Assembly (NCBI RefSeq): GCF_002127655.1
Contig: NZ_NEHB01000023.1
Span: 307 to 64,306 of the forward strand
Reading direction: 5' to 3'
DNA length: 64,000 bases
Source of the DNA: Janthinobacterium sp. GW456P
GTDB taxonomy: Bacteria > Pseudomonadota > Gammaproteobacteria > Burkholderiales > Burkholderiaceae_D
Below are positions 1-64,000 of the stretch, piece by piece. The position numbers were made by a program, and so were the translations under genes. Each line of letters begins with the position of its first letter. Within the stretch, counting starts at the first letter, position 1. The notes below the pieces were generated by a model. It was not told the DNA's origin and ran no database searches. It was given only the letters and a program-made list of their open reading frames with translations.

Positions 1-546
1 ATCGAACTGCAGCAGATTGCCCTGCCTGAAGGTGACTTGCTCGCGCAGGGAATCGATGATGCGGTAGGCGTCGTCGGCCACGTGCGTGAAATAGCGTTCG
101 CGGAAGGCCACGTCCTGCGCGCGGAAAGCGTTGCGGCCATACACGCCCGCCTGCGCCCGCTCGATGCAGCCGGGGCTCAGGTCGTAGGCGTCGATGCTGA
201 ACGCCTGTTTCGGCACGCCGCCGTCGCGCAGCGCCATGGCCATCGAATACGGTTCCTCGCCGCCCGCGCACGGGATCGACAGGATGCGCGTGGCGCGCCC
301 GCGCGCCCAGCGTTCCTGCACCAGTTCGACGGTGGCGTAGAACGCCTGCGGATCGCGGAACAGCCACGATTCGGGCACCACCACCAGCTCGATCAGTTGC
401 GTCATTTCCGCCGGCGTGAGGGCCTGCAGATAGGTTTCGCTATCGCTAAAGCCCGTTTGCTCCATGCGCTGGTTGACGGCCCGCTCGGCCACGGATTTGG
501 AGACGGACAGGCCGGTCGCGCGGCGCAGCAGCGCTTGCGCCGTCAT
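1..546 (-). CDS. CheR-type chemoreceptor methyltransferase, WspC-like (partial, 3' end off the window)
   Basis: Protein-glutamate O-methyltransferase that transfers a methyl group from SAM to receptor glutamates. The first 182 codons are visible. They include the CheR signature PESWLFRDPQAF (about residues 60-71) and the SAM-binding loop SIPCAGGEEPYS (about 94-105). The ATG at 546 overlaps the TGA of the upstream cheW in an ATGA junction, so the two are probably translationally coupled. The order receptor, CheW, CheR matches wspA-wspB-wspC. WspC proteins normally carry C-terminal TPRs, which would lie beyond position 1 and cannot be seen. CheR identity is certain from the motifs; the Wsp assignment rests on neighbours. 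Confidence 0.9.
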   Translation of the reverse strand, partial: MTAQALLRRATGLSVSKSVAERAVNQRMEQTGFSDSETYLQALTPAEMTQLIELVVVPESWLFRDPQAFYATVELVQERWARGRATRILSIPCAGGEEPYSMAMALRDGGVPKQAFSIDAYDLSPGCIERAQAGVYGRNAFRAQDVAFRERYFTHVADDAYRIIDSLREQVTFRQGNLLQFD

Positions 547-998
547 GCCGCGCCCGCGTCCTGGAACAGCAGCGCGCGCACGTCCGGCGGCAGCAGGTGT
601 TCCAGCTCGACCAGCTGCACGATGCCGTCGGCGTCGCTGGCCACCTGGCCCAGGAAGGGCGCCGTCGCCACGCCGCTGTCCTCAAGCTGGAGCGGGTCGA
701 TGTCGGCGATGCCGCGCACCTGCGAGGCCAGCAAGCCCAGCGCATGCATGGCGCCGTCCGGCGCGCGGTAGTCGACGATGACGATGCGCGTGTCGAACTG
801 CGCCGCGGCGGGCGGCAGTCCGGCCAGGCGCGACAGGTCGATCACGGGCACGGGCGTGCCGTGCAAGTCCATCAGGCCGGCCACGTAGTCTGGCGTGAGC
901 GGCAACTGTTTCAGCTCCAGCAGCGGCAGCACGCGCACGATGCGGGCCAGTGGCAGGCCATAGCGGTCGCGTCCGATGTGAAAGAGCAGCACTTTCAT
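543..998 (-). CDS. CheW-domain coupling protein, WspB-like
   Basis: Single-domain CheW protein of 151 residues, which would link a receptor to a CheA-type kinase. It begins MKVLLFHIGRDRYGLPLARI, typical of a CheW first strand, and contains VAGLMDLHGTPVPVIDLSRL, the usual CheW core. I chose the ATG at 998, four bases after the receptor stop at 1003; a longer reading frame up to 1055 would overlap the receptor gene and its extra residues look non-coding. It overlaps the next gene (CheR) by four bases. It lies in a receptor-CheW-CheR operon that resembles the Pseudomonas wsp surface-sensing system. Confidence 0.9.
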   Translation of the reverse strand: MKVLLFHIGRDRYGLPLARIVRVLPLLELKQLPLTPDYVAGLMDLHGTPVPVIDLSRLAGLPPAAAQFDTRIVIVDYRAPDGAMHALGLLASQVRGIADIDPLQLEDSGVATAPFLGQVASDADGIVQLVELEHLLPPDVRALLFQDAGAA

Positions 999-1002
999 GG
1001 GA

Positions 1003-2814
1003 TCAGATGGTGACGGCGAAGGTCGACACGCTCGACTGCAGGTCGCCCGCCGCATATTGCAGCTGGTGCACCGCCTCGCTGGTGGCTTTCAATGACTCCA
1101 CCGTTTGCTGCGTGGCATCGTTGAGCTGCATCATGGTGTCGGAGATTTGCGAGGCGCCGATGGCCTGCGATTGCATGCCTTGCAGCACGGCATCGAATTG
1201 CGGCGTGAGTTTCTGCACCTGGTCCATGACGGACGACAGTTGCTCGGCCACCTGGCGCACTTCGCCCACGCTGCGGCGAATTTCTTCCGAGAATTTATCC
1301 ATGCCCATCACGCTGGCCGAGACGGCCGATTGCATTTCCTTGAGCATTTGCTCGATATCCCAGGTGGAGACGGAAGTCTGGTCGGCCAGGCGGCGGATTT
1401 CCGTCGCCACCACGGAAAAGCCGCGGCCCGCCTCGCCCGCTTTTTCCGCCTCGATGGCGGCGTTCAGCGACAGGATGTTGGTCTGGTCGGCCACCTTGGT
1501 GATGGTGATCAGCACGCTATTGATATTGCTGGCCTTTTCCGACAGGGCCGCCAGCTTGGCGTTGATGGAATCGGTGGCCGAGACCATGTGCTGCATGGTC
1601 GAATCCATGCGCTTGAGGTTGTTCTGCGCTTCGGCCGTCGCATTCGTCGTGTAGTCGGCCACGGCGGTGGCGTCTTCCATGGTTTTGAGCAACTGGCTCG
1701 TGTTGGCCGAGATTTCCTTGGTGGTGCTGAGAATTTCCACGCTCGTTTGCGCCTGCTCGATGCCCGTGGCTTCCTGCTGGCGCGCCGAGGCGGCGATTTC
1801 CGTGGCGGACGTGGTGACCTGGATACCGGCCTTTTGCACATTGTTGAGCAGGCTGCGCAGGTTTTCGAACATCTTCGCCAGACCATTGCCCAGCTGGCCG
1901 ATGGCATCGCTGCCCGTGATGCTGACCTTGCCCGTCAGGTCGCCCGAGGCCGCCTTGGAGACCACTTCCAGCAGCGAATCGACCTTGGCGCGCAGCGTGT
2001 TGGTAGCGGCCAGTTCGTTGGCCTGGTTGTCCTGGATGGTTTGCGCCATGCGGTTGAATTCTTCCGTGACCTTGCCCAGCTCGTCGCGCGAGAGGATGGC
2101 GGCGCGCGCGCCTTGTTCGCCGCCGGCGATGCGCCCGACGGCGTCCGTCAGGCTGTTCAGCGGGCCGAGGATGGCACGGCCCAGCAGGTAGGAAATGCCC
2201 AGCGCCAGCACCACGCACAGCAGGCCGCCCAGGGCCAGGGTCAGCATCATGGTTTCCTGCAATTTTGCCGTGGTGGCCGTGCGCTCGGCCAGCAAGCGGG
2301 TTTCCTCGGCGGCCACCTCGTCGAGCAGCTTGTTCGCTTGCGCCACGGCCGGGTAGCCGGTCGGCGGCATGGTGCGCGCCACCGCTTCCGTGGCGCCCGG
2401 GGCATTGCCCAGCGCGCGCCGTTTCTCGATCAGGGGATTGATCCACTCCTTGACCCAGGTGCTGGTCAGCGCGTCGATCTTGCGGAAGCGTTCCGACTGC
2501 ACCTTGTTGTCGACCGTCATGGCAATGGCTTTTTGCGTGTGCTGGCTCAGCACGCCTGTTTCATCGGTTTCCGGCGTCAGCGACGCTTCGTTGCCGGTCA
2601 GGATGAAACCGCGCGCTTCCACCTGGATTTGCAGGATGGAGTTATGGATCTTGTCGATCTCGACCAGCACTTCCATCGTGTGGCGGTCCCATGCATTGGC
2701 CTCGGACAGCCGCGAAAAGCTGTTGTAGGCCACGCCCAGCAGGATCAGGATGATGGCCACGATGGAGCCGAAGCCCAGGTACAGTTTATTCTTGATACTC
2801 AGGTCTTTGAACAT
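1003..2814 (-). CDS. Methyl-accepting chemotaxis protein, WspA-like, CHASE3 and HAMP
   Basis: Membrane chemoreceptor of 603 residues. TM1 is about residues 12-30 and TM2 about 190-212. They flank a roughly 155-residue periplasmic part with the CHASE3-like stretch ILQIQVEARGFILTGNE. HAMP domains follow (about 213-330), then the cytoplasmic signalling coiled coil. The hairpin tip contains DQTNILSLNAAIEAEKAGEAG. The stretch AVSASVMGMDKFSEEIRR resembles WspA receptors. There is no C-terminal xWExF docking pentapeptide; the protein ends in TFAVTI. It is the first gene of the operon continuing leftwards through cheW and cheR. In known Wsp systems the output is a GGDEF response regulator controlling biofilm formation; those later genes are outside the window. 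Confidence 0.88.
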   Translation of the reverse strand: MFKDLSIKNKLYLGFGSIVAIILILLGVAYNSFSRLSEANAWDRHTMEVLVEIDKIHNSILQIQVEARGFILTGNEASLTPETDETGVLSQHTQKAIAMTVDNKVQSERFRKIDALTSTWVKEWINPLIEKRRALGNAPGATEAVARTMPPTGYPAVAQANKLLDEVAAEETRLLAERTATTAKLQETMMLTLALGGLLCVVLALGISYLLGRAILGPLNSLTDAVGRIAGGEQGARAAILSRDELGKVTEEFNRMAQTIQDNQANELAATNTLRAKVDSLLEVVSKAASGDLTGKVSITGSDAIGQLGNGLAKMFENLRSLLNNVQKAGIQVTTSATEIAASARQQEATGIEQAQTSVEILSTTKEISANTSQLLKTMEDATAVADYTTNATAEAQNNLKRMDSTMQHMVSATDSINAKLAALSEKASNINSVLITITKVADQTNILSLNAAIEAEKAGEAGRGFSVVATEIRRLADQTSVSTWDIEQMLKEMQSAVSASVMGMDKFSEEIRRSVGEVRQVAEQLSSVMDQVQKLTPQFDAVLQGMQSQAIGASQISDTMMQLNDATQQTVESLKATSEAVHQLQYAAGDLQSSVSTFAVTI

Positions 2815-2930
2815 GGGAGGGCTCCGGAAGCGGGAAGGTCAGCACAATTGCACTCTAGCATTTTGCCATGCGGACAGCAAAATGGGGTGCGTGCAGGGTC
2901 GTAAATCGCGGCCGAGTGCGTTTCAAACGC

Positions 2931-2954
2931 AAAAAAGCCGCCCGTGGGCGGCTT
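2931..2954 (-). terminator. Rho-independent terminator after argG
   Basis: A perfect 9-bp stem (AAGCCGCCC at 2935-2943 pairing with GGGCGGCTT at 2946-2954) is followed on the minus strand by a run of T. It lies 37 bases past the argG stop and before the receptor gene, so it probably isolates the arginine genes from the Wsp-like operon. A second inverted repeat (GGGAGGC/GCCTCCC, about 2966-2982) sits between it and the stop. Confidence 0.85.
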
Positions 2955-2990
2955 GGCTTGGCGCGGGAGGCGGTGCCTCCCGGCAACTAG

Positions 2991-4226
<1,236 letters not shown>

Positions 4227-4295
4227 ATTGCTTCCAGTTGTCGTTGTCGATATATGTATTGCGATGCTGCCAGGTTTTCTGCAATGTCTGGCGAA

Positions 4296-5216
4296 TCAGG
4301 TGATTTTACCGAGTAACAGGTACTCGATCAGCGCTTTTTGCACGTGCAAGCGGTTTTCCGCTTCATCCCACACCACCGATTGCGGGCCGTCGATCACTTC
4401 GGCGGCCACTTCCTCGCCGCGGTGGGCGGGCAGGCAGTGCATGAACAGGGCGTCGGGCGCGGCGCGGGCCATCTTCGCGCCATCGACGATCCAGCCGTCG
4501 AAGGCGGCGATACGGGCCGCGTTTTCCGCTTCGTAGCCCATGCTGGTCCACACGTCCGTGTTGACCAGGTGCGCGCCCTCGCAGGCGTCGGACGGGTTGG
4601 CAAAGAAGGTGTAGCGCTCCGTCTTGACTTGCGCCAGGTCGATGTCGTAGCCCTTCGGCGTCGAGACGTTGACGTGGAAGCCGAACACTTCGGCCGCCTG
4701 CAGCCACGAGTACAGCATGTTGTTGGCGTCGCCGATCCAGGCGACGACCTTGCCGGCGATTGAGCCGCGGTGTTCGATATAGGTGAAGATGTCGGCAAAG
4801 ACCTGGCACGGGTGGTGTTCATTGGTCAGGCCATTGATCACCGGCACGCGCGAATTGGCGGCGAAACGCTCGATGATTTCCTGGCCGAAGGTACGCACCA
4901 TGATGATGTCGCACATGCGCGACATGACCTGGCCCGCGTCTTCCACCGGCTCGCCGCGGCCCAGCTGGGAATCGCGCGTGTTCAGGTAGATGGCGGCGCC
5001 GCCCAGCTGGTGCATGCCGGCCTCGAACGACAAGCGCGTGCGGGTGGAGTTCTTTTCAAAGACCATCACCAGGGTGCGGTCGATCAGTGGATGGTAGATT
5101 TCGTAATTCTTGAACTTGCGCTTGATCAGATGGGCGCGTTCGATCACATATTCATACTCTTCCAACGTGAAATCGGAGAACTGGAGGTAGTGCTTGATCG
5201 GTTTTTTTGTCGACAT
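4296..5216 (-). CDS. argF: Ornithine carbamoyltransferase
   Basis: Makes citrulline from ornithine and carbamoyl phosphate. The 306-residue product begins MSTKKPIKHYLQFSDFT. It has the carbamoyl-phosphate motif STRTRLSFE, the HPCQVFADI motif and the ornithine-side motif HCLPAHRGEE, all intact. I chose the ATG at 5216; a GTG nine bases upstream in frame is possible, but the 306-residue length is usual for bacterial ArgF. No strong ribosome-binding site is visible before either start. A candidate sigma-70 promoter lies about 200 bases upstream. Confidence 0.97.
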   Translation of the reverse strand: MSTKKPIKHYLQFSDFTLEEYEYVIERAHLIKRKFKNYEIYHPLIDRTLVMVFEKNSTRTRLSFEAGMHQLGGAAIYLNTRDSQLGRGEPVEDAGQVMSRMCDIIMVRTFGQEIIERFAANSRVPVINGLTNEHHPCQVFADIFTYIEHRGSIAGKVVAWIGDANNMLYSWLQAAEVFGFHVNVSTPKGYDIDLAQVKTERYTFFANPSDACEGAHLVNTDVWTSMGYEAENAARIAAFDGWIVDGAKMARAAPDALFMHCLPAHRGEEVAAEVIDGPQSVVWDEAENRLHVQKALIEYLLLGKIT

Positions 5217-5412
5217 AATGACCACTTGAAGATGCGCAGGCCGCCGGCGGCGTGCCTTTCCCGCCGGGTTGCATCAGCGTACAACATCTCGTCTGATGAC
5301 TGCCTCGCCCGGCGCGCTGCTGTGTTGATCGGTGCCCGCGCCGGTTTGTCGTGCGGGTCGATGCGGTTTGCCAAGTTGTAAATCATGCAATGGCAGGGAC
5401 TTCAGCCATTCA

Positions 5413-5442
5413 ATTATAAGGGTTTTGCTTTTAGATTGGAAA
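5413..5442 (-). promoter_or_regulatory. Candidate sigma-70 promoter for argF-argG
   Basis: On the minus strand a perfect -10 TATAAT (5413-5418) is preceded by TTTCCA (5437-5442) with an 18-base spacer. The nearest downstream gene is argF, starting at 5216, giving a leader of roughly 190 bases. No ARG-box operator was recognised with confidence. Confidence 0.45.
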
Positions 5443-5503
5443 GACTGCCCGGACGGGTACTTGTGTAGACAAGTATCCGCTTCCAGTCACAGTCTGGCCG
5501 GCA

Positions 5504-8359
5504 TCAATAGATGCTGGCCGGGCTGGCCGCATCGATCTGCGGCGCCACCAGGGGCAAGTCCAGCGTGAAATGCGTGCCGGCGGGGCTGCTGGCCACGTGG
5601 ATGGTGCCGCCCAGCAGGGCCGTGACGATGTTGTAGCTGATCGACAGACCCAGGCCGCTGCCGCCCTGGCCCAGCTTGGTGGTAAAGAAGGGGTCGAAGA
5701 TGCGCGACAAATGCTGTTCGGCGATGCCGCCGCCATTGTCGGCGAAGACGATGCGCACGCGCGCGCCATCGAGCGTGGCGGACAAACGCATGCAGCCCTT
5801 GCCCGCGCCGCCATCGTTGGGAGCGAGGGGAAAGGCGTGCAGCAGGGCGTTGTTGATCAGGTTGGTGATCACCTGGCCGAACGGGCCCGGATAGCTGTCC
5901 ATGGCGATGCCGAAGTCGATGTCCGTTTCGATGCGGTGGCCCGAGCTGCGGATGCGGTTCATGACGGTGGCGATGATTTCATTGCTCACCTGTTGCAGGT
6001 CGAACTGGCGCCGCTGTTCGGTGGTGCGGTCGACGGCCACCTGCTTGAAGCTGTTGACGAGGTCGGCCGCGCTGTGCAGGCCGCGCATGACCAGCGCCGA
6101 TGCCTTGCCCGCATCGTCGATATAGGCGGCCAGGTCCGAGCGCCGCAGGCCGGGGCCGTTCATCAAGCGTTCCACGTCTTCCGTCTTTTGCAGCATGGTG
6201 CTGGCGATCAGCAGGCTGTTGCCGATCGGGGTGTTGAGTTCATGCGCCACGCCGGCCATCAGCGAACCGAGGGCGGCCAGTTTTTCCTGCGATACCAGTT
6301 GCGCCTGGGCGTCTTGCAGTTGCCGGTAGGCGCTGGCATTGTCGAGCGCGATGGCGCCATACGCGCACAGGGTGCGGAAGATCAGGCGTTCGCGTTCGCC
6401 GTAGGCATGGGCATGGCAAGCCTGCACCGTCATCACGCCCAGCACGCGCTCGCCCACCGTCAAGGGCACATACAGCACGCTCTGGTTATGCAGGGTGCCG
6501 GGCACGGTGTAGGCGTGGCGCTTGGGCGGCACCTGGTCGATATACACTTCGCGCCGGCCCAGCAGGCAGCGCACGGAATAGGCGCGTGGGTTGCTCAGTG
6601 GAATGGCGTTGTCGGACAGGGGGCGGCCCGCTTCCATGCCGTGCGCGCGGCGCAGCGCCGTGCCCGCCGCATCGAGCATGTAGACGGCGAAGGTGTTGAC
6701 TGGCAGCAAGGCATGCACATGGCGGTCGAGTACCTGGAACACCGCGCTGGCGTCGAGGTGGGTGGTGATTTCCTGGCCGATGGCCGACAGCCGTTCCAGC
6801 GTGTCGCTGGTCTGCTGCAAGACTTCGGCGCGGCGTGCTTCGGAGGCGGCCAGTTCGCGGTGGTGATAGCCTTCCGAGCGCGCATGTTCCGTCTGGTGGT
6901 AAACCTGCATGGCGGTGGCGCGGTTGCTCGCCTGCTGGGTGTGGCTTTTTTCGCGCGCCACGCCCGCCGCGAGGGCGATATCGTAGGCGCGCGCATAGTC
7001 GCCCGCATGCGCGTACTCGCGCGCCAGCGCATCGAGCAGTTCGCCCGGCGGCACATAGCCTTCGATGGAGTCGGCCACCTGCAGTGCCTGGTGCAGGAAA
7101 TGCAGGGCGGGATTGCGTTCCTGCATGCCTGCCGGTGGCGGCAAGTCGTGGCGCGCGTGCAGCATGGCCAGGACGCGCAGCGCGGCTACCTGATGCATGG
7201 CGTCGCCCTGCGCGGTGGCCAGCTGGCAAGCCCGTTCGGCCGCCTGCAGCGCTTCGTCCGGGCGGTCCAGATAAGACAGCGCGTGGGCGCTGCCGCGCTG
7301 CGCCATGCTGCGGAAATCGGCCTGGCCCAGCGCTTCGGCGCGCTGCGCCAGGCGGCTGAAGGCGTCGAGCGCCGTGTCGTAGTCGCCCTTGTCCAGGCTC
7401 AGTTCGCCCAGGTGGAACAGGGCGTTGGCATAGGTGCGCGCGCCCGCCACGGGGGTCAGGATGTGCAGCGCTTCGCGCAACAGTGTTTCGGCGTCGGCCA
7501 GGCGCCCCAGCTTGCGCATGGTCTCGGCCGTATGCGTCTGGCAGGCGCCGATGCTGCGCGGCCAGCCGGTGGGGCGCGCCAGGTCCAGCGCGCACTGCAT
7601 CCATTCGAGGGCCGATTCGTTGTCGTTAAGGCTGGCGAAACAGTCGCCGATATTGATGGCGGCCGTGATCGCGCCGCGCAGCTGGCCGCTTTCCAGCGCC
7701 GCCTCGTAGCTTTGCATGTAGTGGCCGGCGGCCGCGCCCAGGTCGCGCGAGGTGTGCGCCAGCAAGCCGCGAAAGTCGTGCACCCAGGCGGCCAGCGGCG
7801 CGGGCAGCTTGCCGCTGGCACCCTCAAGCTGGAAGTGGCCGCCCCATCGGAGCTGGGCGGCCGGCGCATCGTGCAAGACGGCCCAGCGTGCCGTGGCCGC
7901 GTCGGCCAGGCCGGCGCGTATCGCATCGCCGGCGCTACGTGCTTGCTGCGCCGCGGCCAGCAGTTCGGCATCGCAGCGGGTATGGTCGCCCCGGTCGACG
8001 GCGATCGAGGACAGCAGCCAGTGGGCGTCGGCGCAGCCGGCGCCGTCGCCATGCGCGCACAGGATGGCGTGCGCCGCCATGGCCAGGCTTTCGGCCGCAT
8101 CGAGTGCGCCTTGCAGCCAGGCCACTTCGGCCTGCACCAGTTGCAGGCGCGCTTGGGCGCTGGCCAAGGCGGGGGGCGGCAGTTGGGCGTGGGGCAACAA
8201 GGCTGCCGCTTCGGCCGCATGGTGCAGCGCCTGTGCGCAGTTGCGCTGGCGCAAATGCCATGCCAGCAACAGCAGCAGCGGTACGCGCCCGGCGCCGCGC
8301 AACGGCAGCAATGCGCTTTCCCACTGCGCTACGTCATGTTCGAGCGCGAACATTTCCAT
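5504..8359 (-). CDS. Soluble TPR-GAF sensor histidine kinase
   Basis: A 951-residue cytoplasmic histidine kinase without an obvious membrane span. The N-terminal half (about 1-470) is an Ala/Leu-rich helical repeat region of TPR type. A GAF domain follows (about 520-680), then the phospho-acceptor box VAHELNTPIGNS with His706, and a HATPase domain with NLINNALLHAF, FADNGGGI and GGSGLGLSISYN. No receiver domain is attached and no response regulator gene adjoins. The start ATG at 8359 has GGGGAGA 7 bases upstream. The signal sensed is unknown; TPR arrays usually mean protein partners and GAF a small ligand. Confidence 0.88.
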   Translation of the reverse strand: MEMFALEHDVAQWESALLPLRGAGRVPLLLLLAWHLRQRNCAQALHHAAEAAALLPHAQLPPPALASAQARLQLVQAEVAWLQGALDAAESLAMAAHAILCAHGDGAGCADAHWLLSSIAVDRGDHTRCDAELLAAAQQARSAGDAIRAGLADAATARWAVLHDAPAAQLRWGGHFQLEGASGKLPAPLAAWVHDFRGLLAHTSRDLGAAAGHYMQSYEAALESGQLRGAITAAINIGDCFASLNDNESALEWMQCALDLARPTGWPRSIGACQTHTAETMRKLGRLADAETLLREALHILTPVAGARTYANALFHLGELSLDKGDYDTALDAFSRLAQRAEALGQADFRSMAQRGSAHALSYLDRPDEALQAAERACQLATAQGDAMHQVAALRVLAMLHARHDLPPPAGMQERNPALHFLHQALQVADSIEGYVPPGELLDALAREYAHAGDYARAYDIALAAGVAREKSHTQQASNRATAMQVYHQTEHARSEGYHHRELAASEARRAEVLQQTSDTLERLSAIGQEITTHLDASAVFQVLDRHVHALLPVNTFAVYMLDAAGTALRRAHGMEAGRPLSDNAIPLSNPRAYSVRCLLGRREVYIDQVPPKRHAYTVPGTLHNQSVLYVPLTVGERVLGVMTVQACHAHAYGERERLIFRTLCAYGAIALDNASAYRQLQDAQAQLVSQEKLAALGSLMAGVAHELNTPIGNSLLIASTMLQKTEDVERLMNGPGLRRSDLAAYIDDAGKASALVMRGLHSAADLVNSFKQVAVDRTTEQRRQFDLQQVSNEIIATVMNRIRSSGHRIETDIDFGIAMDSYPGPFGQVITNLINNALLHAFPLAPNDGGAGKGCMRLSATLDGARVRIVFADNGGGIAEQHLSRIFDPFFTTKLGQGGSGLGLSISYNIVTALLGGTIHVASSPAGTHFTLDLPLVAPQIDAASPASIY

Positions 8360-8533
8360 TCAAGCATTCTCCCCGCAAACAGTGGCGCCAGCCTGCGACC
8401 GCACAGGCCATGCGTCATCGCATTGTAAGCTGCATTCAGGGGAATTGTTCAGTCCGCAGGGCAGAATTGTGCGTCCCGCCCGGCCGCCACGACAGGGCGT
8501 TTCCCCGGCCGTGCTACGGCCGGCCGCAGGCGT

Positions 8534-8989
8534 CTAGCGTGAAACGAGGCGGATGCTGGCGCTGCCGTTCGCGGCGCTGGCGCTGCGCAGGTCGGCAGGC
8601 ATGCGCAAGCCGGGCAGGAACTGGGCGTCGTCGATCACCAGACGCTCGCCTGTATTGCTGAAGACGAAGCTCGAGCCTTGCCGGGTGATGAAGTGGCCGG
8701 GGCCGGTGGGGTAGATTTCCACGCTGGGCTTTTCCTGCCATTCGCGGTCATCGATCAGGCGGCCAAAAAAATGGCTGTCCTGCTGGTGTACTTCCAGCCG
8801 TTGTCCATTCGACAGGCGGTATTGCTGCTCGATGTCGAAGGCGTCCTGTGCCGTGACGTGATAGTAGGTGCCGGAGGTGACGCGCACGCTGTCCGCGGCT
8901 TGCGGCGCCATCGCGGTTTGGGCCTGGGCCGTGCCGCCGGCAAGGGCGAAGATAGCGGCGAGGAGGGGGAGTAAGCGTTTGGTATGCAT
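8534..8989 (-). CDS. Small exported protein of unknown function
   Basis: A 151-residue protein starting MHTKRLLPLLAAIFALAGG with a Sec signal peptide and likely cleavage after AQA (about residue 24). The mature part is mostly predicted beta strand, with no cysteines and no recognised motif. The ATG at 8989 has AAGG eight bases upstream; an in-frame GTG at 8998 is a weaker start. It stands alone between the kinase gene and rsgA, all on the minus strand. I do not recognise the family. Confidence 0.75.
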   Translation of the reverse strand: MHTKRLLPLLAAIFALAGGTAQAQTAMAPQAADSVRVTSGTYYHVTAQDAFDIEQQYRLSNGQRLEVHQQDSHFFGRLIDDREWQEKPSVEIYPTGPGHFITRQGSSFVFSNTGERLVIDDAQFLPGLRMPADLRSASAANGSASIRLVSR

Positions 8990-9187
8990 GACATTCACCT
9001 TCGATCAGGATGGCTGGATGGGTGGAAGTTAGATCGTGTGGTCGCTGGCAGGTTTCCGGCAGGGACTGGTGTCAAGTTAGCAAGCGCGCCTCTCCAGCGC
9101 CAGCGACAGGCGACGGGGGGCATGTTTTGCGCGCTGAAACGCTGAAAACGCTGGATGAACGGTATTGGGATTAAAATCGAAAAGCAA

Positions 9188-9221
9188 GCTCGGCCGCAAA
9201 ATTAAATTTTGCCGGCCGAGG
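9188..9221 (-). terminator. Strong hairpin downstream of rsgA
   Basis: A long near-perfect inverted repeat (CTCGGCCG plus CAAAATT, pairing with AATTTTG plus CCGGCCGAG, one bulged base) begins about 36 bases past the rsgA stop. On the minus strand it is followed by CTTGCTTTT. It probably ends the M48-pterin dehydratase-rsgA transcript and may work in both directions. Confidence 0.55.
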
Positions 9222-9256
9222 CTTTGTTGTTGCTTTATTCGTGCCGCGGCGTATGG

Positions 9257-10162
9257 TCAATACAGCGTTTGCGCCGATTCGTGCAGCAGCTGGCCATACA
9301 GGGTATGGCGCATCTTGGCGATCTTGCCTTCCGACAATGCTTGCAGGATGGCGCATTGCGGCTCGATCAGGTGGCGGCAGTTATAGAACTTGCAGCCGCC
9401 GAGATACGGCTGGAATTCGCGGAAGGCGCGCTCCAGCATGCCTTCGGACAGGTGGTACAGGCCGAATTCCTGGAAGCCTGGCGAATCGATGATGGAGCTG
9501 TTCGGGCCCAGTTCATCGAGCTTGTACAGGCGCGTAAAGGTCGTCGTGTGTTTGCCCGTGTCGAGCGCGGCCGAGATTTCGCGCACGGCGATATCGGCGT
9601 CCGGCACCAGCAGGTTGATCAAGGACGACTTGCCCATGCCCGACTGGCCGATCAGGATCGACGACTGGCCCGCCAGCAGCGGCGCCAGGGTGGCCACGGC
9701 GTGCTCCGGTTCGGCGCGCGCCGACACTTCATCGACGGGATAGCCCATCGAGGAATACGGCAGCAGGCGTTCGCGGGCGCGCTCCAGCGAAGCGGTCACG
9801 TCCGTTTTGTTCAGGATGATGCGCGCCTCGATGCCGGCCGCGTCGGCCGCCACCAGCGAGCGCGAGATCAGGTCGTCGGCAAAGCCCGGTTCCGTCGCCA
9901 CGACGATGAACAGCTGCGTCAAATTGGCGGCCAGCAGCTTCGATTTGTACTGGTCCGAGCGGTACAGCAGGGTCTTGCGTTCCTCGATGCGGTCAATGAC
10001 GGCCTGGTCGTTTGACGTGCGCGTCAGGTGCACGACATCGCCCACGGCCACATTGGTTTTCTTGCCGCGCGTGACGCATTGCAGCTTGGCGCCCTCCACG
10101 TCGGCCAGGTAATGGCGGCCGTGGGCGGCGATGATGACGCCCGTCAACTTGCCTTCGCTCAT
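9257..10162 (-). CDS. rsgA: Ribosome small-subunit-dependent GTPase A
   Basis: Circularly permuted GTPase that checks late 30S subunit maturation. The 301-residue protein starts [19 protein letters not shown]. It has an OB-fold at the N terminus, then the permuted order G4 (NKTD), G1 ([10 protein letters not shown]) and G3 (DSPG). The C-terminal zinc motif [14 protein letters not shown] is intact. The ATG at 10162 overlaps the stop of the upstream pterin dehydratase by four bases. A much longer upstream reading frame exists, but its extra 85 residues only overlap the neighbour gene. Confidence 0.96.
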
Positions 10163-10524
10163 GGAGCCACCTGGCTGCTCTGATAAATGAGGTCGGCCTT
10201 GGCGGCGCAGATGAAGTCGTTTTCGGACAGGCCGCCGGCGCCCTGGTTGACCGAGTGCGTGTCGTAGCGCACGGCGCAGGTTTTGTAAGTAATGATGAGC
10301 TCCGGATGGTGGTCTTGCGTATGGGTCATATAGGCCAGGGCGTTCACGAACGCCAGGGTCTGGTAGTAATTCTTGAAGCCGAAGTCGCGGCACAGCTTGC
10401 CATTTTGTACTGTCCATTGCGGCAGCAGCGCGTGCAGGGTGGCGACGCCGGTGTCGCCCAGCGCGTGCTGGCGTGGCGCGCAGGACAGTTGGGCCAGCTC
10501 TTGCAGTGTGGATGGCGTACTCAT
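10159..10524 (-). CDS. 4a-hydroxytetrahydrobiopterin dehydratase
   Basis: Pterin-4a-carbinolamine dehydratase, 121 residues, which regenerates tetrahydropterin after aromatic hydroxylation. The family motif appears as [19 protein letters not shown], with the conserved HxxDHHPE-type histidines. It lies between the M48 protease and rsgA and overlaps both by four bases, so all three are probably translated from one message. No phenylalanine hydroxylase is nearby; in some bacteria the protein has other roles. Confidence 0.93.
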
Positions 10525-11801
10525 GCTGTAGCTCCTTTCAGGTGGCGGATGCGCACGCTGGCCGGCGGGTGGCTATCGTAAAAGGCCGAGTGCAGCGGGT
10601 CGGGCGTCAGGGTCGACGCATTGTCTTCATACATTTTCACGAGCGCCGAGACCAGGTCGTCCGCATGCGTGTGCGTGGCGGCAAAGGCGTCGGCTTCGAA
10701 TTCGTGCTTGCGCGAGCTGAGCGAGGTCAACGGTCCCAGCAGGAAGGTGAAGACGGGCAAGGCCAACATGAACAGCAGCAGGGTCAGCGCGTCCGTCGGC
10801 TGGCCCGTGAGCGCCAGCGCGACGGGATCGACGCCGAGGCCCGCGTAGAACCACGGCTGCGTCTTCAAATAGCCCAGCAGCGCCAGAAAGCCCAGCGAGA
10901 TGACGAACATCATGGCGATGCGCTTGACGATGTGCTTGAGCTTGAAGTGGCCCAGTTCATGCGCCAGCACGGCTTCGATTTCCTGCGGCGCCAGGCGCGA
11001 CAGCAGGGTGTCGAAGAAAACGATGCGCTTGTTGGCGCCAAAGCCCGAGAAATACGCATTGCCGTGGGCGCTGCGCTTCGAACCGTCCATGACGAACAAG
11101 CCTTTCGAGGCGAAGCCCACGCGCTGCATCAAGCCTTCGATGCGGCTTTTCAGCGCTTCGTCGGCCAGCGGCGTGAATTTGTTGAACAGCGGGTGAACAA
11201 AGTTAGGGATGATGATCATCATCAGCAAGGAAAACGCGCTCCAGACGAGCCAGGCATAGAACCACCACAGGTCGCCACTTTTCGCCATCAGGACAAGAAT
11301 GACCCAGAGCAGCGGCAGGCCAAGTACGGCCGTGATGCCTATATTCTTGAGAAAGTCAGTGAAAAACAGGCTCTTGCTCATCATGTTGAAGCCAAAACGT
11401 TGCTCGAGCACAAACTGCTGGTAGTAATCGAAGGGCAGGTCGATCAGGCCGGAAATGACGGCAAAGGCGGCGATCAGGCCGATCTGGTACAGCATGGGCG
11501 AACCCGCTCCCATCCATTCATTCAAGTGCAGCGCCAGCCATTGAAAGCCGCCCAGCAGGGTAAAACCGATCAGCACGGCATAGTTGACCAGCAGGGTCAG
11601 CAGGCCGAACTTGGTCTTCGCCACCGTGTAGTCGGCCGCCTTCTGGTGCGCGGCCAGCGGGATTTTTTCCGCGAATTCCGCAGGCACGGCGGCGCGGTGC
11701 GCCAGCACGTGGCGGATCTGCCGCGAAGCGAGCCAGAAGCGCACGGCCAGGGTCAAAACGAGGACGGATACAAACAAAATCGAAAACGCGAGTGAATACA
11801 T
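10521..11801 (-). CDS. M48-family membrane zinc metalloprotease, Ste24-like
   Basis: A 426-residue integral inner-membrane protease with several membrane spans and the zinc motif HELGH at residues 281-285. The third ligand is likely the Glu in [11 protein letters not shown] (about residue 365). Overall organisation follows CAAX-protease/Ste24 relatives rather than the shorter HtpX. The likely bacterial role is quality control of membrane proteins; the substrate is unknown. First gene of a three-gene overlapping operon with the pterin dehydratase and rsgA, divergent from orn. Confidence 0.92.
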
Positions 11802-11857
11802 TCTGTGCCTGTGAGAAAATGGCTGATTATTTAGTTTGATTAGGCCAAGAGAGAATT

Positions 11858-12454
11858 ATGTCACAAGCGACCGACTTAACTGCATCCACCCCCGCACCCT
11901 TTGTCCCGGCACGTCCAAACGAGATGAACCTGGTCTGGGTCGACATGGAAATGACGGGCCTGGAGCCCGATACCGACCGCATCATCGAGGTGGCGGTGGT
12001 GGTGACGGACATGCACTTGAACCTGCTGGCCGAAGGCCCCGTGTTCGTGATTCACCAGTCGGATGAAACCCTGAACAAGATGGATGCCTGGAACAAGGGC
12101 ACGCACGGCCGTTCGGGCCTGATCGACAAGGTGAAAGCGTCGACCGTGACGGAAGCCCAGGCGGAAGCGGAACTGATCGCCTTCCTGAAGAAATACGTGC
12201 CTGCTGGTAAGTCGCCCATGTGCGGCAACACCATTGGCCAGGACCGCCGCTTCATGGTGCGCGGCATGCCGAAGCTGGAAGCGTTCTTCCACTATCGCAA
12301 TGTTGATGTATCGACATTGAAAGAGCTGTGCAAGCGCTGGAAGCCGGAAATCGCCACCGGTTTCAAGAAGCACCAGAAGCACACGGCCCTGGCCGATATC
12401 CTCGAGTCGATCGAAGAACTCAAGTACTACCGCGAGCATTTCATTAAATTGTAA
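11858..12454 (+). CDS. orn: Oligoribonuclease
   Basis: DEDDh 3'-5' exonuclease that degrades 2-5-nt RNAs and pGpG. The 198-residue protein has the exo-I motif [14 protein letters not shown] and later motifs including TIGQDRRF and [13 protein letters not shown]-like residues near the C terminus. The N-terminal extension of about 20 residues before [10 protein letters not shown] is short and variable; AGAGAG lies just upstream of the chosen ATG, so I kept the longer form. It is divergent from the M48 operon with 56 bases between the starts. Confidence 0.96.
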
Positions 12455-12481
12455 TGCGGGTGTCGGCTTACGCGCGTTGCG

Positions 12482-12832
12482 CTAAGCCGACACATCCGCC
12501 GGATCGAAAGCGAGGGCGGACCAAGCCCCATCCTCATCCTGCCACTCCAGCGCAAACGGCCCCGTTTGCCGTAAAGCCGTGATCCAGCGCACTTCGCCCG
12601 GCTGGCGGAAATATTCCACGCACTCGCCGAATGTCTGCTGCAGCCGGCACAGCACCAATCCCTCGCCCGCCACGGCGCACCATTGCTCATTGACGTCGAT
12701 CAAGGCCACGGCCGGGTCGCCATAGAATTCGCCCAGGCTGGCGTGACGCCCATCGGCGGCCGTCACTGTGGCATGTTCGTATTCGTGCTGGACAATATAG
12801 TCGGCGCTGTGCGCCAGTTCCTGTGTCGTCAT
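12482..12832 (-). CDS. Small hypothetical protein coupled to a LysR regulator
   Basis: A 116-residue acidic protein starting MTTQELAHSADYIVQHEYEH. There is no signal peptide, membrane span or recognised motif; it has several Trp residues and looks like a small soluble alpha/beta protein. Its ATG overlaps the TGA of the upstream LysR gene in an ATGA junction, which supports real translation. It converges with orn 27 bases away. Function unknown. Confidence 0.65.
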   Translation of the reverse strand: MTTQELAHSADYIVQHEYEHATVTAADGRHASLGEFYGDPAVALIDVNEQWCAVAGEGLVLCRLQQTFGECVEYFRQPGEVRWITALRQTGPFALEWQDEDGAWSALAFDPADVSA

Positions 12833-13773
12833 GCTGTCTCCACGGTAGGCCAGACGGTTTCCTGGTCGGCGCGCGCCTCGGCGATCAGCCATTCGCAAAA
12901 CGCATGCACGAGGGGCCGCGTTTCCGCCTGAGGCGAGCGCAGCAGATAATAGCAGTGGGGGCCGCGCACGGCGTGTTCGAACACGCGCACCAGGCGGCCC
13001 GAGCGCAGGTCGTCGCCGATCAGGGGACTGGCGGCAATGGCCACGCCCTGGCCGCTGGCGGCCGCGTCCAGGCACAGATAGGTGTGCGAAAAGCGCGCGC
13101 CGCTGTTGCCGCTATTGCCGCTGTAATGCACGCCGCAGCTGTGCAGCCAGCGCGTCCAGTCGATTTCGCCGGGCAGGTGCACTTCCGGCTCGTCGTGCAG
13201 CAGCGGATAGCGCAGCAGGTCGGCCGGTTGGCGCAGGCTGGCCGCGTTGGCGCGAAAACTTGGGCTGCAGACGGCGGAAAACCATTCTTCCATCAATAAA
13301 TCCACTTTCAGGCCCGGATAGCGGCCCGGACCCAGGCGGATGGCCACGTCGACGCCATCGCGCGCCAGGTCGACCGGGTGCATCGACGCCAGCACGCGCA
13401 GTTCGATCTGCGGATAGCGGTCGCGCAGCCGGCCCAGGCGCGGCATCAGCCAGCGCGAGACGAGCGAGCTGGTGGCCGTCACGGTGACGACCTTGTCGTC
13501 GCCCTGGCGCCGCGCCTGCTCGGAGACGTCGGCCAGCTGGTTGAGGATGGGCCCCAGCGAAGCCGCATAGCGCTGGCCGGCGCTGGTGAGCACCACCCCG
13601 CGCGGCATGCGCTGGAACAGCACGATGCCGAGCCACGCTTCCAGCTGTTTCACGTGATGGCCGATGGCGCCGGCCGAGACGTGCAATTCTTCGCCCGCGC
13701 GCTGGAAACCTTCATGGCGCGCGGCCGCCTCGAAGGCGTGCAGGGCGGCGAGCGGTGGCAAGGGACGTGACAT
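12829..13773 (-). CDS. LysR-family regulator, GcvA-like
   Basis: A 314-residue LysR regulator. The winged HTH is at about residues 6-65 (LAALHAFEAAARHEGFQRAG, then AIGHHVKQLEAWLG), followed by a periplasmic-binding-protein-like effector domain. The N-terminal sequence resembles the GcvA/AmpR branch. A short SGNSGNSG tandem occurs in the effector domain near residue 205. I chose the ATG at 13773; the frame is open further upstream but that part lies in intergenic sequence. It is divergent from the EamA exporter and probably controls it, as is common for LysR/EamA pairs; the inducer is unknown. Confidence 0.92.
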   Translation of the reverse strand: MSRPLPPLAALHAFEAAARHEGFQRAGEELHVSAGAIGHHVKQLEAWLGIVLFQRMPRGVVLTSAGQRYAASLGPILNQLADVSEQARRQGDDKVVTVTATSSLVSRWLMPRLGRLRDRYPQIELRVLASMHPVDLARDGVDVAIRLGPGRYPGLKVDLLMEEWFSAVCSPSFRANAASLRQPADLLRYPLLHDEPEVHLPGEIDWTRWLHSCGVHYSGNSGNSGARFSHTYLCLDAAASGQGVAIAASPLIGDDLRSGRLVRVFEHAVRGPHCYYLLRSPQAETRPLVHAFCEWLIAEARADQETVWPTVETA

Positions 13774-14083
13774 GGCGTTCTTAAGAGAAGTGAGCCTCAG
13801 TAATACTCGGCCTATCCGTGAAGAATATTGGTTTGTTTCATTTTGCGCAAGCGAATATGATGCCGTCACTGCGTGAAGTAACCCGCAATAGGATTTACGC
13901 ATGGATATTTCCCGGCCTGGCTGGGCATTTATATTTACAACGTTACAACGCCTGGGAAAACCGTCGCGAGCGGCAGTGATTTGTGGCTGAGAAGCGCAAC
14001 CGTACTTCAGTACGGTGAGCATCGCCGGCCGCAAAGCGCGACGCGCAGCAGGTTTGCCCAGGCGTACTCAAAGAGGTTTAGTC
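13774..14083. other. Divergent LysR/EamA intergenic region
   Basis: No gene is supported here. The half next to the LysR gene is AT-richer and should hold the divergent promoters and LysR sites; the stretch ATCCGTGAAGAATATTGG (about 13813-13830) is a possible site but was not proven. The half next to the exporter is filled by a copy of repeat family A (13948-14065), which ends only 6 bases before the AGAGG ribosome-binding site of the exporter. Confidence 0.6.
13948..14065 (+). repeat. Structured intergenic repeat, family A, copy 1
   Basis: 118-bp element with terminal inverted repeats ACGCCTGGGAAAACC (13948-13962) and its near-complement ending at 14065. Inside are a central hairpin CCGTACT-TC-AGTACGG (14000-14015) and an intermediate stem TTTGTGGC / GCCGCAAA. 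The same architecture recurs at 29459-29592 (reverse), 37740-37851 and 38641-38760. This is the only copy in front of a gene (the EamA exporter) rather than just behind one. Confidence 0.8.
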
Positions 14084-14983
14084 ATGTCTGATCGCCGCGC
14101 CGTTGCGCTGGTGTTGCTGTCGGCCGCCGGTTTCGGCAGTTCCGCAGTGTTTGCCAAGGCGGCTTATGCGTCCGGGGTCAACCCGTCGACCATGCTGGCC
14201 TTGCGTTTCGTCATTGCCGCCATGCTGTTGCTGCCGCTCGTGTGGCTCGGTGGCTGGCGCTTGCCGCGCGGCCGCCTGCTGGCCGGCTATATGCTGATGG
14301 GCCTGATGTACACGGCCCAGTCGCAAGGCTATTTCAATGCCCTCATGTATGCCAGCAGCGGCCTGTGCGGCATGTTGCTGTACGTGTATCCCGTGCTGGT
14401 CACCATCCTCGCGCTGGCGCTGGGCTGGGAAAAGCTGGACCGGCGCATGCTGGTGCTGATGGCGCTGGCCATCGCCGGCATGGCCATCACCCTGGGCGGC
14501 AAGCTGCAGGGCCAGCCCATCGGCATCGCCCTGGCCTTGATGGCCGCCGGCGTGTACGCCGTGTACATCCTGTTTGGCAACAGCCTGTCGAAAAGCCGCG
14601 AGAATATTCATCCATTGGCCGCTTGCGTGGTGATTCTGGGCACGGCGGGCCTGTCGAATAGCGCGATCGCCTTGTGGCAGGGCGTCTCCTTGCCTGGCAC
14701 GGCGACGGGCTGGCTGGCCGTCAGCGCCATCGCCCTGTTCTCGACGGCCTTCGCGATCGCCGCCTTCTTTGCCGGCGTGGCGCAGATCGGCGCGGCCAAG
14801 GCGTCCATCATTTCCACGTTCGAGCCCGTCATCACGATGGCGTTCGGTGTGACCTTGCTGAAGGAATCCGTCAGCGGCACCCAATTGCTCGGTGGCGCCA
14901 TGGTGCTGGCCGCCGTGGTCTTGCTGGCGCAGCGGCCCGCCGCCAAGCCGGTTTCCATGCCGGGCGTGCAAGCCAGCGCCTGA
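14084..14983 (+). CDS. EamA/DMT-superfamily exporter
   Basis: A 299-residue inner-membrane transporter with ten predicted spans in two EamA repeats, ending in short hydrophilic sequence. It starts MSDRRAVALVLLSAAGFGSS and AGAGG lies 7 bases upstream of the ATG at 14084. DMT proteins of this kind usually export amino acids or metabolites; the substrate cannot be read from sequence. It is divergent from a LysR regulator, likely its controller, and is followed by a strong terminator. Confidence 0.9.
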   Translation: MSDRRAVALVLLSAAGFGSSAVFAKAAYASGVNPSTMLALRFVIAAMLLLPLVWLGGWRLPRGRLLAGYMLMGLMYTAQSQGYFNALMYASSGLCGMLLYVYPVLVTILALALGWEKLDRRMLVLMALAIAGMAITLGGKLQGQPIGIALALMAAGVYAVYILFGNSLSKSRENIHPLAACVVILGTAGLSNSAIALWQGVSLPGTATGWLAVSAIALFSTAFAIAAFFAGVAQIGAAKASIISTFEPVITMAFGVTLLKESVSGTQLLGGAMVLAAVVLLAQRPAAKPVSMPGVQASA

Positions 14984-15028
14984 CCCTGTTTTTCCCGAAC
15001 GGATCGGCTGTCTCGATCGGTCTCCTTT

Positions 15029-15063
15029 GCGCCGCGACGGGTTTCCTGTCGCGGCGCTTTTTT
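15029..15063 (+). terminator. Rho-independent terminator after the EamA gene
   Basis: Perfect 10-bp stem GCGCCGCGAC (15029-15038) / GTCGCGGCGC (15048-15057), followed by six T. It separates the exporter from the haem locus promoter that starts 20 bases later. Confidence 0.9.
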
Positions 15064-15082
15064 ATGCGCGCACAAATAAGAC

Positions 15083-15110
15083 TTGATTGCGAATGATTCT
15101 CATTTATAAT
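15083..15110 (+). promoter_or_regulatory. Fur-regulated promoter of hmuSTUV
   Basis: -35 TTGATT (15083-15088) and perfect -10 TATAAT (15105-15110) are separated by 16 bases. The spacer contains AATGATTCTCATT, the reverse complement of the classical Fur core AATGAGAATCATT, so iron-loaded Fur would cover both promoter elements. The haem gene hmuS starts 66 bases downstream. Confidence 0.85.
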
Positions 15111-15175
15111 TAACGTCAATTTCCCCACCACCAGCCAGCCCATGCCAGCCAGTGTTCGCCTTGAAAGGAGACACC

Positions 15176-16270
15176 GTGTTGAGCACGTTCCCCATTTGCA
15201 ATACCGAGCTGGTCGCCAGTGAATTTGCCCGCCTGCGCCGCGAAAAGAAGGCCCGCCACCGCGACATCGCCGAGGAACTGGGCATAGCCGAAGGCGAGCT
15301 GATCGCCGCGCATGCGGGCCTGTCGCTGGCCGATGGCGCCTTGCTGGGCGCCGAGCGCCTGCAGGCCGATTGGCCCGCCATCGTCCAGGCGCTGGAACCG
15401 CTGGGCGAAGTCATGGCGCTGACGCGCAATGCCTCGTGCGTGCATGAAAAGACGGGCGTCTACCGCAAGGCCAGCCACAACAACCACGTGGGCCTGGTGC
15501 TCGGCGGCGACATCGACTTGCGCGTGTTTTACCGCCAGTGGGCGCATGGCTTTGCCGTCCGCGAGATGGGGGAGAAGGAAGTGCAGCGCAGCCTGCAATT
15601 TTTTGATGCGGCGGGCCACGCCGTGCACAAGATTTTCCTCAAGCCGCAAAGCGACGTTGCCGCCTACGACGCGCTGGTGACGCATTTTGCCGACGCGGAC
15701 CAGGCGGCAGGCATCGCCGTGACGGCGCCGGCGCCGCCGCCGGCGGAACTGCCCGATGCGCAGATCGACGTGGCCGGTTTTCGCGCTGCCTGGGCCGACT
15801 TGCGCGACACGCATGAATTTTTTACCGTGCTGAAAAAATATGCGGTCTCGCGCCTGCAGGGCCTGCGCCTGGCCGAGGCGCGCTTCGTGCAGCAGATCGA
15901 CAAATCCTGCGTGCTCGACCTGCTCAACGATGCCGCGCTGGAAAAAGTGGCGATCATGGCCTTCGTCGGCAATGCCGGCATGATCCAGATCCATTCCGGC
16001 CCCGTGCACAAGATCGCCGTGATGGGGCCGTGGATCAATGTGCTCGACCAGCGCTTCAACCTGCATTTGCGCGAAGACCATATCGCCAGCGCCTGGGTGG
16101 TGAAAAAGCCCACTGTCGACGGCCTGGTGACGTCCGTCGAACTGTTCGACGCGAAGGGCGACACCATCGTCATGTTCTTCGGCGAACGCAAGCCGGGCAC
16201 GCATGAATTGTGCGAATGGCGCCATATCGTCGACAGGGTGGCGCAGGAGGGCGAACTATGCGCCGCATGA
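15176..16270 (+). CDS. hmuS: Haemin-degrading factor
   Basis: Cytoplasmic haem-handling or degrading protein of the HemS/ChuS/HmuS family, 364 residues, made of two homologous halves. Family stretches include ALTRNASCVHEKTGVYRKAS and VGNAGMIQIHSGPVHKI. The start is GTG at 15176 with AAAGGAG 5 bases upstream; a TTG three bases later is also possible. It is the first gene of hmuSTUV behind a Fur-type promoter, so it should be made under iron starvation. No TonB-dependent haem receptor lies next to the locus in this window. Confidence 0.94.
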   Translation: MLSTFPICNTELVASEFARLRREKKARHRDIAEELGIAEGELIAAHAGLSLADGALLGAERLQADWPAIVQALEPLGEVMALTRNASCVHEKTGVYRKASHNNHVGLVLGGDIDLRVFYRQWAHGFAVREMGEKEVQRSLQFFDAAGHAVHKIFLKPQSDVAAYDALVTHFADADQAAGIAVTAPAPPPAELPDAQIDVAGFRAAWADLRDTHEFFTVLKKYAVSRLQGLRLAEARFVQQIDKSCVLDLLNDAALEKVAIMAFVGNAGMIQIHSGPVHKIAVMGPWINVLDQRFNLHLREDHIASAWVVKKPTVDGLVTSVELFDAKGDTIVMFFGERKPGTHELCEWRHIVDRVAQEGELCAA

Positions 16271-17184
16271 TCGCCGCCAGCGTGGCGCGCCGCATCGCGC
16301 TGAAAAAAATGGGGGCCGGAGCATTGGCCCTGGCCGCACCGATGCAGGTGCTGGCGGCAGTGAACGACGCGGCCAGGCCCGTGGCCAAGGCGCGGCGCAT
16401 CGTCAGCGTGGGCGGCGCCCTGACGGAAATCGTGTATGCGCTCGAGGCGCAGGGCGAACTGGTGGGCGTCGATACCACTTCGCTGTACCCGGCCGTGGCG
16501 CAACAGCTGCCGCAGGTGGGCTATGCGCGCACCCTGTCGGCCGAGGGCGTGCTGTCGCTGGCTCCCACGCAGCTGATCGCCACCGAGGAAGCGGGGCCGC
16601 AAGTGGTGCTGCGCCAGGTGCGCGACGCGGGCGTGCCGGTGGCGGTGCTCAGCGCGAACAACCAATTCGAAGGCTTGCTGGAACGCGTAAAACAGGTGGG
16701 CCGGATCACGGGACGTGCCGACCCCGCCGCGCGCCTGGCGCAGGCCTTGCAGCAACAGTGGGACGGCGCCCTGGCCAGGATCCGGCAGCGCCAGCGTGCG
16801 CCCGTGCGCGTGCTGTTCATCCTCGCCCATGCGCCGAACCAGGTGATGGTGGGCGGGCACGGGACGGGCGCCGATGCCATGCTCGCGTATGCGGGCGCCG
16901 TCAACGTGATGGGCGGGCAGGGTGGATTCGCTGGCTACAAGCCGCTCACGCCGGAAGCCGTGATCGCCGCGCGGCCGGACATCGTGCTCGTCACCGATCA
17001 GGGCTTGAAAGCTTCGGGCGGCGTGGACGGCATCTTGAAATTGCCGGGCCTGGCGCAGACACCGGCCGGGCGCAAGCAGCGCATCGTCTCGCAGGAAGCC
17101 ATGCTGCTACTGGGCTTTGGCCCGCGCATGCCGCAGGCGCTGGCGGAACTCGACGCCGCGTTCACCAAGGCCATGGCCGCATGA
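16258..17184 (+). CDS. hmuT: Haem ABC transporter substrate-binding protein
   Basis: Periplasmic haem-binding protein of 308 residues. After the signal sequence comes RIVSVGGALTEIVYALEAQG, the typical start of the class III binding-protein fold, and later the GGHGTGADAMLAYAGAVN motif. The signal region holds ARRIALKKMGAGALALA, a twin-arginine-like pattern. The ATG at 16258 overlaps the end of hmuS by 13 bases. It delivers haem to HmuUV. Confidence 0.94.
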   Translation: MRRMIAASVARRIALKKMGAGALALAAPMQVLAAVNDAARPVAKARRIVSVGGALTEIVYALEAQGELVGVDTTSLYPAVAQQLPQVGYARTLSAEGVLSLAPTQLIATEEAGPQVVLRQVRDAGVPVAVLSANNQFEGLLERVKQVGRITGRADPAARLAQALQQQWDGALARIRQRQRAPVRVLFILAHAPNQVMVGGHGTGADAMLAYAGAVNVMGGQGGFAGYKPLTPEAVIAARPDIVLVTDQGLKASGGVDGILKLPGLAQTPAGRKQRIVSQEAMLLLGFGPRMPQALAELDAAFTKAMAA

Positions 17185-18233
17185 ACGTGGCCTCCCTGGT
17201 CTCCGCCGCGCCCTGGCGCTGGCCTCGCTGGGGCACCGGCGGGCTGCTGGCCGCCGCTTTGGCTGGCGGCTTGATCATCGCCGTGCAGGCGGGCGCCGTG
17301 CCCGTGACCCTGGCCGACTGGCTGGCGCCGTTTCAAGCGGGCGACGAGGCGCTGTCCGGCGGCGCGTACGTGCTGTGGCATATCCGTTTGCCGCGCGCGC
17401 TGTTCGCCGCCCTGATCGGCGCCGCGCTGGCGCTGGCCGGCGGCCTGACGCAAGGGCTGTTTCGCAATCCGCTGGCCGACCCGGGACTGCTGGGCGTGAG
17501 CAGTGGCGCCGCCTGCGCGGGCGCGGCCACCATCGTCTTCGCGGCCAGCCTGCACGTGGCGCCCGAACTGCGCGTGTGGCTGCTGCCGGGGGCCGCGTTC
17601 GCCGGCGCCATGCTCATCTGCGTGCTGCTCGACCGGGTCGCCCGCTGGGCCACACCGGGTTCCATCGTCGGCCTGCTGCTGACGGGCGTGGCGCTGAACG
17701 CCATCACGGTGGCCGTCATGGGCTTGTGCATCTACCTGGCCAGCGACGACCAGTTGCGCACGCTGACTTTCTGGACATTGGGTTCGCTGTCGGCCGGCAG
17801 CTGGCGCCAGGTGGCGGCTTTGCTGCTGGTGCTGGCGGGCGCGCTGTGGGCCACGCGTTATCTGATGCGTTCCTTGAACGCGCTGGCGCTGGGCGAGGCG
17901 CAGGCGCTGCACGTGGGCGTCGACGTGGGCCGGCTGCGCACGCAGGTCATCGTGCTGGTGGCCGTGCTGACGGGGTTTGCCGTCGCCTGGTGCGGCGGTA
18001 TCGGTTTCATCGGCCTGATCGCGCCGCATCTGGTGCGCACCTGGCTGGGGGCGGACCAGCGCAAGGTATTGCCGCTGGCGATGCTGATGGGGGGCTTGCT
18101 GCTGCTGTTGGCCGACACCCTGGCGCGTACGGTCGCCATTCCCGCCGAAGTCCCCGTCGGGATTTTTACGGCCTTGCTGGGCGGGCCATTTTTCCTGATG
18201 CTGTTGCGGCGCTTCCGCCACGGCAGCGCCTGA
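17181..18233 (+). CDS. hmuU: Haem ABC transporter permease, FecCD family
   Basis: A 350-residue inner-membrane permease with about ten spans. Family motifs include GLLGVSSGAACAGA and GGIGFIGLIAPHLVRTW, the latter with the coupling-helix GLIAPH motif. The ATG at 17181 overlaps the hmuT stop in an ATGA junction. A much longer open frame runs in from upstream through hmuT but is out of frame with hmuT and not real. It works with HmuT and HmuV. Confidence 0.95.
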   Translation: MNVASLVSAAPWRWPRWGTGGLLAAALAGGLIIAVQAGAVPVTLADWLAPFQAGDEALSGGAYVLWHIRLPRALFAALIGAALALAGGLTQGLFRNPLADPGLLGVSSGAACAGAATIVFAASLHVAPELRVWLLPGAAFAGAMLICVLLDRVARWATPGSIVGLLLTGVALNAITVAVMGLCIYLASDDQLRTLTFWTLGSLSAGSWRQVAALLLVLAGALWATRYLMRSLNALALGEAQALHVGVDVGRLRTQVIVLVAVLTGFAVAWCGGIGFIGLIAPHLVRTWLGADQRKVLPLAMLMGGLLLLLADTLARTVAIPAEVPVGIFTALLGGPFFLMLLRRFRHGSA

Positions 18234-18243
18234 AAGGATGCGC

Positions 18244-19032
18244 ATGACGCCTCTGCTGGAACTGTCCTTCGCCACTACCCAACTGGGCCAGCAGTATTTC
18301 GGCCCGTTCAATGTGCGGGTGGCGCCCGGCGAGCGCATCGCCATCCTCGGTCCCAGCGGCGCGGGCAAGTCGACCCTGCTCAAACTGATGGCGCGCGAAC
18401 TGCAGCCGCAGGCGGGCCAGGTGGCGTTTGCGGGCCGTCCGCTGGCGCAGTGGCCGCTGGCCGAACTGGCCCTGCGCCGCGCCGTGCTGCCGCAAGGCTC
18501 GAACGTGGCCTTTGGCCTGCTGTCGGACCTGGTGATCGGCCTGGGAAGGGTGGCGCGCCTGGTCGACCCGCAGCTGGAGCGCATCGTGCAGGAAGCGGCC
18601 GCCTTGGCGCATGCCGCGCATTTGCTGGGGCGGCGCCTGGACACCCTGTCCGGCGGCGAACAGGCCAGGGTGCAGCTGGCGCGCATCTTCGCGCAGATGT
18701 GGGATGTCGAAGATGGCTTGATACTCGTCGACGAACCGCTGGCGGCGCTCGATCCGGGCCTGCAGTTCGAGCTGCTCGATAGCCTGCAGCGGTTTTGCGC
18801 CGCGCGCGGCCACGCCGTCGTCGCCATCCTGCACGACATCAACCACGCCTTGCTGGGCTTCGAGCGGCTGCTGCTGGTGCGTTCCGGCCAGCTGGTGGGC
18901 GATATCGCCAGCGATGCCGGCGCCGTGCCCGCGCTGGCATCGCTGTATGGCATCGCCCTGACGATGGCAACCAGCAGCGATGGCGACGTGTGCGTCATCC
19001 CCGCCAGAAGCGCGGTACGCAGGGCCGCCTGA
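18244..19032 (+). CDS. hmuV: Haem ABC transporter ATP-binding protein
   Basis: ATPase of the haem importer, 262 residues. It has Walker A GPSGAGKST, Q-loop LPQGSN, signature LSGGEQARVQLA, Walker B LILVDEPLAALD and H-loop LHD. Two ATGs (18238 and 18244) are in frame; AAAGG directly abuts the first and is 6 bases from the second, so I chose 18244. Last gene of the hmuSTUV operon. It converges with a minus-strand gene only 6 bases away, and no terminator hairpin is evident between them. Confidence 0.95.
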   Translation: MTPLLELSFATTQLGQQYFGPFNVRVAPGERIAILGPSGAGKSTLLKLMARELQPQAGQVAFAGRPLAQWPLAELALRRAVLPQGSNVAFGLLSDLVIGLGRVARLVDPQLERIVQEAAALAHAAHLLGRRLDTLSGGEQARVQLARIFAQMWDVEDGLILVDEPLAALDPGLQFELLDSLQRFCAARGHAVVAILHDINHALLGFERLLLVRSGQLVGDIASDAGAVPALASLYGIALTMATSSDGDVCVIPARSAVRRAA

Positions 19033-19038
19033 ATCCAC

Positions 19039-19473
19039 TCACCACACGTCCGCCGCGCGCGGGCGCGCCATCTGGCCGCTGCCCAGCAGCCACACCATCA
19101 GGGCATCGGCCTGTTCGCGCGTGGCCGCCACTTCCTGCACGATACCAAAGGCTTTCATGGCGCCGGCCGCCAGCGCCTGCAGGCGCGCGCGCTGCTCCGC
19201 GTCCGTCTCGACCGACACCAGTCCACGGCAAATGGCGGCCAGCGCCACCTTGTTATGCTTGAGCCACAGGCCGCGCCGCTTGCGGTCGATGTGCGCTTCG
19301 TCGCCGCGTTCCGCTTCGAACAGCAGGACGAACGGCTCGCCATGGCGCAGCAGGGCGTCCATGTCGTTTTCCCACAGCGGGGCATAGCCGGTGACGGCCG
19401 TTTCAGGGCGAAAGCGCACGATGGGAAAGTCGCTGACGTCGTGGATGGAGAAATGTGCGGGATTCGGTTTCAT
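19039..19473 (-). CDS. Small soluble protein of unknown function in the efflux operon
   Basis: A 144-residue protein starting MKPNPAHFSIHDVSDFPIVR, without signal peptide or membrane span. The middle is acidic and helical. Its ATG overlaps the stop of the outer-membrane channel gene by four bases, making it the fourth gene of an EmrB-EmrA-channel operon. I do not recognise the family; STAS-like and sensor-like folds are possible but unproven. The position suggests an accessory role in the efflux operon. Confidence 0.75.
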   Translation of the reverse strand: MKPNPAHFSIHDVSDFPIVRFRPETAVTGYAPLWENDMDALLRHGEPFVLLFEAERGDEAHIDRKRRGLWLKHNKVALAAICRGLVSVETDAEQRARLQALAAGAMKAFGIVQEVAATREQADALMVWLLGSGQMARPRAADVW

Positions 19474-20909
19474 TGGCTGCTTCCTTGCGAGGTGATTGAA
19501 AATGCTTGCCAGCCGCCGCCCAGCGCCTTGTAGACCTGGACCAGCGACAGCGAGGCGGTGGCGCGGCTGTCGATCAGCGCCGCTTCGTTGTTCAACAAGG
19601 TGTTTTGCACGTGCAGCACGTTGATCAAGTCCGTGCCGCCCTGGCGGTACTGCAGTTCCGCGCTGCCCAGCGCCCGCCGTCCCTGCCTGACGGCTGCATC
19701 GAGGCTGGCCTGGCGGCGGGCGTTGGCCTGGTAGCCCGAGAGCGCGTCTTCCACCTCGTGCCAGGCGGCCAGCACCGTCTGGCGGTAGGCGATGGCCGCT
19801 TCCTGCTGCTGCGCCTCGCGCAATTGCAGGCTGGCGCGCAGGCGGCCGCTATCGAACAGGGGCACGCTGAAGCCGGGGCCGAAGGCAAAGCGTTTGGCAT
19901 CCCAGCCGATGTCGGACAACTGCATCGTTTGCAGGCCGATGCTGCCCGACAGCGTGATGCGCGGATAAAAATCGCCTTGCGCCACGCCGATGGCGGCCGT
20001 GGCCGCATGCAGCTGCGCTTCGGCACGGCGGATGTCGGGACGCCGTTCGGCCAGGCCGCTTGGCACGCCCAGCTGCACCTGCATGGCCACGGCCGGAATG
20101 TCCTGGTTCACTGCCAGTTCCGCCTGCAAGGCTTGCGGCGGCAGCGCCAGCAAGAGGGCGAGGGCATTGCCCAGGCGCGCTTCGCGCTGCTCCAGCGGCG
20201 GCAGGCGCGCTTCGATGGTGGCCACGTGGGCCGCCGCCTCGGCTTCGTCGAGCTGTGTCGCCACGCCTTCGCGCAGGCGGATGCGGGTCAGGTCCAGCGT
20301 ATGGCGGGCGATATCGAGCAGCTGCCGCGTGATAGCCAGGGTCTGCTGCGCACCGCGCAGTTCGATGTAGTCGCGCGCCGTCTCGGCCAGCACGGCCAGC
20401 AGCACGCCGCGCTGCGTTTCCAGGGCTACGTCGACGTGTGCGTCGGCCGCTTCCACTTCACGGCGCACGCGGCCCCACAGGTCCAGCTCCCAGGCCGCGT
20501 CAAGATTGGATTGCCACAGGCTGTAGGTGGACTGGCCGTTGTGGCGCGACGGGTCGCTCAAGCCTTGCTCGCTGTTGCGCGCGCGGCCATAGCCGCCATT
20601 CGCGCCCAGCGACGGTCCTTGCGCGGCGCCCGCCACGCCGCGCGCGGCGCGGCTTTGTTCGAGCCGGCTGCCAGCCGCCAGCACGTCGAGGTTGGCGCTG
20701 GCGGCGCGCCGCAGCAAGGAGGACAAGGTCGTATCGCCGAAGCTGTCCCACCAGCGCTGCTCGATGGCGGCGTCCTGCTGCGCGGCGAAACGGGCATGCT
20801 GCGCCTCGCGCCATTGCTGCCCCAACGGCGCTTGCGGACGCTGGAAGTCGCTGCCCACGCTGGCGCAGCCGGCCAGGCCCAGGGCCGTGAAAAGTATCAG
20901 TGCTTTCAT
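19470..20909 (-). CDS. Outer-membrane efflux channel lipoprotein, NodT family
   Basis: A TolC-like channel of 479 residues. It starts MKALILFTALGLAGCASVGS with lipobox LAGC, so the N-terminal Cys is likely lipidated. Two long helical repeat halves follow, with typical GVPSGLAERRPDIRRAEAQL and a late GGTDLINVLHVQNTLL motif. It overlaps the upstream membrane-fusion gene and the downstream hypothetical gene by four bases each. With those it should form a three-part drug exporter. Confidence 0.94.
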   Translation of the reverse strand: MKALILFTALGLAGCASVGSDFQRPQAPLGQQWREAQHARFAAQQDAAIEQRWWDSFGDTTLSSLLRRAASANLDVLAAGSRLEQSRAARGVAGAAQGPSLGANGGYGRARNSEQGLSDPSRHNGQSTYSLWQSNLDAAWELDLWGRVRREVEAADAHVDVALETQRGVLLAVLAETARDYIELRGAQQTLAITRQLLDIARHTLDLTRIRLREGVATQLDEAEAAAHVATIEARLPPLEQREARLGNALALLLALPPQALQAELAVNQDIPAVAMQVQLGVPSGLAERRPDIRRAEAQLHAATAAIGVAQGDFYPRITLSGSIGLQTMQLSDIGWDAKRFAFGPGFSVPLFDSGRLRASLQLREAQQQEAAIAYRQTVLAAWHEVEDALSGYQANARRQASLDAAVRQGRRALGSAELQYRQGGTDLINVLHVQNTLLNNEAALIDSRATASLSLVQVYKALGGGWQAFSITSQGSSQ

Positions 20910-21982
20910 CGCGCGCTCACCTGTTGCACTTCTGGACGGCGCATGGCCGCAGCTGTACTAATGCGCACTTCGGCCGACATGCCCACGCGCAGGCGGCTGC
21001 CGTCATCCTGGCCCGCATCGAGCGCGATCCTGACGGGGATGCGCTGCACCACCTTGGTGAAGTTGCCGGTGGCGTTTTCCGGCGCGATGGCGGCAAAGGT
21101 CACGCCCGTGGCGGGCGCGATGCTGTGCACCGTGCCGCGCAGGAGCATGCCCGGATAGGCGTCGACGGCGATGCTGGCGCGCTGGCCCTGGCGCACGTGG
21201 GTCAGCTGGGTTTCCTGCAGGTTGGCGATGACGAAGCTGCGGTTCAGGGGCACCACGGCCATCAGGCTGGCGCCGGGCGCCACCAGGGCGCCGACGCGCG
21301 CGGCGCGGCGTCCGACGATGCCGTCGATGGGGGCGCGCAGCTGCGTATGCGACAGATCAAGTTCGGCCCGTTGCAGGCTGGCGCGGGCGCGCAGCAGGGC
21401 CGCCTCGGCCGCGCCTTGCTGCGCCTGCAAAATGTCCGTCTGCTTGCGGGTGGCGACGAGGGCGGCACGGTTTTGCGCCAGGCGCGCCCGGCTCACGTCG
21501 AAGCGCGATTGCGCCTGCTGCGCGTTTTGCACGCTGCCGGCGCCCTGGCCTGCCAGGTGGGTTGAGCGGGCCAGTTCCTGCTGCGCCAGTTTGTCTTCCG
21601 CCTGGTTGGCCTCGACCAGGGTCGTGGCTTGCTCGATCACCGATTGCTGGCGCTGCAAGGTGGCGCGGGCATTCGCCAGCTGCGCTTCGGCGCCGGCTAC
21701 CTCGGCGCGGGCCGAGGCGGCGGCGGCCTGGTAGTCGCGCTCGTCGATGCGCGCCAGCAGCTGACCCGCCTTGACAGCCTGGTTGTCTTCCACCAGCACT
21801 TCGCGCACGATGCCGCCCACCTTGGGCGAGAGCACGGTGTAGTCGGCGCTGACGAAGGCGTCGTCGGTACTTTGTTCGTCGCCCCGGGCGCACAGCAGTT
21901 GCCAGGCGCAAAAGGCGAGGGCGCAGGCCAGCAGGGCCAGGCCGAGGAGGAAGGCGCGTGAGCGCAGGATGGGTGTTTGCAT
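20906..21982 (-). CDS. Membrane-fusion protein, EmrA/HlyD family
   Basis: Periplasmic adaptor of 358 residues with one N-terminal membrane anchor (about 9-27). The lipoyl/biotinyl half-motif VGGIVREVLVEDNQAVKAG follows, then a long coiled coil (about 80-200) and APIDGIVGRRAARVGALVAPG. This organisation is typical of EmrA partners of 14-span MFS pumps. It lies between the EmrB-like pump and the outer-membrane channel, 26 bases after the pump gene. Confidence 0.93.
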   Translation of the reverse strand: MQTPILRSRAFLLGLALLACALAFCAWQLLCARGDEQSTDDAFVSADYTVLSPKVGGIVREVLVEDNQAVKAGQLLARIDERDYQAAAASARAEVAGAEAQLANARATLQRQQSVIEQATTLVEANQAEDKLAQQELARSTHLAGQGAGSVQNAQQAQSRFDVSRARLAQNRAALVATRKQTDILQAQQGAAEAALLRARASLQRAELDLSHTQLRAPIDGIVGRRAARVGALVAPGASLMAVVPLNRSFVIANLQETQLTHVRQGQRASIAVDAYPGMLLRGTVHSIAPATGVTFAAIAPENATGNFTKVVQRIPVRIALDAGQDDGSRLRVGMSAEVRISTAAAMRRPEVQQVSAR

Positions 21983-22008
21983 GGTGAAGCTCTTTCGTAA
22001 AAATAAAC

Positions 22009-23556
22009 TCAGGCGGCGCGCGGCGGATAGACGCGCGTCGGCAGGGTGGGAATGATCACAATCATGGCCAGCGCGATGGCCGCCACGGTGAGATACAGAT
22101 CGGACGAGGTCAGGGTGACGACTTGCGCATGCATGCGCTGCGCAAGTCCTGTCATATCCACGCCGGCCGGCAGGTTGCCCAGGCGTTCGCTGAGCACCGT
22201 CGAATGAAAATGGTTACGGCGCGTGATCAGCGCATCGAGCACACCAGTGGCGACGACGGCCGACATGCCCTTGATGGTGTTGAACCAGGCCGAGGCGAAA
22301 GGGCCGTCCTGCGGCGCCAGGCCCGTGGTGGCCAGCAGCAGCAAGGGGATCACGGCCATCGGTTGCGCAAAGATCTGCACCGCCTGCAGCAGGTAGAAAT
22401 GCGTGCGTATCCAGTCGGGCGACATGCGCGCGCCGAGCACGCAGGACAGGGCCAGCAGGGCCAGGCCGGTGGCCAGCACCCAGCGGCAGTCGACGGCGCG
22501 GATATTGCACAGGGCCGCCACCAGCGGCAGCGCGACCAACTGCGGCAGCGCCACCATCAGCATCACGGGCGCCGTTTGCAGCGGACGGTAGGCGTGCACC
22601 TGCGCCAGATAGGACGAGGGGATCAGGATCACGGCCAGCAGCACGAACAGCACGCCGCCCAGGGTCAGCAGGGCGTGGCTCAGGTTGCGCCGCGACAGCA
22701 GCTGCAGCTTGAAGAACGGCAGCGGATGCGACCATTCATTGACAAAGAACAGCGCCAGCAGCAACAGGCCGCCGCCCAGCAGCACGCAGATCAGCGGGGA
22801 GGCGAACCATGCCAGGCGTTCGCCCTGCAGCATGCCGACCACCAGCATGCTGATGGCGGGCAGGCCCAGCAGCAGGCCGCGCCAGTCGAACTGGCGGAAA
22901 CGCTCGAGACGCAGCGGGTCTTGCGGCAAGCCCCACGACACCATCAGCAGCGCGGCGATGCTGCCCGGGACGACTTGCCAGAACGCCCATTGCCAGCCCA
23001 GGTACTCGGTCCAGAAGGCGGCCAGCGGCGTGCCCAGGCTGGGGCCGAAAGTGGCGCTCAGCGCATAGCCGCCCAGACCATACAGCTTGATGTTCGGCGG
23101 CAGGAAGCGCAGCGCCACCGTCATCAACATGGGCGGCAAGGCGCCGCCGGCCGCGCCCTGCACCACGCGCAGGAACATCAGCACGGACAGGTTTGGCGCG
23201 AACGGGCACAGTACGCCGGCGGCCATGCAGACGAGGATGGCGGCGAGGGTGACGCGGCGCAGCGAGAAGGTGACGGAGCACCACGGCGCGAAGGCCATGG
23301 CCGACACCGAAGCGGCCGCATACAGGGCGACGAGCCAGCTGGCGTCGTCGCGCGCGATGCCCATGGCGCCGCGGATGTCGGCCAGCGCGACCTTGGTGAT
23401 GTTTTCATTCAGGCCCGATACCAGCACGGCCAGCAGCACGCCGGCCAGGCCTGTGGCCAGGCGCAGGTCGAATGCGGGCGGGGCGGGTGGCGCCAGCGGT
23501 GAAGGGGGAGACGGCGCCATCGTCGGGATGACGCCGGGAAGCAATACAGCGGACAC
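22009..23556 (-). CDS. MFS drug exporter, DHA2/EmrB family
   Basis: Proton-driven inner-membrane exporter of 515 residues with about 14 predicted spans. After a proline-rich N terminus, TM1 contains LATGLAGVLLAVLVSGLNE. Motif-A/C-like segments such as RVVQGAAGGALPP are present. The start is GTG at 23556 with GGAG 6 bases upstream. It heads a four-gene operon (pump, EmrA-like adaptor, channel, small unknown protein), with a same-strand LysR regulator gene 117 bases upstream. Substrate unknown. Confidence 0.93.
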   Translation of the reverse strand: MSAVLLPGVIPTMAPSPPSPLAPPAPPAFDLRLATGLAGVLLAVLVSGLNENITKVALADIRGAMGIARDDASWLVALYAAASVSAMAFAPWCSVTFSLRRVTLAAILVCMAAGVLCPFAPNLSVLMFLRVVQGAAGGALPPMLMTVALRFLPPNIKLYGLGGYALSATFGPSLGTPLAAFWTEYLGWQWAFWQVVPGSIAALLMVSWGLPQDPLRLERFRQFDWRGLLLGLPAISMLVVGMLQGERLAWFASPLICVLLGGGLLLLALFFVNEWSHPLPFFKLQLLSRRNLSHALLTLGGVLFVLLAVILIPSSYLAQVHAYRPLQTAPVMLMVALPQLVALPLVAALCNIRAVDCRWVLATGLALLALSCVLGARMSPDWIRTHFYLLQAVQIFAQPMAVIPLLLLATTGLAPQDGPFASAWFNTIKGMSAVVATGVLDALITRRNHFHSTVLSERLGNLPAGVDMTGLAQRMHAQVVTLTSSDLYLTVAAIALAMIVIIPTLPTRVYPPRAA

Positions 23557-23673
23557 AGGGAACTCCGTGGATGAGAATCAGTCCACGCAGTATAGGTAGC
23601 CGTTAATCTTGTGAAAATTGATAATTGATGAAGTCTCAATTGCGTCTGGCGCAATGGTGGCTGTGCTCGGACG

Positions 23674-24591
23674 CTAAGCGCCCGGTGCGCTGCCGCACAG
23701 CGACTTGATCGTCGCGCGCAGCCAGCGGTGTGCGTGGTCGTGATCGAGGCGCGGGTGCCAGGCCTGGAATACATCGACGTTGTCGACGGGAATGGGCAGC
23801 TGGAAGGTGCGCAGCTTCAAGCCCAGGCGCTCGACGATGGGCAGCAGGGGCGTGGGCATCAGGGGCAGCAGCAGGCGCGAATCGGCCACGGCGAAGATGG
23901 CGGACTGAAAATTGGGCGTGATCAGCGAAACCCGGCGCATGTAGCCCCGCTCGGCCAGGGCCGTGTCGAAGGGGCCGCGCGCCAGGCCGCGCCGCGATAC
24001 GCTGATATGTTCGTATTCGGTAAAGCTGTCCAGGTTCATGGGGCCGTCGAAGATCGGGTGGTCGCTGCGGGCGATGCCGACAAAGCCGCTGCTAAACAGC
24101 AGCTGCAGCTTGATGTCGGGCGCAAAGGCGCGCCGCGCGCTGATGTACAGGTCGATGCGGCCCGCGTGCAGGGCGTCGTTTTCCGTGGCGCCATCGCCTT
24201 CGGGTACGAAGCGCAGCACCGTGTTCGGCGCATGGCTGGCCAGCAGGTCGCGCAGCTTGCCGCCGTAGGCGCCGACAAATACGTCGTTGGCGCACAGGCT
24301 GAAAGTGCGTTCCAGCGTGCGCAGATCGATTTCACGGCCGGATGTGAAGACGGCGTGCGCCTGCTCCACCACGCCGCGCACCTGCTCGCGCAATTCCATC
24401 GCGCGCGGGGTGGGTGCCAGGCCGCGCCCGGAGCGCACGAAGACGGGGTCGCCGATGGCCTCGCGGATGCGCGCCAGGGTGCGGCTCATGGCTGGCGCGC
24501 TCAGGTTCATGCGCCGCGCGGCGGCCACGGCGCTGCCTTCCTCGAGCAGGATATCGAGGGCGACGAGCAGGTTCAGGTCGGGGAGTTTCAT
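23674..24591 (-). CDS. LysR-family regulator of the efflux operon
   Basis: A 305-residue LysR regulator resembling the NodD/LeuO-type branch. It starts MKLPDLNLLVALDILLEEGS, with HTH residues SAPAMSRTLARIREAIGDPV at about 31-50. The effector domain ends with a VDNVDVFQAWHPRLDHDHAH stretch common in that branch. It lies directly upstream of the efflux operon on the same strand and probably controls it. A TATAAT sits 6 bases before the ATG, suggesting a leaderless message. Confidence 0.92.
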   Translation of the reverse strand: MKLPDLNLLVALDILLEEGSAVAAARRMNLSAPAMSRTLARIREAIGDPVFVRSGRGLAPTPRAMELREQVRGVVEQAHAVFTSGREIDLRTLERTFSLCANDVFVGAYGGKLRDLLASHAPNTVLRFVPEGDGATENDALHAGRIDLYISARRAFAPDIKLQLLFSSGFVGIARSDHPIFDGPMNLDSFTEYEHISVSRRGLARGPFDTALAERGYMRRVSLITPNFQSAIFAVADSRLLLPLMPTPLLPIVERLGLKLRTFQLPIPVDNVDVFQAWHPRLDHDHAHRWLRATIKSLCGSAPGA

Positions 24592-24597
24592 GCGCCG

Positions 24598-24603
24598 ATT
24601 ATA
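24598..24603 (-). promoter_or_regulatory. -10 box 6 bases before the LysR start codon
   Basis: The minus strand reads TATAAT followed by CGGCGC and then the ATG at 24591. Transcription would begin at or next to the start codon. No convincing -35 was seen at the usual spacing. Confidence 0.4.
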
Positions 24604-24669
24604 GCCCGGAGGCCAATGCCGACGCTGCGCCGGCAGGACGCCGGCGCAGAGAGAGATGCTATTGCGGTG

Positions 24670-25368
24670 TTACTCGGCTGCCGGCTCGGCGCCGCAGCAT
24701 TTCTTGTACTTCTTGCCGCTGCCGCAAGGGCAGTCGTCGTTGCGGCCCACTTTCGGCTCTTCGCGTTTCATGGTTTGCACCGGTGCCTTGCGGCGCGGTA
24801 CCCAGAAACGGTGGATGGCCGGCAGGTTCGCTTCCAGTTCCTGCGCCAGCTTGTGCGCCTTGACCGGGTCTTCCACCAGTTTCAGCTCTTCTTCCTTGAT
24901 TTCGTCGGCGCCCAGCAGGTAGATCGGCTGCATCAGCGCGGCCACTTCGGAATCCCAGATTTCATTCCACGAACCGGGGCGCAGTTCCATGCCGTCCCAG
25001 AAGCCCCAGCACCAGGCTTCAGCGTCGATCAGGGTCTGGCCTTCGTAGTCGTGTTCGACGAACAGGGCTTCGAATTCCTTCGGCGCGACTTCAAACGTCA
25101 CCAGCACTTCGTTCATGAAGCGCATGATCAGGTTGACGATGCGCTCTTCTTCCTTGCTGTTCTTGAATTTCGGCGCATCTTCGGCATTTTCGCCCCACAC
25201 GCGCGGCAACCATTCGGCCGGCATGATCGGTTCCGGACCGATGGCGACGGCCGTCAGATAGCCGTGCAGCATATCCATGGTCATGGCGTCTTCGGAGCAG
25301 CGCTCCGACAACAGGAATTGGTCTAATTCGTCGAATTCTTTTTCTGATAATGGCTGTTCGAGTGACAT
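24670..25368 (-). CDS. YecA/UPF0149-family protein with C-terminal SEC-C zinc motif
   Basis: A 232-residue protein starting [20 protein letters not shown]. The N-terminal UPF0149 domain includes [14 protein letters not shown] and WCWGFWDGM. The C-terminal SEC-C metal-binding tail has [18 protein letters not shown]. The family is widespread, and the SEC-C motif resembles the SecA zinc tail; function is not settled. The ATG at 25368 has AAAGAG upstream. Divergent from srkA with 94 bases between the starts. Confidence 0.92.
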
Positions 25369-25462
25369 GGCTTGCTCTTTGATGAAATGTAAGGCGCCAG
25401 TATACGCCTTGCCGCGCCTTGCCGCCGAAGTGTTTGCACCGGCGGCCCGCGCGCGCCTTACA

Positions 25463-26485
25463 ATGTCGTTCATGCACAATGAAAACCAGCCGCACGAGGA
25501 CGACCGGCCCGTCCATCCCTTTTCCGCACTGAGTCCCGATTGCGTGCTCGACGCCCTCGACAGCGTGGGCTTGCGCGGCGATGGCCGCCTGCTGGCGCTG
25601 AACAGCTATGAAAACCGCGTCTACCAGGTGGGCATCGAAGATAGCGCGCCCCTGGTGGCGAAGTTTTACCGCCCCGCGCGCTGGACCGACACGGCCATCC
25701 TGGAAGAGCACGCGTTCGTGTCCGAGCTGGTCGAGCGAGAAATCCAGGTGGTGCCGGCGCTGGCCATCAATGGCAGCACCCTGCACCAGTACCAGGGCTT
25801 CCGCTTTGCCGTCTTTCCCCGCCACGGCGGACGCGCGCCCGAGCTGGACGACCCGGCGACCCTGGAATGGATAGGGCGCTTCATCGGCCGCATCCACGCC
25901 GTCGGCGCGCTGTCCGCCTACAAGGAACGCCCGGCGCTCGACCACCAGACGTTTGGCGTCGAACCGCGCGAGTTCTTGCTGGAGGGTAATTTCCTGCCGC
26001 CCGAACTGCTGGCCGCGTATGCCAGCGTGGCGCAGCAGGCGCTCGATGGCGTCAAGCGCTGCTATGACCGCGCGGGCGACGTGGCCGTGCTGCGCACGCA
26101 TGGCGATTGTCATGGCGGTAACGTGCTGTGGACGGACGCCGGGCCCCATTTCGTCGACTTCGACGATAGCCGCATGGGACCGGCCATCCAGGACCTGTGG
26201 ATGATGCTGTCGGGCGAACGCGGCGACCAGGTACGCCAGATGAGCGACATCCTGGCCGGCTATGAAGATTTCTGCGATTTCGACCCGCGCCAGCTGTACC
26301 TGGTCGAAGCGCTGCGCACCCTGCGCCTGATCCATTATTCGGCCTGGCTGGCGCGCCGCTGGGACGATCCCGCCTTCCCCGTCGCCTTCCCGTGGTTTAA
26401 CACGCAGCGCTATTGGCAGGACCGCATCCTGGAACTCAGGGAGCAGGTGGCGCTGATGGACGAGGCGCCTCTATGGCCAATTTAA
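25463..26485 (+). CDS. srkA: Stress-response serine/threonine protein kinase SrkA (YihE/RdoA)
   Basis: Kinase of the choline-kinase-like fold, about 340 residues, linked in E. coli to survival under oxidative and envelope stress. The catalytic loop is [11 protein letters not shown] and the metal-binding loop [17 protein letters not shown]; both are intact. Two Met starts are possible (25463 and 25472) and neither has a ribosome-binding site. A TACAAT at 25459-25464 would start transcription near 25471, favouring the second ATG as a leaderless start. Stand-alone gene. Confidence 0.93.
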
Positions 26486-26595
26486 GCGCGCGATAAAACG
26501 CCCATGGTGGCGGTGATGCCGTTCAGTTAAGCTGTCCGACGCATTGAAAGGCAAAGGTGTCAGGCGTAAAAACGTAAAAATGGCGGGCCGGAGAC

Positions 26596-26696
26596 GCGAG
26601 CCCGAGAAAATGCCGATGGCGGCGTTGCAGCTCCTCGCCGTACATGCGTACTGTCTTCGTCGCTGCGCCTTGCCCTCGACATTTTTCAGGCTCGCT
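26596..26696 (+). repeat. Palindromic intergenic repeat, family B, copy 1
   Basis: 101-bp element bounded by near-perfect 20-base inverted ends: GCGAGCCCGAGAAAATGCCG (26596-26615) and the complement of AGCGAGCCTGAAAAATGTCG (26677-26696). The core holds ATGGCGGCGTTGCAGC pairing with GCTGCGCC, and GTAC-ATGC-GTAC in the loop. It shares its core with copies at 26772-26875 and 31268-31368. Confidence 0.75.
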
Positions 26697-26771
26697 TGGC
26701 CCGGTACACCTGTGCGGGCGACTGGGTCTTTCATCCGTTTTGCAGGTCTACTGGTCGCGTAGGGGCGCTAT

Positions 26772-26875
26772 CTGAACGGCATTACCATGGCGGCGTTGCA
26801 TTGCCTAGGAGCACTATTTGTACTGCCTTCGGCAATGCGCCTTGCCCTGAGCATTTTCTCGGACGCTTAAATCCC
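26772..26875 (+). repeat. Palindromic intergenic repeat, family B, copy 2
   Basis: Core ATGGCGGCGTTGCATTGCC (from 26787) pairs with GGCAATGCGCC (26831-26841), then CTTGCCCTGAGCATTTT follows as in the other copies. The outer ends pair less well than in copies 1 and 3, so the boundaries are approximate. It lies in the same orientation as copy 1, about 125 bases before the coiled-coil gene. Confidence 0.65.
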
Positions 26876-27000
26876 TGGCAAATCCTGAAAAGAGCGGTAA
26901 AACAGGCTCTTCTTGTCGCGCTGATTTGTGCATGCCTGTTCGATAATGGTGCTAATAAATTCCTATAAGCAATGGAATTCACCCGAATAAGCGAGAAATC

Positions 27001-29454
27001 ATGCAAGCACAGCAAAATCAGCGCCAGGCCGCCTCCCTCACCGTCGCGTATTGCGCCGACGACGAGTTCGACCAGGACAGCATCGTGTCGCTGCATGATT
27101 TCAAGGACCTGGAGCGCAAGGTCGAGGCGCCGGCCCCTGCGCCTGCCGCCGCTCCTGTCGCTCCCGCCACCGCGATGCCGGAAGCGCAAGCCGAGCCGGC
27201 AGTCGAAGCCGATAGCAAGGCATCGGCCGCCGAACGCCAGAAAATGGAATTGAAAGCCATCCACGAGGCGATCGCCCGCGTGGAAGCGGAAGCGAAGGCC
27301 ACCTGCGCCGCCGAAAGCCGCGCGCTGGCCGAGGCGCGCGTGCGCTCGCTGGCCGAGGACCGCGCCGCCATCGACGCGGCCGCGGCCGCCGCCGCGCAGC
27401 AAAATGCGCAGGCGGCCGAGGAAGCGATCGCCGCCAACCGCGAACGTCTCGACACCATGCGCGCCGCCGCGCAGGCCAGCGTGGCCCGCCTGGAAGCCGT
27501 CAAGCAGGAAACGGCCGAACTGCGCGCCCGCGTGGAGTCGGACAATGAAATCCGACTGGCCGCCGAACAGCGCGCCCGCGCCGAGCAGGAAAGCCGCTTG
27601 CGCGCCAGCGAGCAGGTGGCCGTGCAGTCGGAACTGGCCGAGCAGGCCGCCCGCGCCGCCGAAGAATTGCAGGCGCAGACGGAGCAGGCGCGCCTGCAGG
27701 CCGTCGAGCGCGTCGCCGCCGTGCAGGCGGCCAAGGAAGAAATGGTCGGCATCGCTTCGGCCGACGCCCGTGTCGCCGTGCTGGCGCGCGAACGCGAGCG
27801 CCACGCGCACGGCGCGCGCCAGACGGCGCAGATGCTGGCCGAAGCGGAAAGCGAAGCGCTGGACTTGACGGTGCAGCGCGAGCGCGCCGACCAGATCGCG
27901 CTGGAATCGGCCTTCAACCGCGCCGCCGCCGAAGTGCGCGCCCTGGAAGAAGCGCGCGCGCTGGCGCATCTGGAACAGGAACGCGAAGCCATCGCGCTGG
28001 CGCAGGCGGAATCGGAACGCCATGCGGCGCAGTCGCTGCGTCTGCGCCTGCAGACGGAAAAGGAATTGCGCGACGCGGCCATCCACCGCGAGCGCCTGGA
28101 AATGGTCGCCGTGACCAGCGCGCAGGCGCGCCGCGATGCCGACGTGCGCATCCTGGCCGCCACCGAAGCGCGCATCGAAGTGGACCGCCAGCTGCGCGCC
28201 GTGGCGCTGGCCCGCGTGGCCGCCGAACAGGATGCGGAAATCGCCGGCCATGCCAAGCTGGAAGCGGAAACGGCGGCCCTCGAAGAAACCAAGGCCCGCG
28301 AAGCGGCCGAGCAGGCAGCCGCCGTGGCGGCCGCCCGCGAACTGGAAGAGCAGCAGCGCGCCGCCAGCCTGGCGCAGGAACGCGCTGAACTGGCGCGCCA
28401 GGCGGCGGAACTGGCCGCCAGCCAGAACGAAGCCGGGCAGGCCGAAGTCGATGCCGGCAAGGCTGCCTTGGCCGCGCAGGAACAGGCCGCGCAACTGGCG
28501 CAGGAAAAAGCCCGCCAGGCAGAGCAGCTGCTGCAGGCCGAGCAGGAGCGCCTGGCCGCCGAACAAGCCGCCATCGCCGCCTTGAAAGAGAAGCTGGAAG
28601 CCGAAGCGCTGGCCTTCAACGCGGCGCAGGAACGCATCGCCGCCGAGCAGGCGCAGGCGGAACTGCTGCGCGGCCAGCACGCGGCCGAACTGGCCCTGCG
28701 GGAAGCGGCGGACAAGGAAGCCGACGCCATTTGCATCCTGATGGACCAGGCGCTGGTCGAAGGTGAAAAAAAGGCCGCTGCCGCGCAAGCGGTGCAGGCG
28801 CAGGCGCGGCTGGCCGTGGAATTGGGGCAAGTGCATAGCGAGCGCGCCCGCGTGGAAGAAGAAAAAGCCCAGGCGGCCGAAGCGCTGCTGGCATCCGAGC
28901 GCGATTTCGTCGCGGCCGAACGCGAGTCGCTGGCGCTGATCGCGCAAAAACTGGTGCAGCAGCGCCAGACCAGCAGCGCCGAAGAGCGCGCCTCGCAAGC
29001 GATCGCCGGCCGCCTGGAAGCGGAAAAACAGGCGACGGCGGCAGCCGAAGCGCGCGCCGCCATGGAACAGCAGGCGTTTGACGCCATGCGCCAGCGCGAG
29101 CAGCTGGAACTGGCGGCGCGGCAGGCCGCCAGCGAGAAGCTCGACGCGCAGCAAGCCTTGCTGGCCAGTGCGCAAGCCCACGCCGCTCTGCAGCGCAAGG
29201 CTGCCGACACGACGCGCGCGATGGCGGCCGCCAAACAGCAGTTGCTGGAACGGGACATGGAGCGCGCGCAGCAGCAAGAGCGCGAACTGGCCGCCCTGCG
29301 CGCCAGCCTGGAGCAACCGCAAAGCGCGTTTTCCAGTTCCTTGACCGCCGCCCGCGCGAAAGCCGAACAGGTGAGCTCGGCCAGTCTGACGCGCGAAGTG
29401 ATCGAGCGGCTGACGCAGCCGAATGATGCCGGCGCCGTCTGGCGTTCGCGTTAG
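27001..29454 (+). CDS. Large Ala/Glu-rich coiled-coil protein of unknown function
   Basis: An 817-residue protein. The first 50 residues (MQAQQNQRQAASLTVAYCAD, then SIVSLHDFKDLERKVEAP) look folded and are followed by a Pro/Ala linker (about 42-60). From about 80 to 775 it is an almost unbroken heptad-like helix dominated by Ala, Glu, Gln, Arg and Leu. The last 40 residues are less repetitive (SSASLTREVIERLTQPNDAG). There is no signal peptide, membrane span or enzymatic motif. TolA, SMC-arm or cytoskeletal-scaffold analogies come from composition only. It is a single gene flanked by family B repeats upstream and a family A repeat 5 bases past the stop. Very high-GC Ala codons create long spurious antisense frames. 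Confidence 0.85.
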   Translation: MQAQQNQRQAASLTVAYCADDEFDQDSIVSLHDFKDLERKVEAPAPAPAAAPVAPATAMPEAQAEPAVEADSKASAAERQKMELKAIHEAIARVEAEAKATCAAESRALAEARVRSLAEDRAAIDAAAAAAAQQNAQAAEEAIAANRERLDTMRAAAQASVARLEAVKQETAELRARVESDNEIRLAAEQRARAEQESRLRASEQVAVQSELAEQAARAAEELQAQTEQARLQAVERVAAVQAAKEEMVGIASADARVAVLARERERHAHGARQTAQMLAEAESEALDLTVQRERADQIALESAFNRAAAEVRALEEARALAHLEQEREAIALAQAESERHAAQSLRLRLQTEKELRDAAIHRERLEMVAVTSAQARRDADVRILAATEARIEVDRQLRAVALARVAAEQDAEIAGHAKLEAETAALEETKAREAAEQAAAVAAARELEEQQRAASLAQERAELARQAAELAASQNEAGQAEVDAGKAALAAQEQAAQLAQEKARQAEQLLQAEQERLAAEQAAIAALKEKLEAEALAFNAAQERIAAEQAQAELLRGQHAAELALREAADKEADAICILMDQALVEGEKKAAAAQAVQAQARLAVELGQVHSERARVEEEKAQAAEALLASERDFVAAERESLALIAQKLVQQRQTSSAEERASQAIAGRLEAEKQATAAAEARAAMEQQAFDAMRQREQLELAARQAASEKLDAQQALLASAQAHAALQRKAADTTRAMAAAKQQLLERDMERAQQQERELAALRASLEQPQSAFSSSLTAARAKAEQVSSASLTREVIERLTQPNDAGAVWRSR

Positions 29455-29458
29455 GCAG

Positions 29459-29592
29459 GATACCGAACCAAATCTGCTGCGCGGCGCGCTTTGCGGCTGG
29501 CGATGCTCACCGGCCCGGCGTCCCCGTACTAAAGTACGGGGGCGCTTCTCCGCCACAAATCACTGCCGCTCGCTACGGTTTTGTTCGATATC
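29459..29592 (-). repeat. Structured intergenic repeat, family A, copy 2
   Basis: 134-bp element starting 5 bases past the stop of the coiled-coil gene, in opposite orientation to it. Ends are GATACCGAACCAAATC (29459-29474) and the complement of GATATCGAACAAAACC (29577-29592). The central hairpin CCCCGTACT-AA-AGTACGGGG (29522-29541) is a 9-bp perfect stem. It carries about 20 extra bases beside the central hairpin compared with copies 1 and 3. Confidence 0.8.
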
Positions 29593-29632
29593 GTTGCTTT
29601 AGCGGCAGAGCAAGATTTTTTACGTTTTTCCA

Positions 29633-30586
29633 TCAGAATTTTCTCCCCACCCCCACCAAAATGACATCCGCATCGCGGTGGTAATCGGTCACCACCCGGT
29701 TCCAGGCGACGTGCGTCACCCAGCGGCGGTCGACGTGGTAGCGGGCCACGGCCGACAGCAAGCCTGTCAGGCGCGTGCTGTGGCCCTGGGTGTCGCGGCC
29801 GTCCCACGCCATGTAGGGCCCGCCGCCCATGCCGAATTCCACCTTTTCATTGAGCGAGCGGATCAGCCACAGCTGGGCGGCGATGCCGCGCCGGTGCGCC
29901 AGGTCGGTGTTGCCTTCGTCGAGGGCGGTGACCGTCCAGTCCACGTATTTTCCTGCCGCGCGCCGGTATTCCAGGGTGAACGGGCGCGAGGATTCCGAGC
30001 GCAAGCTGTTGACGATGGTGTGGCCGGTCGATAAGGTCAAGGTGTCGTCGTGGGCCCAGTTCTGCAAGTGCAGCTTGGCGCCCGGCACGCCGTCATAGCG
30101 GTAGCCGGCGCCGATCAGCAGGTGCGTGGTGTTGTCCTTGCCGTCGGGCTTGATGCGGTTGAGCTGCGCTTGCGCATACCAGCGATTGTCGAACTGCCAG
30201 CGCGCCTGCAGACTGACGATGGAACCCCAGCCGTGGTCATTGTCGAAGTTGTGCAGGCCGTCGTCGGTCCTGGCCGTGTCGAAGAAAAAGTAGCGGCCAG
30301 CACCGGCGCCCAGCATCAGGCCTTGCTCCACTTTTTCCGTGCGCAGCCAGACCTGGCCCGCCATGCCGTCGCGGTGATGGTCTTGCGGGTGGCCTTCATT
30401 GATGTACGACAGGCTGACGGCGCTGTAGTTGCCCACCGGCTGCGTGTAGCTGATGGCGGCGACAAAAGTGCGTTCATTGGTCGTGTTGACTTTCAGGGCA
30501 CCGGCCATGCCGGAGATATCCTGTGCCTGGGAGGACAGGGCGAGCGACGCGGCCAGCAAGGCCAGGGCGGCGGGGCATATGCGCAT
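29633..30586 (-). CDS. Predicted outer-membrane beta-barrel protein
   Basis: A 317-residue protein with a Sec signal peptide (MRICPAALALLAASLALSSQ, cleavage after AQA near residue 22). The body has alternating hydrophobic/aromatic strands, many Gly/Tyr/Trp residues, and a C-terminal Phe (VGVGRKF) typical of outer-membrane barrels. I chose the ATG at 30586 because the signal peptide begins there. Pore, lipid enzyme or adhesin cannot be told apart; no PagL-type catalytic motif was recognised. The 280 bases upstream hold no supported gene. Confidence 0.75.
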   Translation of the reverse strand: MRICPAALALLAASLALSSQAQDISGMAGALKVNTTNERTFVAAISYTQPVGNYSAVSLSYINEGHPQDHHRDGMAGQVWLRTEKVEQGLMLGAGAGRYFFFDTARTDDGLHNFDNDHGWGSIVSLQARWQFDNRWYAQAQLNRIKPDGKDNTTHLLIGAGYRYDGVPGAKLHLQNWAHDDTLTLSTGHTIVNSLRSESSRPFTLEYRRAAGKYVDWTVTALDEGNTDLAHRRGIAAQLWLIRSLNEKVEFGMGGGPYMAWDGRDTQGHSTRLTGLLSAVARYHVDRRWVTHVAWNRVVTDYHRDADVILVGVGRKF

Positions 30587-30866
30587 GGTATTTCCGATAG
30601 TGGTGATACACGCTAATGGTGGGCTGGCTGGACGTGCTGCGTTAGCGCAAGCATCGTGCATTTTTACTACAGTAATGGAAAGTTCCAGTCAGAACTAATT
30701 GCGAGTGTATAAGAAAGTGAGAATGTGTGAGGCGCGCCATGTATTGCTTGCGTGAGCGGGCCGGCGGCGGGAGCGGAGGAGGGAGGGCGCCGGCACGAGT
30801 ATGGCTGGCCGGCGCGGGACTGCTGGACTTGCGGTTGTCTTACTTTTTCTTGTATGACTGTCTCTC

Positions 30867-31241
30867 TTACTGGCTCAAGACGACCTTATCGGCAAAATAC
30901 TCCGTCTCGCCGAAGCATTGCGTAGGCACGCCCTTGTGCTGGCTGTAGGTGACGAGGATGCGCTTGCCGGCGGCGGCCGTCAGCTGCTTCGCCACTTCCT
31001 CGTCGCGCACGCTGAACTGGAATTTTTCCGGGATGGTGCCCGGCAGCGCCGTCAGCAGCAATTCCCCCTCCCATGTCTTGCAGATCCAGCCCCGCTTGGA
31101 GAACTTCTGCAGGTAGCCCGCCCGTTCGCCTTCCGAATACGAGAAGCTGAGGGCCATCCACGTGTAGGCTGCCAGCAGCAGGAAGCCGGCCACGAGGAAG
31201 ATGGCGAAGGCGAAGGTGACTTTTTTGGTCGTAGGGGTCAT
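30867..31241 (-). CDS. Small membrane-anchored protein of unknown function
   Basis: A 124-residue protein with one N-terminal membrane span (about 8-30, VTFAFAIFLVAGFLLLAAYT) and a soluble domain of about 90 residues facing the periplasm. It contains GYLQKFSKRGWICKTWEGEL and two cysteines (about 55 and 108). I recognise it as a conserved hypothetical type but know no function. It lies just downstream of the Ter locus on the same strand, separated from terA by a family B repeat. Confidence 0.75.
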   Translation of the reverse strand: MTPTTKKVTFAFAIFLVAGFLLLAAYTWMALSFSYSEGERAGYLQKFSKRGWICKTWEGELLLTALPGTIPEKFQFSVRDEEVAKQLTAAAGKRILVTYSQHKGVPTQCFGETEYFADKVVLSQ

Positions 31242-31267
31242 GGTAGGGTTGTTTAGGTAAAAAAATG

Positions 31268-31368
31268 GGGATGCTTAAAAATGTTCAGGGCAAGGCGCAT
31301 TGCCGAAGACAGTACGACTAGTACGGCAAGGCAATGCAACGCCGCCATGGAATTTTTTAAGCGTTCCC
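31268..31368 (-). repeat. Palindromic intergenic repeat, family B, copy 3
   Basis: 101-bp element whose right end touches the terA stop codon (31369). Outer ends GGGATGCTTAAAAATGTTC and the complement of GGGAACGCTTAAAAAATTCC pair well. In the minus reading the core is ATGGCGGCGTTGCATTGCC pairing with GGCAATGCGCC, with GTAC-TAGTC-GTAC in the loop. Its position just past terA suggests it could be the 3' end of the Ter transcript. Confidence 0.75.
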
Positions 31369-32613
31369 TCAGTCTTTGCGGCCAGCTTTCCAGTTCAGGC
31401 CAAAATTGTATCGCTCGTCCATCGCCTGGTGCGCCGTGATTTTACCTTGGCCGCCGAAGTATTCCACCAATTTTGTCACCTGCAGGTTGCCGCCGTGGTT
31501 TTCCAGCATGGCGATGGCGCACATGGCGTGCTGGCTGTCGCTGTCGAGGCGCACTTCCACGCTTGGCTGGCCGGGAATCTCGATCGTCACGACGCCATCC
31601 GTGGCGGCCCAGTTCGGCACGCCTTCGTAGATGAAAGCGTAGACGAGCACGCGCTTGATCTGGTCGAAATGGGTGCCGTTGATGAAGATGTTTTCACCGC
31701 TGCTGACGCTGCCCGTGCGGTCGTCGCCTTCCAGGTGGATGTACGGTGGCCTGTCATACGCGCCCCAGCTGTTGCCCAGCGCCTGCACGGCGCTCTTGGC
31801 GCCATTGCTCATCTCGAACAGGCAGCCGATGTCGAGGTCGATGCCGCCCGCGCGGCCGGCCGGCTTGTTGAACAGCTTGCCCAGGAAGCCTGTGTCCAGT
31901 TTTGAGGCGGGCGCCTGGCCTTGCGAGGCGTTCTGGTTCCAGTTCAGGTTGACACGGATGCGGCCATAGCCGCCGCTGTCGCGCTTGTCGAGCGAGATCT
32001 TGTCGCCGCGTTTTTCCAGGCGGATCTTCGACAGCGAGATTTTATTTGCCGTCGGCGGGGCCGCCGGCGCGGAGACGGGAACCGGTGCAGGAGCCGGGGC
32101 CGATTGCGACGCCTCGCTGCCGCCGAAGTGCTTCAGCAGCGCCGCCAGGCCGCCCGCGAAACCCTGGCCCACGGCGCCGAAGCGCCAGCTGCCGTCGCGG
32201 CGATACAGTTCGCCGATGATGACGGCCCTTTCATCCTGGAAGTCGTTGCCCGTGAAGGCAAACGTGGCCGCCTGGCCCAGCGCCATGCTGGAGTTGCCCA
32301 GCGCGCGCATGCTGCCCTGTTCCGTCGCCGCCGTGAATACCAGCTTGTCGATCGAGGCGGGCAGGCGGGACAGGTCGATCTGGAAGGTGGAACGGGGACC
32401 GTTCAACTCCACCATGACGGCGTTGTCCGGCGCGCTTTTCTGGTTGTAGAACACCATGTAGCGGTCGTCCGACAGCTTGCCCGCCGCATCGACGCCGAAG
32501 CAGCTGACGTCCACTTCCATCGAGCCCGAAACGATATCGAGCGTGACGGCAAACGGGCCATTCAAGCCCAGGTCAGCCAGTTTGCCTTTTTGTCCGCGTG
32601 TGAAATTGTTCAT
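31369..32613 (-). CDS. terA: Tellurium-resistance protein: TerD-like domain fused to TerA domain
   Basis: A 414-residue protein. Residues about 1-165 form a TerD-like calcium-binding beta-sandwich, including VDVSCFGVDAAGKLSDDRYM and ERAVIIGELYRRDGSWRFGA. A Pro/Ala/Ser linker (about 168-190) leads to a TerA-type domain (about 195-414) with RIRVNLNWNQ, GIDLDIGCLFEM and GENIFINGTHFDQIKRVLVY. In known Ter systems TerA, TerD and TerC form a membrane-associated stress complex. It is the last gene of the locus; its ATG overlaps the C-C lyase stop by four bases. Confidence 0.93.
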   Translation of the reverse strand: MNNFTRGQKGKLADLGLNGPFAVTLDIVSGSMEVDVSCFGVDAAGKLSDDRYMVFYNQKSAPDNAVMVELNGPRSTFQIDLSRLPASIDKLVFTAATEQGSMRALGNSSMALGQAATFAFTGNDFQDERAVIIGELYRRDGSWRFGAVGQGFAGGLAALLKHFGGSEASQSAPAPAPVPVSAPAAPPTANKISLSKIRLEKRGDKISLDKRDSGGYGRIRVNLNWNQNASQGQAPASKLDTGFLGKLFNKPAGRAGGIDLDIGCLFEMSNGAKSAVQALGNSWGAYDRPPYIHLEGDDRTGSVSSGENIFINGTHFDQIKRVLVYAFIYEGVPNWAATDGVVTIEIPGQPSVEVRLDSDSQHAMCAIAMLENHGGNLQVTKLVEYFGGQGKITAHQAMDERYNFGLNWKAGRKD

Positions 32614-33596
32614 GGTCGTGCAATCCCTTCGTCGCTTGAAAGTTGAGTCAATGAGGTATTCGAATGGTGCGCGGCGGCGTTATCGGCCGCATGGCGGATG
32701 CCGAACAGGCGCGCCTGCTCGATGATGCGCAGCGCCCAGCTGCTGTGCGTGGCCACTTCGCACATCGATTCCTGCATGCGGAACACGGCCGGGCTGTCGG
32801 GGTCGATGATGCGCAGCGCCAGTTCGATGTCCGACTGCGCCACTTGGTAGTGGCGCTCGATCTGCGGCACCTGGTCCGGGTGGATGGCTGTCTTGGCGAT
32901 CATGCCGTGCGCCATGTCCTGCGCCACTTCGGCGTCCAGCCAGCTGCCCTGCGACAGGTGCTCGAAGACGGGCGCCGTCAGCTGGAAACCGTGCGGCTTG
33001 AAGATCGTCACCAGGCGGCCGATGACCTGGCCCAGCGGCGTTGAATAGATGGTGCCGCTGGTGGGGCGGCGCAGGCCCAGCAGGGCCAGTAAATCGTTGC
33101 CGCCGATGCGCAGGGCCAGGATGCGGCGGCGCACTTCCGGCGCCGACAGCATGACGCGGAACTGCTTCATTTCCTCGTCGTCGAACACTTCCGCCGTTTC
33201 CAGGGTCGGCATCAGCCAATGATGCGTGTGGCGCACCAGGTCGAAATACGCGGCGAAATTGTGGCGCGTGGATTTCGGCAGCACGAAGCCGCTCAATTTG
33301 TCGGCGCCCGGCATGGCCAGCACGCGTGCCAGCACGTCCAGATTGCGCACGCGCACGAAGCGCAAGGTGTCCGATTCGTCGGCCATGTTTTGCAGCGCCA
33401 GCGACAGGTTGAACAACGCGTAACTGAGGTCGCGTTCGGCGATGGCGTCTTCGGTGCAAAGGATGACCGAGCGCAAATGGCTGAATTTGTCGCCGTTGGC
33501 GATCGCCAGCAAGTCCTTGTGCGTGGTCGGCACGTACATGGAGGCGCCCAGCGCCGCTTTATGTTCGCTTTGCGGGTGTAGGGAGTTGTTATCCAT
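32610..33596 (-). CDS. TIM-barrel C-C bond lyase (HpcH/CitE-like) of the Ter locus
   Basis: A 328-residue cytoplasmic enzyme related to the HpcH/HpaI aldolase and citrate-lyase beta family. Stretches typical of the fold are SHLRSVILCTEDAI, VLPKSTRH, LMPTLETAEVF and LALRIGGNDLLALLGLRR. Metal-binding acidic residues are present. It belongs to the C-C lyase group found with Ter genes. The reaction is unknown; the neighbours suggest it cleaves or joins a carbon skeleton in a nucleoside-like metabolite pathway. It overlaps the StiP gene upstream by 8 bases and terA downstream by 4. Confidence 0.88.
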   Translation of the reverse strand: MDNNSLHPQSEHKAALGASMYVPTTHKDLLAIANGDKFSHLRSVILCTEDAIAERDLSYALFNLSLALQNMADESDTLRFVRVRNLDVLARVLAMPGADKLSGFVLPKSTRHNFAAYFDLVRHTHHWLMPTLETAEVFDDEEMKQFRVMLSAPEVRRRILALRIGGNDLLALLGLRRPTSGTIYSTPLGQVIGRLVTIFKPHGFQLTAPVFEHLSQGSWLDAEVAQDMAHGMIAKTAIHPDQVPQIERHYQVAQSDIELALRIIDPDSPAVFRMQESMCEVATHSSWALRIIEQARLFGIRHAADNAAAHHSNTSLTQLSSDEGIARP

Positions 33597-34695
33597 CGAC
33601 TGCGCTCCTGATAAGGGCGACCGCCTGATAAGGCAGTGCCGGTTCTACTGTGACGGGTATGGCTTTTTCCTGCGCCAGAAGCAGCAAATGTGCCACGTCC
33701 GGCGCATTCGTGTCGCGCACGATCAGGCGCTCGGGCACGCGGCGCAGCAGCACGCGCGTCGCTTCGCCGATGCCTGGCTTGATCAGGTTGATGTCGCTGA
33801 TGCCGTATTGCTGCTGCGCGGCGGCCATGTAGGCTTGCGAGCGGGCCGCCATTGCGGGCGCGTCGCTCGCTTCGGCCAGCGGGATGCCGCTGCTTGCGGC
33901 AATGGCCATGGCGTCGGCCACCAGGCCGTCGGCGAAAGCGCGCGACTGGTCGTGCGCCTCGAACTGCGCGTAGTACACGCAGCCGTGGAAGTCGGCGGGG
34001 CCGATGGCTTCATTCAATACGGAGCGGCTCACCAGGCCCGAAACGGTGGCGTTCAGGATGCTCGACGGGATCAGGTAGTCGCTGGCCGAGGCGGCGCAGG
34101 CGGCCGTGCCGGCCAGGTCGGACAGCACGAACAGGCCGCCATCGATGGCCGTGCCATTGGCGGCATTGAAATCGTTCACCGTCTGGCGCAGTTCGCGCGA
34201 AATCACGCCCTTGCCCGTCCAGCCGTCGACGAAGACGATGGACTCGGGCGCATGGCCCTGCGCCAGGATGTGCCGCAGCGCGTTCGCATCGATGCCGCGG
34301 TCGCGGATGATGGAGACGGAATAGTGGCTGCAGTCGCGCTGGAACACCTGGCGCAGCAAGTGCCCGAGGATGACGCCCACGGGCGTGCCGGCGCGCGCCA
34401 GCGAGACCAGGGTGACGGGGCCCGTGCGCCGCGCCGCGATCAGGGCAGCCAGGCGCAGGCAGTCGCGCGCCATCTGCAGGCGGTTGGCGGCAAATGCGCT
34501 CTGGAACAGGGCCAGGTAGGCGGGCGAGGGCAGGGACTCCGGCGACAGCATTTCGCTGTAGTGGCGCTGGCCGGACTGGATCAAGCGCTCTTTTTCGGCC
34601 AGGTCGAGAATCGGTTCGAGCGCCATCGGCGTCAACAGAAACTCCACGTCCTCCTGGCGGTAGCTGCCGCTGAAATGCTGCGTGTCTTGCGTCAT
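33589..34695 (-). CDS. StiP/PRTase-type protein with C-terminal PELOTA-like domain
   Basis: A 368-residue protein usually annotated as cysteine protease StiP family; the fold has also been interpreted as a phosphoribosyltransferase. The N terminus has the family pattern FSGSYRQEDVEFLL and GQRHYSEMLSPE. A PRPP-loop-like sequence VDGWTGKG is at residues 156-163. The last 55 residues (TRVLLRRVPERLIVRDTNAP onwards) resemble the PELOTA-like RNA-binding domain. Middle gene of the overlapping five-enzyme block. Whether it acts as a transferase or protease here cannot be decided from sequence. Confidence 0.88.
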   Translation of the reverse strand: MTQDTQHFSGSYRQEDVEFLLTPMALEPILDLAEKERLIQSGQRHYSEMLSPESLPSPAYLALFQSAFAANRLQMARDCLRLAALIAARRTGPVTLVSLARAGTPVGVILGHLLRQVFQRDCSHYSVSIIRDRGIDANALRHILAQGHAPESIVFVDGWTGKGVISRELRQTVNDFNAANGTAIDGGLFVLSDLAGTAACAASASDYLIPSSILNATVSGLVSRSVLNEAIGPADFHGCVYYAQFEAHDQSRAFADGLVADAMAIAASSGIPLAEASDAPAMAARSQAYMAAAQQQYGISDINLIKPGIGEATRVLLRRVPERLIVRDTNAPDVAHLLLLAQEKAIPVTVEPALPYQAVALIRSAVDG

Positions 34696-35480
34696 AGCGC
34701 CGCCACCGTGAGTGCCGCCAGCTGGGTGCCGTTGGGGATGATGGCGTAGTCGCAGGCGGCCATGAAGCGGGCGTCAGAACGGCTGTCGCCCATGCCGAAG
34801 CTGACGATGGGGCCGTGTTCGGCTTCCAGTTCCGCGCGCAGGTAGGCTACGGCGCGCGCCTTGTTCAAGGTTTTCGGCAGCACGGCCAGATTGTTGCCGT
34901 TGCGGTGGATGAAGTAGTCGGCGCCCTCGGCCGCGATCCACTGCTGCAGCACTTGCTCTTCGATGTCGGCCAGGCGCTCGCCGCGCGCTTCATGGTCCTT
35001 GACGACGATGTAGAACGGCGTGTTGTAATCCTCGATCAGGCGCGCGCGCGAAGGCATGCCCGTCTTGACCTGGAAATCGTCGATGATGCGCATGGCGTCC
35101 CGCAGGCCGGGCAAGGCCGTCTGCATGTCGTTCTGCATCAGGGACAGCCAGCCCGCGTCGAGCGCGCCGCCCGGCTGCAGCACGATGCCACCGTAATCGA
35201 GCACGCTGTAGCTGCTAAACGGCAGGTCGACGCGTCGGAAGGCGTCGCCGTTCCTCGCCGTCGCGGGAATCAGGGTCATGCCGCTTTGCGCGAATTCAAA
35301 GAAGGCGCGCTGGCGCGCCGTCGTAAACGAGCAGGCTTCGCCATTTTTCAGGTAGGCGGCCGCTTGCAGATCGGTCTCGCCAGGGCATTTTTTCGGGGTC
35401 TGGAACAGTGTGTCGTCCAGATCAACAAACAGGAATTTCTTCAATTTTGGTCTCTGACTGAAAGTGGAACAGGCGGCCAT
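34692..35480 (-). CDS. HAD-family hydrolase of the Ter locus
   Basis: A 262-residue haloacid-dehalogenase-type phosphatase. The catalytic motif FVDLDDTLF places nucleophile Asp20 and acid Asp22; the C-terminal metal motif is FGMGDSRSDARFM. A large cap domain lies between them. The ATG at 35480 overlaps the upstream PRTase-TRSP gene by 59 bases; an in-frame TTG at 35444 would cut the overlap to 23 bases and still keep the catalytic motif, so the true start is open. It likely removes a phosphate from the pathway intermediate. Confidence 0.88.
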   Translation of the reverse strand: MAACSTFSQRPKLKKFLFVDLDDTLFQTPKKCPGETDLQAAAYLKNGEACSFTTARQRAFFEFAQSGMTLIPATARNGDAFRRVDLPFSSYSVLDYGGIVLQPGGALDAGWLSLMQNDMQTALPGLRDAMRIIDDFQVKTGMPSRARLIEDYNTPFYIVVKDHEARGERLADIEEQVLQQWIAAEGADYFIHRNGNNLAVLPKTLNKARAVAYLRAELEAEHGPIVSFGMGDSRSDARFMAACDYAIIPNGTQLAALTVAAL

Positions 35481-36579
35481 TCAGCTGGCCGGCGAGTTGC
35501 ATGAGGGCCGGGTTGGCCGGGGTTTCATGGCAGATGAACACGTGCTGGTACTGGCCAGGCGCCACGTTGTACAGGTAGTTGGCGATGCCTTCGCCGTAGT
35601 TGTCGTCGCAGCGGACGATATGGCCGACAGCGCCCCACGACAGAATCGGCGAGCGCGTGGTCGACTGCACCACCACGTTCTTGCCCAAGGCTTCCAGTTC
35701 GCGCGCCAGCAAAAACGACGGGTGCATGAATTCGCCCGTGCCCAGCACCAGCACGGAGTCGCCGGCGCCGATTTCCTGCGCCAGCTGCACCGCCAGGCCT
35801 TGCGGCGCCGCCAGCGCGCGTCCCACGCCGATGCGCCCGAAGGCGGGGCTGGCGCCGCGTTCCGCATTCGCTTCGAAGCGCTGCGCGCTGGCCGCCACGG
35901 GAGCGGGCGCGGCGCCGGCCTGGAAGGCGTACTGGCCGGACAGCGCCGCGCCGATGGTCGTGGGCAGGCCGAAACGCTCGCTCAAGCCCGCGTTGGCGGC
36001 CTGGCCCATGAAATTGGTGATCACGCCCAGGTGCAGCTTTTCCAGTTGCGGATAGCGCGCGCGGCACACTTGCACCAGGTTGGCGAAGGTGTTGCCGGTC
36101 GACGCTTCATCGTCGATCAGCACCAGGCTGCGGGCCGTGGAAAACAGCGCGCTGGCCGCATCCGATAAATGTAAAAACTGGCGCGGCGCGTGGCTGTGCG
36201 ATTCCTCGAATTCGAAGAAGGGCACCGTGCCCACACGGTAGCGCGAGCTGTGCAAAAACAAGGCCTTGCCGTTCGGGTTGGCGCGCAGCCAGGCTTCGAA
36301 CACACCCTGGCCCAGGCCGACGGCCGTTTCCGCCATGGCGATGAAGACGACTGGGCCGGGCAGGCTGGGGGGAATCTGCGCGGCCAGGTCGTCGTGGATG
36401 GCTTGCATGGCGCGCGGCGTGACAGGCCAGTGCTTGCCCAGCACTTTCGACAGGAACAAAAAGCCGCGCTTGGCGTTGGCGCGCGCGGCAAAGCCGATCA
36501 GCCAATCGAGCGGGAAGCGCGCCTCGTCCACCTTCAAGGTCAGTTCGCCCGTGGGCATTTGCTGCTTGACGAGGTTCAT
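35422..36579 (-). CDS. Phosphoribosyltransferase-TRSP domain protein
   Basis: A 385-residue two-domain protein. The N-terminal half is a PRTase-like fold with the PRPP-binding loop LVLIDDEASTGNT (152-164). A variable Ala/Pro linker lies around 225-250. The C-terminal TRSP domain includes LVLGTGEFMHPSFLLARELE and VFICHETPANP. In Ter biosynthetic clusters this family is proposed to attach a ribosyl phosphate or remove a base during metabolite synthesis. It overlaps ATP-grasp upstream by 4 bases and the HAD gene downstream by up to 59. Confidence 0.9.
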   Translation of the reverse strand: MNLVKQQMPTGELTLKVDEARFPLDWLIGFAARANAKRGFLFLSKVLGKHWPVTPRAMQAIHDDLAAQIPPSLPGPVVFIAMAETAVGLGQGVFEAWLRANPNGKALFLHSSRYRVGTVPFFEFEESHSHAPRQFLHLSDAASALFSTARSLVLIDDEASTGNTFANLVQVCRARYPQLEKLHLGVITNFMGQAANAGLSERFGLPTTIGAALSGQYAFQAGAAPAPVAASAQRFEANAERGASPAFGRIGVGRALAAPQGLAVQLAQEIGAGDSVLVLGTGEFMHPSFLLARELEALGKNVVVQSTTRSPILSWGAVGHIVRCDDNYGEGIANYLYNVAPGQYQHVFICHETPANPALMQLAGQLNGRLFHFQSETKIEEIPVC

Positions 36580-37613
36580 GGCAGCTCCACGGCGTAGGCG
36601 GCTTCGCCCACGCGCATGCCTTCGCGGATGACGGGCACGGTGAGCTTGTCAAAGCCCTGGTCGAAGCCGGCCAGCGCCAGGTAGGGCAGGTTGGGGCCGG
36701 CCGCGCACGCCATGCCGATGCCGCCCGACATGCGCGGATTGATCTCCAACAGCGCCAGGCCATTGGCGCCTTCGCGGAACTGGATGTTGAAGACGCCATT
36801 GAGGCGGTAGTCGCGCGCCAGTTTGTCGCAGGCGGCCAGCAGGTCGGCGCGCAGTTCGATCAGCTGGCCGCTGCCGCCCGCGTGCAGTTTCTTGCGCGGC
36901 ACGGCGCAAATGAGCTTGCCCTGGTCGGCGACGCAGTCGGCGCTGTATTCGTGGCCATCGAGGTATTCCATCAGCAGCAGGGGCTTGAACGATGCCATCT
37001 GCGCCAGGCCCGCGCGCAGCTCCTGCGCATTGATCTGGTAGGCGGCGCCGGTCAGCAGCAGCTGGGCGCTGCTGCGCTCTTCATCGAGCACGGCAAAGCC
37101 CAGGCCATACACGGATTCGGACGGCTTGATGCACAGCTTGCGGTGCAGCGGTCGCAGTTCGGCGTAGGCGGCGTCGTATTCTGCGATGCTGGTGACGGCG
37201 CGGTAGTCGGCCGGGCGCGCCATGGGCAGGTCGAGGCCGTCGCAGAAGCGCGCCTTGTCATGCATCAGGGCCAGCGTGTCTTCGCTGGCCACGCTGAGCA
37301 CGCGCGTGCCGATGGCGGCGAAGCGCGCGCTGGCGCTGCCGATCAGGCCCGCTTCCTTGCCGGGCCAGAAAATCGTGATGCCCCGTGCGCGGCAAAATTC
37401 CAGGCACCACTCGACATAATCGAGGCCCGTCAGCCCCGACGGTTCGACCGCGTATTCGTGCGCCGACAAAAAGGCGGCCGCATGCGCGTTCGTATTGCTG
37501 CACACGATGTGATAGCGTGGCGCGCCACTGGTCGCGGCCATATCGGCTTCGCGGATCAGTCGCATGGCCGTGCCGACCGAGGAAAATGTTTTGTTGAACC
37601 AGACTCTTTGCAT
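36576..37613 (-). CDS. ATP-grasp ligase of the Ter locus
   Basis: A 345-residue ATP-grasp enzyme, which would join a carboxylate to an amine or similar nucleophile through an acyl phosphate. Visible elements are LHRKLCIKPSESVYGLGFAV (ATP-binding lysine region), LLLMEYLDGHEYSADCV and the metal site LLEINPRMSGGIG (Glu290, Asn292). It corresponds to the Ter-associated ATP-grasp group. First gene of the overlapping enzyme block, separated from the AIM24-like gene upstream by 243 bases that contain a family A repeat and presumably a promoter. Confidence 0.9.
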   Translation of the reverse strand: MQRVWFNKTFSSVGTAMRLIREADMAATSGAPRYHIVCSNTNAHAAAFLSAHEYAVEPSGLTGLDYVEWCLEFCRARGITIFWPGKEAGLIGSASARFAAIGTRVLSVASEDTLALMHDKARFCDGLDLPMARPADYRAVTSIAEYDAAYAELRPLHRKLCIKPSESVYGLGFAVLDEERSSAQLLLTGAAYQINAQELRAGLAQMASFKPLLLMEYLDGHEYSADCVADQGKLICAVPRKKLHAGGSGQLIELRADLLAACDKLARDYRLNGVFNIQFREGANGLALLEINPRMSGGIGMACAAGPNLPYLALAGFDQGFDKLTVPVIREGMRVGEAAYAVELP

Positions 37614-37739
37614 GTACGGGGACCGGGTGGAAATAGGGGAAGCCGCGCGCAGGTGCGCGCGCGGGGATTCTAGCTAGCCAGACTTAACCTGGCCTTAGAA
37701 TTTTTTTGAACTACAACGTTGAGCAACAAACTAACAGCG

Positions 37740-37851
37740 CCTGACAAAACCGTAGCGAGCGGAAGGAAGAGGTGGCGGAGAAGCGCAACCGTACTAAAGT
37801 ACGGTGAGTATCGCAGGCCGCCTATGCCGACGCGTAGTAGGTTTGGTCAGG
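37740..37851 (+). repeat. Structured intergenic repeat, family A, copy 3
   Basis: 112-bp element ending 5 bases past the stop of the minus-strand AIM24-like gene. Ends are CCTGACAAAACC (37740-37751) and the complement of CCTGACCAAACC (37840-37851). The central hairpin is CCGTACT-AA-AGTACGG. An intermediate stem AGGTGGC / GCCGCCT contains one G-T wobble. It shares long blocks with copy 1, for example GGAGAAGCGCAACCGTACT versus TGAGAAGCGCAACCGTACT. Confidence 0.82.
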
Positions 37852-37856
37852 TGCCT

Positions 37857-38573
37857 CTAGCCAGCTTTGCCGCTGGCTGTCCATTTTAAGAACGCATCGC
37901 GGTTGCGCGAGCAGATGAAGACCTTGCCCGAGCCGGAAAAGCGCAGCACGATACCTTCGCCGCTGGTCACGCTGTTGACGATATTGCCGAGGAAGCCGCC
38001 GATGCCGCCGCCGCTGGCACCGCCGCCCGTGGTGACGGAAATCTCGTATTTCAGGCTGTTGTCCCAGCACACCACGTGGGAATTGTCGATCACGACGTCC
38101 TTGCCCGGCTCGACGTCGAGCTGGAACATGGAGCCGAAGCCCGACACCACCACTTGGCCCGTGCCGGCCGTCTCCATGACGAAGAAGCCGCCCGACTGCG
38201 CGAACAGCGCGTTGCCGATGCTTTGCGTGCGCACCTTCATTTCCGTGCCCGAGGTGGCGGCGACAAAGGCGCCGTCGTTGAGCAGGTACTGGCGCGCGCC
38301 CACGTCGACCACTTCGATGGCGCCCGGCAGGGTGGGCGAGAGCAGGCAGTCGCCGCTGCCGCGCACCGCTTCGATGTGCTGCTGGAAGAACGATTCGCCA
38401 TTCGCAAAGCGGCGCATGATGGCGCTGCCCAGGCCGCCCGTCATCTTGCCTTTCAAGTCCAGCGCCGTTTCCATCATCACCATCGCATCCGATTCGCAAT
38501 AGATGGTTTCGCCCTGCTTCATGCTGACGTGCAGGAATGGGTCGACGTCGCCGGTGACACTAAATACTGGCAT
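37857..38573 (-). CDS. AIM24/TIGR00266-family protein in the Ter locus
   Basis: A 238-residue beta-rich protein starting MPVFSVTGDVDPFLHVSMKQ. Family features include GGLGSAIMRRFANGESFF and the Gly-rich stretch GGGASGGGIGGFLG (about 185-198), with an HVVCWD motif before it. The family is widespread in bacteria and related to mitochondrial AIM24; its molecular role is unclear. The ATG at 38573 has GGAG 6 bases upstream. It follows terD after a repeat and a terminator, so it may be partly or separately expressed. Confidence 0.9.
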   Translation of the reverse strand: MPVFSVTGDVDPFLHVSMKQGETIYCESDAMVMMETALDLKGKMTGGLGSAIMRRFANGESFFQQHIEAVRGSGDCLLSPTLPGAIEVVDVGARQYLLNDGAFVAATSGTEMKVRTQSIGNALFAQSGGFFVMETAGTGQVVVSGFGSMFQLDVEPGKDVVIDNSHVVCWDNSLKYEISVTTGGGASGGGIGGFLGNIVNSVTSGEGIVLRFSGSGKVFICSRNRDAFLKWTASGKAG

Positions 38574-38584
38574 GATAAATCTCC

Positions 38585-38617
38585 AAAAAAAAGCCGCCTG
38601 AGGATATTCAGGCGGCA
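38585..38617 (-). terminator. Terminator between terD and the AIM24-like gene
   Basis: Perfect 9-bp stem GCCGCCTGA (minus strand 38617-38609) / TCAGGCGGC (38602-38594), followed by nine T (38593-38585). The T run ends just before the GGAG ribosome-binding site of the AIM24-like gene. It is a textbook terminator for terD transcripts; any read-through would enter the AIM24-like gene. Confidence 0.9.
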
Positions 38618-38640
38618 GTAATGATATGACAAAAGTGCAA

Positions 38641-38760
38641 TTCACCTCGGAAAACCGTAGCGAGCAAGCGCGATTTCGGGTTAAGTCGCGCAGCTGTACG
38701 CAGGTACAGCGAGCAACGCAGGCCCGAAAGTGAGCGGCGCAGTAGGTTTAACGAGCGTGA
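38641..38760 (+). repeat. Structured intergenic repeat, family A, copy 4
   Basis: About 120 bp, starting 2 bases past the terD stop on the minus side. Ends keep AAAACC (38651-38656) and GGTTTAA, with a diverged outer stem. The central stem has a different sequence, GCTGTAC-GCAG-GTACAGC (38693-38710), and the intermediate stem is TTTCGGG / CCCGAAA. Sequence differs most from the other copies but pairing is preserved. Confidence 0.75.
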
Positions 38761-38762
38761 AT

Positions 38763-39338
38763 TTAAGCGTTGACGCCGAACGAGCGTGCGAGGGGGCCCA
38801 GGCCGCCGTTGAAGCCCTGGCCGATGGCCTTGAACTTCCATTCGCCGTTGTAGCGGTAGATCTCGCCAAAGATCATCGCCGTTTCCGTCGAGCTGTCTTC
38901 GGACAGGTCGTAGCGGGCGATTTCTTTTTCGCCTTCCGCGTTCAGGCAGCGGATGAAGGCTTTCGACACCATGCCGAAGTTCTGGCGGCGCGCGTCGGCG
39001 TCGTGGATGGTGACGGTGATGCTGATGCGGTCGATGTCGGCTGGCACGCGGGTCAGGTCGATTTCGATGCGCTCATCGTCGCCTTCGCCTTCGCCCGTGG
39101 TGTTGTCGCCCGTGTGCACGACGGAGCCGTCGGTCGACTTCAGGTTGTTGTAGAAGATGAAGTCAGAGTCGCCACGGACTTTGCCGTCGTTTTTCAGGAG
39201 GAAAGCACTGCCGTCAAGGTCGAAGGTGGCGCCGTCCGTCGAACGAGGATCCCAGCCGAGGCCGACGATGATCTTCTTCAGGTTCGGTGCTTCCTTGCTC
39301 AGGTTGACGTTGCCGCCTTTTTGCAAACTGATTGCCAT
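38763..39338 (-). CDS. terD: TerD-family calcium-binding stress protein
   Basis: A 191-residue cytoplasmic protein of the TerD/TerE family. It starts [20 protein letters not shown]. Family motifs are [37 protein letters not shown] and [18 protein letters not shown], with intact acidic calcium-binding residues. The ATG at 39338 has AAGGAG 4 bases upstream. It lies 102 bases downstream of the TerC-like gene; a GGGGA-TGAAT-TCCCC palindrome sits in that gap. TerD and TerC are usual partners at the membrane. Confidence 0.96.
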
Positions 39339-39440
39339 GTGGTGCTCCTTAAAAAAATTAAACTCGATCATGCCTTCATGGGATGAGCGCATAAGACGCT
39401 CGTGCCATTACTCTCTCAATTGGGGATGAATTCCCCGATT

Positions 39441-40523
39441 TCAAGCTTGTGCCGCGTGCCGTTTGCGATAGCGCAAGGACGACCACAGCGAGACCAGGAT
39501 GAAGGCCACGCCCGACAGGCCCGTGAACCACTCCGGGATATGGTACTTGACGGACGCCAGCATGATCAAGGCGAGGATGCCGATCGCATAATGGGCGCCG
39601 TGCTCGAGGTAAACGAATTCGTCCAAGGTGCCCTTGTGCACCAGGTACACCGTCATCGAGCGCACGAACATGGCGCCGATGGCCAGGCCCAGCATGATGA
39701 TGACGACGTCGTTGGTGATGGCGAACGCGCCGATCACGCCGTCAAAGCTGAACGAGGCGTCCAGCACTTCCAGGTACAGGAAGCCGCCGATACTGCCGCG
39801 CGCCACCGTTTTCACCAGGTCGCCATTGCCGTTCTTGGCTGGCGCGGCGCCTTCCTCGGCGTCATCCTGCAGGTCCGGTTCGCCTTCTTCCAGCAAGCCG
39901 CTGATCCAGTTGACGCCGATGTAGACGGCGATGCCGACGATGCCCGACGCGAGCACGCTGTATTTGGCTTCCGCAGGGCCCATCGCCACGCAGGCGGCCA
40001 CGGCGCCCATGGTGATCAGCACGGCCAGGCTTTCCGTGCCCAGCGCATTGACTTTTTCCTCGGCCCAGCCCAGCCAGTGCAATTCCTTCTCGTCGTCGAA
40101 CAGGAAGTTCAGGAATACCAGCAGCAGGAAGGCGCCGCCGAAGGCCGCCACTTGCGCATGGTTGTCCGTCAGGTGTTTGGCATACACGTCGGGCGTGGTC
40201 GTGGCCATGGTCCACACGTCGACCAGGCCCAGGCCCGTGGCGACGGAAACGATGACGAGCGGGAACAGCAGCCGCATGCCGAAGACGGCCACGAGGATAC
40301 CGACCGTCAAGAACAGCTTTTGCCAGAATTCATTCCAGTGGCGCAAGACCGAGGCATTCACCACGGCATTGTCGAATGACAGCGACACTTCCATGACGCC
40401 CAGCACGCCCGTGATCCACAGCGCATTGATCAGGCCGGGCATGCCGCCATGGCTGTAACCCCACCAGCCCGACACCGCCATCAGGACAAAAGTGACTAAA
40501 AAGGAAATTCTGAAATGCCGCAT
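39441..40523 (-). CDS. TerC-family membrane protein (DUF475)
   Basis: A 360-residue integral inner-membrane protein with about nine spans and two copies of the TerC signature: EVSLSFDNAVV (45-55) and EVLDASFSFDGVIGAF (252-267). An acidic cytoplasmic loop (about 212-225, LEEGEPDLQDDAEEG) separates the halves. TerC relatives are linked to metal-ion (for example manganese) export and membrane stress complexes. First gene of the Ter locus. The upstream region shared with the divergent PAP2-type gene contains a candidate FNR-type box. Confidence 0.92.
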   Translation of the reverse strand: MRHFRISFLVTFVLMAVSGWWGYSHGGMPGLINALWITGVLGVMEVSLSFDNAVVNASVLRHWNEFWQKLFLTVGILVAVFGMRLLFPLVIVSVATGLGLVDVWTMATTTPDVYAKHLTDNHAQVAAFGGAFLLLVFLNFLFDDEKELHWLGWAEEKVNALGTESLAVLITMGAVAACVAMGPAEAKYSVLASGIVGIAVYIGVNWISGLLEEGEPDLQDDAEEGAAPAKNGNGDLVKTVARGSIGGFLYLEVLDASFSFDGVIGAFAITNDVVIIMLGLAIGAMFVRSMTVYLVHKGTLDEFVYLEHGAHYAIGILALIMLASVKYHIPEWFTGLSGVAFILVSLWSSLRYRKRHAAQA

Positions 40524-40589
40524 GAGTACCCCGTTGCAAGTTTGAAAGACGTTTGATTATCCGCGCCGCTGTGCGCGCCGCGCTCAGTG

Positions 40590-40603
40590 TTGATATACGT
40601 CAA
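40590..40603. promoter_or_regulatory. Candidate FNR/Anr-type box between terC-like and PAP2-type genes
   Basis: TTGATATACGTCAA matches the TTGAT-N4-ATCAA consensus at nine of ten defined bases and forms a near-palindrome. It lies 67 bases before the terC-like start. AT-rich sequence follows (TTGTATATGCCATGATTTTATA), then a small GCCGCC-GTG-GGCGGC hairpin (40635-40649). Confidence 0.35.
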
Positions 40604-40771
40604 TTGTTGTATATGCCATGATTTTATATTAGTTGCCGCCGTGGGCGGCGTTTTATAGACCTACAACAGACAGTTCTGCTGGCGCGGACGATCTGCGATA
40701 ATTGCGGCGCGCCCATTCGGCTGCCGCAATCTCTTGCACACTCTCGACATATATATAAGAAGGAATACCCC

Positions 40772-41197
40772 GTGGATATCGCTTACCTCGTCACGCCCCT
40801 GATCACCTGGATCCTGGTCGGACCGATCAAATTCCTGATCAACAGTGTCCGCACGCGGCAATGGGCGTTCGGCCTGGTCGGCAATGGCGGCTTTCCCAGC
40901 AACCATAGCGCCGTCGTGTCCAGCATGGCCACCCTGATCGCCTTGCGCGAAGGCATAGGCCATCCCGCCTTCGGCGTGGCCGTGACCTTGGCCTTCATCG
41001 TCATCATCGACGCCAACAGCCTGCGCCAGCACGTGGGCAAGCAGGCGGCCGCCATCAACCGCCTGGCCAGCGAAGCGGCCAGCGCCGCGCACAAGACCTT
41101 GCGTGAGCGCATGGGCCATACCCTGGTGGAAATCGCTGGCGGCCTGTGCACGGGCGTGGCGATCGGCTTCCTGATCAACACCGTGTTTGCCCGCTGA
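40772..41197 (+). CDS. Divergent PAP2-family membrane protein (DUF212/YuiD)
   Basis: A 141-residue inner-membrane protein with about four spans. It contains the family motif GGFPSNHSAVVSSMATL, in which the PSNHS part resembles the PAP2 phosphatase signature, and a downstream DANSLRQHVGKQA stretch. A lipid or polyisoprenyl-phosphate role is plausible but not shown. Single gene followed by a long perfect terminator. Confidence 0.9.
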   Translation: MDIAYLVTPLITWILVGPIKFLINSVRTRQWAFGLVGNGGFPSNHSAVVSSMATLIALREGIGHPAFGVAVTLAFIVIIDANSLRQHVGKQAAAINRLASEAASAAHKTLRERMGHTLVEIAGGLCTGVAIGFLINTVFAR

Positions 41198-41212
41198 GCG
41201 TCCTTCCTCCTG

Positions 41213-41250
41213 AAACGCAAAACCCCGCTTCAAGGCGGGGTTTTGCGTTT
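41213..41250 (+). terminator. Long perfect terminator after the PAP2-type gene
   Basis: A 16-bp uninterrupted inverted repeat, AAACGCAAAACCCCGC (41213-41228) / GCGGGGTTTTGCGTTT (41235-41250), with a 6-base loop TTCAAG. It would work in either direction. Confidence 0.92.
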
Positions 41251-41306
41251 CAGGGCGTAAAAACTACGTTTCATCCACCGATTAAAGCATTACAGGAAAC
41301 GGCCGA

Positions 41307-41336
41307 TTGACATGCCCGGACACGCTCATGGATACT
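41307..41336 (+). promoter_or_regulatory. Candidate sigma-70 promoter of the first RND operon
   Basis: Perfect -35 TTGACA (41307-41312), 18-base spacer, -10 GATACT (41331-41336, four of six). The lipoprotein adaptor gene starts 101 bases downstream at 41438. No operator or adjacent regulator was found. Confidence 0.5.
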
Positions 41337-41437
41337 TTGGCGCTTGTGGTTTTAATAAAAATAAACGCCTGCTAACGTCTTCAGTTCTATCCGGACTGCC
41401 GGGACGCTGGCGGTTCAATCTATCCGGAGAATTACCC

Positions 41438-42610
41438 ATGTTGCGCAAAACCCTGTTTGTTCTGGCAATCGCTTCTGCCTTGGCCGCCTGCGGCAAAGAG
41501 TCCAAAGATCCCGGCAAGGGCGGCAAGGATGGCAAGGAACAGGCGGGCGCTAGCGTCAATCTGCTGGTGTCCCCGGAAGACTTGCTGACCATCCAGAGCA
41601 ATGCGCTGGCATCGGGCCCCGTCATCACCGGCTCCGTGCAGCCCGAGCGCAACGCGGACTTGCGCGCCGAAGTGTCGGCCGTGGTGATCCAGGTGCTGAA
41701 GGAAAACGGCGAAATCGTCAAACGGGGCGACGTGCTGGTGCGCCTGGACGAAACGGCCATCCGCGACAGCCTCAATTCGGCCGAGGAAGCGAGCCGCGCC
41801 TCGAGCCAGGTGCTGGAACAGTCGGAACGCATGTTCCAGCGCATGAAAACCCTGCGCGCCTCGGGCATGACGTCGACGCAGGCGCTGGAAGACGCGGAAA
41901 TCCGCCGCAACAATGCGCAAAGCGATCTGTCCGCCGCGAAGAGCCGCGCCGCCCAGGCCCGCCAGCAGTTGCAGCGTACCCTCGTGCGCGCGCCGTTCGA
42001 TGGCATCGTCAGCGAGCGCAAGGTATCGAATGGCGATACGGCGCAAATCGGCAAGGAATTGATCAAGGTCATCGATCCAACCAGCATGCGCCTCGAAGGC
42101 CTGGTATCGGCCGACAAGATCGGCGTCGTCAAGGTGGGCCAGCCCGTGCTGTTCCGCATCAATGGCTATCCAGGACAGGATTTCACGGGCAAGGTGCGCC
42201 GCGTCGATCCAGCCGCCAACGCCGTCACGCGCCAGGTGGCCGTGCTGGTCGATTTCAACGACAAGGAACAGCCGCGCGTAGCCGGCCTGTACGCGGAAGG
42301 GCGCATCGAAACGGAAACCGTCAGCGCGCTGATGATCCCCGATTCGGCCCTGGTGAAGGCCGGCGACGTCACGTACACGTGGAAAGTCAAGGACAAGGCC
42401 CTGCATAAAACCACCTTGCGCATCGGCGCGCGCGACGTGCGCACGGGCCAGTGGGAAGTGCAAAGCGGCCTGGCCAGCGGCGATACCGTGCTGCGTACGC
42501 CCGGCTCGACCTTCAAGGATGGGCAGAAAGTGGAATTGACGGCTGGCAAAGCCGTGCCCGCCGCCGCCATGGCCAGCAGCAGCGCCGCCGTTGCCGGTAA
42601 AGGAAACTAA
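41438..42610 (+). CDS. RND efflux membrane-fusion lipoprotein (pump 1)
   Basis: Periplasmic adaptor of 390 residues. The signal peptide ends in lipobox LAAC (about residue 18), so it is probably lipid-anchored. The order is beta-barrel/lipoyl (VSAVVIQVLKENGEIVKRGD), alpha-hairpin (about 110-190) and second lipoyl half (APFDGIVSERKVSNGDTAQI). The C terminus is Ala/Ser-rich. The ATG at 41438 has CCGGAGA 7 bases upstream. Three bases separate it from the pump gene. Confidence 0.94.
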   Translation: MLRKTLFVLAIASALAACGKESKDPGKGGKDGKEQAGASVNLLVSPEDLLTIQSNALASGPVITGSVQPERNADLRAEVSAVVIQVLKENGEIVKRGDVLVRLDETAIRDSLNSAEEASRASSQVLEQSERMFQRMKTLRASGMTSTQALEDAEIRRNNAQSDLSAAKSRAAQARQQLQRTLVRAPFDGIVSERKVSNGDTAQIGKELIKVIDPTSMRLEGLVSADKIGVVKVGQPVLFRINGYPGQDFTGKVRRVDPAANAVTRQVAVLVDFNDKEQPRVAGLYAEGRIETETVSALMIPDSALVKAGDVTYTWKVKDKALHKTTLRIGARDVRTGQWEVQSGLASGDTVLRTPGSTFKDGQKVELTAGKAVPAAAMASSSAAVAGKGN

Positions 42611-42613
42611 GCC

Positions 42614-45600
42614 ATGTTCCTTTCCGATTTCAGTATCAAGCGGCCCACCGCCACCATCGTCCTGATCCTGGCGATGATGTGCGTCGGTTTGCTGGCGCTC
42701 AAGAAACTGCGCGTCAACCAGAATCCCGACGTCGAAGTGCCGTTCATCGTCGTCAGCATTCCCTATCCTGGCGCCTCGCCCGACACGGTCGAGCGCGAAG
42801 TGGTGAACCGCCTGGAAAAGTCGCTGCAGAGCATTACCGGCGTGACCGAAGTCAACAGCGATTCGAATGAGGGGGCGGCCAGCATTTTCCTGAAGTTCTC
42901 GTTCAATACCAATCTGATCGAGGCGTCCGACAATATCCGCAATGCGATTGCCGCCGTGCGCTACAAGTTGCCGACGGAAATGCGCGAACCTATCCTGCAG
43001 CGCATCGACCCGGCTGCCGAGCCGATCATGCAACTGGCGCTGTCGTCGAATACGCAAAGCCATGCGGAAATCTCGCGCCTGGCCGAAGACGTGTTGTCGG
43101 ACCGTTTCCGCACCGTCGATGGCGTGGCGCTGGTCAACGTGGGCGGTTCGCTCAAGCGCGAACTGTCCGTGCTGCTGCGGGCGGAAAAACTGCGTGAATA
43201 CAATGTGTCCGTCAGCGATGTCGTGACCGCCTTGCGCAACCAGAACACGAATGCGCCCGTGGGCAAGGTGCGCGGCACCCTGGACGAGAAAAGCATCCGC
43301 CTCGTGGGCCGCATCGAGTCGCCAAGCGACTTCGAGAAAGTGGTGATCAAGCGGCGCGGCGAGGAAATCGTGCGCCTGGCGCAGGTGGCGACCATCGAGG
43401 ACGGTTTTGCCGAAGTCAACAGCCTGAGCGTGCGCAGCGGCAAGCCCAACGTGGGCATATCGATCACCCGCGTGCGCGACGCCTCCACCGTCAGCGTGGC
43501 CAACAAGATCCGCGACATGGTGGCGGAAATCAACAAGACCTTGCCGAAGGGCACCTTGTTGCAAGTGACGCGCGACGGTGGCGAAAACGCCCAGCATAGT
43601 CTGAACAATGTGATCGAATCGCTGGTGCTGGGCGCCGTGCTGACGATTTTCGTCGTCTATGCCTTCCTGAACTCGTGGCGTTCGACCCTGATCACGGCGC
43701 TGAGCCTGCCCACCTCCGTGATTGCCGCCTTCATCGCCGTGTGGCTGTGCGGTTTTACCCTGAACTTCATGACCCTGCTGGGCCTGTCGCTGGCCATTGG
43801 CGTGCTGATCGATGACGCCATCGTGGTGCGTGAAAACATCGTGCGCCACATGCAGATGGGCAAGGACCGCCGCACGGCCGCGCTGGAAGGCACGGCCGAG
43901 ATCGGCATGGCCGTGGCCGCCACGACCTTCTCGATTATTGCCGTCTTCATTCCCGTGGCCTTCATGCCGGGCATCTCCGGCGAATGGTTCCGTCCGTTTG
44001 CCTTGACGGTGACGTGCTCGGTGCTCGTCAGCCTGGGCATCTCGTTTACGCTCGACCCGATGCTGTCGGCCTACTGGGGCGACCCGGTCGAGGAACACTC
44101 GGCGCCGAAAAAAGGCATCGGCCGCGTGCTGGAACGATTCAACCACTGGTTCGACCACCAGGCCGACCGCTATGGCCGCGTGATCGCCTGGGCCCTGCAT
44201 CACCGCCGCTGGATGGCCGTGATCGCCTTCGGCAGCCTGGTGGGCGCCATCGCCCTGCACGCCACGCGTGGCGGCACGAGTTTCCTGCCGGCCTCCGATT
44301 CGGGCAATCTGATGATCAATGTGCGCACGCCATCGTCGAGCAGCATCGAGTATTCGCGTTTGAAACTGGAAGCGGCCGCCGTACTGGCGCGCACCTTGCC
44401 TGAAACCAAGGATACCAACAGCTCCATCAATGCGGGCGGCGGCCGCGTGTATGTCGATATCGGCAAGCGCAACACCCGCAAGCGTTCGGCCAAGGAAATC
44501 GCCACTGAGCTGCGCGAGAAGATGTCGCGCCTGGTGGGCGCCGAATACGTGGTGCTCGACGACCTCAGCAATGGCGCGCAGAAGCCGGTCCAGGTGGAAT
44601 TCACGGGCCCCGATTCGCGTAAACTCATGGAGATCACCAACGCCTACATGGACAAGCTGCGCGCCATTCCCGGCGCCGTCGACGTGGGCCTGTCGGAGCA
44701 GGACCCGAAGAACGAGCTGCAGATTGAGCTCAACCGCGGCCTGGCCAATTCGATGGGCATTTCCGTCAACGATGCGGCGCAATCGCTGCGCGTGGCCTTT
44801 GCCGGCGTGGAAGTGGGCGACTGGGTCGATCCGACGGGCGAGACGCGCGACGTGGCCGTGCGCCTGCATCCCGACGACCGCGTGGCATCGGAAAATATCG
44901 AGCGCCTGCCGATCAGCGTGACGGGCACCTCGCAAATGGTGCCGCTCGACCAGATCGCCACCATTACCATGGGCAAGGGCCCGTCCGGTATCGAGCACAA
45001 GAATGGCAAGCGCACGATCACCGTGTCGGCCAACGCGCAGGGCCGCTCGAATGGCGAAGTGACGAGCGACGCCATGAAGCTGGCCAATTCCATCGACTTC
45101 CCGCCCGGCTACGGCCTGGCGCTCGGTGGCGCCGGCCAGGACCAGCAGGAGCTGTTCACGGAAATGCTGATCGCGCTGGTGATGGGTATCGGCCTGATGT
45201 ATTTGATCCTGGTGATGCAGTTCGGTTCCTTCACGGCGCCCGTGGCCGTGATGATGTCCTTGCCGCTCAGCTTGATCGGCGTGGTGGTGGCGCTGGTGAT
45301 CACGAACAATACCCTCAATCTGATGAGTTTTATCGGCATCATCATGCTGATGGGGCTGGTCGCCAAGAACGCCATCCTGCTGCTCGACGCGGCGCGCAAG
45401 CGCGAGGAAGAGGGCCATGGCCGCGAAGATGCGCTGATGTATGCGGGCCGCATGCGTCTGCGCCCCATCCTGATGACGACGTTCGCGCTGATCGCCGGCA
45501 TGTTCCCCGTGGCGCTGGGCCTGGGCGAGGGCGGCGAGTTCTACCGTCCATTGGCGATCGCCATCATCGGCGGCACCATCACCTCGACGATCCTGACCCT

Positions 45601-45835
45601 GCTGGTCGTGCCGACCTTCTATGACAGCATCGAAATCGCCCGCGATGGCGCCGTGGCCAAGTTCCACCGCCGCGCCGCGCGCATGCCTGTGGCCGTGGCC
45701 ATGATCCTGACCATGCTCGAGTGCGTGCTGACCCTGCTGATGGTGCGCTTTATCTATCGCATGCTGAAGAAGGCCGTGCTGTTCCTGATGGGACGCCGCG
45801 CGCCGAAAGCGGCGTCGGTCAGCCTGCAAAAGTAA
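42614..45835 (+). CDS. RND-family inner-membrane efflux pump (pump 1)
   Basis: Proton-driven exporter of 1073 residues, HAE1/AcrB-like length and layout: 12 spans with two large periplasmic loops. The proton-relay acids are present in LAIGVLIDDAIVVREN, and the relay lysine in IIMLMGLVAKNAILLLDAAR. It starts MFLSDFSIKRPTATIVLILA. The C terminus has an extra hydrophobic segment (about 1025-1060, VAVAMILTMLECVLTLLMVR) beyond the usual fold. Pairs with the adaptor upstream; a terminator follows, so the next channel gene belongs to a separate transcript. Confidence 0.95.
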   Translation: MFLSDFSIKRPTATIVLILAMMCVGLLALKKLRVNQNPDVEVPFIVVSIPYPGASPDTVEREVVNRLEKSLQSITGVTEVNSDSNEGAASIFLKFSFNTNLIEASDNIRNAIAAVRYKLPTEMREPILQRIDPAAEPIMQLALSSNTQSHAEISRLAEDVLSDRFRTVDGVALVNVGGSLKRELSVLLRAEKLREYNVSVSDVVTALRNQNTNAPVGKVRGTLDEKSIRLVGRIESPSDFEKVVIKRRGEEIVRLAQVATIEDGFAEVNSLSVRSGKPNVGISITRVRDASTVSVANKIRDMVAEINKTLPKGTLLQVTRDGGENAQHSLNNVIESLVLGAVLTIFVVYAFLNSWRSTLITALSLPTSVIAAFIAVWLCGFTLNFMTLLGLSLAIGVLIDDAIVVRENIVRHMQMGKDRRTAALEGTAEIGMAVAATTFSIIAVFIPVAFMPGISGEWFRPFALTVTCSVLVSLGISFTLDPMLSAYWGDPVEEHSAPKKGIGRVLERFNHWFDHQADRYGRVIAWALHHRRWMAVIAFGSLVGAIALHATRGGTSFLPASDSGNLMINVRTPSSSSIEYSRLKLEAAAVLARTLPETKDTNSSINAGGGRVYVDIGKRNTRKRSAKEIATELREKMSRLVGAEYVVLDDLSNGAQKPVQVEFTGPDSRKLMEITNAYMDKLRAIPGAVDVGLSEQDPKNELQIELNRGLANSMGISVNDAAQSLRVAFAGVEVGDWVDPTGETRDVAVRLHPDDRVASENIERLPISVTGTSQMVPLDQIATITMGKGPSGIEHKNGKRTITVSANAQGRSNGEVTSDAMKLANSIDFPPGYGLALGGAGQDQQELFTEMLIALVMGIGLMYLILVMQFGSFTAPVAVMMSLPLSLIGVVVALVITNNTLNLMSFIGIIMLMGLVAKNAILLLDAARKREEEGHGREDALMYAGRMRLRPILMTTFALIAGMFPVALGLGEGGEFYRPLAIAIIGGTITSTILTLLVVPTFYDSIEIARDGAVAKFHRRAARMPVAVAMILTMLECVLTLLMVRFIYRMLKKAVLFLMGRRAPKAASVSLQK

Positions 45836-45873
45836 GTCAGGCGGCCTCGGCTGCGCAATCCTTGTGCCAGGTC

Positions 45874-45903
45874 AAAGAGCCTTCTTCGGAAGGCTCTTTT
45901 TAC
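45874..45903 (+). terminator. Terminator after RND pump 1
   Basis: Perfect 11-bp stem AAAGAGCCTTC / GAAGGCTCTTT around a TTCG tetraloop, followed by further T. The same 11-bp stem recurs after RND pump 2. Confidence 0.92.
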
Positions 45904-46017
45904 GTCTGGTGCTCTACAATCGTAGGACGGGTGGGCGAGTTCGCCAGCCCGGAATCGGGATACTTTTGCGATATTTTTCAACGGCAATGTAGCATGGCAA
46001 CGTAACGGACCAGCACC

Positions 46018-47499
46018 ATGTTCTCCAGCATCCGGCAGCCCAGTCTCGGCATCCTCATGGCATGCCTGCTGGCCGCTTGCGCCGTCGGGCCGGACTTCCG
46101 GCCTCCCGCCGCCCCGGGCGGTGGCGACCGCTACACGCCGGCACCGTTGCCGGCGCAAACCGTGGCCGCGCCTGGTCCCGCCGGCGAGGCGCAGCGCTTC
46201 GTGCCGGGCCAGGATATCCCCGCGCAATGGTGGTCGCTGTTCCAGTCGCCGGCGCTGGACCAGCTGGTGCGCGGCGCCCTCGCGCGCAGCCCCGGCCTGG
46301 CGTCGGCCCAGGCTGCCCTGCGCCAGGCCGATGAAAATTACCGCGCCCTGTCCGGCCGCCTGTTGTATCCCGAGGTGGGCGCCCGGATCGGCGCCAGCCG
46401 CGAAAAAAACAGCAGCCTGGAGGGAGCGGGTGGCGTCCTGAATTTGTACAATGCTTCGGTGAATGTGTCGTATGCGCTGGATGTGTTTGGCGGCAACAAG
46501 CGCCAGCTGGAGGCCTTGCAAGCGCTGGTCGACTATCGGCAATATCAGCTGGAAGCCGTGTACCTGACCCTGACGGCCAACCTGGTGACGACGGCCATCC
46601 GCGAAGCATCGTTGCGCGCCCAGTTGCAGGCCACCGGCGAGATACTCGACGCGCAGCAGAAACAGCTGGACCTGATCGAGCAGCAATTGCGCTTCGGCGC
46701 CATCGCCCGCGCCACGGTGCTGGTCCAGCGCAACACGGTGGCGCAGACGCGGGCCAGCGTGCCGCCGCTGGAAAAGGCGCTGGTCCTGACGCGCCACCAG
46801 CTGTCCGTGTATGCGGGCCGCTTGCCCAGCGAGCCCGGCATGCCCGAATTCGACCTGGCGTCGCTGCGCCTGCCGCAGGACTTGCCCGTTTCCCTGCCGT
46901 CGGCCCTGGTGCGCCAGCGTCCCGACATCCGCGCCAGCGAAGCGCTGCTGCAGCAGGCCAGCGCGCAGATCGGCGTCGCCACGGCAGCCATGTATCCCCA
47001 GTTCACCCTGACGGGCAATGTCGGCGCGCTGGCCACCAGCGTTCCCGCGCTGCTGCACGCCAGTTCTGCCGTGTGGGGCGTGGCGGCCGGGCTGGCCCAG
47101 CCCCTTTTCAATGGGGGTGCATTGCGCGCCCAGCGGCGTGCCGCCGTCGCCGCCTACGAGGGCGCGGCGGCCGATTACCGCGCCACCGTGCTGGGCGCCT
47201 TCCAGAATGTGGCGGACAGCTTGCGCGCCCTCGAGGCCGATGCAGCCGCCTTGCAGCAGCAAGCCGAGGCGGAGGCGCTGGCCAGCGAATCGCTGGCGCT
47301 GAGTACGCAGCAATTCAAGCTGGGCGCCATCAGCTACCTGAGCCTGCTGGACGCCCAGCGCACCTACCAGCAAGCCCGGGTGGGGCTGGTGCAGGCGCAG
47401 GCGGCCCGCTATGCCGATAGCGCCGCGCTGTTCCAGGCGCTGGGCGGCGGCTGGTGGAACCGTCCTGCGCTGCAGGCCGTTTCCACGGCAGCAGACTGA
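46018..47499 (+). CDS. Outer-membrane efflux channel lipoprotein, NodT family (pump 2)
   Basis: A 493-residue TolC-like channel with lipobox LAAC (about residue 21) followed by AVGPDFRPP, the usual OprM/NodT beginning. Repeats include PLEKALVLTRHQLSVYAGRL and LVRQRPDIRASEALLQQASA. First gene of the second RND operon; the adaptor starts 74 bases after its stop. As pump 1 lacks a channel gene, both pumps may use this one. Confidence 0.94.
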   Translation: MFSSIRQPSLGILMACLLAACAVGPDFRPPAAPGGGDRYTPAPLPAQTVAAPGPAGEAQRFVPGQDIPAQWWSLFQSPALDQLVRGALARSPGLASAQAALRQADENYRALSGRLLYPEVGARIGASREKNSSLEGAGGVLNLYNASVNVSYALDVFGGNKRQLEALQALVDYRQYQLEAVYLTLTANLVTTAIREASLRAQLQATGEILDAQQKQLDLIEQQLRFGAIARATVLVQRNTVAQTRASVPPLEKALVLTRHQLSVYAGRLPSEPGMPEFDLASLRLPQDLPVSLPSALVRQRPDIRASEALLQQASAQIGVATAAMYPQFTLTGNVGALATSVPALLHASSAVWGVAAGLAQPLFNGGALRAQRRAAVAAYEGAAADYRATVLGAFQNVADSLRALEADAAALQQQAEAEALASESLALSTQQFKLGAISYLSLLDAQRTYQQARVGLVQAQAARYADSAALFQALGGGWWNRPALQAVSTAAD

Positions 47500-47572
47500 G
47501 GGGCCGGCACGGCAAGGCCTTGCAACACGACAGGCGCAATGGCGGCGGGCAGCAATGACAAGGAGCGCATCC

Positions 47573-48739
47573 ATGACGAAACGCACGAAACGCATGCTCA
47601 TCATGCTGGGGGCGGTGGTGCTGTTGATTGCCCTGCTGGCGCTGGGATTTTTCCTGCACATCCGCCAGCTCATGGCCAGCTCCCCCAAGCCCGCGCCGCA
47701 GACGGTGTCGGCGACCATCATCCGCAAGGTCGAGTGGCAGCCGCACCTGGCGTCCGTGGGCACCCTCGTGGCCGTGCGCGGCGTCGACGTGACGAGCGAA
47801 ATCGCCGGCCTCGTCAGGTCCATCCATTTCAAGTCCGGCCAGGAAGTAAGGGCGGGGCAAGTGCTGCTGCAGCTGAACGCGGACGCCGACCTGGCACAGC
47901 TGCGCGCCCTGGAGGCGGCGGCCGAACTGGCCGCGTCCGTGCTGGCGCGCGACCGCCAGCAGTTTGCCGTGCAGGCGATCAGCCAGGCGCAGATCGACAA
48001 CGACGTGGCCGACCTGAAAAGCCGCAAGGCCCTGGCGGCCCAGCAGGCGGCGCTGGTGGAGAAGAAAACCATCCGCGCGCCGTTCGCGGGCAAGCTCGGC
48101 ATCACCACCGTCAATCCGGGCCAGTATTTGAATCCCGGCGACAAGATCGTCACCTTGCAAACCATCGATCCCATCTACGTCGACTTCTATATTCCGCAAA
48201 AGCAGCTGAGCGGCCTGCAAGTGGGCCAGGTATTGAATCTGTCCAGCGATGCGCATGCGAACACGGTGTTTGCGGGCAAGGTCAGCGCCATCAGTTCCAA
48301 GGTCGATCCCGCCACGCGCAATGTGCAGGTGGAGGCCACGGTGGCCAATCCCCTGCGGCAGTTGTTGCCGGGCATGTTTGCCAACGTCAACGTGGAAGTG
48401 GGGGAAAAGAAACAGTACCTGACCTTGCCGCAAACGGCGATCACCTACAACCCCTACGGTTCGACCGTGTTCGTCGTGCTGCCGGCCCCGGTGCCCAAGG
48501 GGCATGCCGGCAATGCCGCCGCCGCGCCGCCGCCCAAGGCGGGCGACCTGGTGGTGCAGCAGGTCTTCGTGACGACGGGCGAGACGCGCGGCGACCAGGT
48601 GGCCGTGCTGACGGGGCTGACAGAGGGGCAGCAAGTCGTCACCAGCGGGCAGATCAAGCTCAAGAACGGCAGCCCCGTGGTGATCAGCAACGTCGTCGAG
48701 CCGCGCGACAATCCGCGGCCCACGCCGCAGGAACACTGA
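47573..48739 (+). CDS. RND efflux membrane-fusion protein (pump 2)
   Basis: Adaptor of 388 residues with an N-terminal membrane anchor (about 8-26, MLIMLGAVVLLIALLALGFF). Lipoyl motifs are SEIAGLVRSIHFKSGQEVRA and APFAGKLGITTVNPGQYLNP, followed by a beta-barrel and membrane-proximal domain. There is no lipobox, unlike the pump 1 adaptor. The ATG at 47573 has AAGGAG 7 bases upstream. The related sequence type is MexE/MdtA-like. Confidence 0.94.
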   Translation: MTKRTKRMLIMLGAVVLLIALLALGFFLHIRQLMASSPKPAPQTVSATIIRKVEWQPHLASVGTLVAVRGVDVTSEIAGLVRSIHFKSGQEVRAGQVLLQLNADADLAQLRALEAAAELAASVLARDRQQFAVQAISQAQIDNDVADLKSRKALAAQQAALVEKKTIRAPFAGKLGITTVNPGQYLNPGDKIVTLQTIDPIYVDFYIPQKQLSGLQVGQVLNLSSDAHANTVFAGKVSAISSKVDPATRNVQVEATVANPLRQLLPGMFANVNVEVGEKKQYLTLPQTAITYNPYGSTVFVVLPAPVPKGHAGNAAAAPPPKAGDLVVQQVFVTTGETRGDQVAVLTGLTEGQQVVTSGQIKLKNGSPVVISNVVEPRDNPRPTPQEH

Positions 48740-48748
48740 GGCGCCGCC

Positions 48749-51700
48749 ATGAACTTCACCGATCTCTTTATCCGCCGGCCCGTGCTGGCGATGGTGGTGA
48801 GCCTGCTGCTGGTGGTGCTGGGCTTGCGCTCCCTGTTCAGCTTGCCCATCAACCAGTATCCGAAGACGCAGAATGCCGTGGTGACGATCTCCACCACGTA
48901 TTACGGCGCCGATGCGCAGACGGTGGCCGGTTTCATTACGCAGCCGCTGGAATCGGCCATCGCCCAGGCGCAGGGCATCGATTACCTGTCCTCGTCCAGC
49001 AGCAGCGGCGTGTCGACCATCACGGCCACCCTGCGCCTCAATTACGACGCGAACCGGGCTTTGACGGAGATCAACACCCAGGTCAGCTCCGTAAAGAACC
49101 AGTTGCCCGCCCAGGCGCAGACGCCCGTGTTGACGGTGCAGATGGGGCAGACGACGGATGCCATGTACCTGGGTTTTTACAGCAAGACCTTGCCGACGAA
49201 TAATGTGACGGATTACCTGAGCCGCGTCGTCAAGCCCAAGCTCGACTCCGTCAGCGGCGTGCAGACGGCGGAACTGCTGGGCGCGCGCCAGTTCGCCCTG
49301 CGTGCCTGGCTCGATGCGGACAAGATGGCCGCGTTCGGCGTGACGGCGGCCGAGGTCAGCACCGCCCTGGGCAATAACAATTACCTGGCCGCGCTGGGAT
49401 CCAGCAAGGGCCAGATGGTGACCGTTCCCCTGACGGCGGGCACGGACCTGCATTCGGTCGGGGAATTCAGGAAGCTCGTCGTCAAGCGCAGCGGCGACTC
49501 CATCGTGCGGCTGGAAGACCTGGCTACCGTCGTGCTGGGTTCGGAAAACTATGATTTCAACGTGGCCTTCAGCGGCGTGCGCTCCGTCTTCATCGGCATC
49601 AAGGTGGCGCCGGAGGCCAATATCCTCGATGTGGCCAAGCGCGTGCGCGCCAGCTTCCCCGATATCCAGTCCCAGCTGCCGGCCGGGCTGACGGGCGAAA
49701 TCGTGTACGACTCGACGTTCTTCATCAATACCTCGATCAAGGAGGTCATCAAGACCCTGGTCGAGGCGCTGCTGATCGTCACCATCGTCATCTATCTGTT
49801 CCTGGGCAGCCTGCGGGCCGTGATCGTGCCCGTGATCGCCATGCCGCTGTCGCTGATCGGCACGTTTACGGCCATGCTGGCGTTCGGCTATTCCATCAAT
49901 TTGCTGACCTTGCTGGCCATCGTGCTGGCCATCGGCCTGGTGGTCGACGATGCCATCATCGTGGTGGAAAACGTGGACCGCCACATGAAGCAGGGCCAGC
50001 CGCCGCTGGAAGCGAGCCTGCTGGCGGCGCGCGAACTGGGCAGCCCGATTCTGGCCATGACGGTGGTGCTCATCGCCGTGTACGTGCCCATCGGTTTTCA
50101 GGGCGGCCTGACGGGGGCGCTGTTCACGGAATTCGCCTTCACCCTGGCCGGCGCCGTGGCCGTGTCGGGCGTGGTGGCCCTGACCCTGTCGCCCATGATG
50201 TGTTCGCGCTTTTTCCGTCCGGAACAGGACAGCGGCCGCTTCGTGCAAGCCATCGACCGCGTCTTCGGCAAGGTGCATGACACGTATCAGCGCCTGCTGC
50301 ATGCGCTGCTCGACACCTGGGTGGTGCTCATCGTCATGGCGGCGCTATTGATGGTGGTGCTGGGGCTGATGTTCAAGATGTCGCAGTCCGAGCTGGCGCC
50401 CGAGGAAGACCAGGGCGTCGTGCTGTCGCAGGTGGTGGGCGACCCGACGGCCACGTCGGACCAGATGCAAGTGTATGCGGAGCAAATCTATCAGGTGGCC
50501 AAGGCCATGCCCGAATACAGCCAGATGTTCCAGATCACGGGTGTGCCGACGGTCAACTCGGGTTTTGGCGGCATGCTGATGACGCCCTGGGACCAGCGCA
50601 CGCGCAGCGCCAAGGAAGTGCAGCAAGACTTGCAGGCGGGCTGGAACAAGATCGCCGGCGCCCGCGTGGCCGCCTTCCAGTTTCCCGCCTTGCCCGGTTC
50701 CTCGGGCTTGCCGGTGCAATTCGTCATCGCCACCACGGAACCGTTTGAAAATCTCGACACCATCGCGCAGCAGGTGCTGGAAAAGGCGCGTGCCTCGGGC
50801 AAGTTCTATTTCATCGACACGGACTTGAAAATCGACAAGCCGCAAGCGACCGTGGCGGTCGACCGCGACAGCGTCGCCGCGCTGGGCATGACGCAGCAGG
50901 ATGTGGGGCAGGCGCTGGGCGCGGCCTTGGGCGGCGGCTATGTCAATTACTTTTCCATCGCCGGGCGCTCGTATAAAGTGATCCCGCAGGTGCGGCAGGT
51001 CGACCGCCTGAACCCGTCGGCCGTGCTGGATTTTCATATCAAGACGCCCAGCGGCACGATGATACCGGCCAGTACCGTCGCGCATATCCAGTACGACGTC
51101 GTGCCCGAGTCGATCAACCGCTTCCAGCAGCTCAATTCCGTGACGCTTTCCGGCGTGTCCGGCGCCTCGCAGGGCGAGGTGCTGGCCTTCATGCGCGACA
51201 CGCTGGCCCAGGTGGCGCCCAGCGGCTACACGGCCGATTACGCAGGGCAGTCGCGCCAGTTCGTGCAGGAATCGGGCGGCTTCATCGTCACCATGCTGTT
51301 TGCCGTGGTGATCGTCTTCCTGGCGCTGGCGGCGCAGTTCGAAAGCTTCCGCGACCCCGTCGTGATCCTCGTCTCGGTGCCGCTGGCCCTGTTTGGCGCC
51401 ACCATGTTCATCTTCCTCGGCTTTGCGTCGATCAATATCTACACGGAAGTGGGCCTGGTGACGCTGATGGGATTGATCAGCAAGCATGGCATCCTGATCG
51501 TGGAAGTGGCCAATCAGCTGCAAAAGACGGGCAAGAGCAAGCGCGAGGCCGTCGAGGAGGCGGCCGCCGTGCGCCTGCGCCCCATCCTGATGACGACGGC
51601 CGCCATGGTGTTTGGCGTGTTGCCGCTGGTGATCGCCTCGGGCGCGGGCGCGGCCGGGCGTCACGCGATGGGGCTGGTGATTTTTACGGGCCTGTCCATC

Positions 51701-51808
51701 GGCACCTTGTTTACCCTGTTCGTGGTGCCTGCCATGTATCTGTTCCTGGCCGCGGACCACCAGGCGCTGAGCGCTCGGGCGGCTGGCAAGGCGGTGCCGG
51801 CCCACTGA
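48749..51808 (+). CDS. RND-family inner-membrane efflux pump (pump 2)
   Basis: Exporter of 1019 residues with HAE1 layout. Proton-relay acids lie in LAIGLVVDDAIIVVENVDRH. The lysine segment reads TLMGLISKHGILIVEVANQL, a variant (KHG instead of KNA) found in one branch of RND pumps. Starts MNFTDLFIRRPVLAMVVSLL. Third gene of the channel-adaptor-pump operon, 9 bases after the adaptor. No local regulator is seen. Substrate unknown. Confidence 0.95.
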   Translation: MNFTDLFIRRPVLAMVVSLLLVVLGLRSLFSLPINQYPKTQNAVVTISTTYYGADAQTVAGFITQPLESAIAQAQGIDYLSSSSSSGVSTITATLRLNYDANRALTEINTQVSSVKNQLPAQAQTPVLTVQMGQTTDAMYLGFYSKTLPTNNVTDYLSRVVKPKLDSVSGVQTAELLGARQFALRAWLDADKMAAFGVTAAEVSTALGNNNYLAALGSSKGQMVTVPLTAGTDLHSVGEFRKLVVKRSGDSIVRLEDLATVVLGSENYDFNVAFSGVRSVFIGIKVAPEANILDVAKRVRASFPDIQSQLPAGLTGEIVYDSTFFINTSIKEVIKTLVEALLIVTIVIYLFLGSLRAVIVPVIAMPLSLIGTFTAMLAFGYSINLLTLLAIVLAIGLVVDDAIIVVENVDRHMKQGQPPLEASLLAARELGSPILAMTVVLIAVYVPIGFQGGLTGALFTEFAFTLAGAVAVSGVVALTLSPMMCSRFFRPEQDSGRFVQAIDRVFGKVHDTYQRLLHALLDTWVVLIVMAALLMVVLGLMFKMSQSELAPEEDQGVVLSQVVGDPTATSDQMQVYAEQIYQVAKAMPEYSQMFQITGVPTVNSGFGGMLMTPWDQRTRSAKEVQQDLQAGWNKIAGARVAAFQFPALPGSSGLPVQFVIATTEPFENLDTIAQQVLEKARASGKFYFIDTDLKIDKPQATVAVDRDSVAALGMTQQDVGQALGAALGGGYVNYFSIAGRSYKVIPQVRQVDRLNPSAVLDFHIKTPSGTMIPASTVAHIQYDVVPESINRFQQLNSVTLSGVSGASQGEVLAFMRDTLAQVAPSGYTADYAGQSRQFVQESGGFIVTMLFAVVIVFLALAAQFESFRDPVVILVSVPLALFGATMFIFLGFASINIYTEVGLVTLMGLISKHGILIVEVANQLQKTGKSKREAVEEAAAVRLRPILMTTAAMVFGVLPLVIASGAGAAGRHAMGLVIFTGLSIGTLFTLFVVPAMYLFLAADHQALSARAAGKAVPAH

Positions 51809-51845
51809 CGCGCCGTGGCAGGGAGATTGTTGCGCTGTGCAATAA

Positions 51846-51871
51846 AAAGAGCCTTCGTCGGAAGGCTCTTT
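51846..51871. terminator. Bidirectional terminator between pump 2 and the repeat lipoprotein
   Basis: AAAGAGCCTTC (51846-51856) / GAAGGCTCTTT (51861-51871) with loop GTCG. On the minus strand it is followed by TTTTTATT, so it can end both the pump operon and the convergent lipoprotein gene. Confidence 0.88.
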
Positions 51872-51933
51872 GTTGCGTATTTTGCCGCAGGCGTGCAACC
51901 TGGCCGTGCGTCGGCGCGGAATGGACGCGGCGT

Positions 51934-52290
51934 TTAGCTGTTGCGCGGCGGCGTGGCGCCGGTCCCTGTGCCCGTTCCGGTCCCGGTCCCGGTGCCTGTG
52001 CCGGTACCCGGCGTCGTGCTGGGGGGAGTGGCCGGCGGCGTGGTCGTGCCGTCGGGATTGGTGGTGGTGCCCGGCGCAACGGATGGGGTGGCTGGCGTGG
52101 TGGTGTCCGGCGTGGTGGTGCCGCTGGTGCCCGAGGTGCCGCTGCCGCCCGTGCCGGGCGTGGTGGCGGGCGTAGCTGGCGTGGCCGGGGCGGTCGTGGT
52201 TTCGTTATGCTTGTTGCAGCCGCCCAGCAGCGCGCAGACGATGGCGGTGCCGAGGACAAGCTTGCTGGTGCTAGGGAGTGGGGCCGTCAT
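51934..52290 (-). CDS. Low-complexity lipoprotein with Gly-Thr repeats
   Basis: A 118-residue putative lipoprotein. The signal peptide has lipobox LGGC (Cys25). The remainder is almost entirely Thr, Pro, Gly, Ala and Ser, ending with eight Gly-Thr dipeptides. There is no folded domain. An excellent ribosome-binding site (AAAGGAAG) precedes the ATG at 52290, which argues for real translation. Likely a surface-exposed, disordered or glycosylatable lipoprotein; function unknown. The 260 bases upstream hold no supported gene. Confidence 0.7.
   Translation of the reverse strand: MTAPLPSTSKLVLGTAIVCALLGGCNKHNETTTAPATPATPATTPGTGGSGTSGTSGTTTPDTTTPATPSVAPGTTTNPDGTTTPPATPPSTTPGTGTGTGTGTGTGTGTGATPPRNS
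51958..52008. repeat. Six-base tandem repeat encoding Gly-Thr units
   Basis: Imperfect tandem hexamers of the form GGTCCC / GGTGCC / TGTGCC encode the Gly-Thr run near the C terminus of the lipoprotein. Length changes in units of six would keep the frame, so copy number may vary between strains. Confidence 0.6.
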
Positions 52291-52550
52291 GATTCTTCCT
52301 TTCTCGTTGGAAAGCTGTCGTGGGTGATCCTACCTGCCAGGTGGCCTGCCACAGTGCCGGCAGGCCACCGCAGCAAGGCTGGCATCGCTTGCAAAAAATT
52401 AGAGTGGGCAGGTGCGCGCAGGTTCACCGGATTTACAAATCAGTGGCTATCGGCAGCAGGATCGGCGATTCGTTTTGATATGGCGCAAACGCGCCACGTG
52501 AACGAGAAAGAAAGGGCCAGGACAGGACGTCCCGGCCGCGGGCGAGGGCT

Positions 52551-53474
52551 TTATTTGGCGGCAGGGGCATTGCTCACTTCCACTTCCCAATCCACGCCTG
52601 ACTCGACGTGGTGTTTGGCGGCGAAGTCGCCCTGGCTGATGGCCACGGCCACGTCGAGCAGGCTGTTCAGGTAAACCAGCGGCTTGCCTTTGGCGACGCC
52701 GCCAAACGTATGCTCGAACGGCGCCGTGACCTTGGCCACTTGCTTGCCCTTGTGCAAGATGCGCACTTGCAGCGGGTCGTGCAGTTTCACCTGCAATTCG
52801 TCGAGCAGCGATTTCGGGATATTCGTCCAGACATTGCCATATTTCACATCGAGCACGGGCACGATGCCGCGGATGGTATTGCCGTCGCGCACAGGTTTTT
52901 GATACGCGATCCTGACCACGGATTCGCTGGGCAATGTCGGACCCACCTGTTCATACGTGATGGCGCCAGACGCCAGGCGCGCACCGACATACGCGTACAC
53001 GTCGCGGCCATGGAAGGTGTAGGACTCGGCGGAGCCGGCCAGGCGGTTGACCTTTTCATCGATTTCGCGCAGTTCGGCCACGCCGTCGCGCTCGGCGATC
53101 AGGGTAAACAGGCCGTTGTCCGGTCCCACGAAGTAGCGTCCGCCCTTGGTTTTCAGCACCACCGACTTGCGGTTGGTCCCCACGCCCGGATCGATGACGG
53201 AGACGAACACCGTGCCTTGCGGCCAGTAATTGGCCGTCTGGTACAAACGGTAGGCGCCCAGCCAGATGTCGTAGTCGGGAATCTGGTGCGTCAGGTCCGA
53301 GATGGTCAGATGGGGATCGACGCCATACGCGACGCCATGCATGGCGGACACGGCGCCGTCGGCCGTGCCGAAGTCCGTCATCAGCACCAGCGGCGCGGCG
53401 GCCTGGGCGCTGGACAGCAGCAGGGCGCTCAGGCAGGCGCCGGCGACGAGGTGGGAAATTTTCTGGATCATCAT
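52551..53474 (-). CDS. Secreted SAM hydrolase (SAM hydroxide adenosyltransferase family)
   Basis: A 307-residue enzyme of the DUF62/fluorinase-like family, which splits S-adenosylmethionine into adenosine and methionine using water. The catalytic triad pattern is present: DPGVGTNR (Asp and Arg seven apart) and FHGRD (His), plus MTDFG and GPDNGLF. Unusually for the family it has a clear Sec signal peptide (MMIQKISHLVAGACLSALLL, cleavage after AQA), so it should act in the periplasm. The gene lies 16 bases downstream of a TonB-dependent receptor gene on the same strand, suggesting an uptake-and-processing pair. Confidence 0.9.
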   Translation of the reverse strand: MMIQKISHLVAGACLSALLLSSAQAAAPLVLMTDFGTADGAVSAMHGVAYGVDPHLTISDLTHQIPDYDIWLGAYRLYQTANYWPQGTVFVSVIDPGVGTNRKSVVLKTKGGRYFVGPDNGLFTLIAERDGVAELREIDEKVNRLAGSAESYTFHGRDVYAYVGARLASGAITYEQVGPTLPSESVVRIAYQKPVRDGNTIRGIVPVLDVKYGNVWTNIPKSLLDELQVKLHDPLQVRILHKGKQVAKVTAPFEHTFGGVAKGKPLVYLNSLLDVAVAISQGDFAAKHHVESGVDWEVEVSNAPAAK

Positions 53475-53490
53475 GGGCTCTTTGCGTGGT

Positions 53491-55992
<2,502 letters not shown>

Positions 55993-56096
55993 GGCATTAT
56001 CCTTTAAGCTTGTTCATCTGAAAACAATTGATTGAGCTTAAGGGAGGTTGTTGCCCGAGCGAACGATTCTTTCTGGATATGCTTATGCTGTTGTTT

Positions 56097-56975
56097 TTAT
56101 GCCGCCAGATTGCGCAGCAGGGCGGGAATCTCGGCCGGGATTTCGCGCGCCAGGTAGCCGAGGATGCCGAAGCGCAAGGCCAATTGTTCCCCCGCCAGCG
56201 CATGCAGGGCGATGCCCCAGGCGCACGCTTGCTCCAACGGTGCGCCGCGCGCGGCCAGGCCCGTGATGATGCCGGCCAGGGTGTCGCCGGAACCGGAGAT
56301 GGCCAGGCCGATATTGCCTCCCGCATGCGTCCAGCTGTTGCCGTCGGGCATGGCGATGACGGTCAGCGCGCCTTTTAACGCGACGATGGCGTTCCAGCGC
56401 CGCGCCGCGTCCACGGCGCAGGCATGCGGGTCGGCCAGCACGGTGTCCTTCGACAGGCCCGTCAACTGGGCCAGCTCGCCCGCGTGCGGCGTCAGCAGCA
56501 CGGGCTGGTCAAAGCGGAAGTGCGCGGGCCGGTGCACGACCTGCATGGCGCAGGCGTCGAGGATCAGCCGGCTGCCGGCGAACAGGGGTAGCAAATGGCG
56601 CATCAGCTCGCAACTGGCCGCCGTGTCGCACATGCCCGGCCCGACGAGCACCGCGTCGACCTTGCCGGCCAGTGGCGCCAGCTGGTGTTGCGCCTCGTGG
56701 CGGAAGCCGCCCAGCGGCGTTTCGTCCAGGCCGATGACCCGCGCCTCGGGCATGGCGACGGCCACTTGCGCCGCCACCGACGCGCCCGTCGCCAGGGTCA
56801 GCTTGCCCGCGCCCGCGCGCAGGGCGGCCGTGGCCGCCAGCACCATGGCGCCCGGCATTTCCTCGGAGCCGGCGACGATCAGCAGGTGGCCGCGCACTTC
56901 CTTGTCGCCATCGGGCTGGGGCATGGGCAGGGGCCAGGAGCGCAGCAGGGAGGGTGTGATGTCGGTGGCGTCCAT
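56097..56975 (-). CDS. nnrD: ADP/ATP-dependent NAD(P)H-hydrate dehydratase
   Basis: Repairs hydrated NAD(P)H. The 292-residue protein holds only the dehydratase domain (ribokinase-like), without the N-terminal epimerase found in the fused bacterial form. Motifs are VRGHLLIVAGSEEMPGA, LLTPHAGELAQL and the catalytic NIGLAISGSGDTLAGIITG. The ATG at 56975 has GGAGA upstream. It lies 17 bases after the histidine phosphatase gene on the same strand, so they are probably one operon. Confidence 0.93.
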   Translation of the reverse strand: MDATDITPSLLRSWPLPMPQPDGDKEVRGHLLIVAGSEEMPGAMVLAATAALRAGAGKLTLATGASVAAQVAVAMPEARVIGLDETPLGGFRHEAQHQLAPLAGKVDAVLVGPGMCDTAASCELMRHLLPLFAGSRLILDACAMQVVHRPAHFRFDQPVLLTPHAGELAQLTGLSKDTVLADPHACAVDAARRWNAIVALKGALTVIAMPDGNSWTHAGGNIGLAISGSGDTLAGIITGLAARGAPLEQACAWGIALHALAGEQLALRFGILGYLAREIPAEIPALLRNLAA

Positions 56976-56992
56976 GGATGATCTCCGAAAAA

Positions 56993-57757
56993 CTAGGACT
57001 TGGGCGCCGCCGGCATGTCGGGCTGGGCCGTGACGGGTGTTCCGGCCGCTTCCAGCGGCGCGACGAAGTTGCACAGGTCCAGCTGCAGCTTGCCGTGCCT
57101 GCCCAGGGCGGGGTTGAAGGCGTACGAGGTGACGCCGCAGTTGGGCACGTCGGCGGCCTTGTCGATGGCCAGGATGGCGTGCTCGTCGCAGCGTTCCAGC
57201 AGGTAGCGGAAGCAGTTGACGATGACCTGGTGGCCGACGATCAGTACCCGTTCGCCCCGGTATTCGCGGGTGATGGTGTCGAGCACGCTGCGCAGGCGCA
57301 GGATGACGTCGCACCAGCTTTCGCCGCCCGGCGGGCGAAAATAAAACTTGCCGACGTGCTGGCGCTGTTCGTGCAATTCCGGGTACTTGCTGGCGATGCC
57401 GTGCACGGTCAGGCGGTCGAGGATGCCGAATTCCTTCTCGCGCAGGCGCTCGTCGGCCACCACGGCGCTCAAGCTGTCCGTGTCGATGCGCTTGAGTACG
57501 GCTTGCGCCGTCTGTTGCGCCCGCACGTAGGGCGAGTACAGTACGACGGTCGGTTGTTGTTCAGGGGGAAGGGTGGCGAACCAGTCGCCTAGCGCTTGCG
57601 CCTGCAGCGCGCCCAGTTCGGAGAGGGGGACATCGACATCGCGCTCGGCGATGGCGATCAATAACTGTTTTTCCGCTTCGGCGGCATCGCGCGCCACGTT
57701 GCCGGCACTTTGGCCGTGGCGCACGATCCAGATTTGCTGCGGCCATTTCTGTTCCAT
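56993..57757 (-). CDS. Histidine phosphatase family protein
   Basis: A 254-residue phosphoglycerate-mutase-like phosphatase. The catalytic motif is IWIVRHGQSAGN, the second histidine is in VLIVGHQVIVNC, and the acid is in LREKEFG. I chose the ATG at 57757 because MEQKWPQQIWIVRHG is the natural family beginning; the frame continues 18 codons upstream. It is followed by nnrD. The substrate is unknown; broad-specificity phosphatases and mutases share this fold. Confidence 0.9.
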   Translation of the reverse strand: MEQKWPQQIWIVRHGQSAGNVARDAAEAEKQLLIAIAERDVDVPLSELGALQAQALGDWFATLPPEQQPTVVLYSPYVRAQQTAQAVLKRIDTDSLSAVVADERLREKEFGILDRLTVHGIASKYPELHEQRQHVGKFYFRPPGGESWCDVILRLRSVLDTITREYRGERVLIVGHQVIVNCFRYLLERCDEHAILAIDKAADVPNCGVTSYAFNPALGRHGKLQLDLCNFVAPLEAAGTPVTAQPDMPAAPKS

Positions 57758-57837
57758 CGCCTTGCGCCTTCCTCTGTATTTATGAGGGATAAATATAGAC
57801 GAAAGCGGCAAGGCGCGGCGCGCAGCTCGATAGGCTT

Positions 57838-59238
57838 TTAAACAGCGTGTTCGGCCTCGTCCAGGTCAGGCGCGTCGTCGCTGTTGTAGACGGCCAGGTC
57901 GGTCTCGCCCATGACCCGGCTGGTGACGGTGCCGGCCGTGATCGAGCCGCTCACGTTCAGGGCCGTGCGGCCCATGTCGATCAGCGGTTCGACGGAGATC
58001 AGCAAGCCGGCCAGCGCGACGGGCAAGTCCATCGCCGACAGCACGATCAGGGCTGCAAACGTGGCGCCGCCGCCCACGCCGGCCACGCCGACGGAACCGA
58101 TGGTGATGATGGCCAGCAAGGGCAGCAGGAAGCTGACGGTGAACGGATCGACGCCGACGGTGGGAGCGATCATGACGGCCAGCATGGCCGGATAGATGCC
58201 GGCGCAGCCATTCTGACCGATGGTCGAGCCGAACGAGGCGGCGAAGTTGGCGATGCCTTCCGGCGTGCCCAGGCGCTGCGTCTGCGTCTGTACGCTCATC
58301 GGGATCGAACCGGCGCTGGTGCGCGAGGTGAATGCGAAGGCCAGCACGGGGAAGACTTTTTTCACGAAGCGCAGCGGGTTCAGGCCCACGCCGGCGATGA
58401 TGGCCAGGTGCACGAGGAACATCAAGATCAGCGCGCTGTACGAGGCGACGACGAAGTTAATCAATTTCAAGATGTCCGTGTAGCTCGACGAGGCGACCAC
58501 TTCGAACATCAGCGCGAACACGCCGTACGGCGTCAGGCGCAGCACCAGCGTGACCATGCGCATGACGATGGCGTGCGCCACTTTCATGAAGTGCTCGAAG
58601 GAGGCGAAGATTTCCGGCTTTTTCGCCGCGATGCCGGTGGCCGAGATGCCGATGAAGATCGAGAACACGACCACGGCGATGGTCGACGTCTTGCGCGCGC
58701 CCGTCATGTCGAGGAAGGGGTTGGTCGGCACGAAGCTGACCAGCAGTTTCGGCAGGGACAGGGCTTTTGCCGTTTCCAGCGAGCCTTGCAGCTGCACGCC
58801 GCGCGCCACTTCGGCAGCGCTCGACGTCAGGCCCACCGCCGTCAGGCCGAACAGCTTGGCCATCAAAATACCCAGCGCGGCGGCAATCGTGGTGGTAATG
58901 AGCAGGGTGCCGATGGTCAGCGCGCTGATCTTGCCCAGCGAACTCGCATCCTTGAGCTTTAAAATGGCGGAAATGATGGACACCATGATCAGCGGCATGA
59001 TGATCATCTGCAGCAGTTTGACGTAGCCGCTGCCGACGATGTCGATGTATTCATTGGTGCCCGCGATGACGGGCGAGCCGGCGCCGTATAGCCACTGTAC
59101 GGCCGCGCCCAGCAGCACGCCCAGGCCCAGGCCCGTGAAGACGCGCACGGTAAACGTCGCGTGTTTGCGTTGCTGGTGGAACATGAAGGCGAAGACGAGC
59201 AACGCAACGAGCAGGTTCAGGATGATGTTAATTGCCAT
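57838..59238 (-). CDS. tcyP: L-cystine symporter, TcyP/YdjN type
   Basis: A 466-residue sodium/proton-coupled symporter of the dicarboxylate/amino-acid:cation family, length and layout as E. coli TcyP. Characteristic stretches are FAASFGSTIGQNGCAGIYPA, FAFTSRTSAGSIPMSVQTQT and VGVAGVGGGATFAAL. The C terminus is acidic (DDAPDLDEAEHAV). The 264-base upstream region has a GC-rich hairpin (59306-59324) and a palindromic CACTGTACAGT; no regulator could be assigned. Confidence 0.9.
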   Translation of the reverse strand: MAINIILNLLVALLVFAFMFHQQRKHATFTVRVFTGLGLGVLLGAAVQWLYGAGSPVIAGTNEYIDIVGSGYVKLLQMIIMPLIMVSIISAILKLKDASSLGKISALTIGTLLITTTIAAALGILMAKLFGLTAVGLTSSAAEVARGVQLQGSLETAKALSLPKLLVSFVPTNPFLDMTGARKTSTIAVVVFSIFIGISATGIAAKKPEIFASFEHFMKVAHAIVMRMVTLVLRLTPYGVFALMFEVVASSSYTDILKLINFVVASYSALILMFLVHLAIIAGVGLNPLRFVKKVFPVLAFAFTSRTSAGSIPMSVQTQTQRLGTPEGIANFAASFGSTIGQNGCAGIYPAMLAVMIAPTVGVDPFTVSFLLPLLAIITIGSVGVAGVGGGATFAALIVLSAMDLPVALAGLLISVEPLIDMGRTALNVSGSITAGTVTSRVMGETDLAVYNSDDAPDLDEAEHAV

Positions 59239-59305
59239 GAAAGGGCCTTATCTTGGTTTTATTCGAGACTGCACGGAGCACTTAAGACTGTACTGCATCT
59301 GACAG

Positions 59306-59324
59306 CCGCCCCAGCCCGGGGCGG
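59306..59324. other. GC-rich hairpin in the tcyP leader
   Basis: CCGCCCC (59306-59312) / GGGGCGG (59318-59324) around a 5-base loop, about 68 bases before the tcyP start codon. No T run follows on the minus strand, so it is a leader structure rather than a terminator. Role unknown. Confidence 0.4.
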
Positions 59325-59502
59325 AAGGGCAAGCACTGTACAGTACTATGGGGGCGTTTTGCGCCATACCGCTGCGAATATTACGCTATATAAATATGCT
59401 TCACAGGCATAAGCCTTCAGTATGATTGTGAAATTGGCTATTTCGTGCCAGCATGGTTTTCCCGTTTGCTAAGATGCGCGCGTTATTTTAATAAGGAAAA
59501 AG

Positions 59503-59880
59503 ATGAATGCTTTAACGGAAGTACAAGTGCTCGATGCGGAAGAGCGCTTGCGCCTGGCCATGATGGCCTCCGACGTGGCCGCGTTGAACGTCCTGCTGGC
59601 CGACGAGTTGCTGTTTACTAATCACCTGGGCCATTTGCTGAGCAAGCATGCGGACCTGGCCGCGCACGAGCAGCGCCTGCTGTCCATCACGGACTTGCGC
59701 GCGTCCGAGCGCCATGTGCGCATCAGCGGCAACGTGGCCGTGGTTTCCGTGCGCATGCAACTGACGGGCAAGTATCACGACGTGGAAACGCATGGCGACT
59801 TCCGTTTTACGCGCGTCTGGGCGCAGGATGCGGCCGGCGCGCTGCAAGTGATCGCCGCCCATTCGGGCGTCGTGGCTTGA
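59503..59880 (+). CDS. NTF2-like/SnoaL-fold small protein
   Basis: A 125-residue protein of the nuclear-transport-factor-2-like superfamily (DUF4440 type). The usual pattern of N-terminal helices then sheet is seen: EERLRLAMMASDVAALNVLL, LLFTNHLGHLLSK, then GDFRFTRVWAQ and VIAAHSGVVA. Such proteins bind or isomerise small molecules; function here is unknown. AAGGAAAAAG provides a good ribosome-binding site. The next gene starts 14 bases after its stop. Confidence 0.85.
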   Translation: MNALTEVQVLDAEERLRLAMMASDVAALNVLLADELLFTNHLGHLLSKHADLAAHEQRLLSITDLRASERHVRISGNVAVVSVRMQLTGKYHDVETHGDFRFTRVWAQDAAGALQVIAAHSGVVA

Positions 59881-59893
59881 GGAGCAGGATTTA

Positions 59894-60283
59894 GTGGATC
59901 ATCGTTCCAAAGGGCAGCTGTTTGAAGCTGTCATCGCCGCCGGCCCCGCCACCCTGGCCATCACGGCCGGCTATCCGCTGCTGCTGTACAACCTGGTGCG
60001 CACCTGGGCCGAGGCCCCCGGCGCTAATGCGCTGGCCGCGCTGTTGCTGACGGGCGGCTTGTGGGCCTTGCTGGAATTCTGGCGCATCGCGCTGGCGACC
60101 GTGTCGCGCAAGGCGTATGCCTTCAACTGGCGCTTCTGGCTGGCCATCGCCGGCTTTCTTGCCTGCTTCGCGCGTTTCGTGCCGGACATGCCGGCCGGAC
60201 TGATGTTGCTGTTGCTGGTGCTGCCGGCACTGGCGTGGACGCATTTTATTTTGTTGCAGCTCAAGCGTCCGGCCAACTTGTAA
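59894..60283 (+). CDS. Small four-span inner-membrane protein of unknown function
   Basis: A 129-residue protein with about four hydrophobic segments (AVIAAGPATLAITAGYPLLL; ALAALLLTGGLWALLEFW; FWLAIAGFLACFARFV; GLMLLLLVLPALAWTHFILL). The start is GTG at 59894 with GGAG 9 bases upstream. Probably co-transcribed with the NTF2-like gene. It converges with the YigZ-family gene, 3 bases apart. Family not recognised. Confidence 0.7.
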   Translation: MDHRSKGQLFEAVIAAGPATLAITAGYPLLLYNLVRTWAEAPGANALAALLLTGGLWALLEFWRIALATVSRKAYAFNWRFWLAIAGFLACFARFVPDMPAGLMLLLLVLPALAWTHFILLQLKRPANL

Positions 60284-60286
60284 GCG

Positions 60287-60892
60287 CTATTCTTCCTCTT
60301 CGGCTTCCACTTTCAGCCAGGCTATCCGCCCATTGCCCGCCTCGTGCAGATGGGCGAGCAGGGCGGTGGCCGCCGTTTCCGGCAGGCTGAAGTCAAACAG
60401 CACGTCCTCGCCGTGCGCCACGTTCAGCAGGGTGGCGCCGGCGCCATCGAGTTCGCGCCGCAGCATGCCTTCCATCGCATACGGCACCGTGCAGCGCAAG
60501 GTTCGCTGGCGCACGATGGCCGTCTTTCCCGCCTGCAAGAGCGCCTGCGCCACGCTGTCCGTGTAGGCGCGCACCAGGCCGCCCGCTCCGAGCTTGATGC
60601 CGCCGAAGTAGCGCACGACTGTCGCCAGCACGCCTTCGAGATCCTGGTGGCGCAGCACGTCGAGCATGGGCCGCCCGGCCGTACCCGACGGTTCGCCATC
60701 ATCGACGGCCGCCGACTGCCCGCCCGCCAGCAGCGCCCAGCACACATGGCAGGCGCCCGGATGCTGCGCCTTCAAATCATTGACCACCTGCTGCGCGCTG
60801 GCGCGGTCCGTCATCGGCTGCACGCAGCCGATGAAACGGCTTTTCTTGATGATCAGTTCGCTGTGGACGGGGGCGGCAATGGTAAACGGCAT
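60287..60892 (-). CDS. YigZ/IMPACT-family protein
   Basis: A 201-residue protein of the UPF0029 family. It starts MPFTIAAPVHSELIIKKSRF and has the family core HVCWALLAGGQSAAVDDGEP, SGTAGRPML and VVRYFGGIKLGAGGLVRAY, then a C-terminal ferredoxin-like domain. The eukaryotic relative IMPACT influences translation control; the bacterial role is unclear. I chose the ATG at 60892; the frame runs on upstream across another gene. Confidence 0.93.
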   Translation of the reverse strand: MPFTIAAPVHSELIIKKSRFIGCVQPMTDRASAQQVVNDLKAQHPGACHVCWALLAGGQSAAVDDGEPSGTAGRPMLDVLRHQDLEGVLATVVRYFGGIKLGAGGLVRAYTDSVAQALLQAGKTAIVRQRTLRCTVPYAMEGMLRRELDGAGATLLNVAHGEDVLFDFSLPETAATALLAHLHEAGNGRIAWLKVEAEEEE

Positions 60893-60959
60893 GGCGATTC
60901 GAAAGCGGGCAAAGCAGCATGATAGAGGAAATGCGCGCCGGGGACGAGCCGTTGGCCGC

Positions 60960-61217
60960 TTACTCCGTTGCGGCGGACACCAGTTTGCGCAGCGCAAGGT
61001 CGCGCACCTGCACAATGTCGAACAGTCCCAGCGCGTGCAGGGCGGGCAGGGCGTCGGCAATGTCGCGCTCGGCGATGGCCTTGTCGTCGACGCTGCTGGC
61101 TTCGTCCAGCCACAGCCGGGCATTGGCCAGAAAAGCGCCCACCGTTCCCTTGCGTACGGTGACGCCATTGAACTGGCCCTGGTTTTGCTGATCCGGTAAT
61201 ACGTCTTCTGCGCGCAT
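60960..61217 (-). CDS. Small hypothetical protein
   Basis: An 85-residue soluble, mainly helical protein starting MRAEDVLPDQQNQGQFNGVT. There are no cysteines and no recognised motif. A strong ribosome-binding site (CAGGAG, 6 bases before the ATG at 61217) supports it. It lies 67 bases upstream of the YigZ-family gene on the same strand and is divergent from the AraC regulator with 66 bases between the starts. Function unknown. Confidence 0.7.
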   Translation of the reverse strand: MRAEDVLPDQQNQGQFNGVTVRKGTVGAFLANARLWLDEASSVDDKAIAERDIADALPALHALGLFDIVQVRDLALRKLVSAATE

Positions 61218-61283
61218 GGTGAACTCCTGAAGGTTGGAAAGACTTCACTGTATGATGGTCGAATTGTCTTGCCTGCGTTATTT

Positions 61284-62072
61284 ATGTCATTCGATACGTC
61301 AAATCAGTCAATCTTGCCGCCAGCACCGCCGCTGCGCGCCATGCGCATTGTCCAATCGCAGGAAAGGGTGACGGGGGCGCACCGCCATGCCAGCGGCCAG
61401 TTGTTCGGCGCCGCGCGTGGCTTGCTCTCCGTTGCCGCCGACAGCGGGCAATGGGTGGTGCCGGCCAGCCACTGCGTGTGGATGCCGCCCCATCACATCC
61501 ACGGGCTGCGTTCGCATGGCCCGTTTGCGGGCTGGAGCGTGTATGTGGACGAGGCCAGTTGCGGCGGCTTGCCCGCCGCGCCGTGCGTGATGCGCGTCTC
61601 GGGCCTGCTGCGCGAAGCGGTGGCCCGCGCCAGCGGCTGGGGCGACGGCGCGCCCGATGCGCCCGATGCGCTGGACGCGCGGCAAGCGAGGGTGGCGGGC
61701 GTGATCCTCGACGAGATCGCCGCCTCGCCGCATGAACCCTTCGGCTTGCCCCTGCCCACGGACCCGCGCCTGCTGCGCGTGGCGCGCGCCGTGCTCGACG
61801 ACCTGGCCGACGAGCGTGGCGTGGAAGCGCTGGCCGCCTGGGCCGCCATGTCGCCGCGCACCCTGGCGCGCCGCTTCATTGCCGAAACGGGCTTTACGCC
61901 TTCCGCCTGGCGCCAGCGCGCCCGCATCCTGCGCGCCCTGGAACTATTGGCCGCCGGCCAGCCCGTGACGACGATTGCGCTGGACCTGGGCTATGACAAC
62001 GTCAGCGCCTTTATCGCCATGTTCAAGCGGGTGATGGGCGTGACGCCGGGCAGGTATGGGGAGACTGAATAG
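61284..62072 (+). CDS. AraC-family transcriptional regulator
   Basis: A 262-residue regulator with a cupin-like sensor half (HRHASGQLFGAARGLLSVAA, WVVPASHCVWMPPHHIH) and a C-terminal double HTH (VEALAAWAAMSPRTLARRFI; PVTTIALDLGYDNVSAFIAM). The layout resembles the NimR/YdeC-type group. I chose the ATG at 61284; a TTG at 61269 is also in frame. No clear ribosome-binding site is seen. It probably controls a divergent or distant target; none is obvious next door. Confidence 0.9.
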   Translation: MSFDTSNQSILPPAPPLRAMRIVQSQERVTGAHRHASGQLFGAARGLLSVAADSGQWVVPASHCVWMPPHHIHGLRSHGPFAGWSVYVDEASCGGLPAAPCVMRVSGLLREAVARASGWGDGAPDAPDALDARQARVAGVILDEIAASPHEPFGLPLPTDPRLLRVARAVLDDLADERGVEALAAWAAMSPRTLARRFIAETGFTPSAWRQRARILRALELLAAGQPVTTIALDLGYDNVSAFIAMFKRVMGVTPGRYGETE

Positions 62073-62141
62073 CTGGCGGGCAGAACAAAAACGCCCACGA
62101 ACCGGCTTCATGGCTTCCTTGGCCGTGCGGGATTCTTGCGG

Positions 62142-63830
62142 TCAGAACTGTTCCCATTCTGGCTGCGTCTTGCTGGTGGGCGCAGGGACAGCCACTGCCA
62201 GCTGCGGCACGCGCCGCTGCGCGGCGGTCATCTTCAACGCCGGCCGCTGCGCGGCGCTTGGGGCGCTGACCCGGAACACGCTGACAACCTCGTTGAGGCT
62301 GTTGACCTGCTCCTGCATCGCTTGTGCGGCTGCGGCAGCCTCTTCTACCAGCGCAGCGTTCTGTTGGGTGACGTCGTCCATCTGCGTGACGGCGGTGTTA
62401 ATCTGCTCGATGCCGGACGATTGCTCCTGACTAGCCGACAGGATTTCGGACATGATGTCTGTGACACGCTTTACGCTGGCCACCACCTCATGCATCGTAG
62501 CGCCGGCTTGTTCGACCAGCCGGTTGCCGGCCTGGACCTTGTCGACCGAGTCGCCGATCAGGTCCTTGATTTCCTTGGCGGCCGCTGCGGAACGCTGCGC
62601 CAGGTTGCGCACCTCGGAGGCAACCACCGCGAAGCCGCGCCCCTGTTCGCCCGCGCGTGCCGCCTCGACGGCTGCGTTCAGGGCCAGAATATTGGTCTGG
62701 AATGCGATGCCATCGATGACGGCGATGATGTCGACGATCTTCCGCGCGGAGACGTCGATGGCGGCCATCGTTTCGACCACCTGGGCCACCACGCCGCCGC
62801 CTCGCACGGCGACGTCGGAGGCCGATTCGGCCAAGCCATTGGCCTGGCGAGCATGGTCGGTATTGATGCGAACGGTGCTGGTGAGCTCCTCCATCGAGGA
62901 GGCGGTCTCTTCCAATGTGCTGGCCTGCTGTTCGGTGCGCGAAGAAAGGTCGAGGTTGCCGGAGGCGATCTGGCCCGCGGCGGTGGAGATGGTTTCGGTG
63001 CTGTTATGCACCTGTTTGACGATCAACGCTAGGCTGTCGCGCATCGATCGCATCGCTAGCAGCAGGCTGTTCTTGTCGCCGGGACGCGGGTCGATTCGGA
63101 CTGCCAGGTTTCCTGCGGCTATTTGGCCTGCGATCTCGGCTGCTTCATCCGGCTCGCAGCCGAGCTGGCGCGTAACGTCCCGGGTAATGAGCCAGGCAGC
63201 AATGAGGCTGGTGATCAGCGCCAGCGCGCCGGTAGTCAGCATCAGCGTGCGGGCGTTGGCATAGGCCAGTGCGGCGGCCTCTGTGCCCTCGATGTTTTGT
63301 TTTTCCTCGACCGCGACCAACTTGCGGATCTGCTCCCACCAGCTTTTTTGCACTGGGCGAAATTCGAAGCGGAGCACCTTGTACGCCTCGTCTTGCTTAT
63401 TCTCGCGCACCAGCGCCGTGGCGCGTTCTATGAACGGCGCGGAAAGTTCAGCCTGCTTCTGGATCAGCGTCAGCAGGGTGCGCTCTTCGTCCGAAGTACT
63501 CGTCAGCGAGCTAAACATCTTGCTCAACTGTTCCTGTGCCTTGGCGTATTTCTGCTGCTGATCGGCGATGCGGCTGACCTCTATCTGGATTTCCTTCGGG
63601 TCTTTGAGAAGAATCAGGTTGCGCATCGCCAGCGCGCGCTCGGTAACGGTCAGGTCCATCGTCTGCGCCAGCTTGGTCTCGACATCGTTAACCTTGGTGA
63701 TCTCGTCCATGCGCTGCTGGATATTGCTCATGCTGGCCAGGCCCAGCGCTATTACCACCCCCAACAGCAGCGCGACAAGGCCGAAGCCCAAGCCAAGACG
63801 CCTCGCGATAGTCATGTTATTGCGCTTCAT
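62142..63830 (-). CDS. Methyl-accepting chemotaxis protein with docking pentapeptide
   Basis: A 562-residue chemoreceptor. TM1 is about residues 10-30, the periplasmic four-helix-bundle domain about 31-190, TM2 about 191-212, then HAMP and the signalling domain with [20 protein letters not shown]. It ends EWEQF, matching the xWExF pentapeptide that tethers CheR/CheB. The ATG at 63830 has CGGAGAA upstream. Single gene; the ligand is unknown. Confidence 0.94.
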
Positions 63831-63915
63831 AGATATTCTCCGGGCTGGCATGACGTAGGGGCTGCGATAGGAGCAGCTTCCAGAAACACGACTCATCTTA
63901 AAGCGTCGCGTTGCG

Positions 63916-63944
63916 CAAAAAAGTCACTAATAGTCACTTTTTTG
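63916..63944. other. Inverted repeat upstream of the terminal chemoreceptor gene
   Basis: Perfect CAAAAAAGT (63916-63924) / ACTTTTTTG (63936-63944), with the direct repeat AGTCACT twice inside. It could be a terminator of an off-window gene or an operator in the chemoreceptor promoter region. Confidence 0.4.
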
Positions 63945-64000
63945 AGAATACTTGCTGAAATGCTGGCGAGGGGATAAGGAAGGCTGTCTGCGGCCGGTTT

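Follow-up and report, generated by a model that had tools for sequence, protein, structure and literature searches.

Introduction

A Ter-associated biosynthetic module was reportedly predicted by Anantharaman, Iyer and Aravind in 2012 to make a nucleoside-like compound. The available text of two later papers cites this prediction (PMC8115787, PMC7824862), and in this respect the earlier note on the present DNA, which had cited it, was correct. The same note held that the product has not been established, and the literature searched indeed yielded no report of a product of the Ter module. In its known form, the module carries genes in the near-identical order ATP-grasp, PRTase_2-TRSP, HAD, StiP-PELOTA and C-C lyase beside TerD/TerA, and the set is also found in Klebsiella (L029), Pseudomonas (L028) and Polaromonas plasmids (L027).

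Two further systems are relevant for comparison. In Bcs3, the capsule polymerase of H. influenzae b, the CriT domain (residues 599-1036) uses PRPP to form an O-linked ribofuranose-5-phosphate, and a HAD domain, CrpP, takes off the phosphate; CrpP is compared there with pyridoxal-phosphate and phosphoserine phosphatases (available text of PMC10299916). The same transfer and dephosphorylation are described for Cj1432 of C. jejuni in the available text of PMC12096443. A HAD relative from P. aeruginosa has been employed as a trehalose-6-phosphate phosphatase (TPP) in an inhibitor study, whose available text treats it as a trehalose enzyme (PMC6838324).

Here we describe a nine-gene locus in a 64,000-nt stretch of DNA, referred to as the window. 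The nine genes are a Janthinobacterium-type copy of the module predicted in 2012. On balance, we read the last six as a Ter-associated cassette with a ribosylating core and tailoring enzymes, the product of which would be used or sensed by a Ter module.

Gene content of the locus

All nine open frames are present on the minus strand (Table 1), as the earlier note had it. The features that define the Ter-associated module are found together: PRTase_2 and TRSP, both over their cut-offs; StiP with PELOTA_1; the Ter-type ATP-grasp, C-C lyase and HAD in one gene run; and TerD, TerA and DUF475, of the TerD family and TerC superfamily, linked in the window. Of the five enzymes, all but the HAD protein, which matches general models only, have a specific Pfam family. 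For two of these four families the Pfam description itself mentions Ter or tellurite; PRTase_2 and C-C lyase are also linked to Ter.

Table 1. Features of the locus and their supporting matches; positions are those of the window.
Feature	Coordinates	Strand	Support
DUF475 membrane protein, wider TerC superfamily	39441..40523	-	360 aa; Pfam DUF475 357 bits, 1.5e-106
TerD	38763..39338	-	Pfam TerD 291 bits, 3.4e-87
Terminator-like hairpin between TerD and AIM24	38593..38616	-	9-pair stem, then 8 T
AIM24 family protein	37857..38573	-	Pfam AIM24 188 bits, 1.7e-55
ATP-grasp enzyme, Ter type, carbamoyl-phosphate-synthase-like	36576..37613	-	ATPgrasp_Ter 146.6 bits, 4.4e-43
PRTase_2-TRSP phosphoribosyltransferase, canonical PRPP motif	35422..36579	-	PRTase_2 (PF15609) 199 bits, 6.7e-59; TRSP (PF12500) 72.8 bits, 3.1e-20
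HAD phosphatase	34692..35480	-	general HAD models; PDB 6cj0/6d3v/6d3w E 2.6e-30
StiP-PELOTA, PRTase fold and L7Ae-type RNA-binding domain	33589..34695	-	StiP (PF11202) 331.7 bits, 3.1e-99; PELOTA_1 114.2 bits, 2.3e-33
C-C bond lyase, CitE/HpcH TIM-barrel family	32610..33596	-	C-C_Bond_Lyase 305 bits, 6.3e-91
TerA (TerD domain and C-terminal TerA part)	31369..32613	-	TerD domain 116 bits, 1.4e-33

By coordinates, the last six genes overlap by 4, 59, 4, 8 and 4 bases. The 4-59 base range of the earlier note therefore holds for the open frames, but the overlap of PRTase_2 and HAD is probably 23 rather than 59 bases: a TTG at 35444, with AGAGA ahead of it, agrees more closely with the start seen in the family than does the ATG at 35480. 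Two other frames are also longer than their likely genes. The TerD frame extends to 39392, with a likely start (MAISLQKGG, read from the translation) at 39338, and the AIM24 frame extends to 38645, with a likely start at 38573, directly past the hairpin. A strict script recovered this hairpin in 13 of 16 Janthinobacterium loci with the TerD-AIM24 pair and in 0 of 18 loci with the same pair from other genera.

Several other candidate features were rejected. The window has no Rfam match at the gathering threshold that would indicate a riboswitch, no sigma-70 promoter was found by scanning (2.0 expected), no tRNA marks a boundary, and none of the nine proteins matched PADLOC models of known anti-phage defence systems at E 0.001.

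The Ter genes themselves differ from the earlier description in three ways. The protein described as TerC-like does belong to the TerC superfamily, but its closest match is DUF475, against which TerC (PF03741) scores only 61.7 bits (1e-16) in Pfam; its NCBIfam match is PRK14013. The supposed TerD-TerA is simply TerA, being 39% identical to annotated Klebsiella TerA (L029) over 92% of the query (E 7e-83), and a novel fusion is thereby ruled out. Lastly, the locus is not complete. Eight proteins flanking the locus in the window gave no match to any Ter family, and the same genome holds a second Ter cluster on contig C18 (DUF475-TerD-AIM24-TerZ) and a third on contig C38 (TerD-TerA-TerF). TerB, TerF and TerZ likewise gave no matches beside the near-identical loci L031-L042.

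The core of the module

PRTase_2 and StiP form the most constant pair. In a phylum sample of 299 genomes, the same nine genomes, all rated at least 95% complete, pass both Pfam cut-offs; below cut-off there are weak matches only, in a further 16 and 2 genomes. In 13 genomes reached through StiP and searched whole, which were chosen mostly for missing local parts or Ter neighbours, PRTase_2 was always present, and in three of them, all MAGs (L104, L109, L110), the two genes are non-neighbouring. HAD accompanies the pair in eight of the nine phylum-sample module genomes and in 12 of the 13. It was not found in G114, rated 100% complete, nor in the MAG G340, and the five ORFs scanned beside the G114 module contained no replacement phosphatase.

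Local gene content was counted in 86 loci, including 80 genome loci that are the best of 592 by StiP similarity; StiP is thus present in all those loci by construction. Janthinobacterium and Massilia are over-represented in the best 80, and some loci are cut by contig ends. The 86 also include both L030 and L112, apparently one phage, as both records have 234,900 bases. Within this set, best 80 of 592 included, PRTase_2, HAD and StiP occur together in 79 loci, TerD lies beside the module in 69 and ATP-grasp is present in 61, and gene content and order recur across genera.

The remaining enzymes are less constant. ATP-grasp was found in 6 of the 13 genomes searched whole, and the search for C-C lyase came up empty in 2 of them; such absences, in this set as in the 43-genome set used below, are soft because many members are MAGs. 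Given its frequency in genomes and loci, ATP-grasp seems dispensable as a first step. The earlier suggestion that the genes give the order of the chemistry, with ligation first, is therefore unsupported, and gene order was rejected as a guide to reaction order; a divergent ATP-grasp could escape detection.

The core is also separable from the Ter genes. Three genomes that hold it (G336, G337, G253) have no TerD anywhere, and so the Ter link, although it is borne out by adjacency in most loci, is not obligatory as the name Ter stress locus would imply. A search for a new partner gene among 20 flanking ORFs of Ter-less or HAD-less modules (L106, L107, L098, L109, L117, L118) showed nothing recurrent. 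An O-methyltransferase lies just upstream of the module in L107, as a single occurrence.

Predicted folds and active sites

Conserved residues were read from alignments of the window protein with hand-picked, less redundant loci (49 StiP, 52 PRTase_2, 46 HAD, 43 lyase, 32 ATP-grasp); truncated copies were excluded, so that invariant here means within the aligned rows. In all of these rows the catalytic residues are invariant. Structural matches listed by VIA are limited to folds that Foldseek had picked up.

PRTase_2-TRSP is modelled (pLDDT 93.7) with an adenine PRTase fold (VIA Z 12.8, 3.1 A, 175 aligned), and D156, D157, E158, T161, G162 and T164 (DDE..TG.T) are kept in 53/53 rows. A PDB search with the single sequence returned nothing, and the profile gave weak PRTase matches only (best E 0.042). 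The 50 VIA rows listed for this protein do not include CriT, and they barely cover the TRSP domain (about 230-385).

StiP-PELOTA (pLDDT 93.9) has, by its model, a phosphoribosyltransferase fold; all 50 VIA rows listed are proteins of that fold. The top VIA match is CriT of Bcs3 (8a0c_A, Z 11.4, 3.8 A, 197 aligned, chain 639-964), and the first non-CriT row, a purine PRTase, has Z 10.0 over 141 residues. The predicted lead of CriT over ordinary transferases is small: it amounts to 1.4 Z units for 8a0c_A and to 0.2 for the second CriT entry, 8a0m_D (Z 10.2), and in the Foldseek order hypoxanthine PRTases come first and 8a0m_D ninth. The StiP motif DGWTGKG (50/50 rows) has a single acid, with an invariant D132 elsewhere, and in CriT the acid pair is divided between two loops (D680, E818). 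From the conserved residues, we suggest D157 and D132 of StiP as a candidate split pair.

In the ATP-grasp enzyme (PDB 2pn1, E 1.8e-07), K120, K163, E222, E290 and N292 are kept in 33/33 rows. Against the PDB, the C-C lyase profile finds lyases of the CitE type (best 3qll, E 3.8e-11), and R84, E133 and D168 occur in 44/44 rows.

The HAD protein passes the cut-offs of general Pfam models, yet weakly (Hydrolase_3 1.6e-06, S6PP 6.5e-06), and its matches are to HAD-IIB and to relatives of sucrose and trehalose phosphatases. D20, D22, T74, K207, D232 and D236 occur in 47/47 rows. It is about 35% identical to the extrachromosomal trehalose-6-phosphate phosphatase of P. aeruginosa (6cj0, 6d3v, 6d3w), with which it has the motif NGNNLA in common. 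A P. aeruginosa Ter-locus HAD that sits between PRTase_2 and StiP is 92% identical to PDB 6d3v (20 differences in 249, counted by eye) and carries Cys85 and Cys231, both of which are named for the P. aeruginosa enzyme in the available text of PMC6838324.

Proposed pathway and alternative readings

The core would consist of the PRPP-using pair PRTase_2-TRSP and StiP-PELOTA, nearly always with the HAD phosphatase. Each transferase would add ribose-5-phosphate to an acceptor and HAD would take off the 5-phosphate, leaving a ribosylated product; we consider this sequence of ribosylation and dephosphorylation fairly probable. PRTase_2 probably makes an N-riboside, because it has a canonical nucleotide-type PRPP site. 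StiP may add ribose to a hydroxyl, since it has no vicinal acid pair of the usual kind and an O-ribofuranosyltransferase heads its VIA matches. In that case the product would be either a nucleoside with an O-linked ribose or a sugar-like riboside, and this would account for the HAD relative being taken as a trehalose-6-phosphate phosphatase. That at least one ribose is O-linked is a tentative and rather doubtful part of the proposal. The C-C lyase, and ATP-grasp where present, would tailor the acceptor, and DUF475, TerD, AIM24 and TerA would make up a module of their own, linked to the membrane and to metals, by which the product is used or sensed under stress. What the analysis shows is the families, the predicted folds, the conserved active-site residues, the co-occurrence and the separability; the substrates throughout, the O-linkage and the link between product and Ter proteins are inferred. 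In the reading that we favour, transfer and dephosphorylation yield a ribosylated small molecule, possibly an O-linked one; the probabilities of this reading and its rivals overlap.

The strongest rival is the classical reading of 2012, in which a free nucleoside-like signal, an N-glycosidic base-riboside, is sensed by Ter proteins. It overlaps the favoured reading and differs in having no O-linked ribose. The adenine-type model of PRTase_2 with its canonical DD motif and the frequent TerD neighbour (69 of the 86 loci, best 80 of 592 included) agree with it, and it is repeated in the available text of PMC7824862 and PMC8115787. By itself, however, it explains neither why two differing transferases go with one phosphatase, nor the disaccharide-phosphate assignment of the HAD relative and the StiP-CriT match, and the three genomes with the core and no TerD also count against it. 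We give it rather less than an even chance. The term nucleoside-like used in the earlier note is based on the transferases and the phosphatase; an O-linked product is a live alternative, because the HAD relative was handled as a TPP and the StiP match forms O-ribosides.

RNA enters two less probable readings. PELOTA hints at RNA, and a small-molecule pathway leaves this domain unexplained. It is improbable, in our estimation, that the module is an O-ribosylation machine in which a CriT-like StiP-PELOTA is brought to RNA or a nucleoside by its L7Ae-type domain and HAD finishes the reaction. Still less probable is that the transferases act on RNA as such, with PELOTA-guided StiP ribosylating it and HAD removing the 5-phosphate. 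PELOTA is kept in phage ME3, E311, T313, R314, R318 and R319 of the L7Ae-aligned stretch are invariant in 50/50 rows, and CriT shows that PRTase-like folds can make O-ribosides (available text of PMC10299916); but position 310, where L7Ae has the Asn of its N-E-T-T-K stretch, is occupied by G in 46, A in 3 and S in 1 of 50 rows, the similarity to L7Ae is weak (best E 0.004) and no RNA target is known.

That HAD is a true cellular trehalose-6-phosphate (T6P) phosphatase, and that the locus serves to make or control trehalose as a solute under stress, appears very unlikely. Magnesium-dependent T6P hydrolysis by the P. aeruginosa enzyme is said to have been described by Cross in 2018. The enzyme was also deposited as a trehalose phosphatase and used as such (available text of PMC6838324), whereas the window's genome already has OtsA with its own OtsB (PF02358, 108 bits) adjoining, and PF02358 gave no match to the window HAD or to the five further Ter HADs scanned, that of P. 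aeruginosa included. A T6P synthase (PF00982) went undetected in 26 of the 43 module genomes (the window's genome and those of 42 of the 86 loci), several of the 26 being MAGs and one, G340, also lacking HAD. Nor was it found in seven of the nine phylum-sample module genomes, or six of the eight with HAD, and thus present in 2/9 against 81/299 overall. Because of the 26 genomes of 43 without the synthase, T6P is probably a stand-in substrate for the HAD relative. The open-access literature searched contained no match for trehalose-6-phosphate phosphatase, TerD and tellurite together.

A partly proteolytic stress response, with StiP as the cysteine protease of its Pfam and NCBI names and H237 and C239 (invariant in 50/50 rows) in its favour, is the least credible reading in view of the confident PRTase-fold model and VIA rows, among which folds missed by Foldseek could not appear. 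In the literature searched, the protease name turned up once, in a single paper.

Significance

The Ter enzyme module is widespread. By tblastn at E 1e-5 or better, relatives of HAD alone occur in 2563 of 72,556 plasmid records, of which Klebsiella, Escherichia, Enterobacter and Salmonella account for 2204, and a viral scan gave two loci, one apparently phage ME3 again; no product is reported in the literature searched. A vague nucleoside-like metabolite can now be turned into runnable assays, with a solved phosphatase, a likely stand-in substrate and a solved analogue of the second transferase, and a minimal reconstitution could begin from the two transferases and the phosphatase. The published trehalose enzyme was perhaps named for a substrate that has no known synthase in many module bacteria. 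If the O-ribosylation machine were real, the marking of RNA or the making of ribosyl-nucleosides would be the task of Ter systems, of which many are plasmid-borne and one lies in a jumbo phage, and in some bacteria the module would operate without any TerD.

Comparison with known systems

CriT-CrpP of Bcs3 and Cj1432 resemble the module in the transfer of ribose-5-phosphate from PRPP followed by HAD dephosphorylation, which for the module is predicted. Unlike the module, Bcs3 is one multidomain polymerase acting on a polysaccharide, and its HAD has different relatives; for this reason StiP/HAD and CriT/CrpP are best regarded as an analogy of logic rather than as demonstrated homologues. The available texts on Bcs3 and Cj1432 report no PELOTA, TRSP, C-C lyase or Ter genes.

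The canonical terZABCDEF operon differs from the window locus by terZ, terB, terF and a true TerC (PF03741 best), all absent here. Compared with the known Ter module, the window locus has the same Pfam families, but DUF475 replaces TerC, AIM24 is extra and the site lacks TerB, TerZ and TerF. The locus is chromosomal in LM6 (L033), a finished relative. Plasmid pPNAP04 of Polaromonas naphthalenivorans (NC_008760) differs in having two additional TerD genes, no AIM24 that could be found, and then kinase, PP2C, TerY and VWA genes; like the window, it carries DUF475, TerD and the six genes, arranged identically, its best-matching proteins being 57-79% identical to those of the window.

Locus organization and Ter gene content

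The earlier note reported nine Ter and enzyme genes on one strand; this observation stands, and Pfam and sequence comparisons agree that their families were well named. The gene order is DUF475, TerD, AIM24, ATP-grasp, PRTase_2-TRSP, HAD, StiP-PELOTA, C-C lyase and TerA. The description of the Ter locus as complete has to be given up, as TerB, TerF and TerZ are absent at the site. Two other Ter clusters lie elsewhere in the 6.27 Mb genome, and DUF475, TerD and AIM24 of the one on contig C18 are 65-74% identical to the window copies. None of the five enzymes is among the matches in the C18 and C38 Ter stretches; therefore, the Ter part occurs without the enzyme part inside one genome.

Coordinates of the locus, its hairpin and the loci compared with it
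Feature	Location	Positions	Strand	Remarks
Nine-gene locus	Window	31369-40523	minus	Open frames and Pfam; HAD and TerA also by other sequence comparisons
Terminator-like hairpin	Window, between TerD and AIM24	38593-38616		3' of TerD; strong
Second Ter cluster (L113)	Contig C18, same genome	6751-9968		DUF475-TerD-AIM24-TerZ
Third Ter cluster (L114)	Contig C38, same genome	5649-8904		TerD-TerA-TerF
Five-enzyme set	L106, Variovorax sp. J22R133	6970-12011		No TerD found in genome
Five-enzyme set	L107, Gemmataceae MAG	6871-12081		No TerD found in genome

Taken as longest frames, the last six genes overlap by 4, 59, 4, 8 and 4 bases, the 59-base overlap probably being 23 in reality, given a TTG start at 35444. 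The hairpin after TerD suggests that DUF475-TerD is transcribed separately from AIM24 and the six-gene run. By a strict script, it is kept in 13 of the 16 Janthinobacterium loci with this gene pair and in none of 18 other loci. A promoter scan at the locus found none. Directly downstream of TerA are two minus-strand frames (29633-30661 and 30867-31241), neither with a Pfam match; a further frame without a Pfam match (27001-29454) encodes 817 residues, apparently an extended coiled coil in which Ala, Glu, Gln and Arg abound.

Distribution of the enzyme module

A StiP pattern scan returned at least 592 relatives, the best 80 of which, together with two viral contigs and four annotated records, made up 86 loci. 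By profiles, all five enzymes are present in 61 of these, ATP-grasp is the sole enzyme missing in 13, PRTase_2, HAD and StiP stand alone in five, HAD, StiP and lyase occur in four, and StiP and lyase in three, some of the incomplete sets being explained by contig ends. TerD is nearby in 69 of the 86. Among the matches listed, the nearest relatives at the locus are from Janthinobacterium, with StiP 96-97% identical in seven loci (L031-L037). Within the plasmid collection, Polaromonas pPNAP04 has the nearest copy and is the sole record in which HAD exceeds 60% identity (65%); its other locus proteins are 57-79% identical to those of the window. The three-gene core is also found in the Acinetobacter jumbo phage ME3, in agreement with the available part of PMC7824862.

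Nine genomes in a sample of 299 from the phylum pass the cut-off for PRTase_2, and the same nine pass that for StiP; weaker matches below the cut-offs occur in 16 and two further genomes, respectively. HAD accompanies the pair in eight of the nine; a whole-genome profile search did not find it in G114, a genome rated 100% complete. Thirteen genomes, picked mostly for a locally incomplete module or for distance from Ter genes, were searched whole, yielding PRTase_2 in all 13, HAD in 12, lyase in 11 and ATP-grasp in six. In three of these 13 genomes, all MAGs (loci L104, L109 and L110), PRTase_2 lies away from StiP; the two thus occur together even where they are not closely linked. In one of them, a Deltaproteobacteria MAG (L104, 8034-9949), two Pfam-less open frames separate StiP from the C-C lyase.

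TerD turned up in most hosts (41 of 43 module genomes and eight of the nine sampled ones), and those without Ter are thus a minority. Whole-genome searches did not find it in Variovorax sp. J22R133 or the Gemmataceae MAG, both with all five enzymes, nor in G253, a genome rated 100% complete that has PRTase_2, StiP and HAD. An O-methyltransferase gene is immediately upstream of the Gemmataceae set.

Two predicted phosphoribosyltransferases

The PRTase_2-TRSP model (pLDDT 93.7) has an adenine-type phosphoribosyltransferase fold (7y94_B, Z 12.8, 3.1 A, 175 aligned), and the vicinal acids of ordinary phosphoribosyltransferases are kept in 53/53 aligned proteins. For the StiP-PELOTA model (pLDDT 93.9), the Foldseek list begins with hypoxanthine phosphoribosyltransferases, with one match at E <0.001, and reaches CriT, the ribose-5-phosphate transferase domain of the H. 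influenzae b capsule polymerase Bcs3, at rank 9. In the second-look fold comparison (VIA), CriT occupies the top two rows (8a0c_A, Z 11.4, 3.8 A, 197 aligned; 8a0m_D, Z 10.2, 4.3 A, 214 aligned), followed by a purine phosphoribosyltransferase (Z 10.0, 4.2 A, 141 residues). With domain limits from the part of PMC10299916 at hand, the match spans Bcs3 639-964, into the helical bundle framing the CriT core, a range that gives the first and last aligned residues only. StiP has a single acid, in DGWTGKG (50/50 proteins); in CriT, the acid pair is divided between two loops, according to the same part of PMC10299916. The fold match of the model and the acid residues make the likeness to CriT suggestive, not proof.

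The fold search of the model gave no support to the name 'cysteine protease' for StiP. Its H237 and C239 (H-x-C), possibly the source of that name, are invariant in 50/50 proteins and are not accounted for by a phosphoribosyltransferase role. The PELOTA domain can be aligned to ribosomal proteins of the L7Ae type (best E 0.004); E311, T313, R314, R318 and R319 are kept in 50/50 proteins, and the asparagine preceding the glutamate is not.

C-C lyase and ATP-grasp

The C-C lyase belongs to the CitE group (best profile match 3qll, E 3.8e-11), and its score with the RipC model is far under the cut-off. R84, E133 and D168, present in 44/44 proteins, we take from CitE roles to be substrate and metal ligands. 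The ATP-grasp is carbamoyl-phosphate-synthase-like by PDB match, with K120, K163, E222, E290 and N292 in 33/33 proteins.

HAD phosphatase and its candidate substrate

The window HAD matches PDB 6cj0, 6d3v and 6d3w, entered as 'trehalose phosphatase', at E 2.6e-30. P. aeruginosa plasmid pA681-IMP has a Ter locus whose HAD shares 92% identity with 6d3v and carries cysteines at 85 and 231, the positions named for the P. aeruginosa extrachromosomal trehalose-6-phosphate (T6P) phosphatase in the available part of PMC6838324. Given this identity and these cysteines, the solved enzyme is probably itself the HAD of a Ter locus. In favour of T6P as the substrate in the cell, T6P synthase is encoded in the window's genome and in 16 more among the 43 with the module. 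Three findings speak against it: the synthase was not found in the other 26, nor in seven of the nine sampled genomes (six of the eight with HAD); PF02358 was matched by none of six Ter HADs scanned, that of the window included; and the genome of the window encodes OtsA and OtsB of its own. Because T6P is an O-linked disaccharide bearing a phosphate, activity towards it would fit a pocket suited to a phosphorylated riboside that carries another ring.

Proposed chemistry and known systems

The locus is a further member of an already known Ter-associated enzyme module. No report of its product was found in the literature searched. The analysis adds a more specific hypothesis, which comes with a minimal set of enzymes and a structurally solved relative of the phosphatase: ribose would be transferred and phosphate then removed by HAD, giving a ribosylated compound, possibly O-linked. 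The same enzyme set adjoins classical ter genes on plasmids of Klebsiella and Pseudomonas. As described in the available part of PMC10299916, CriT takes ribose-5-phosphate from PRPP and attaches it to a hydroxyl of ribitol, and the HAD phosphatase domain CrpP of Bcs3 then removes the phosphate; C. jejuni Cj1432 carries out the same transfer and dephosphorylation on another sugar, according to the part of PMC12096443 at hand.
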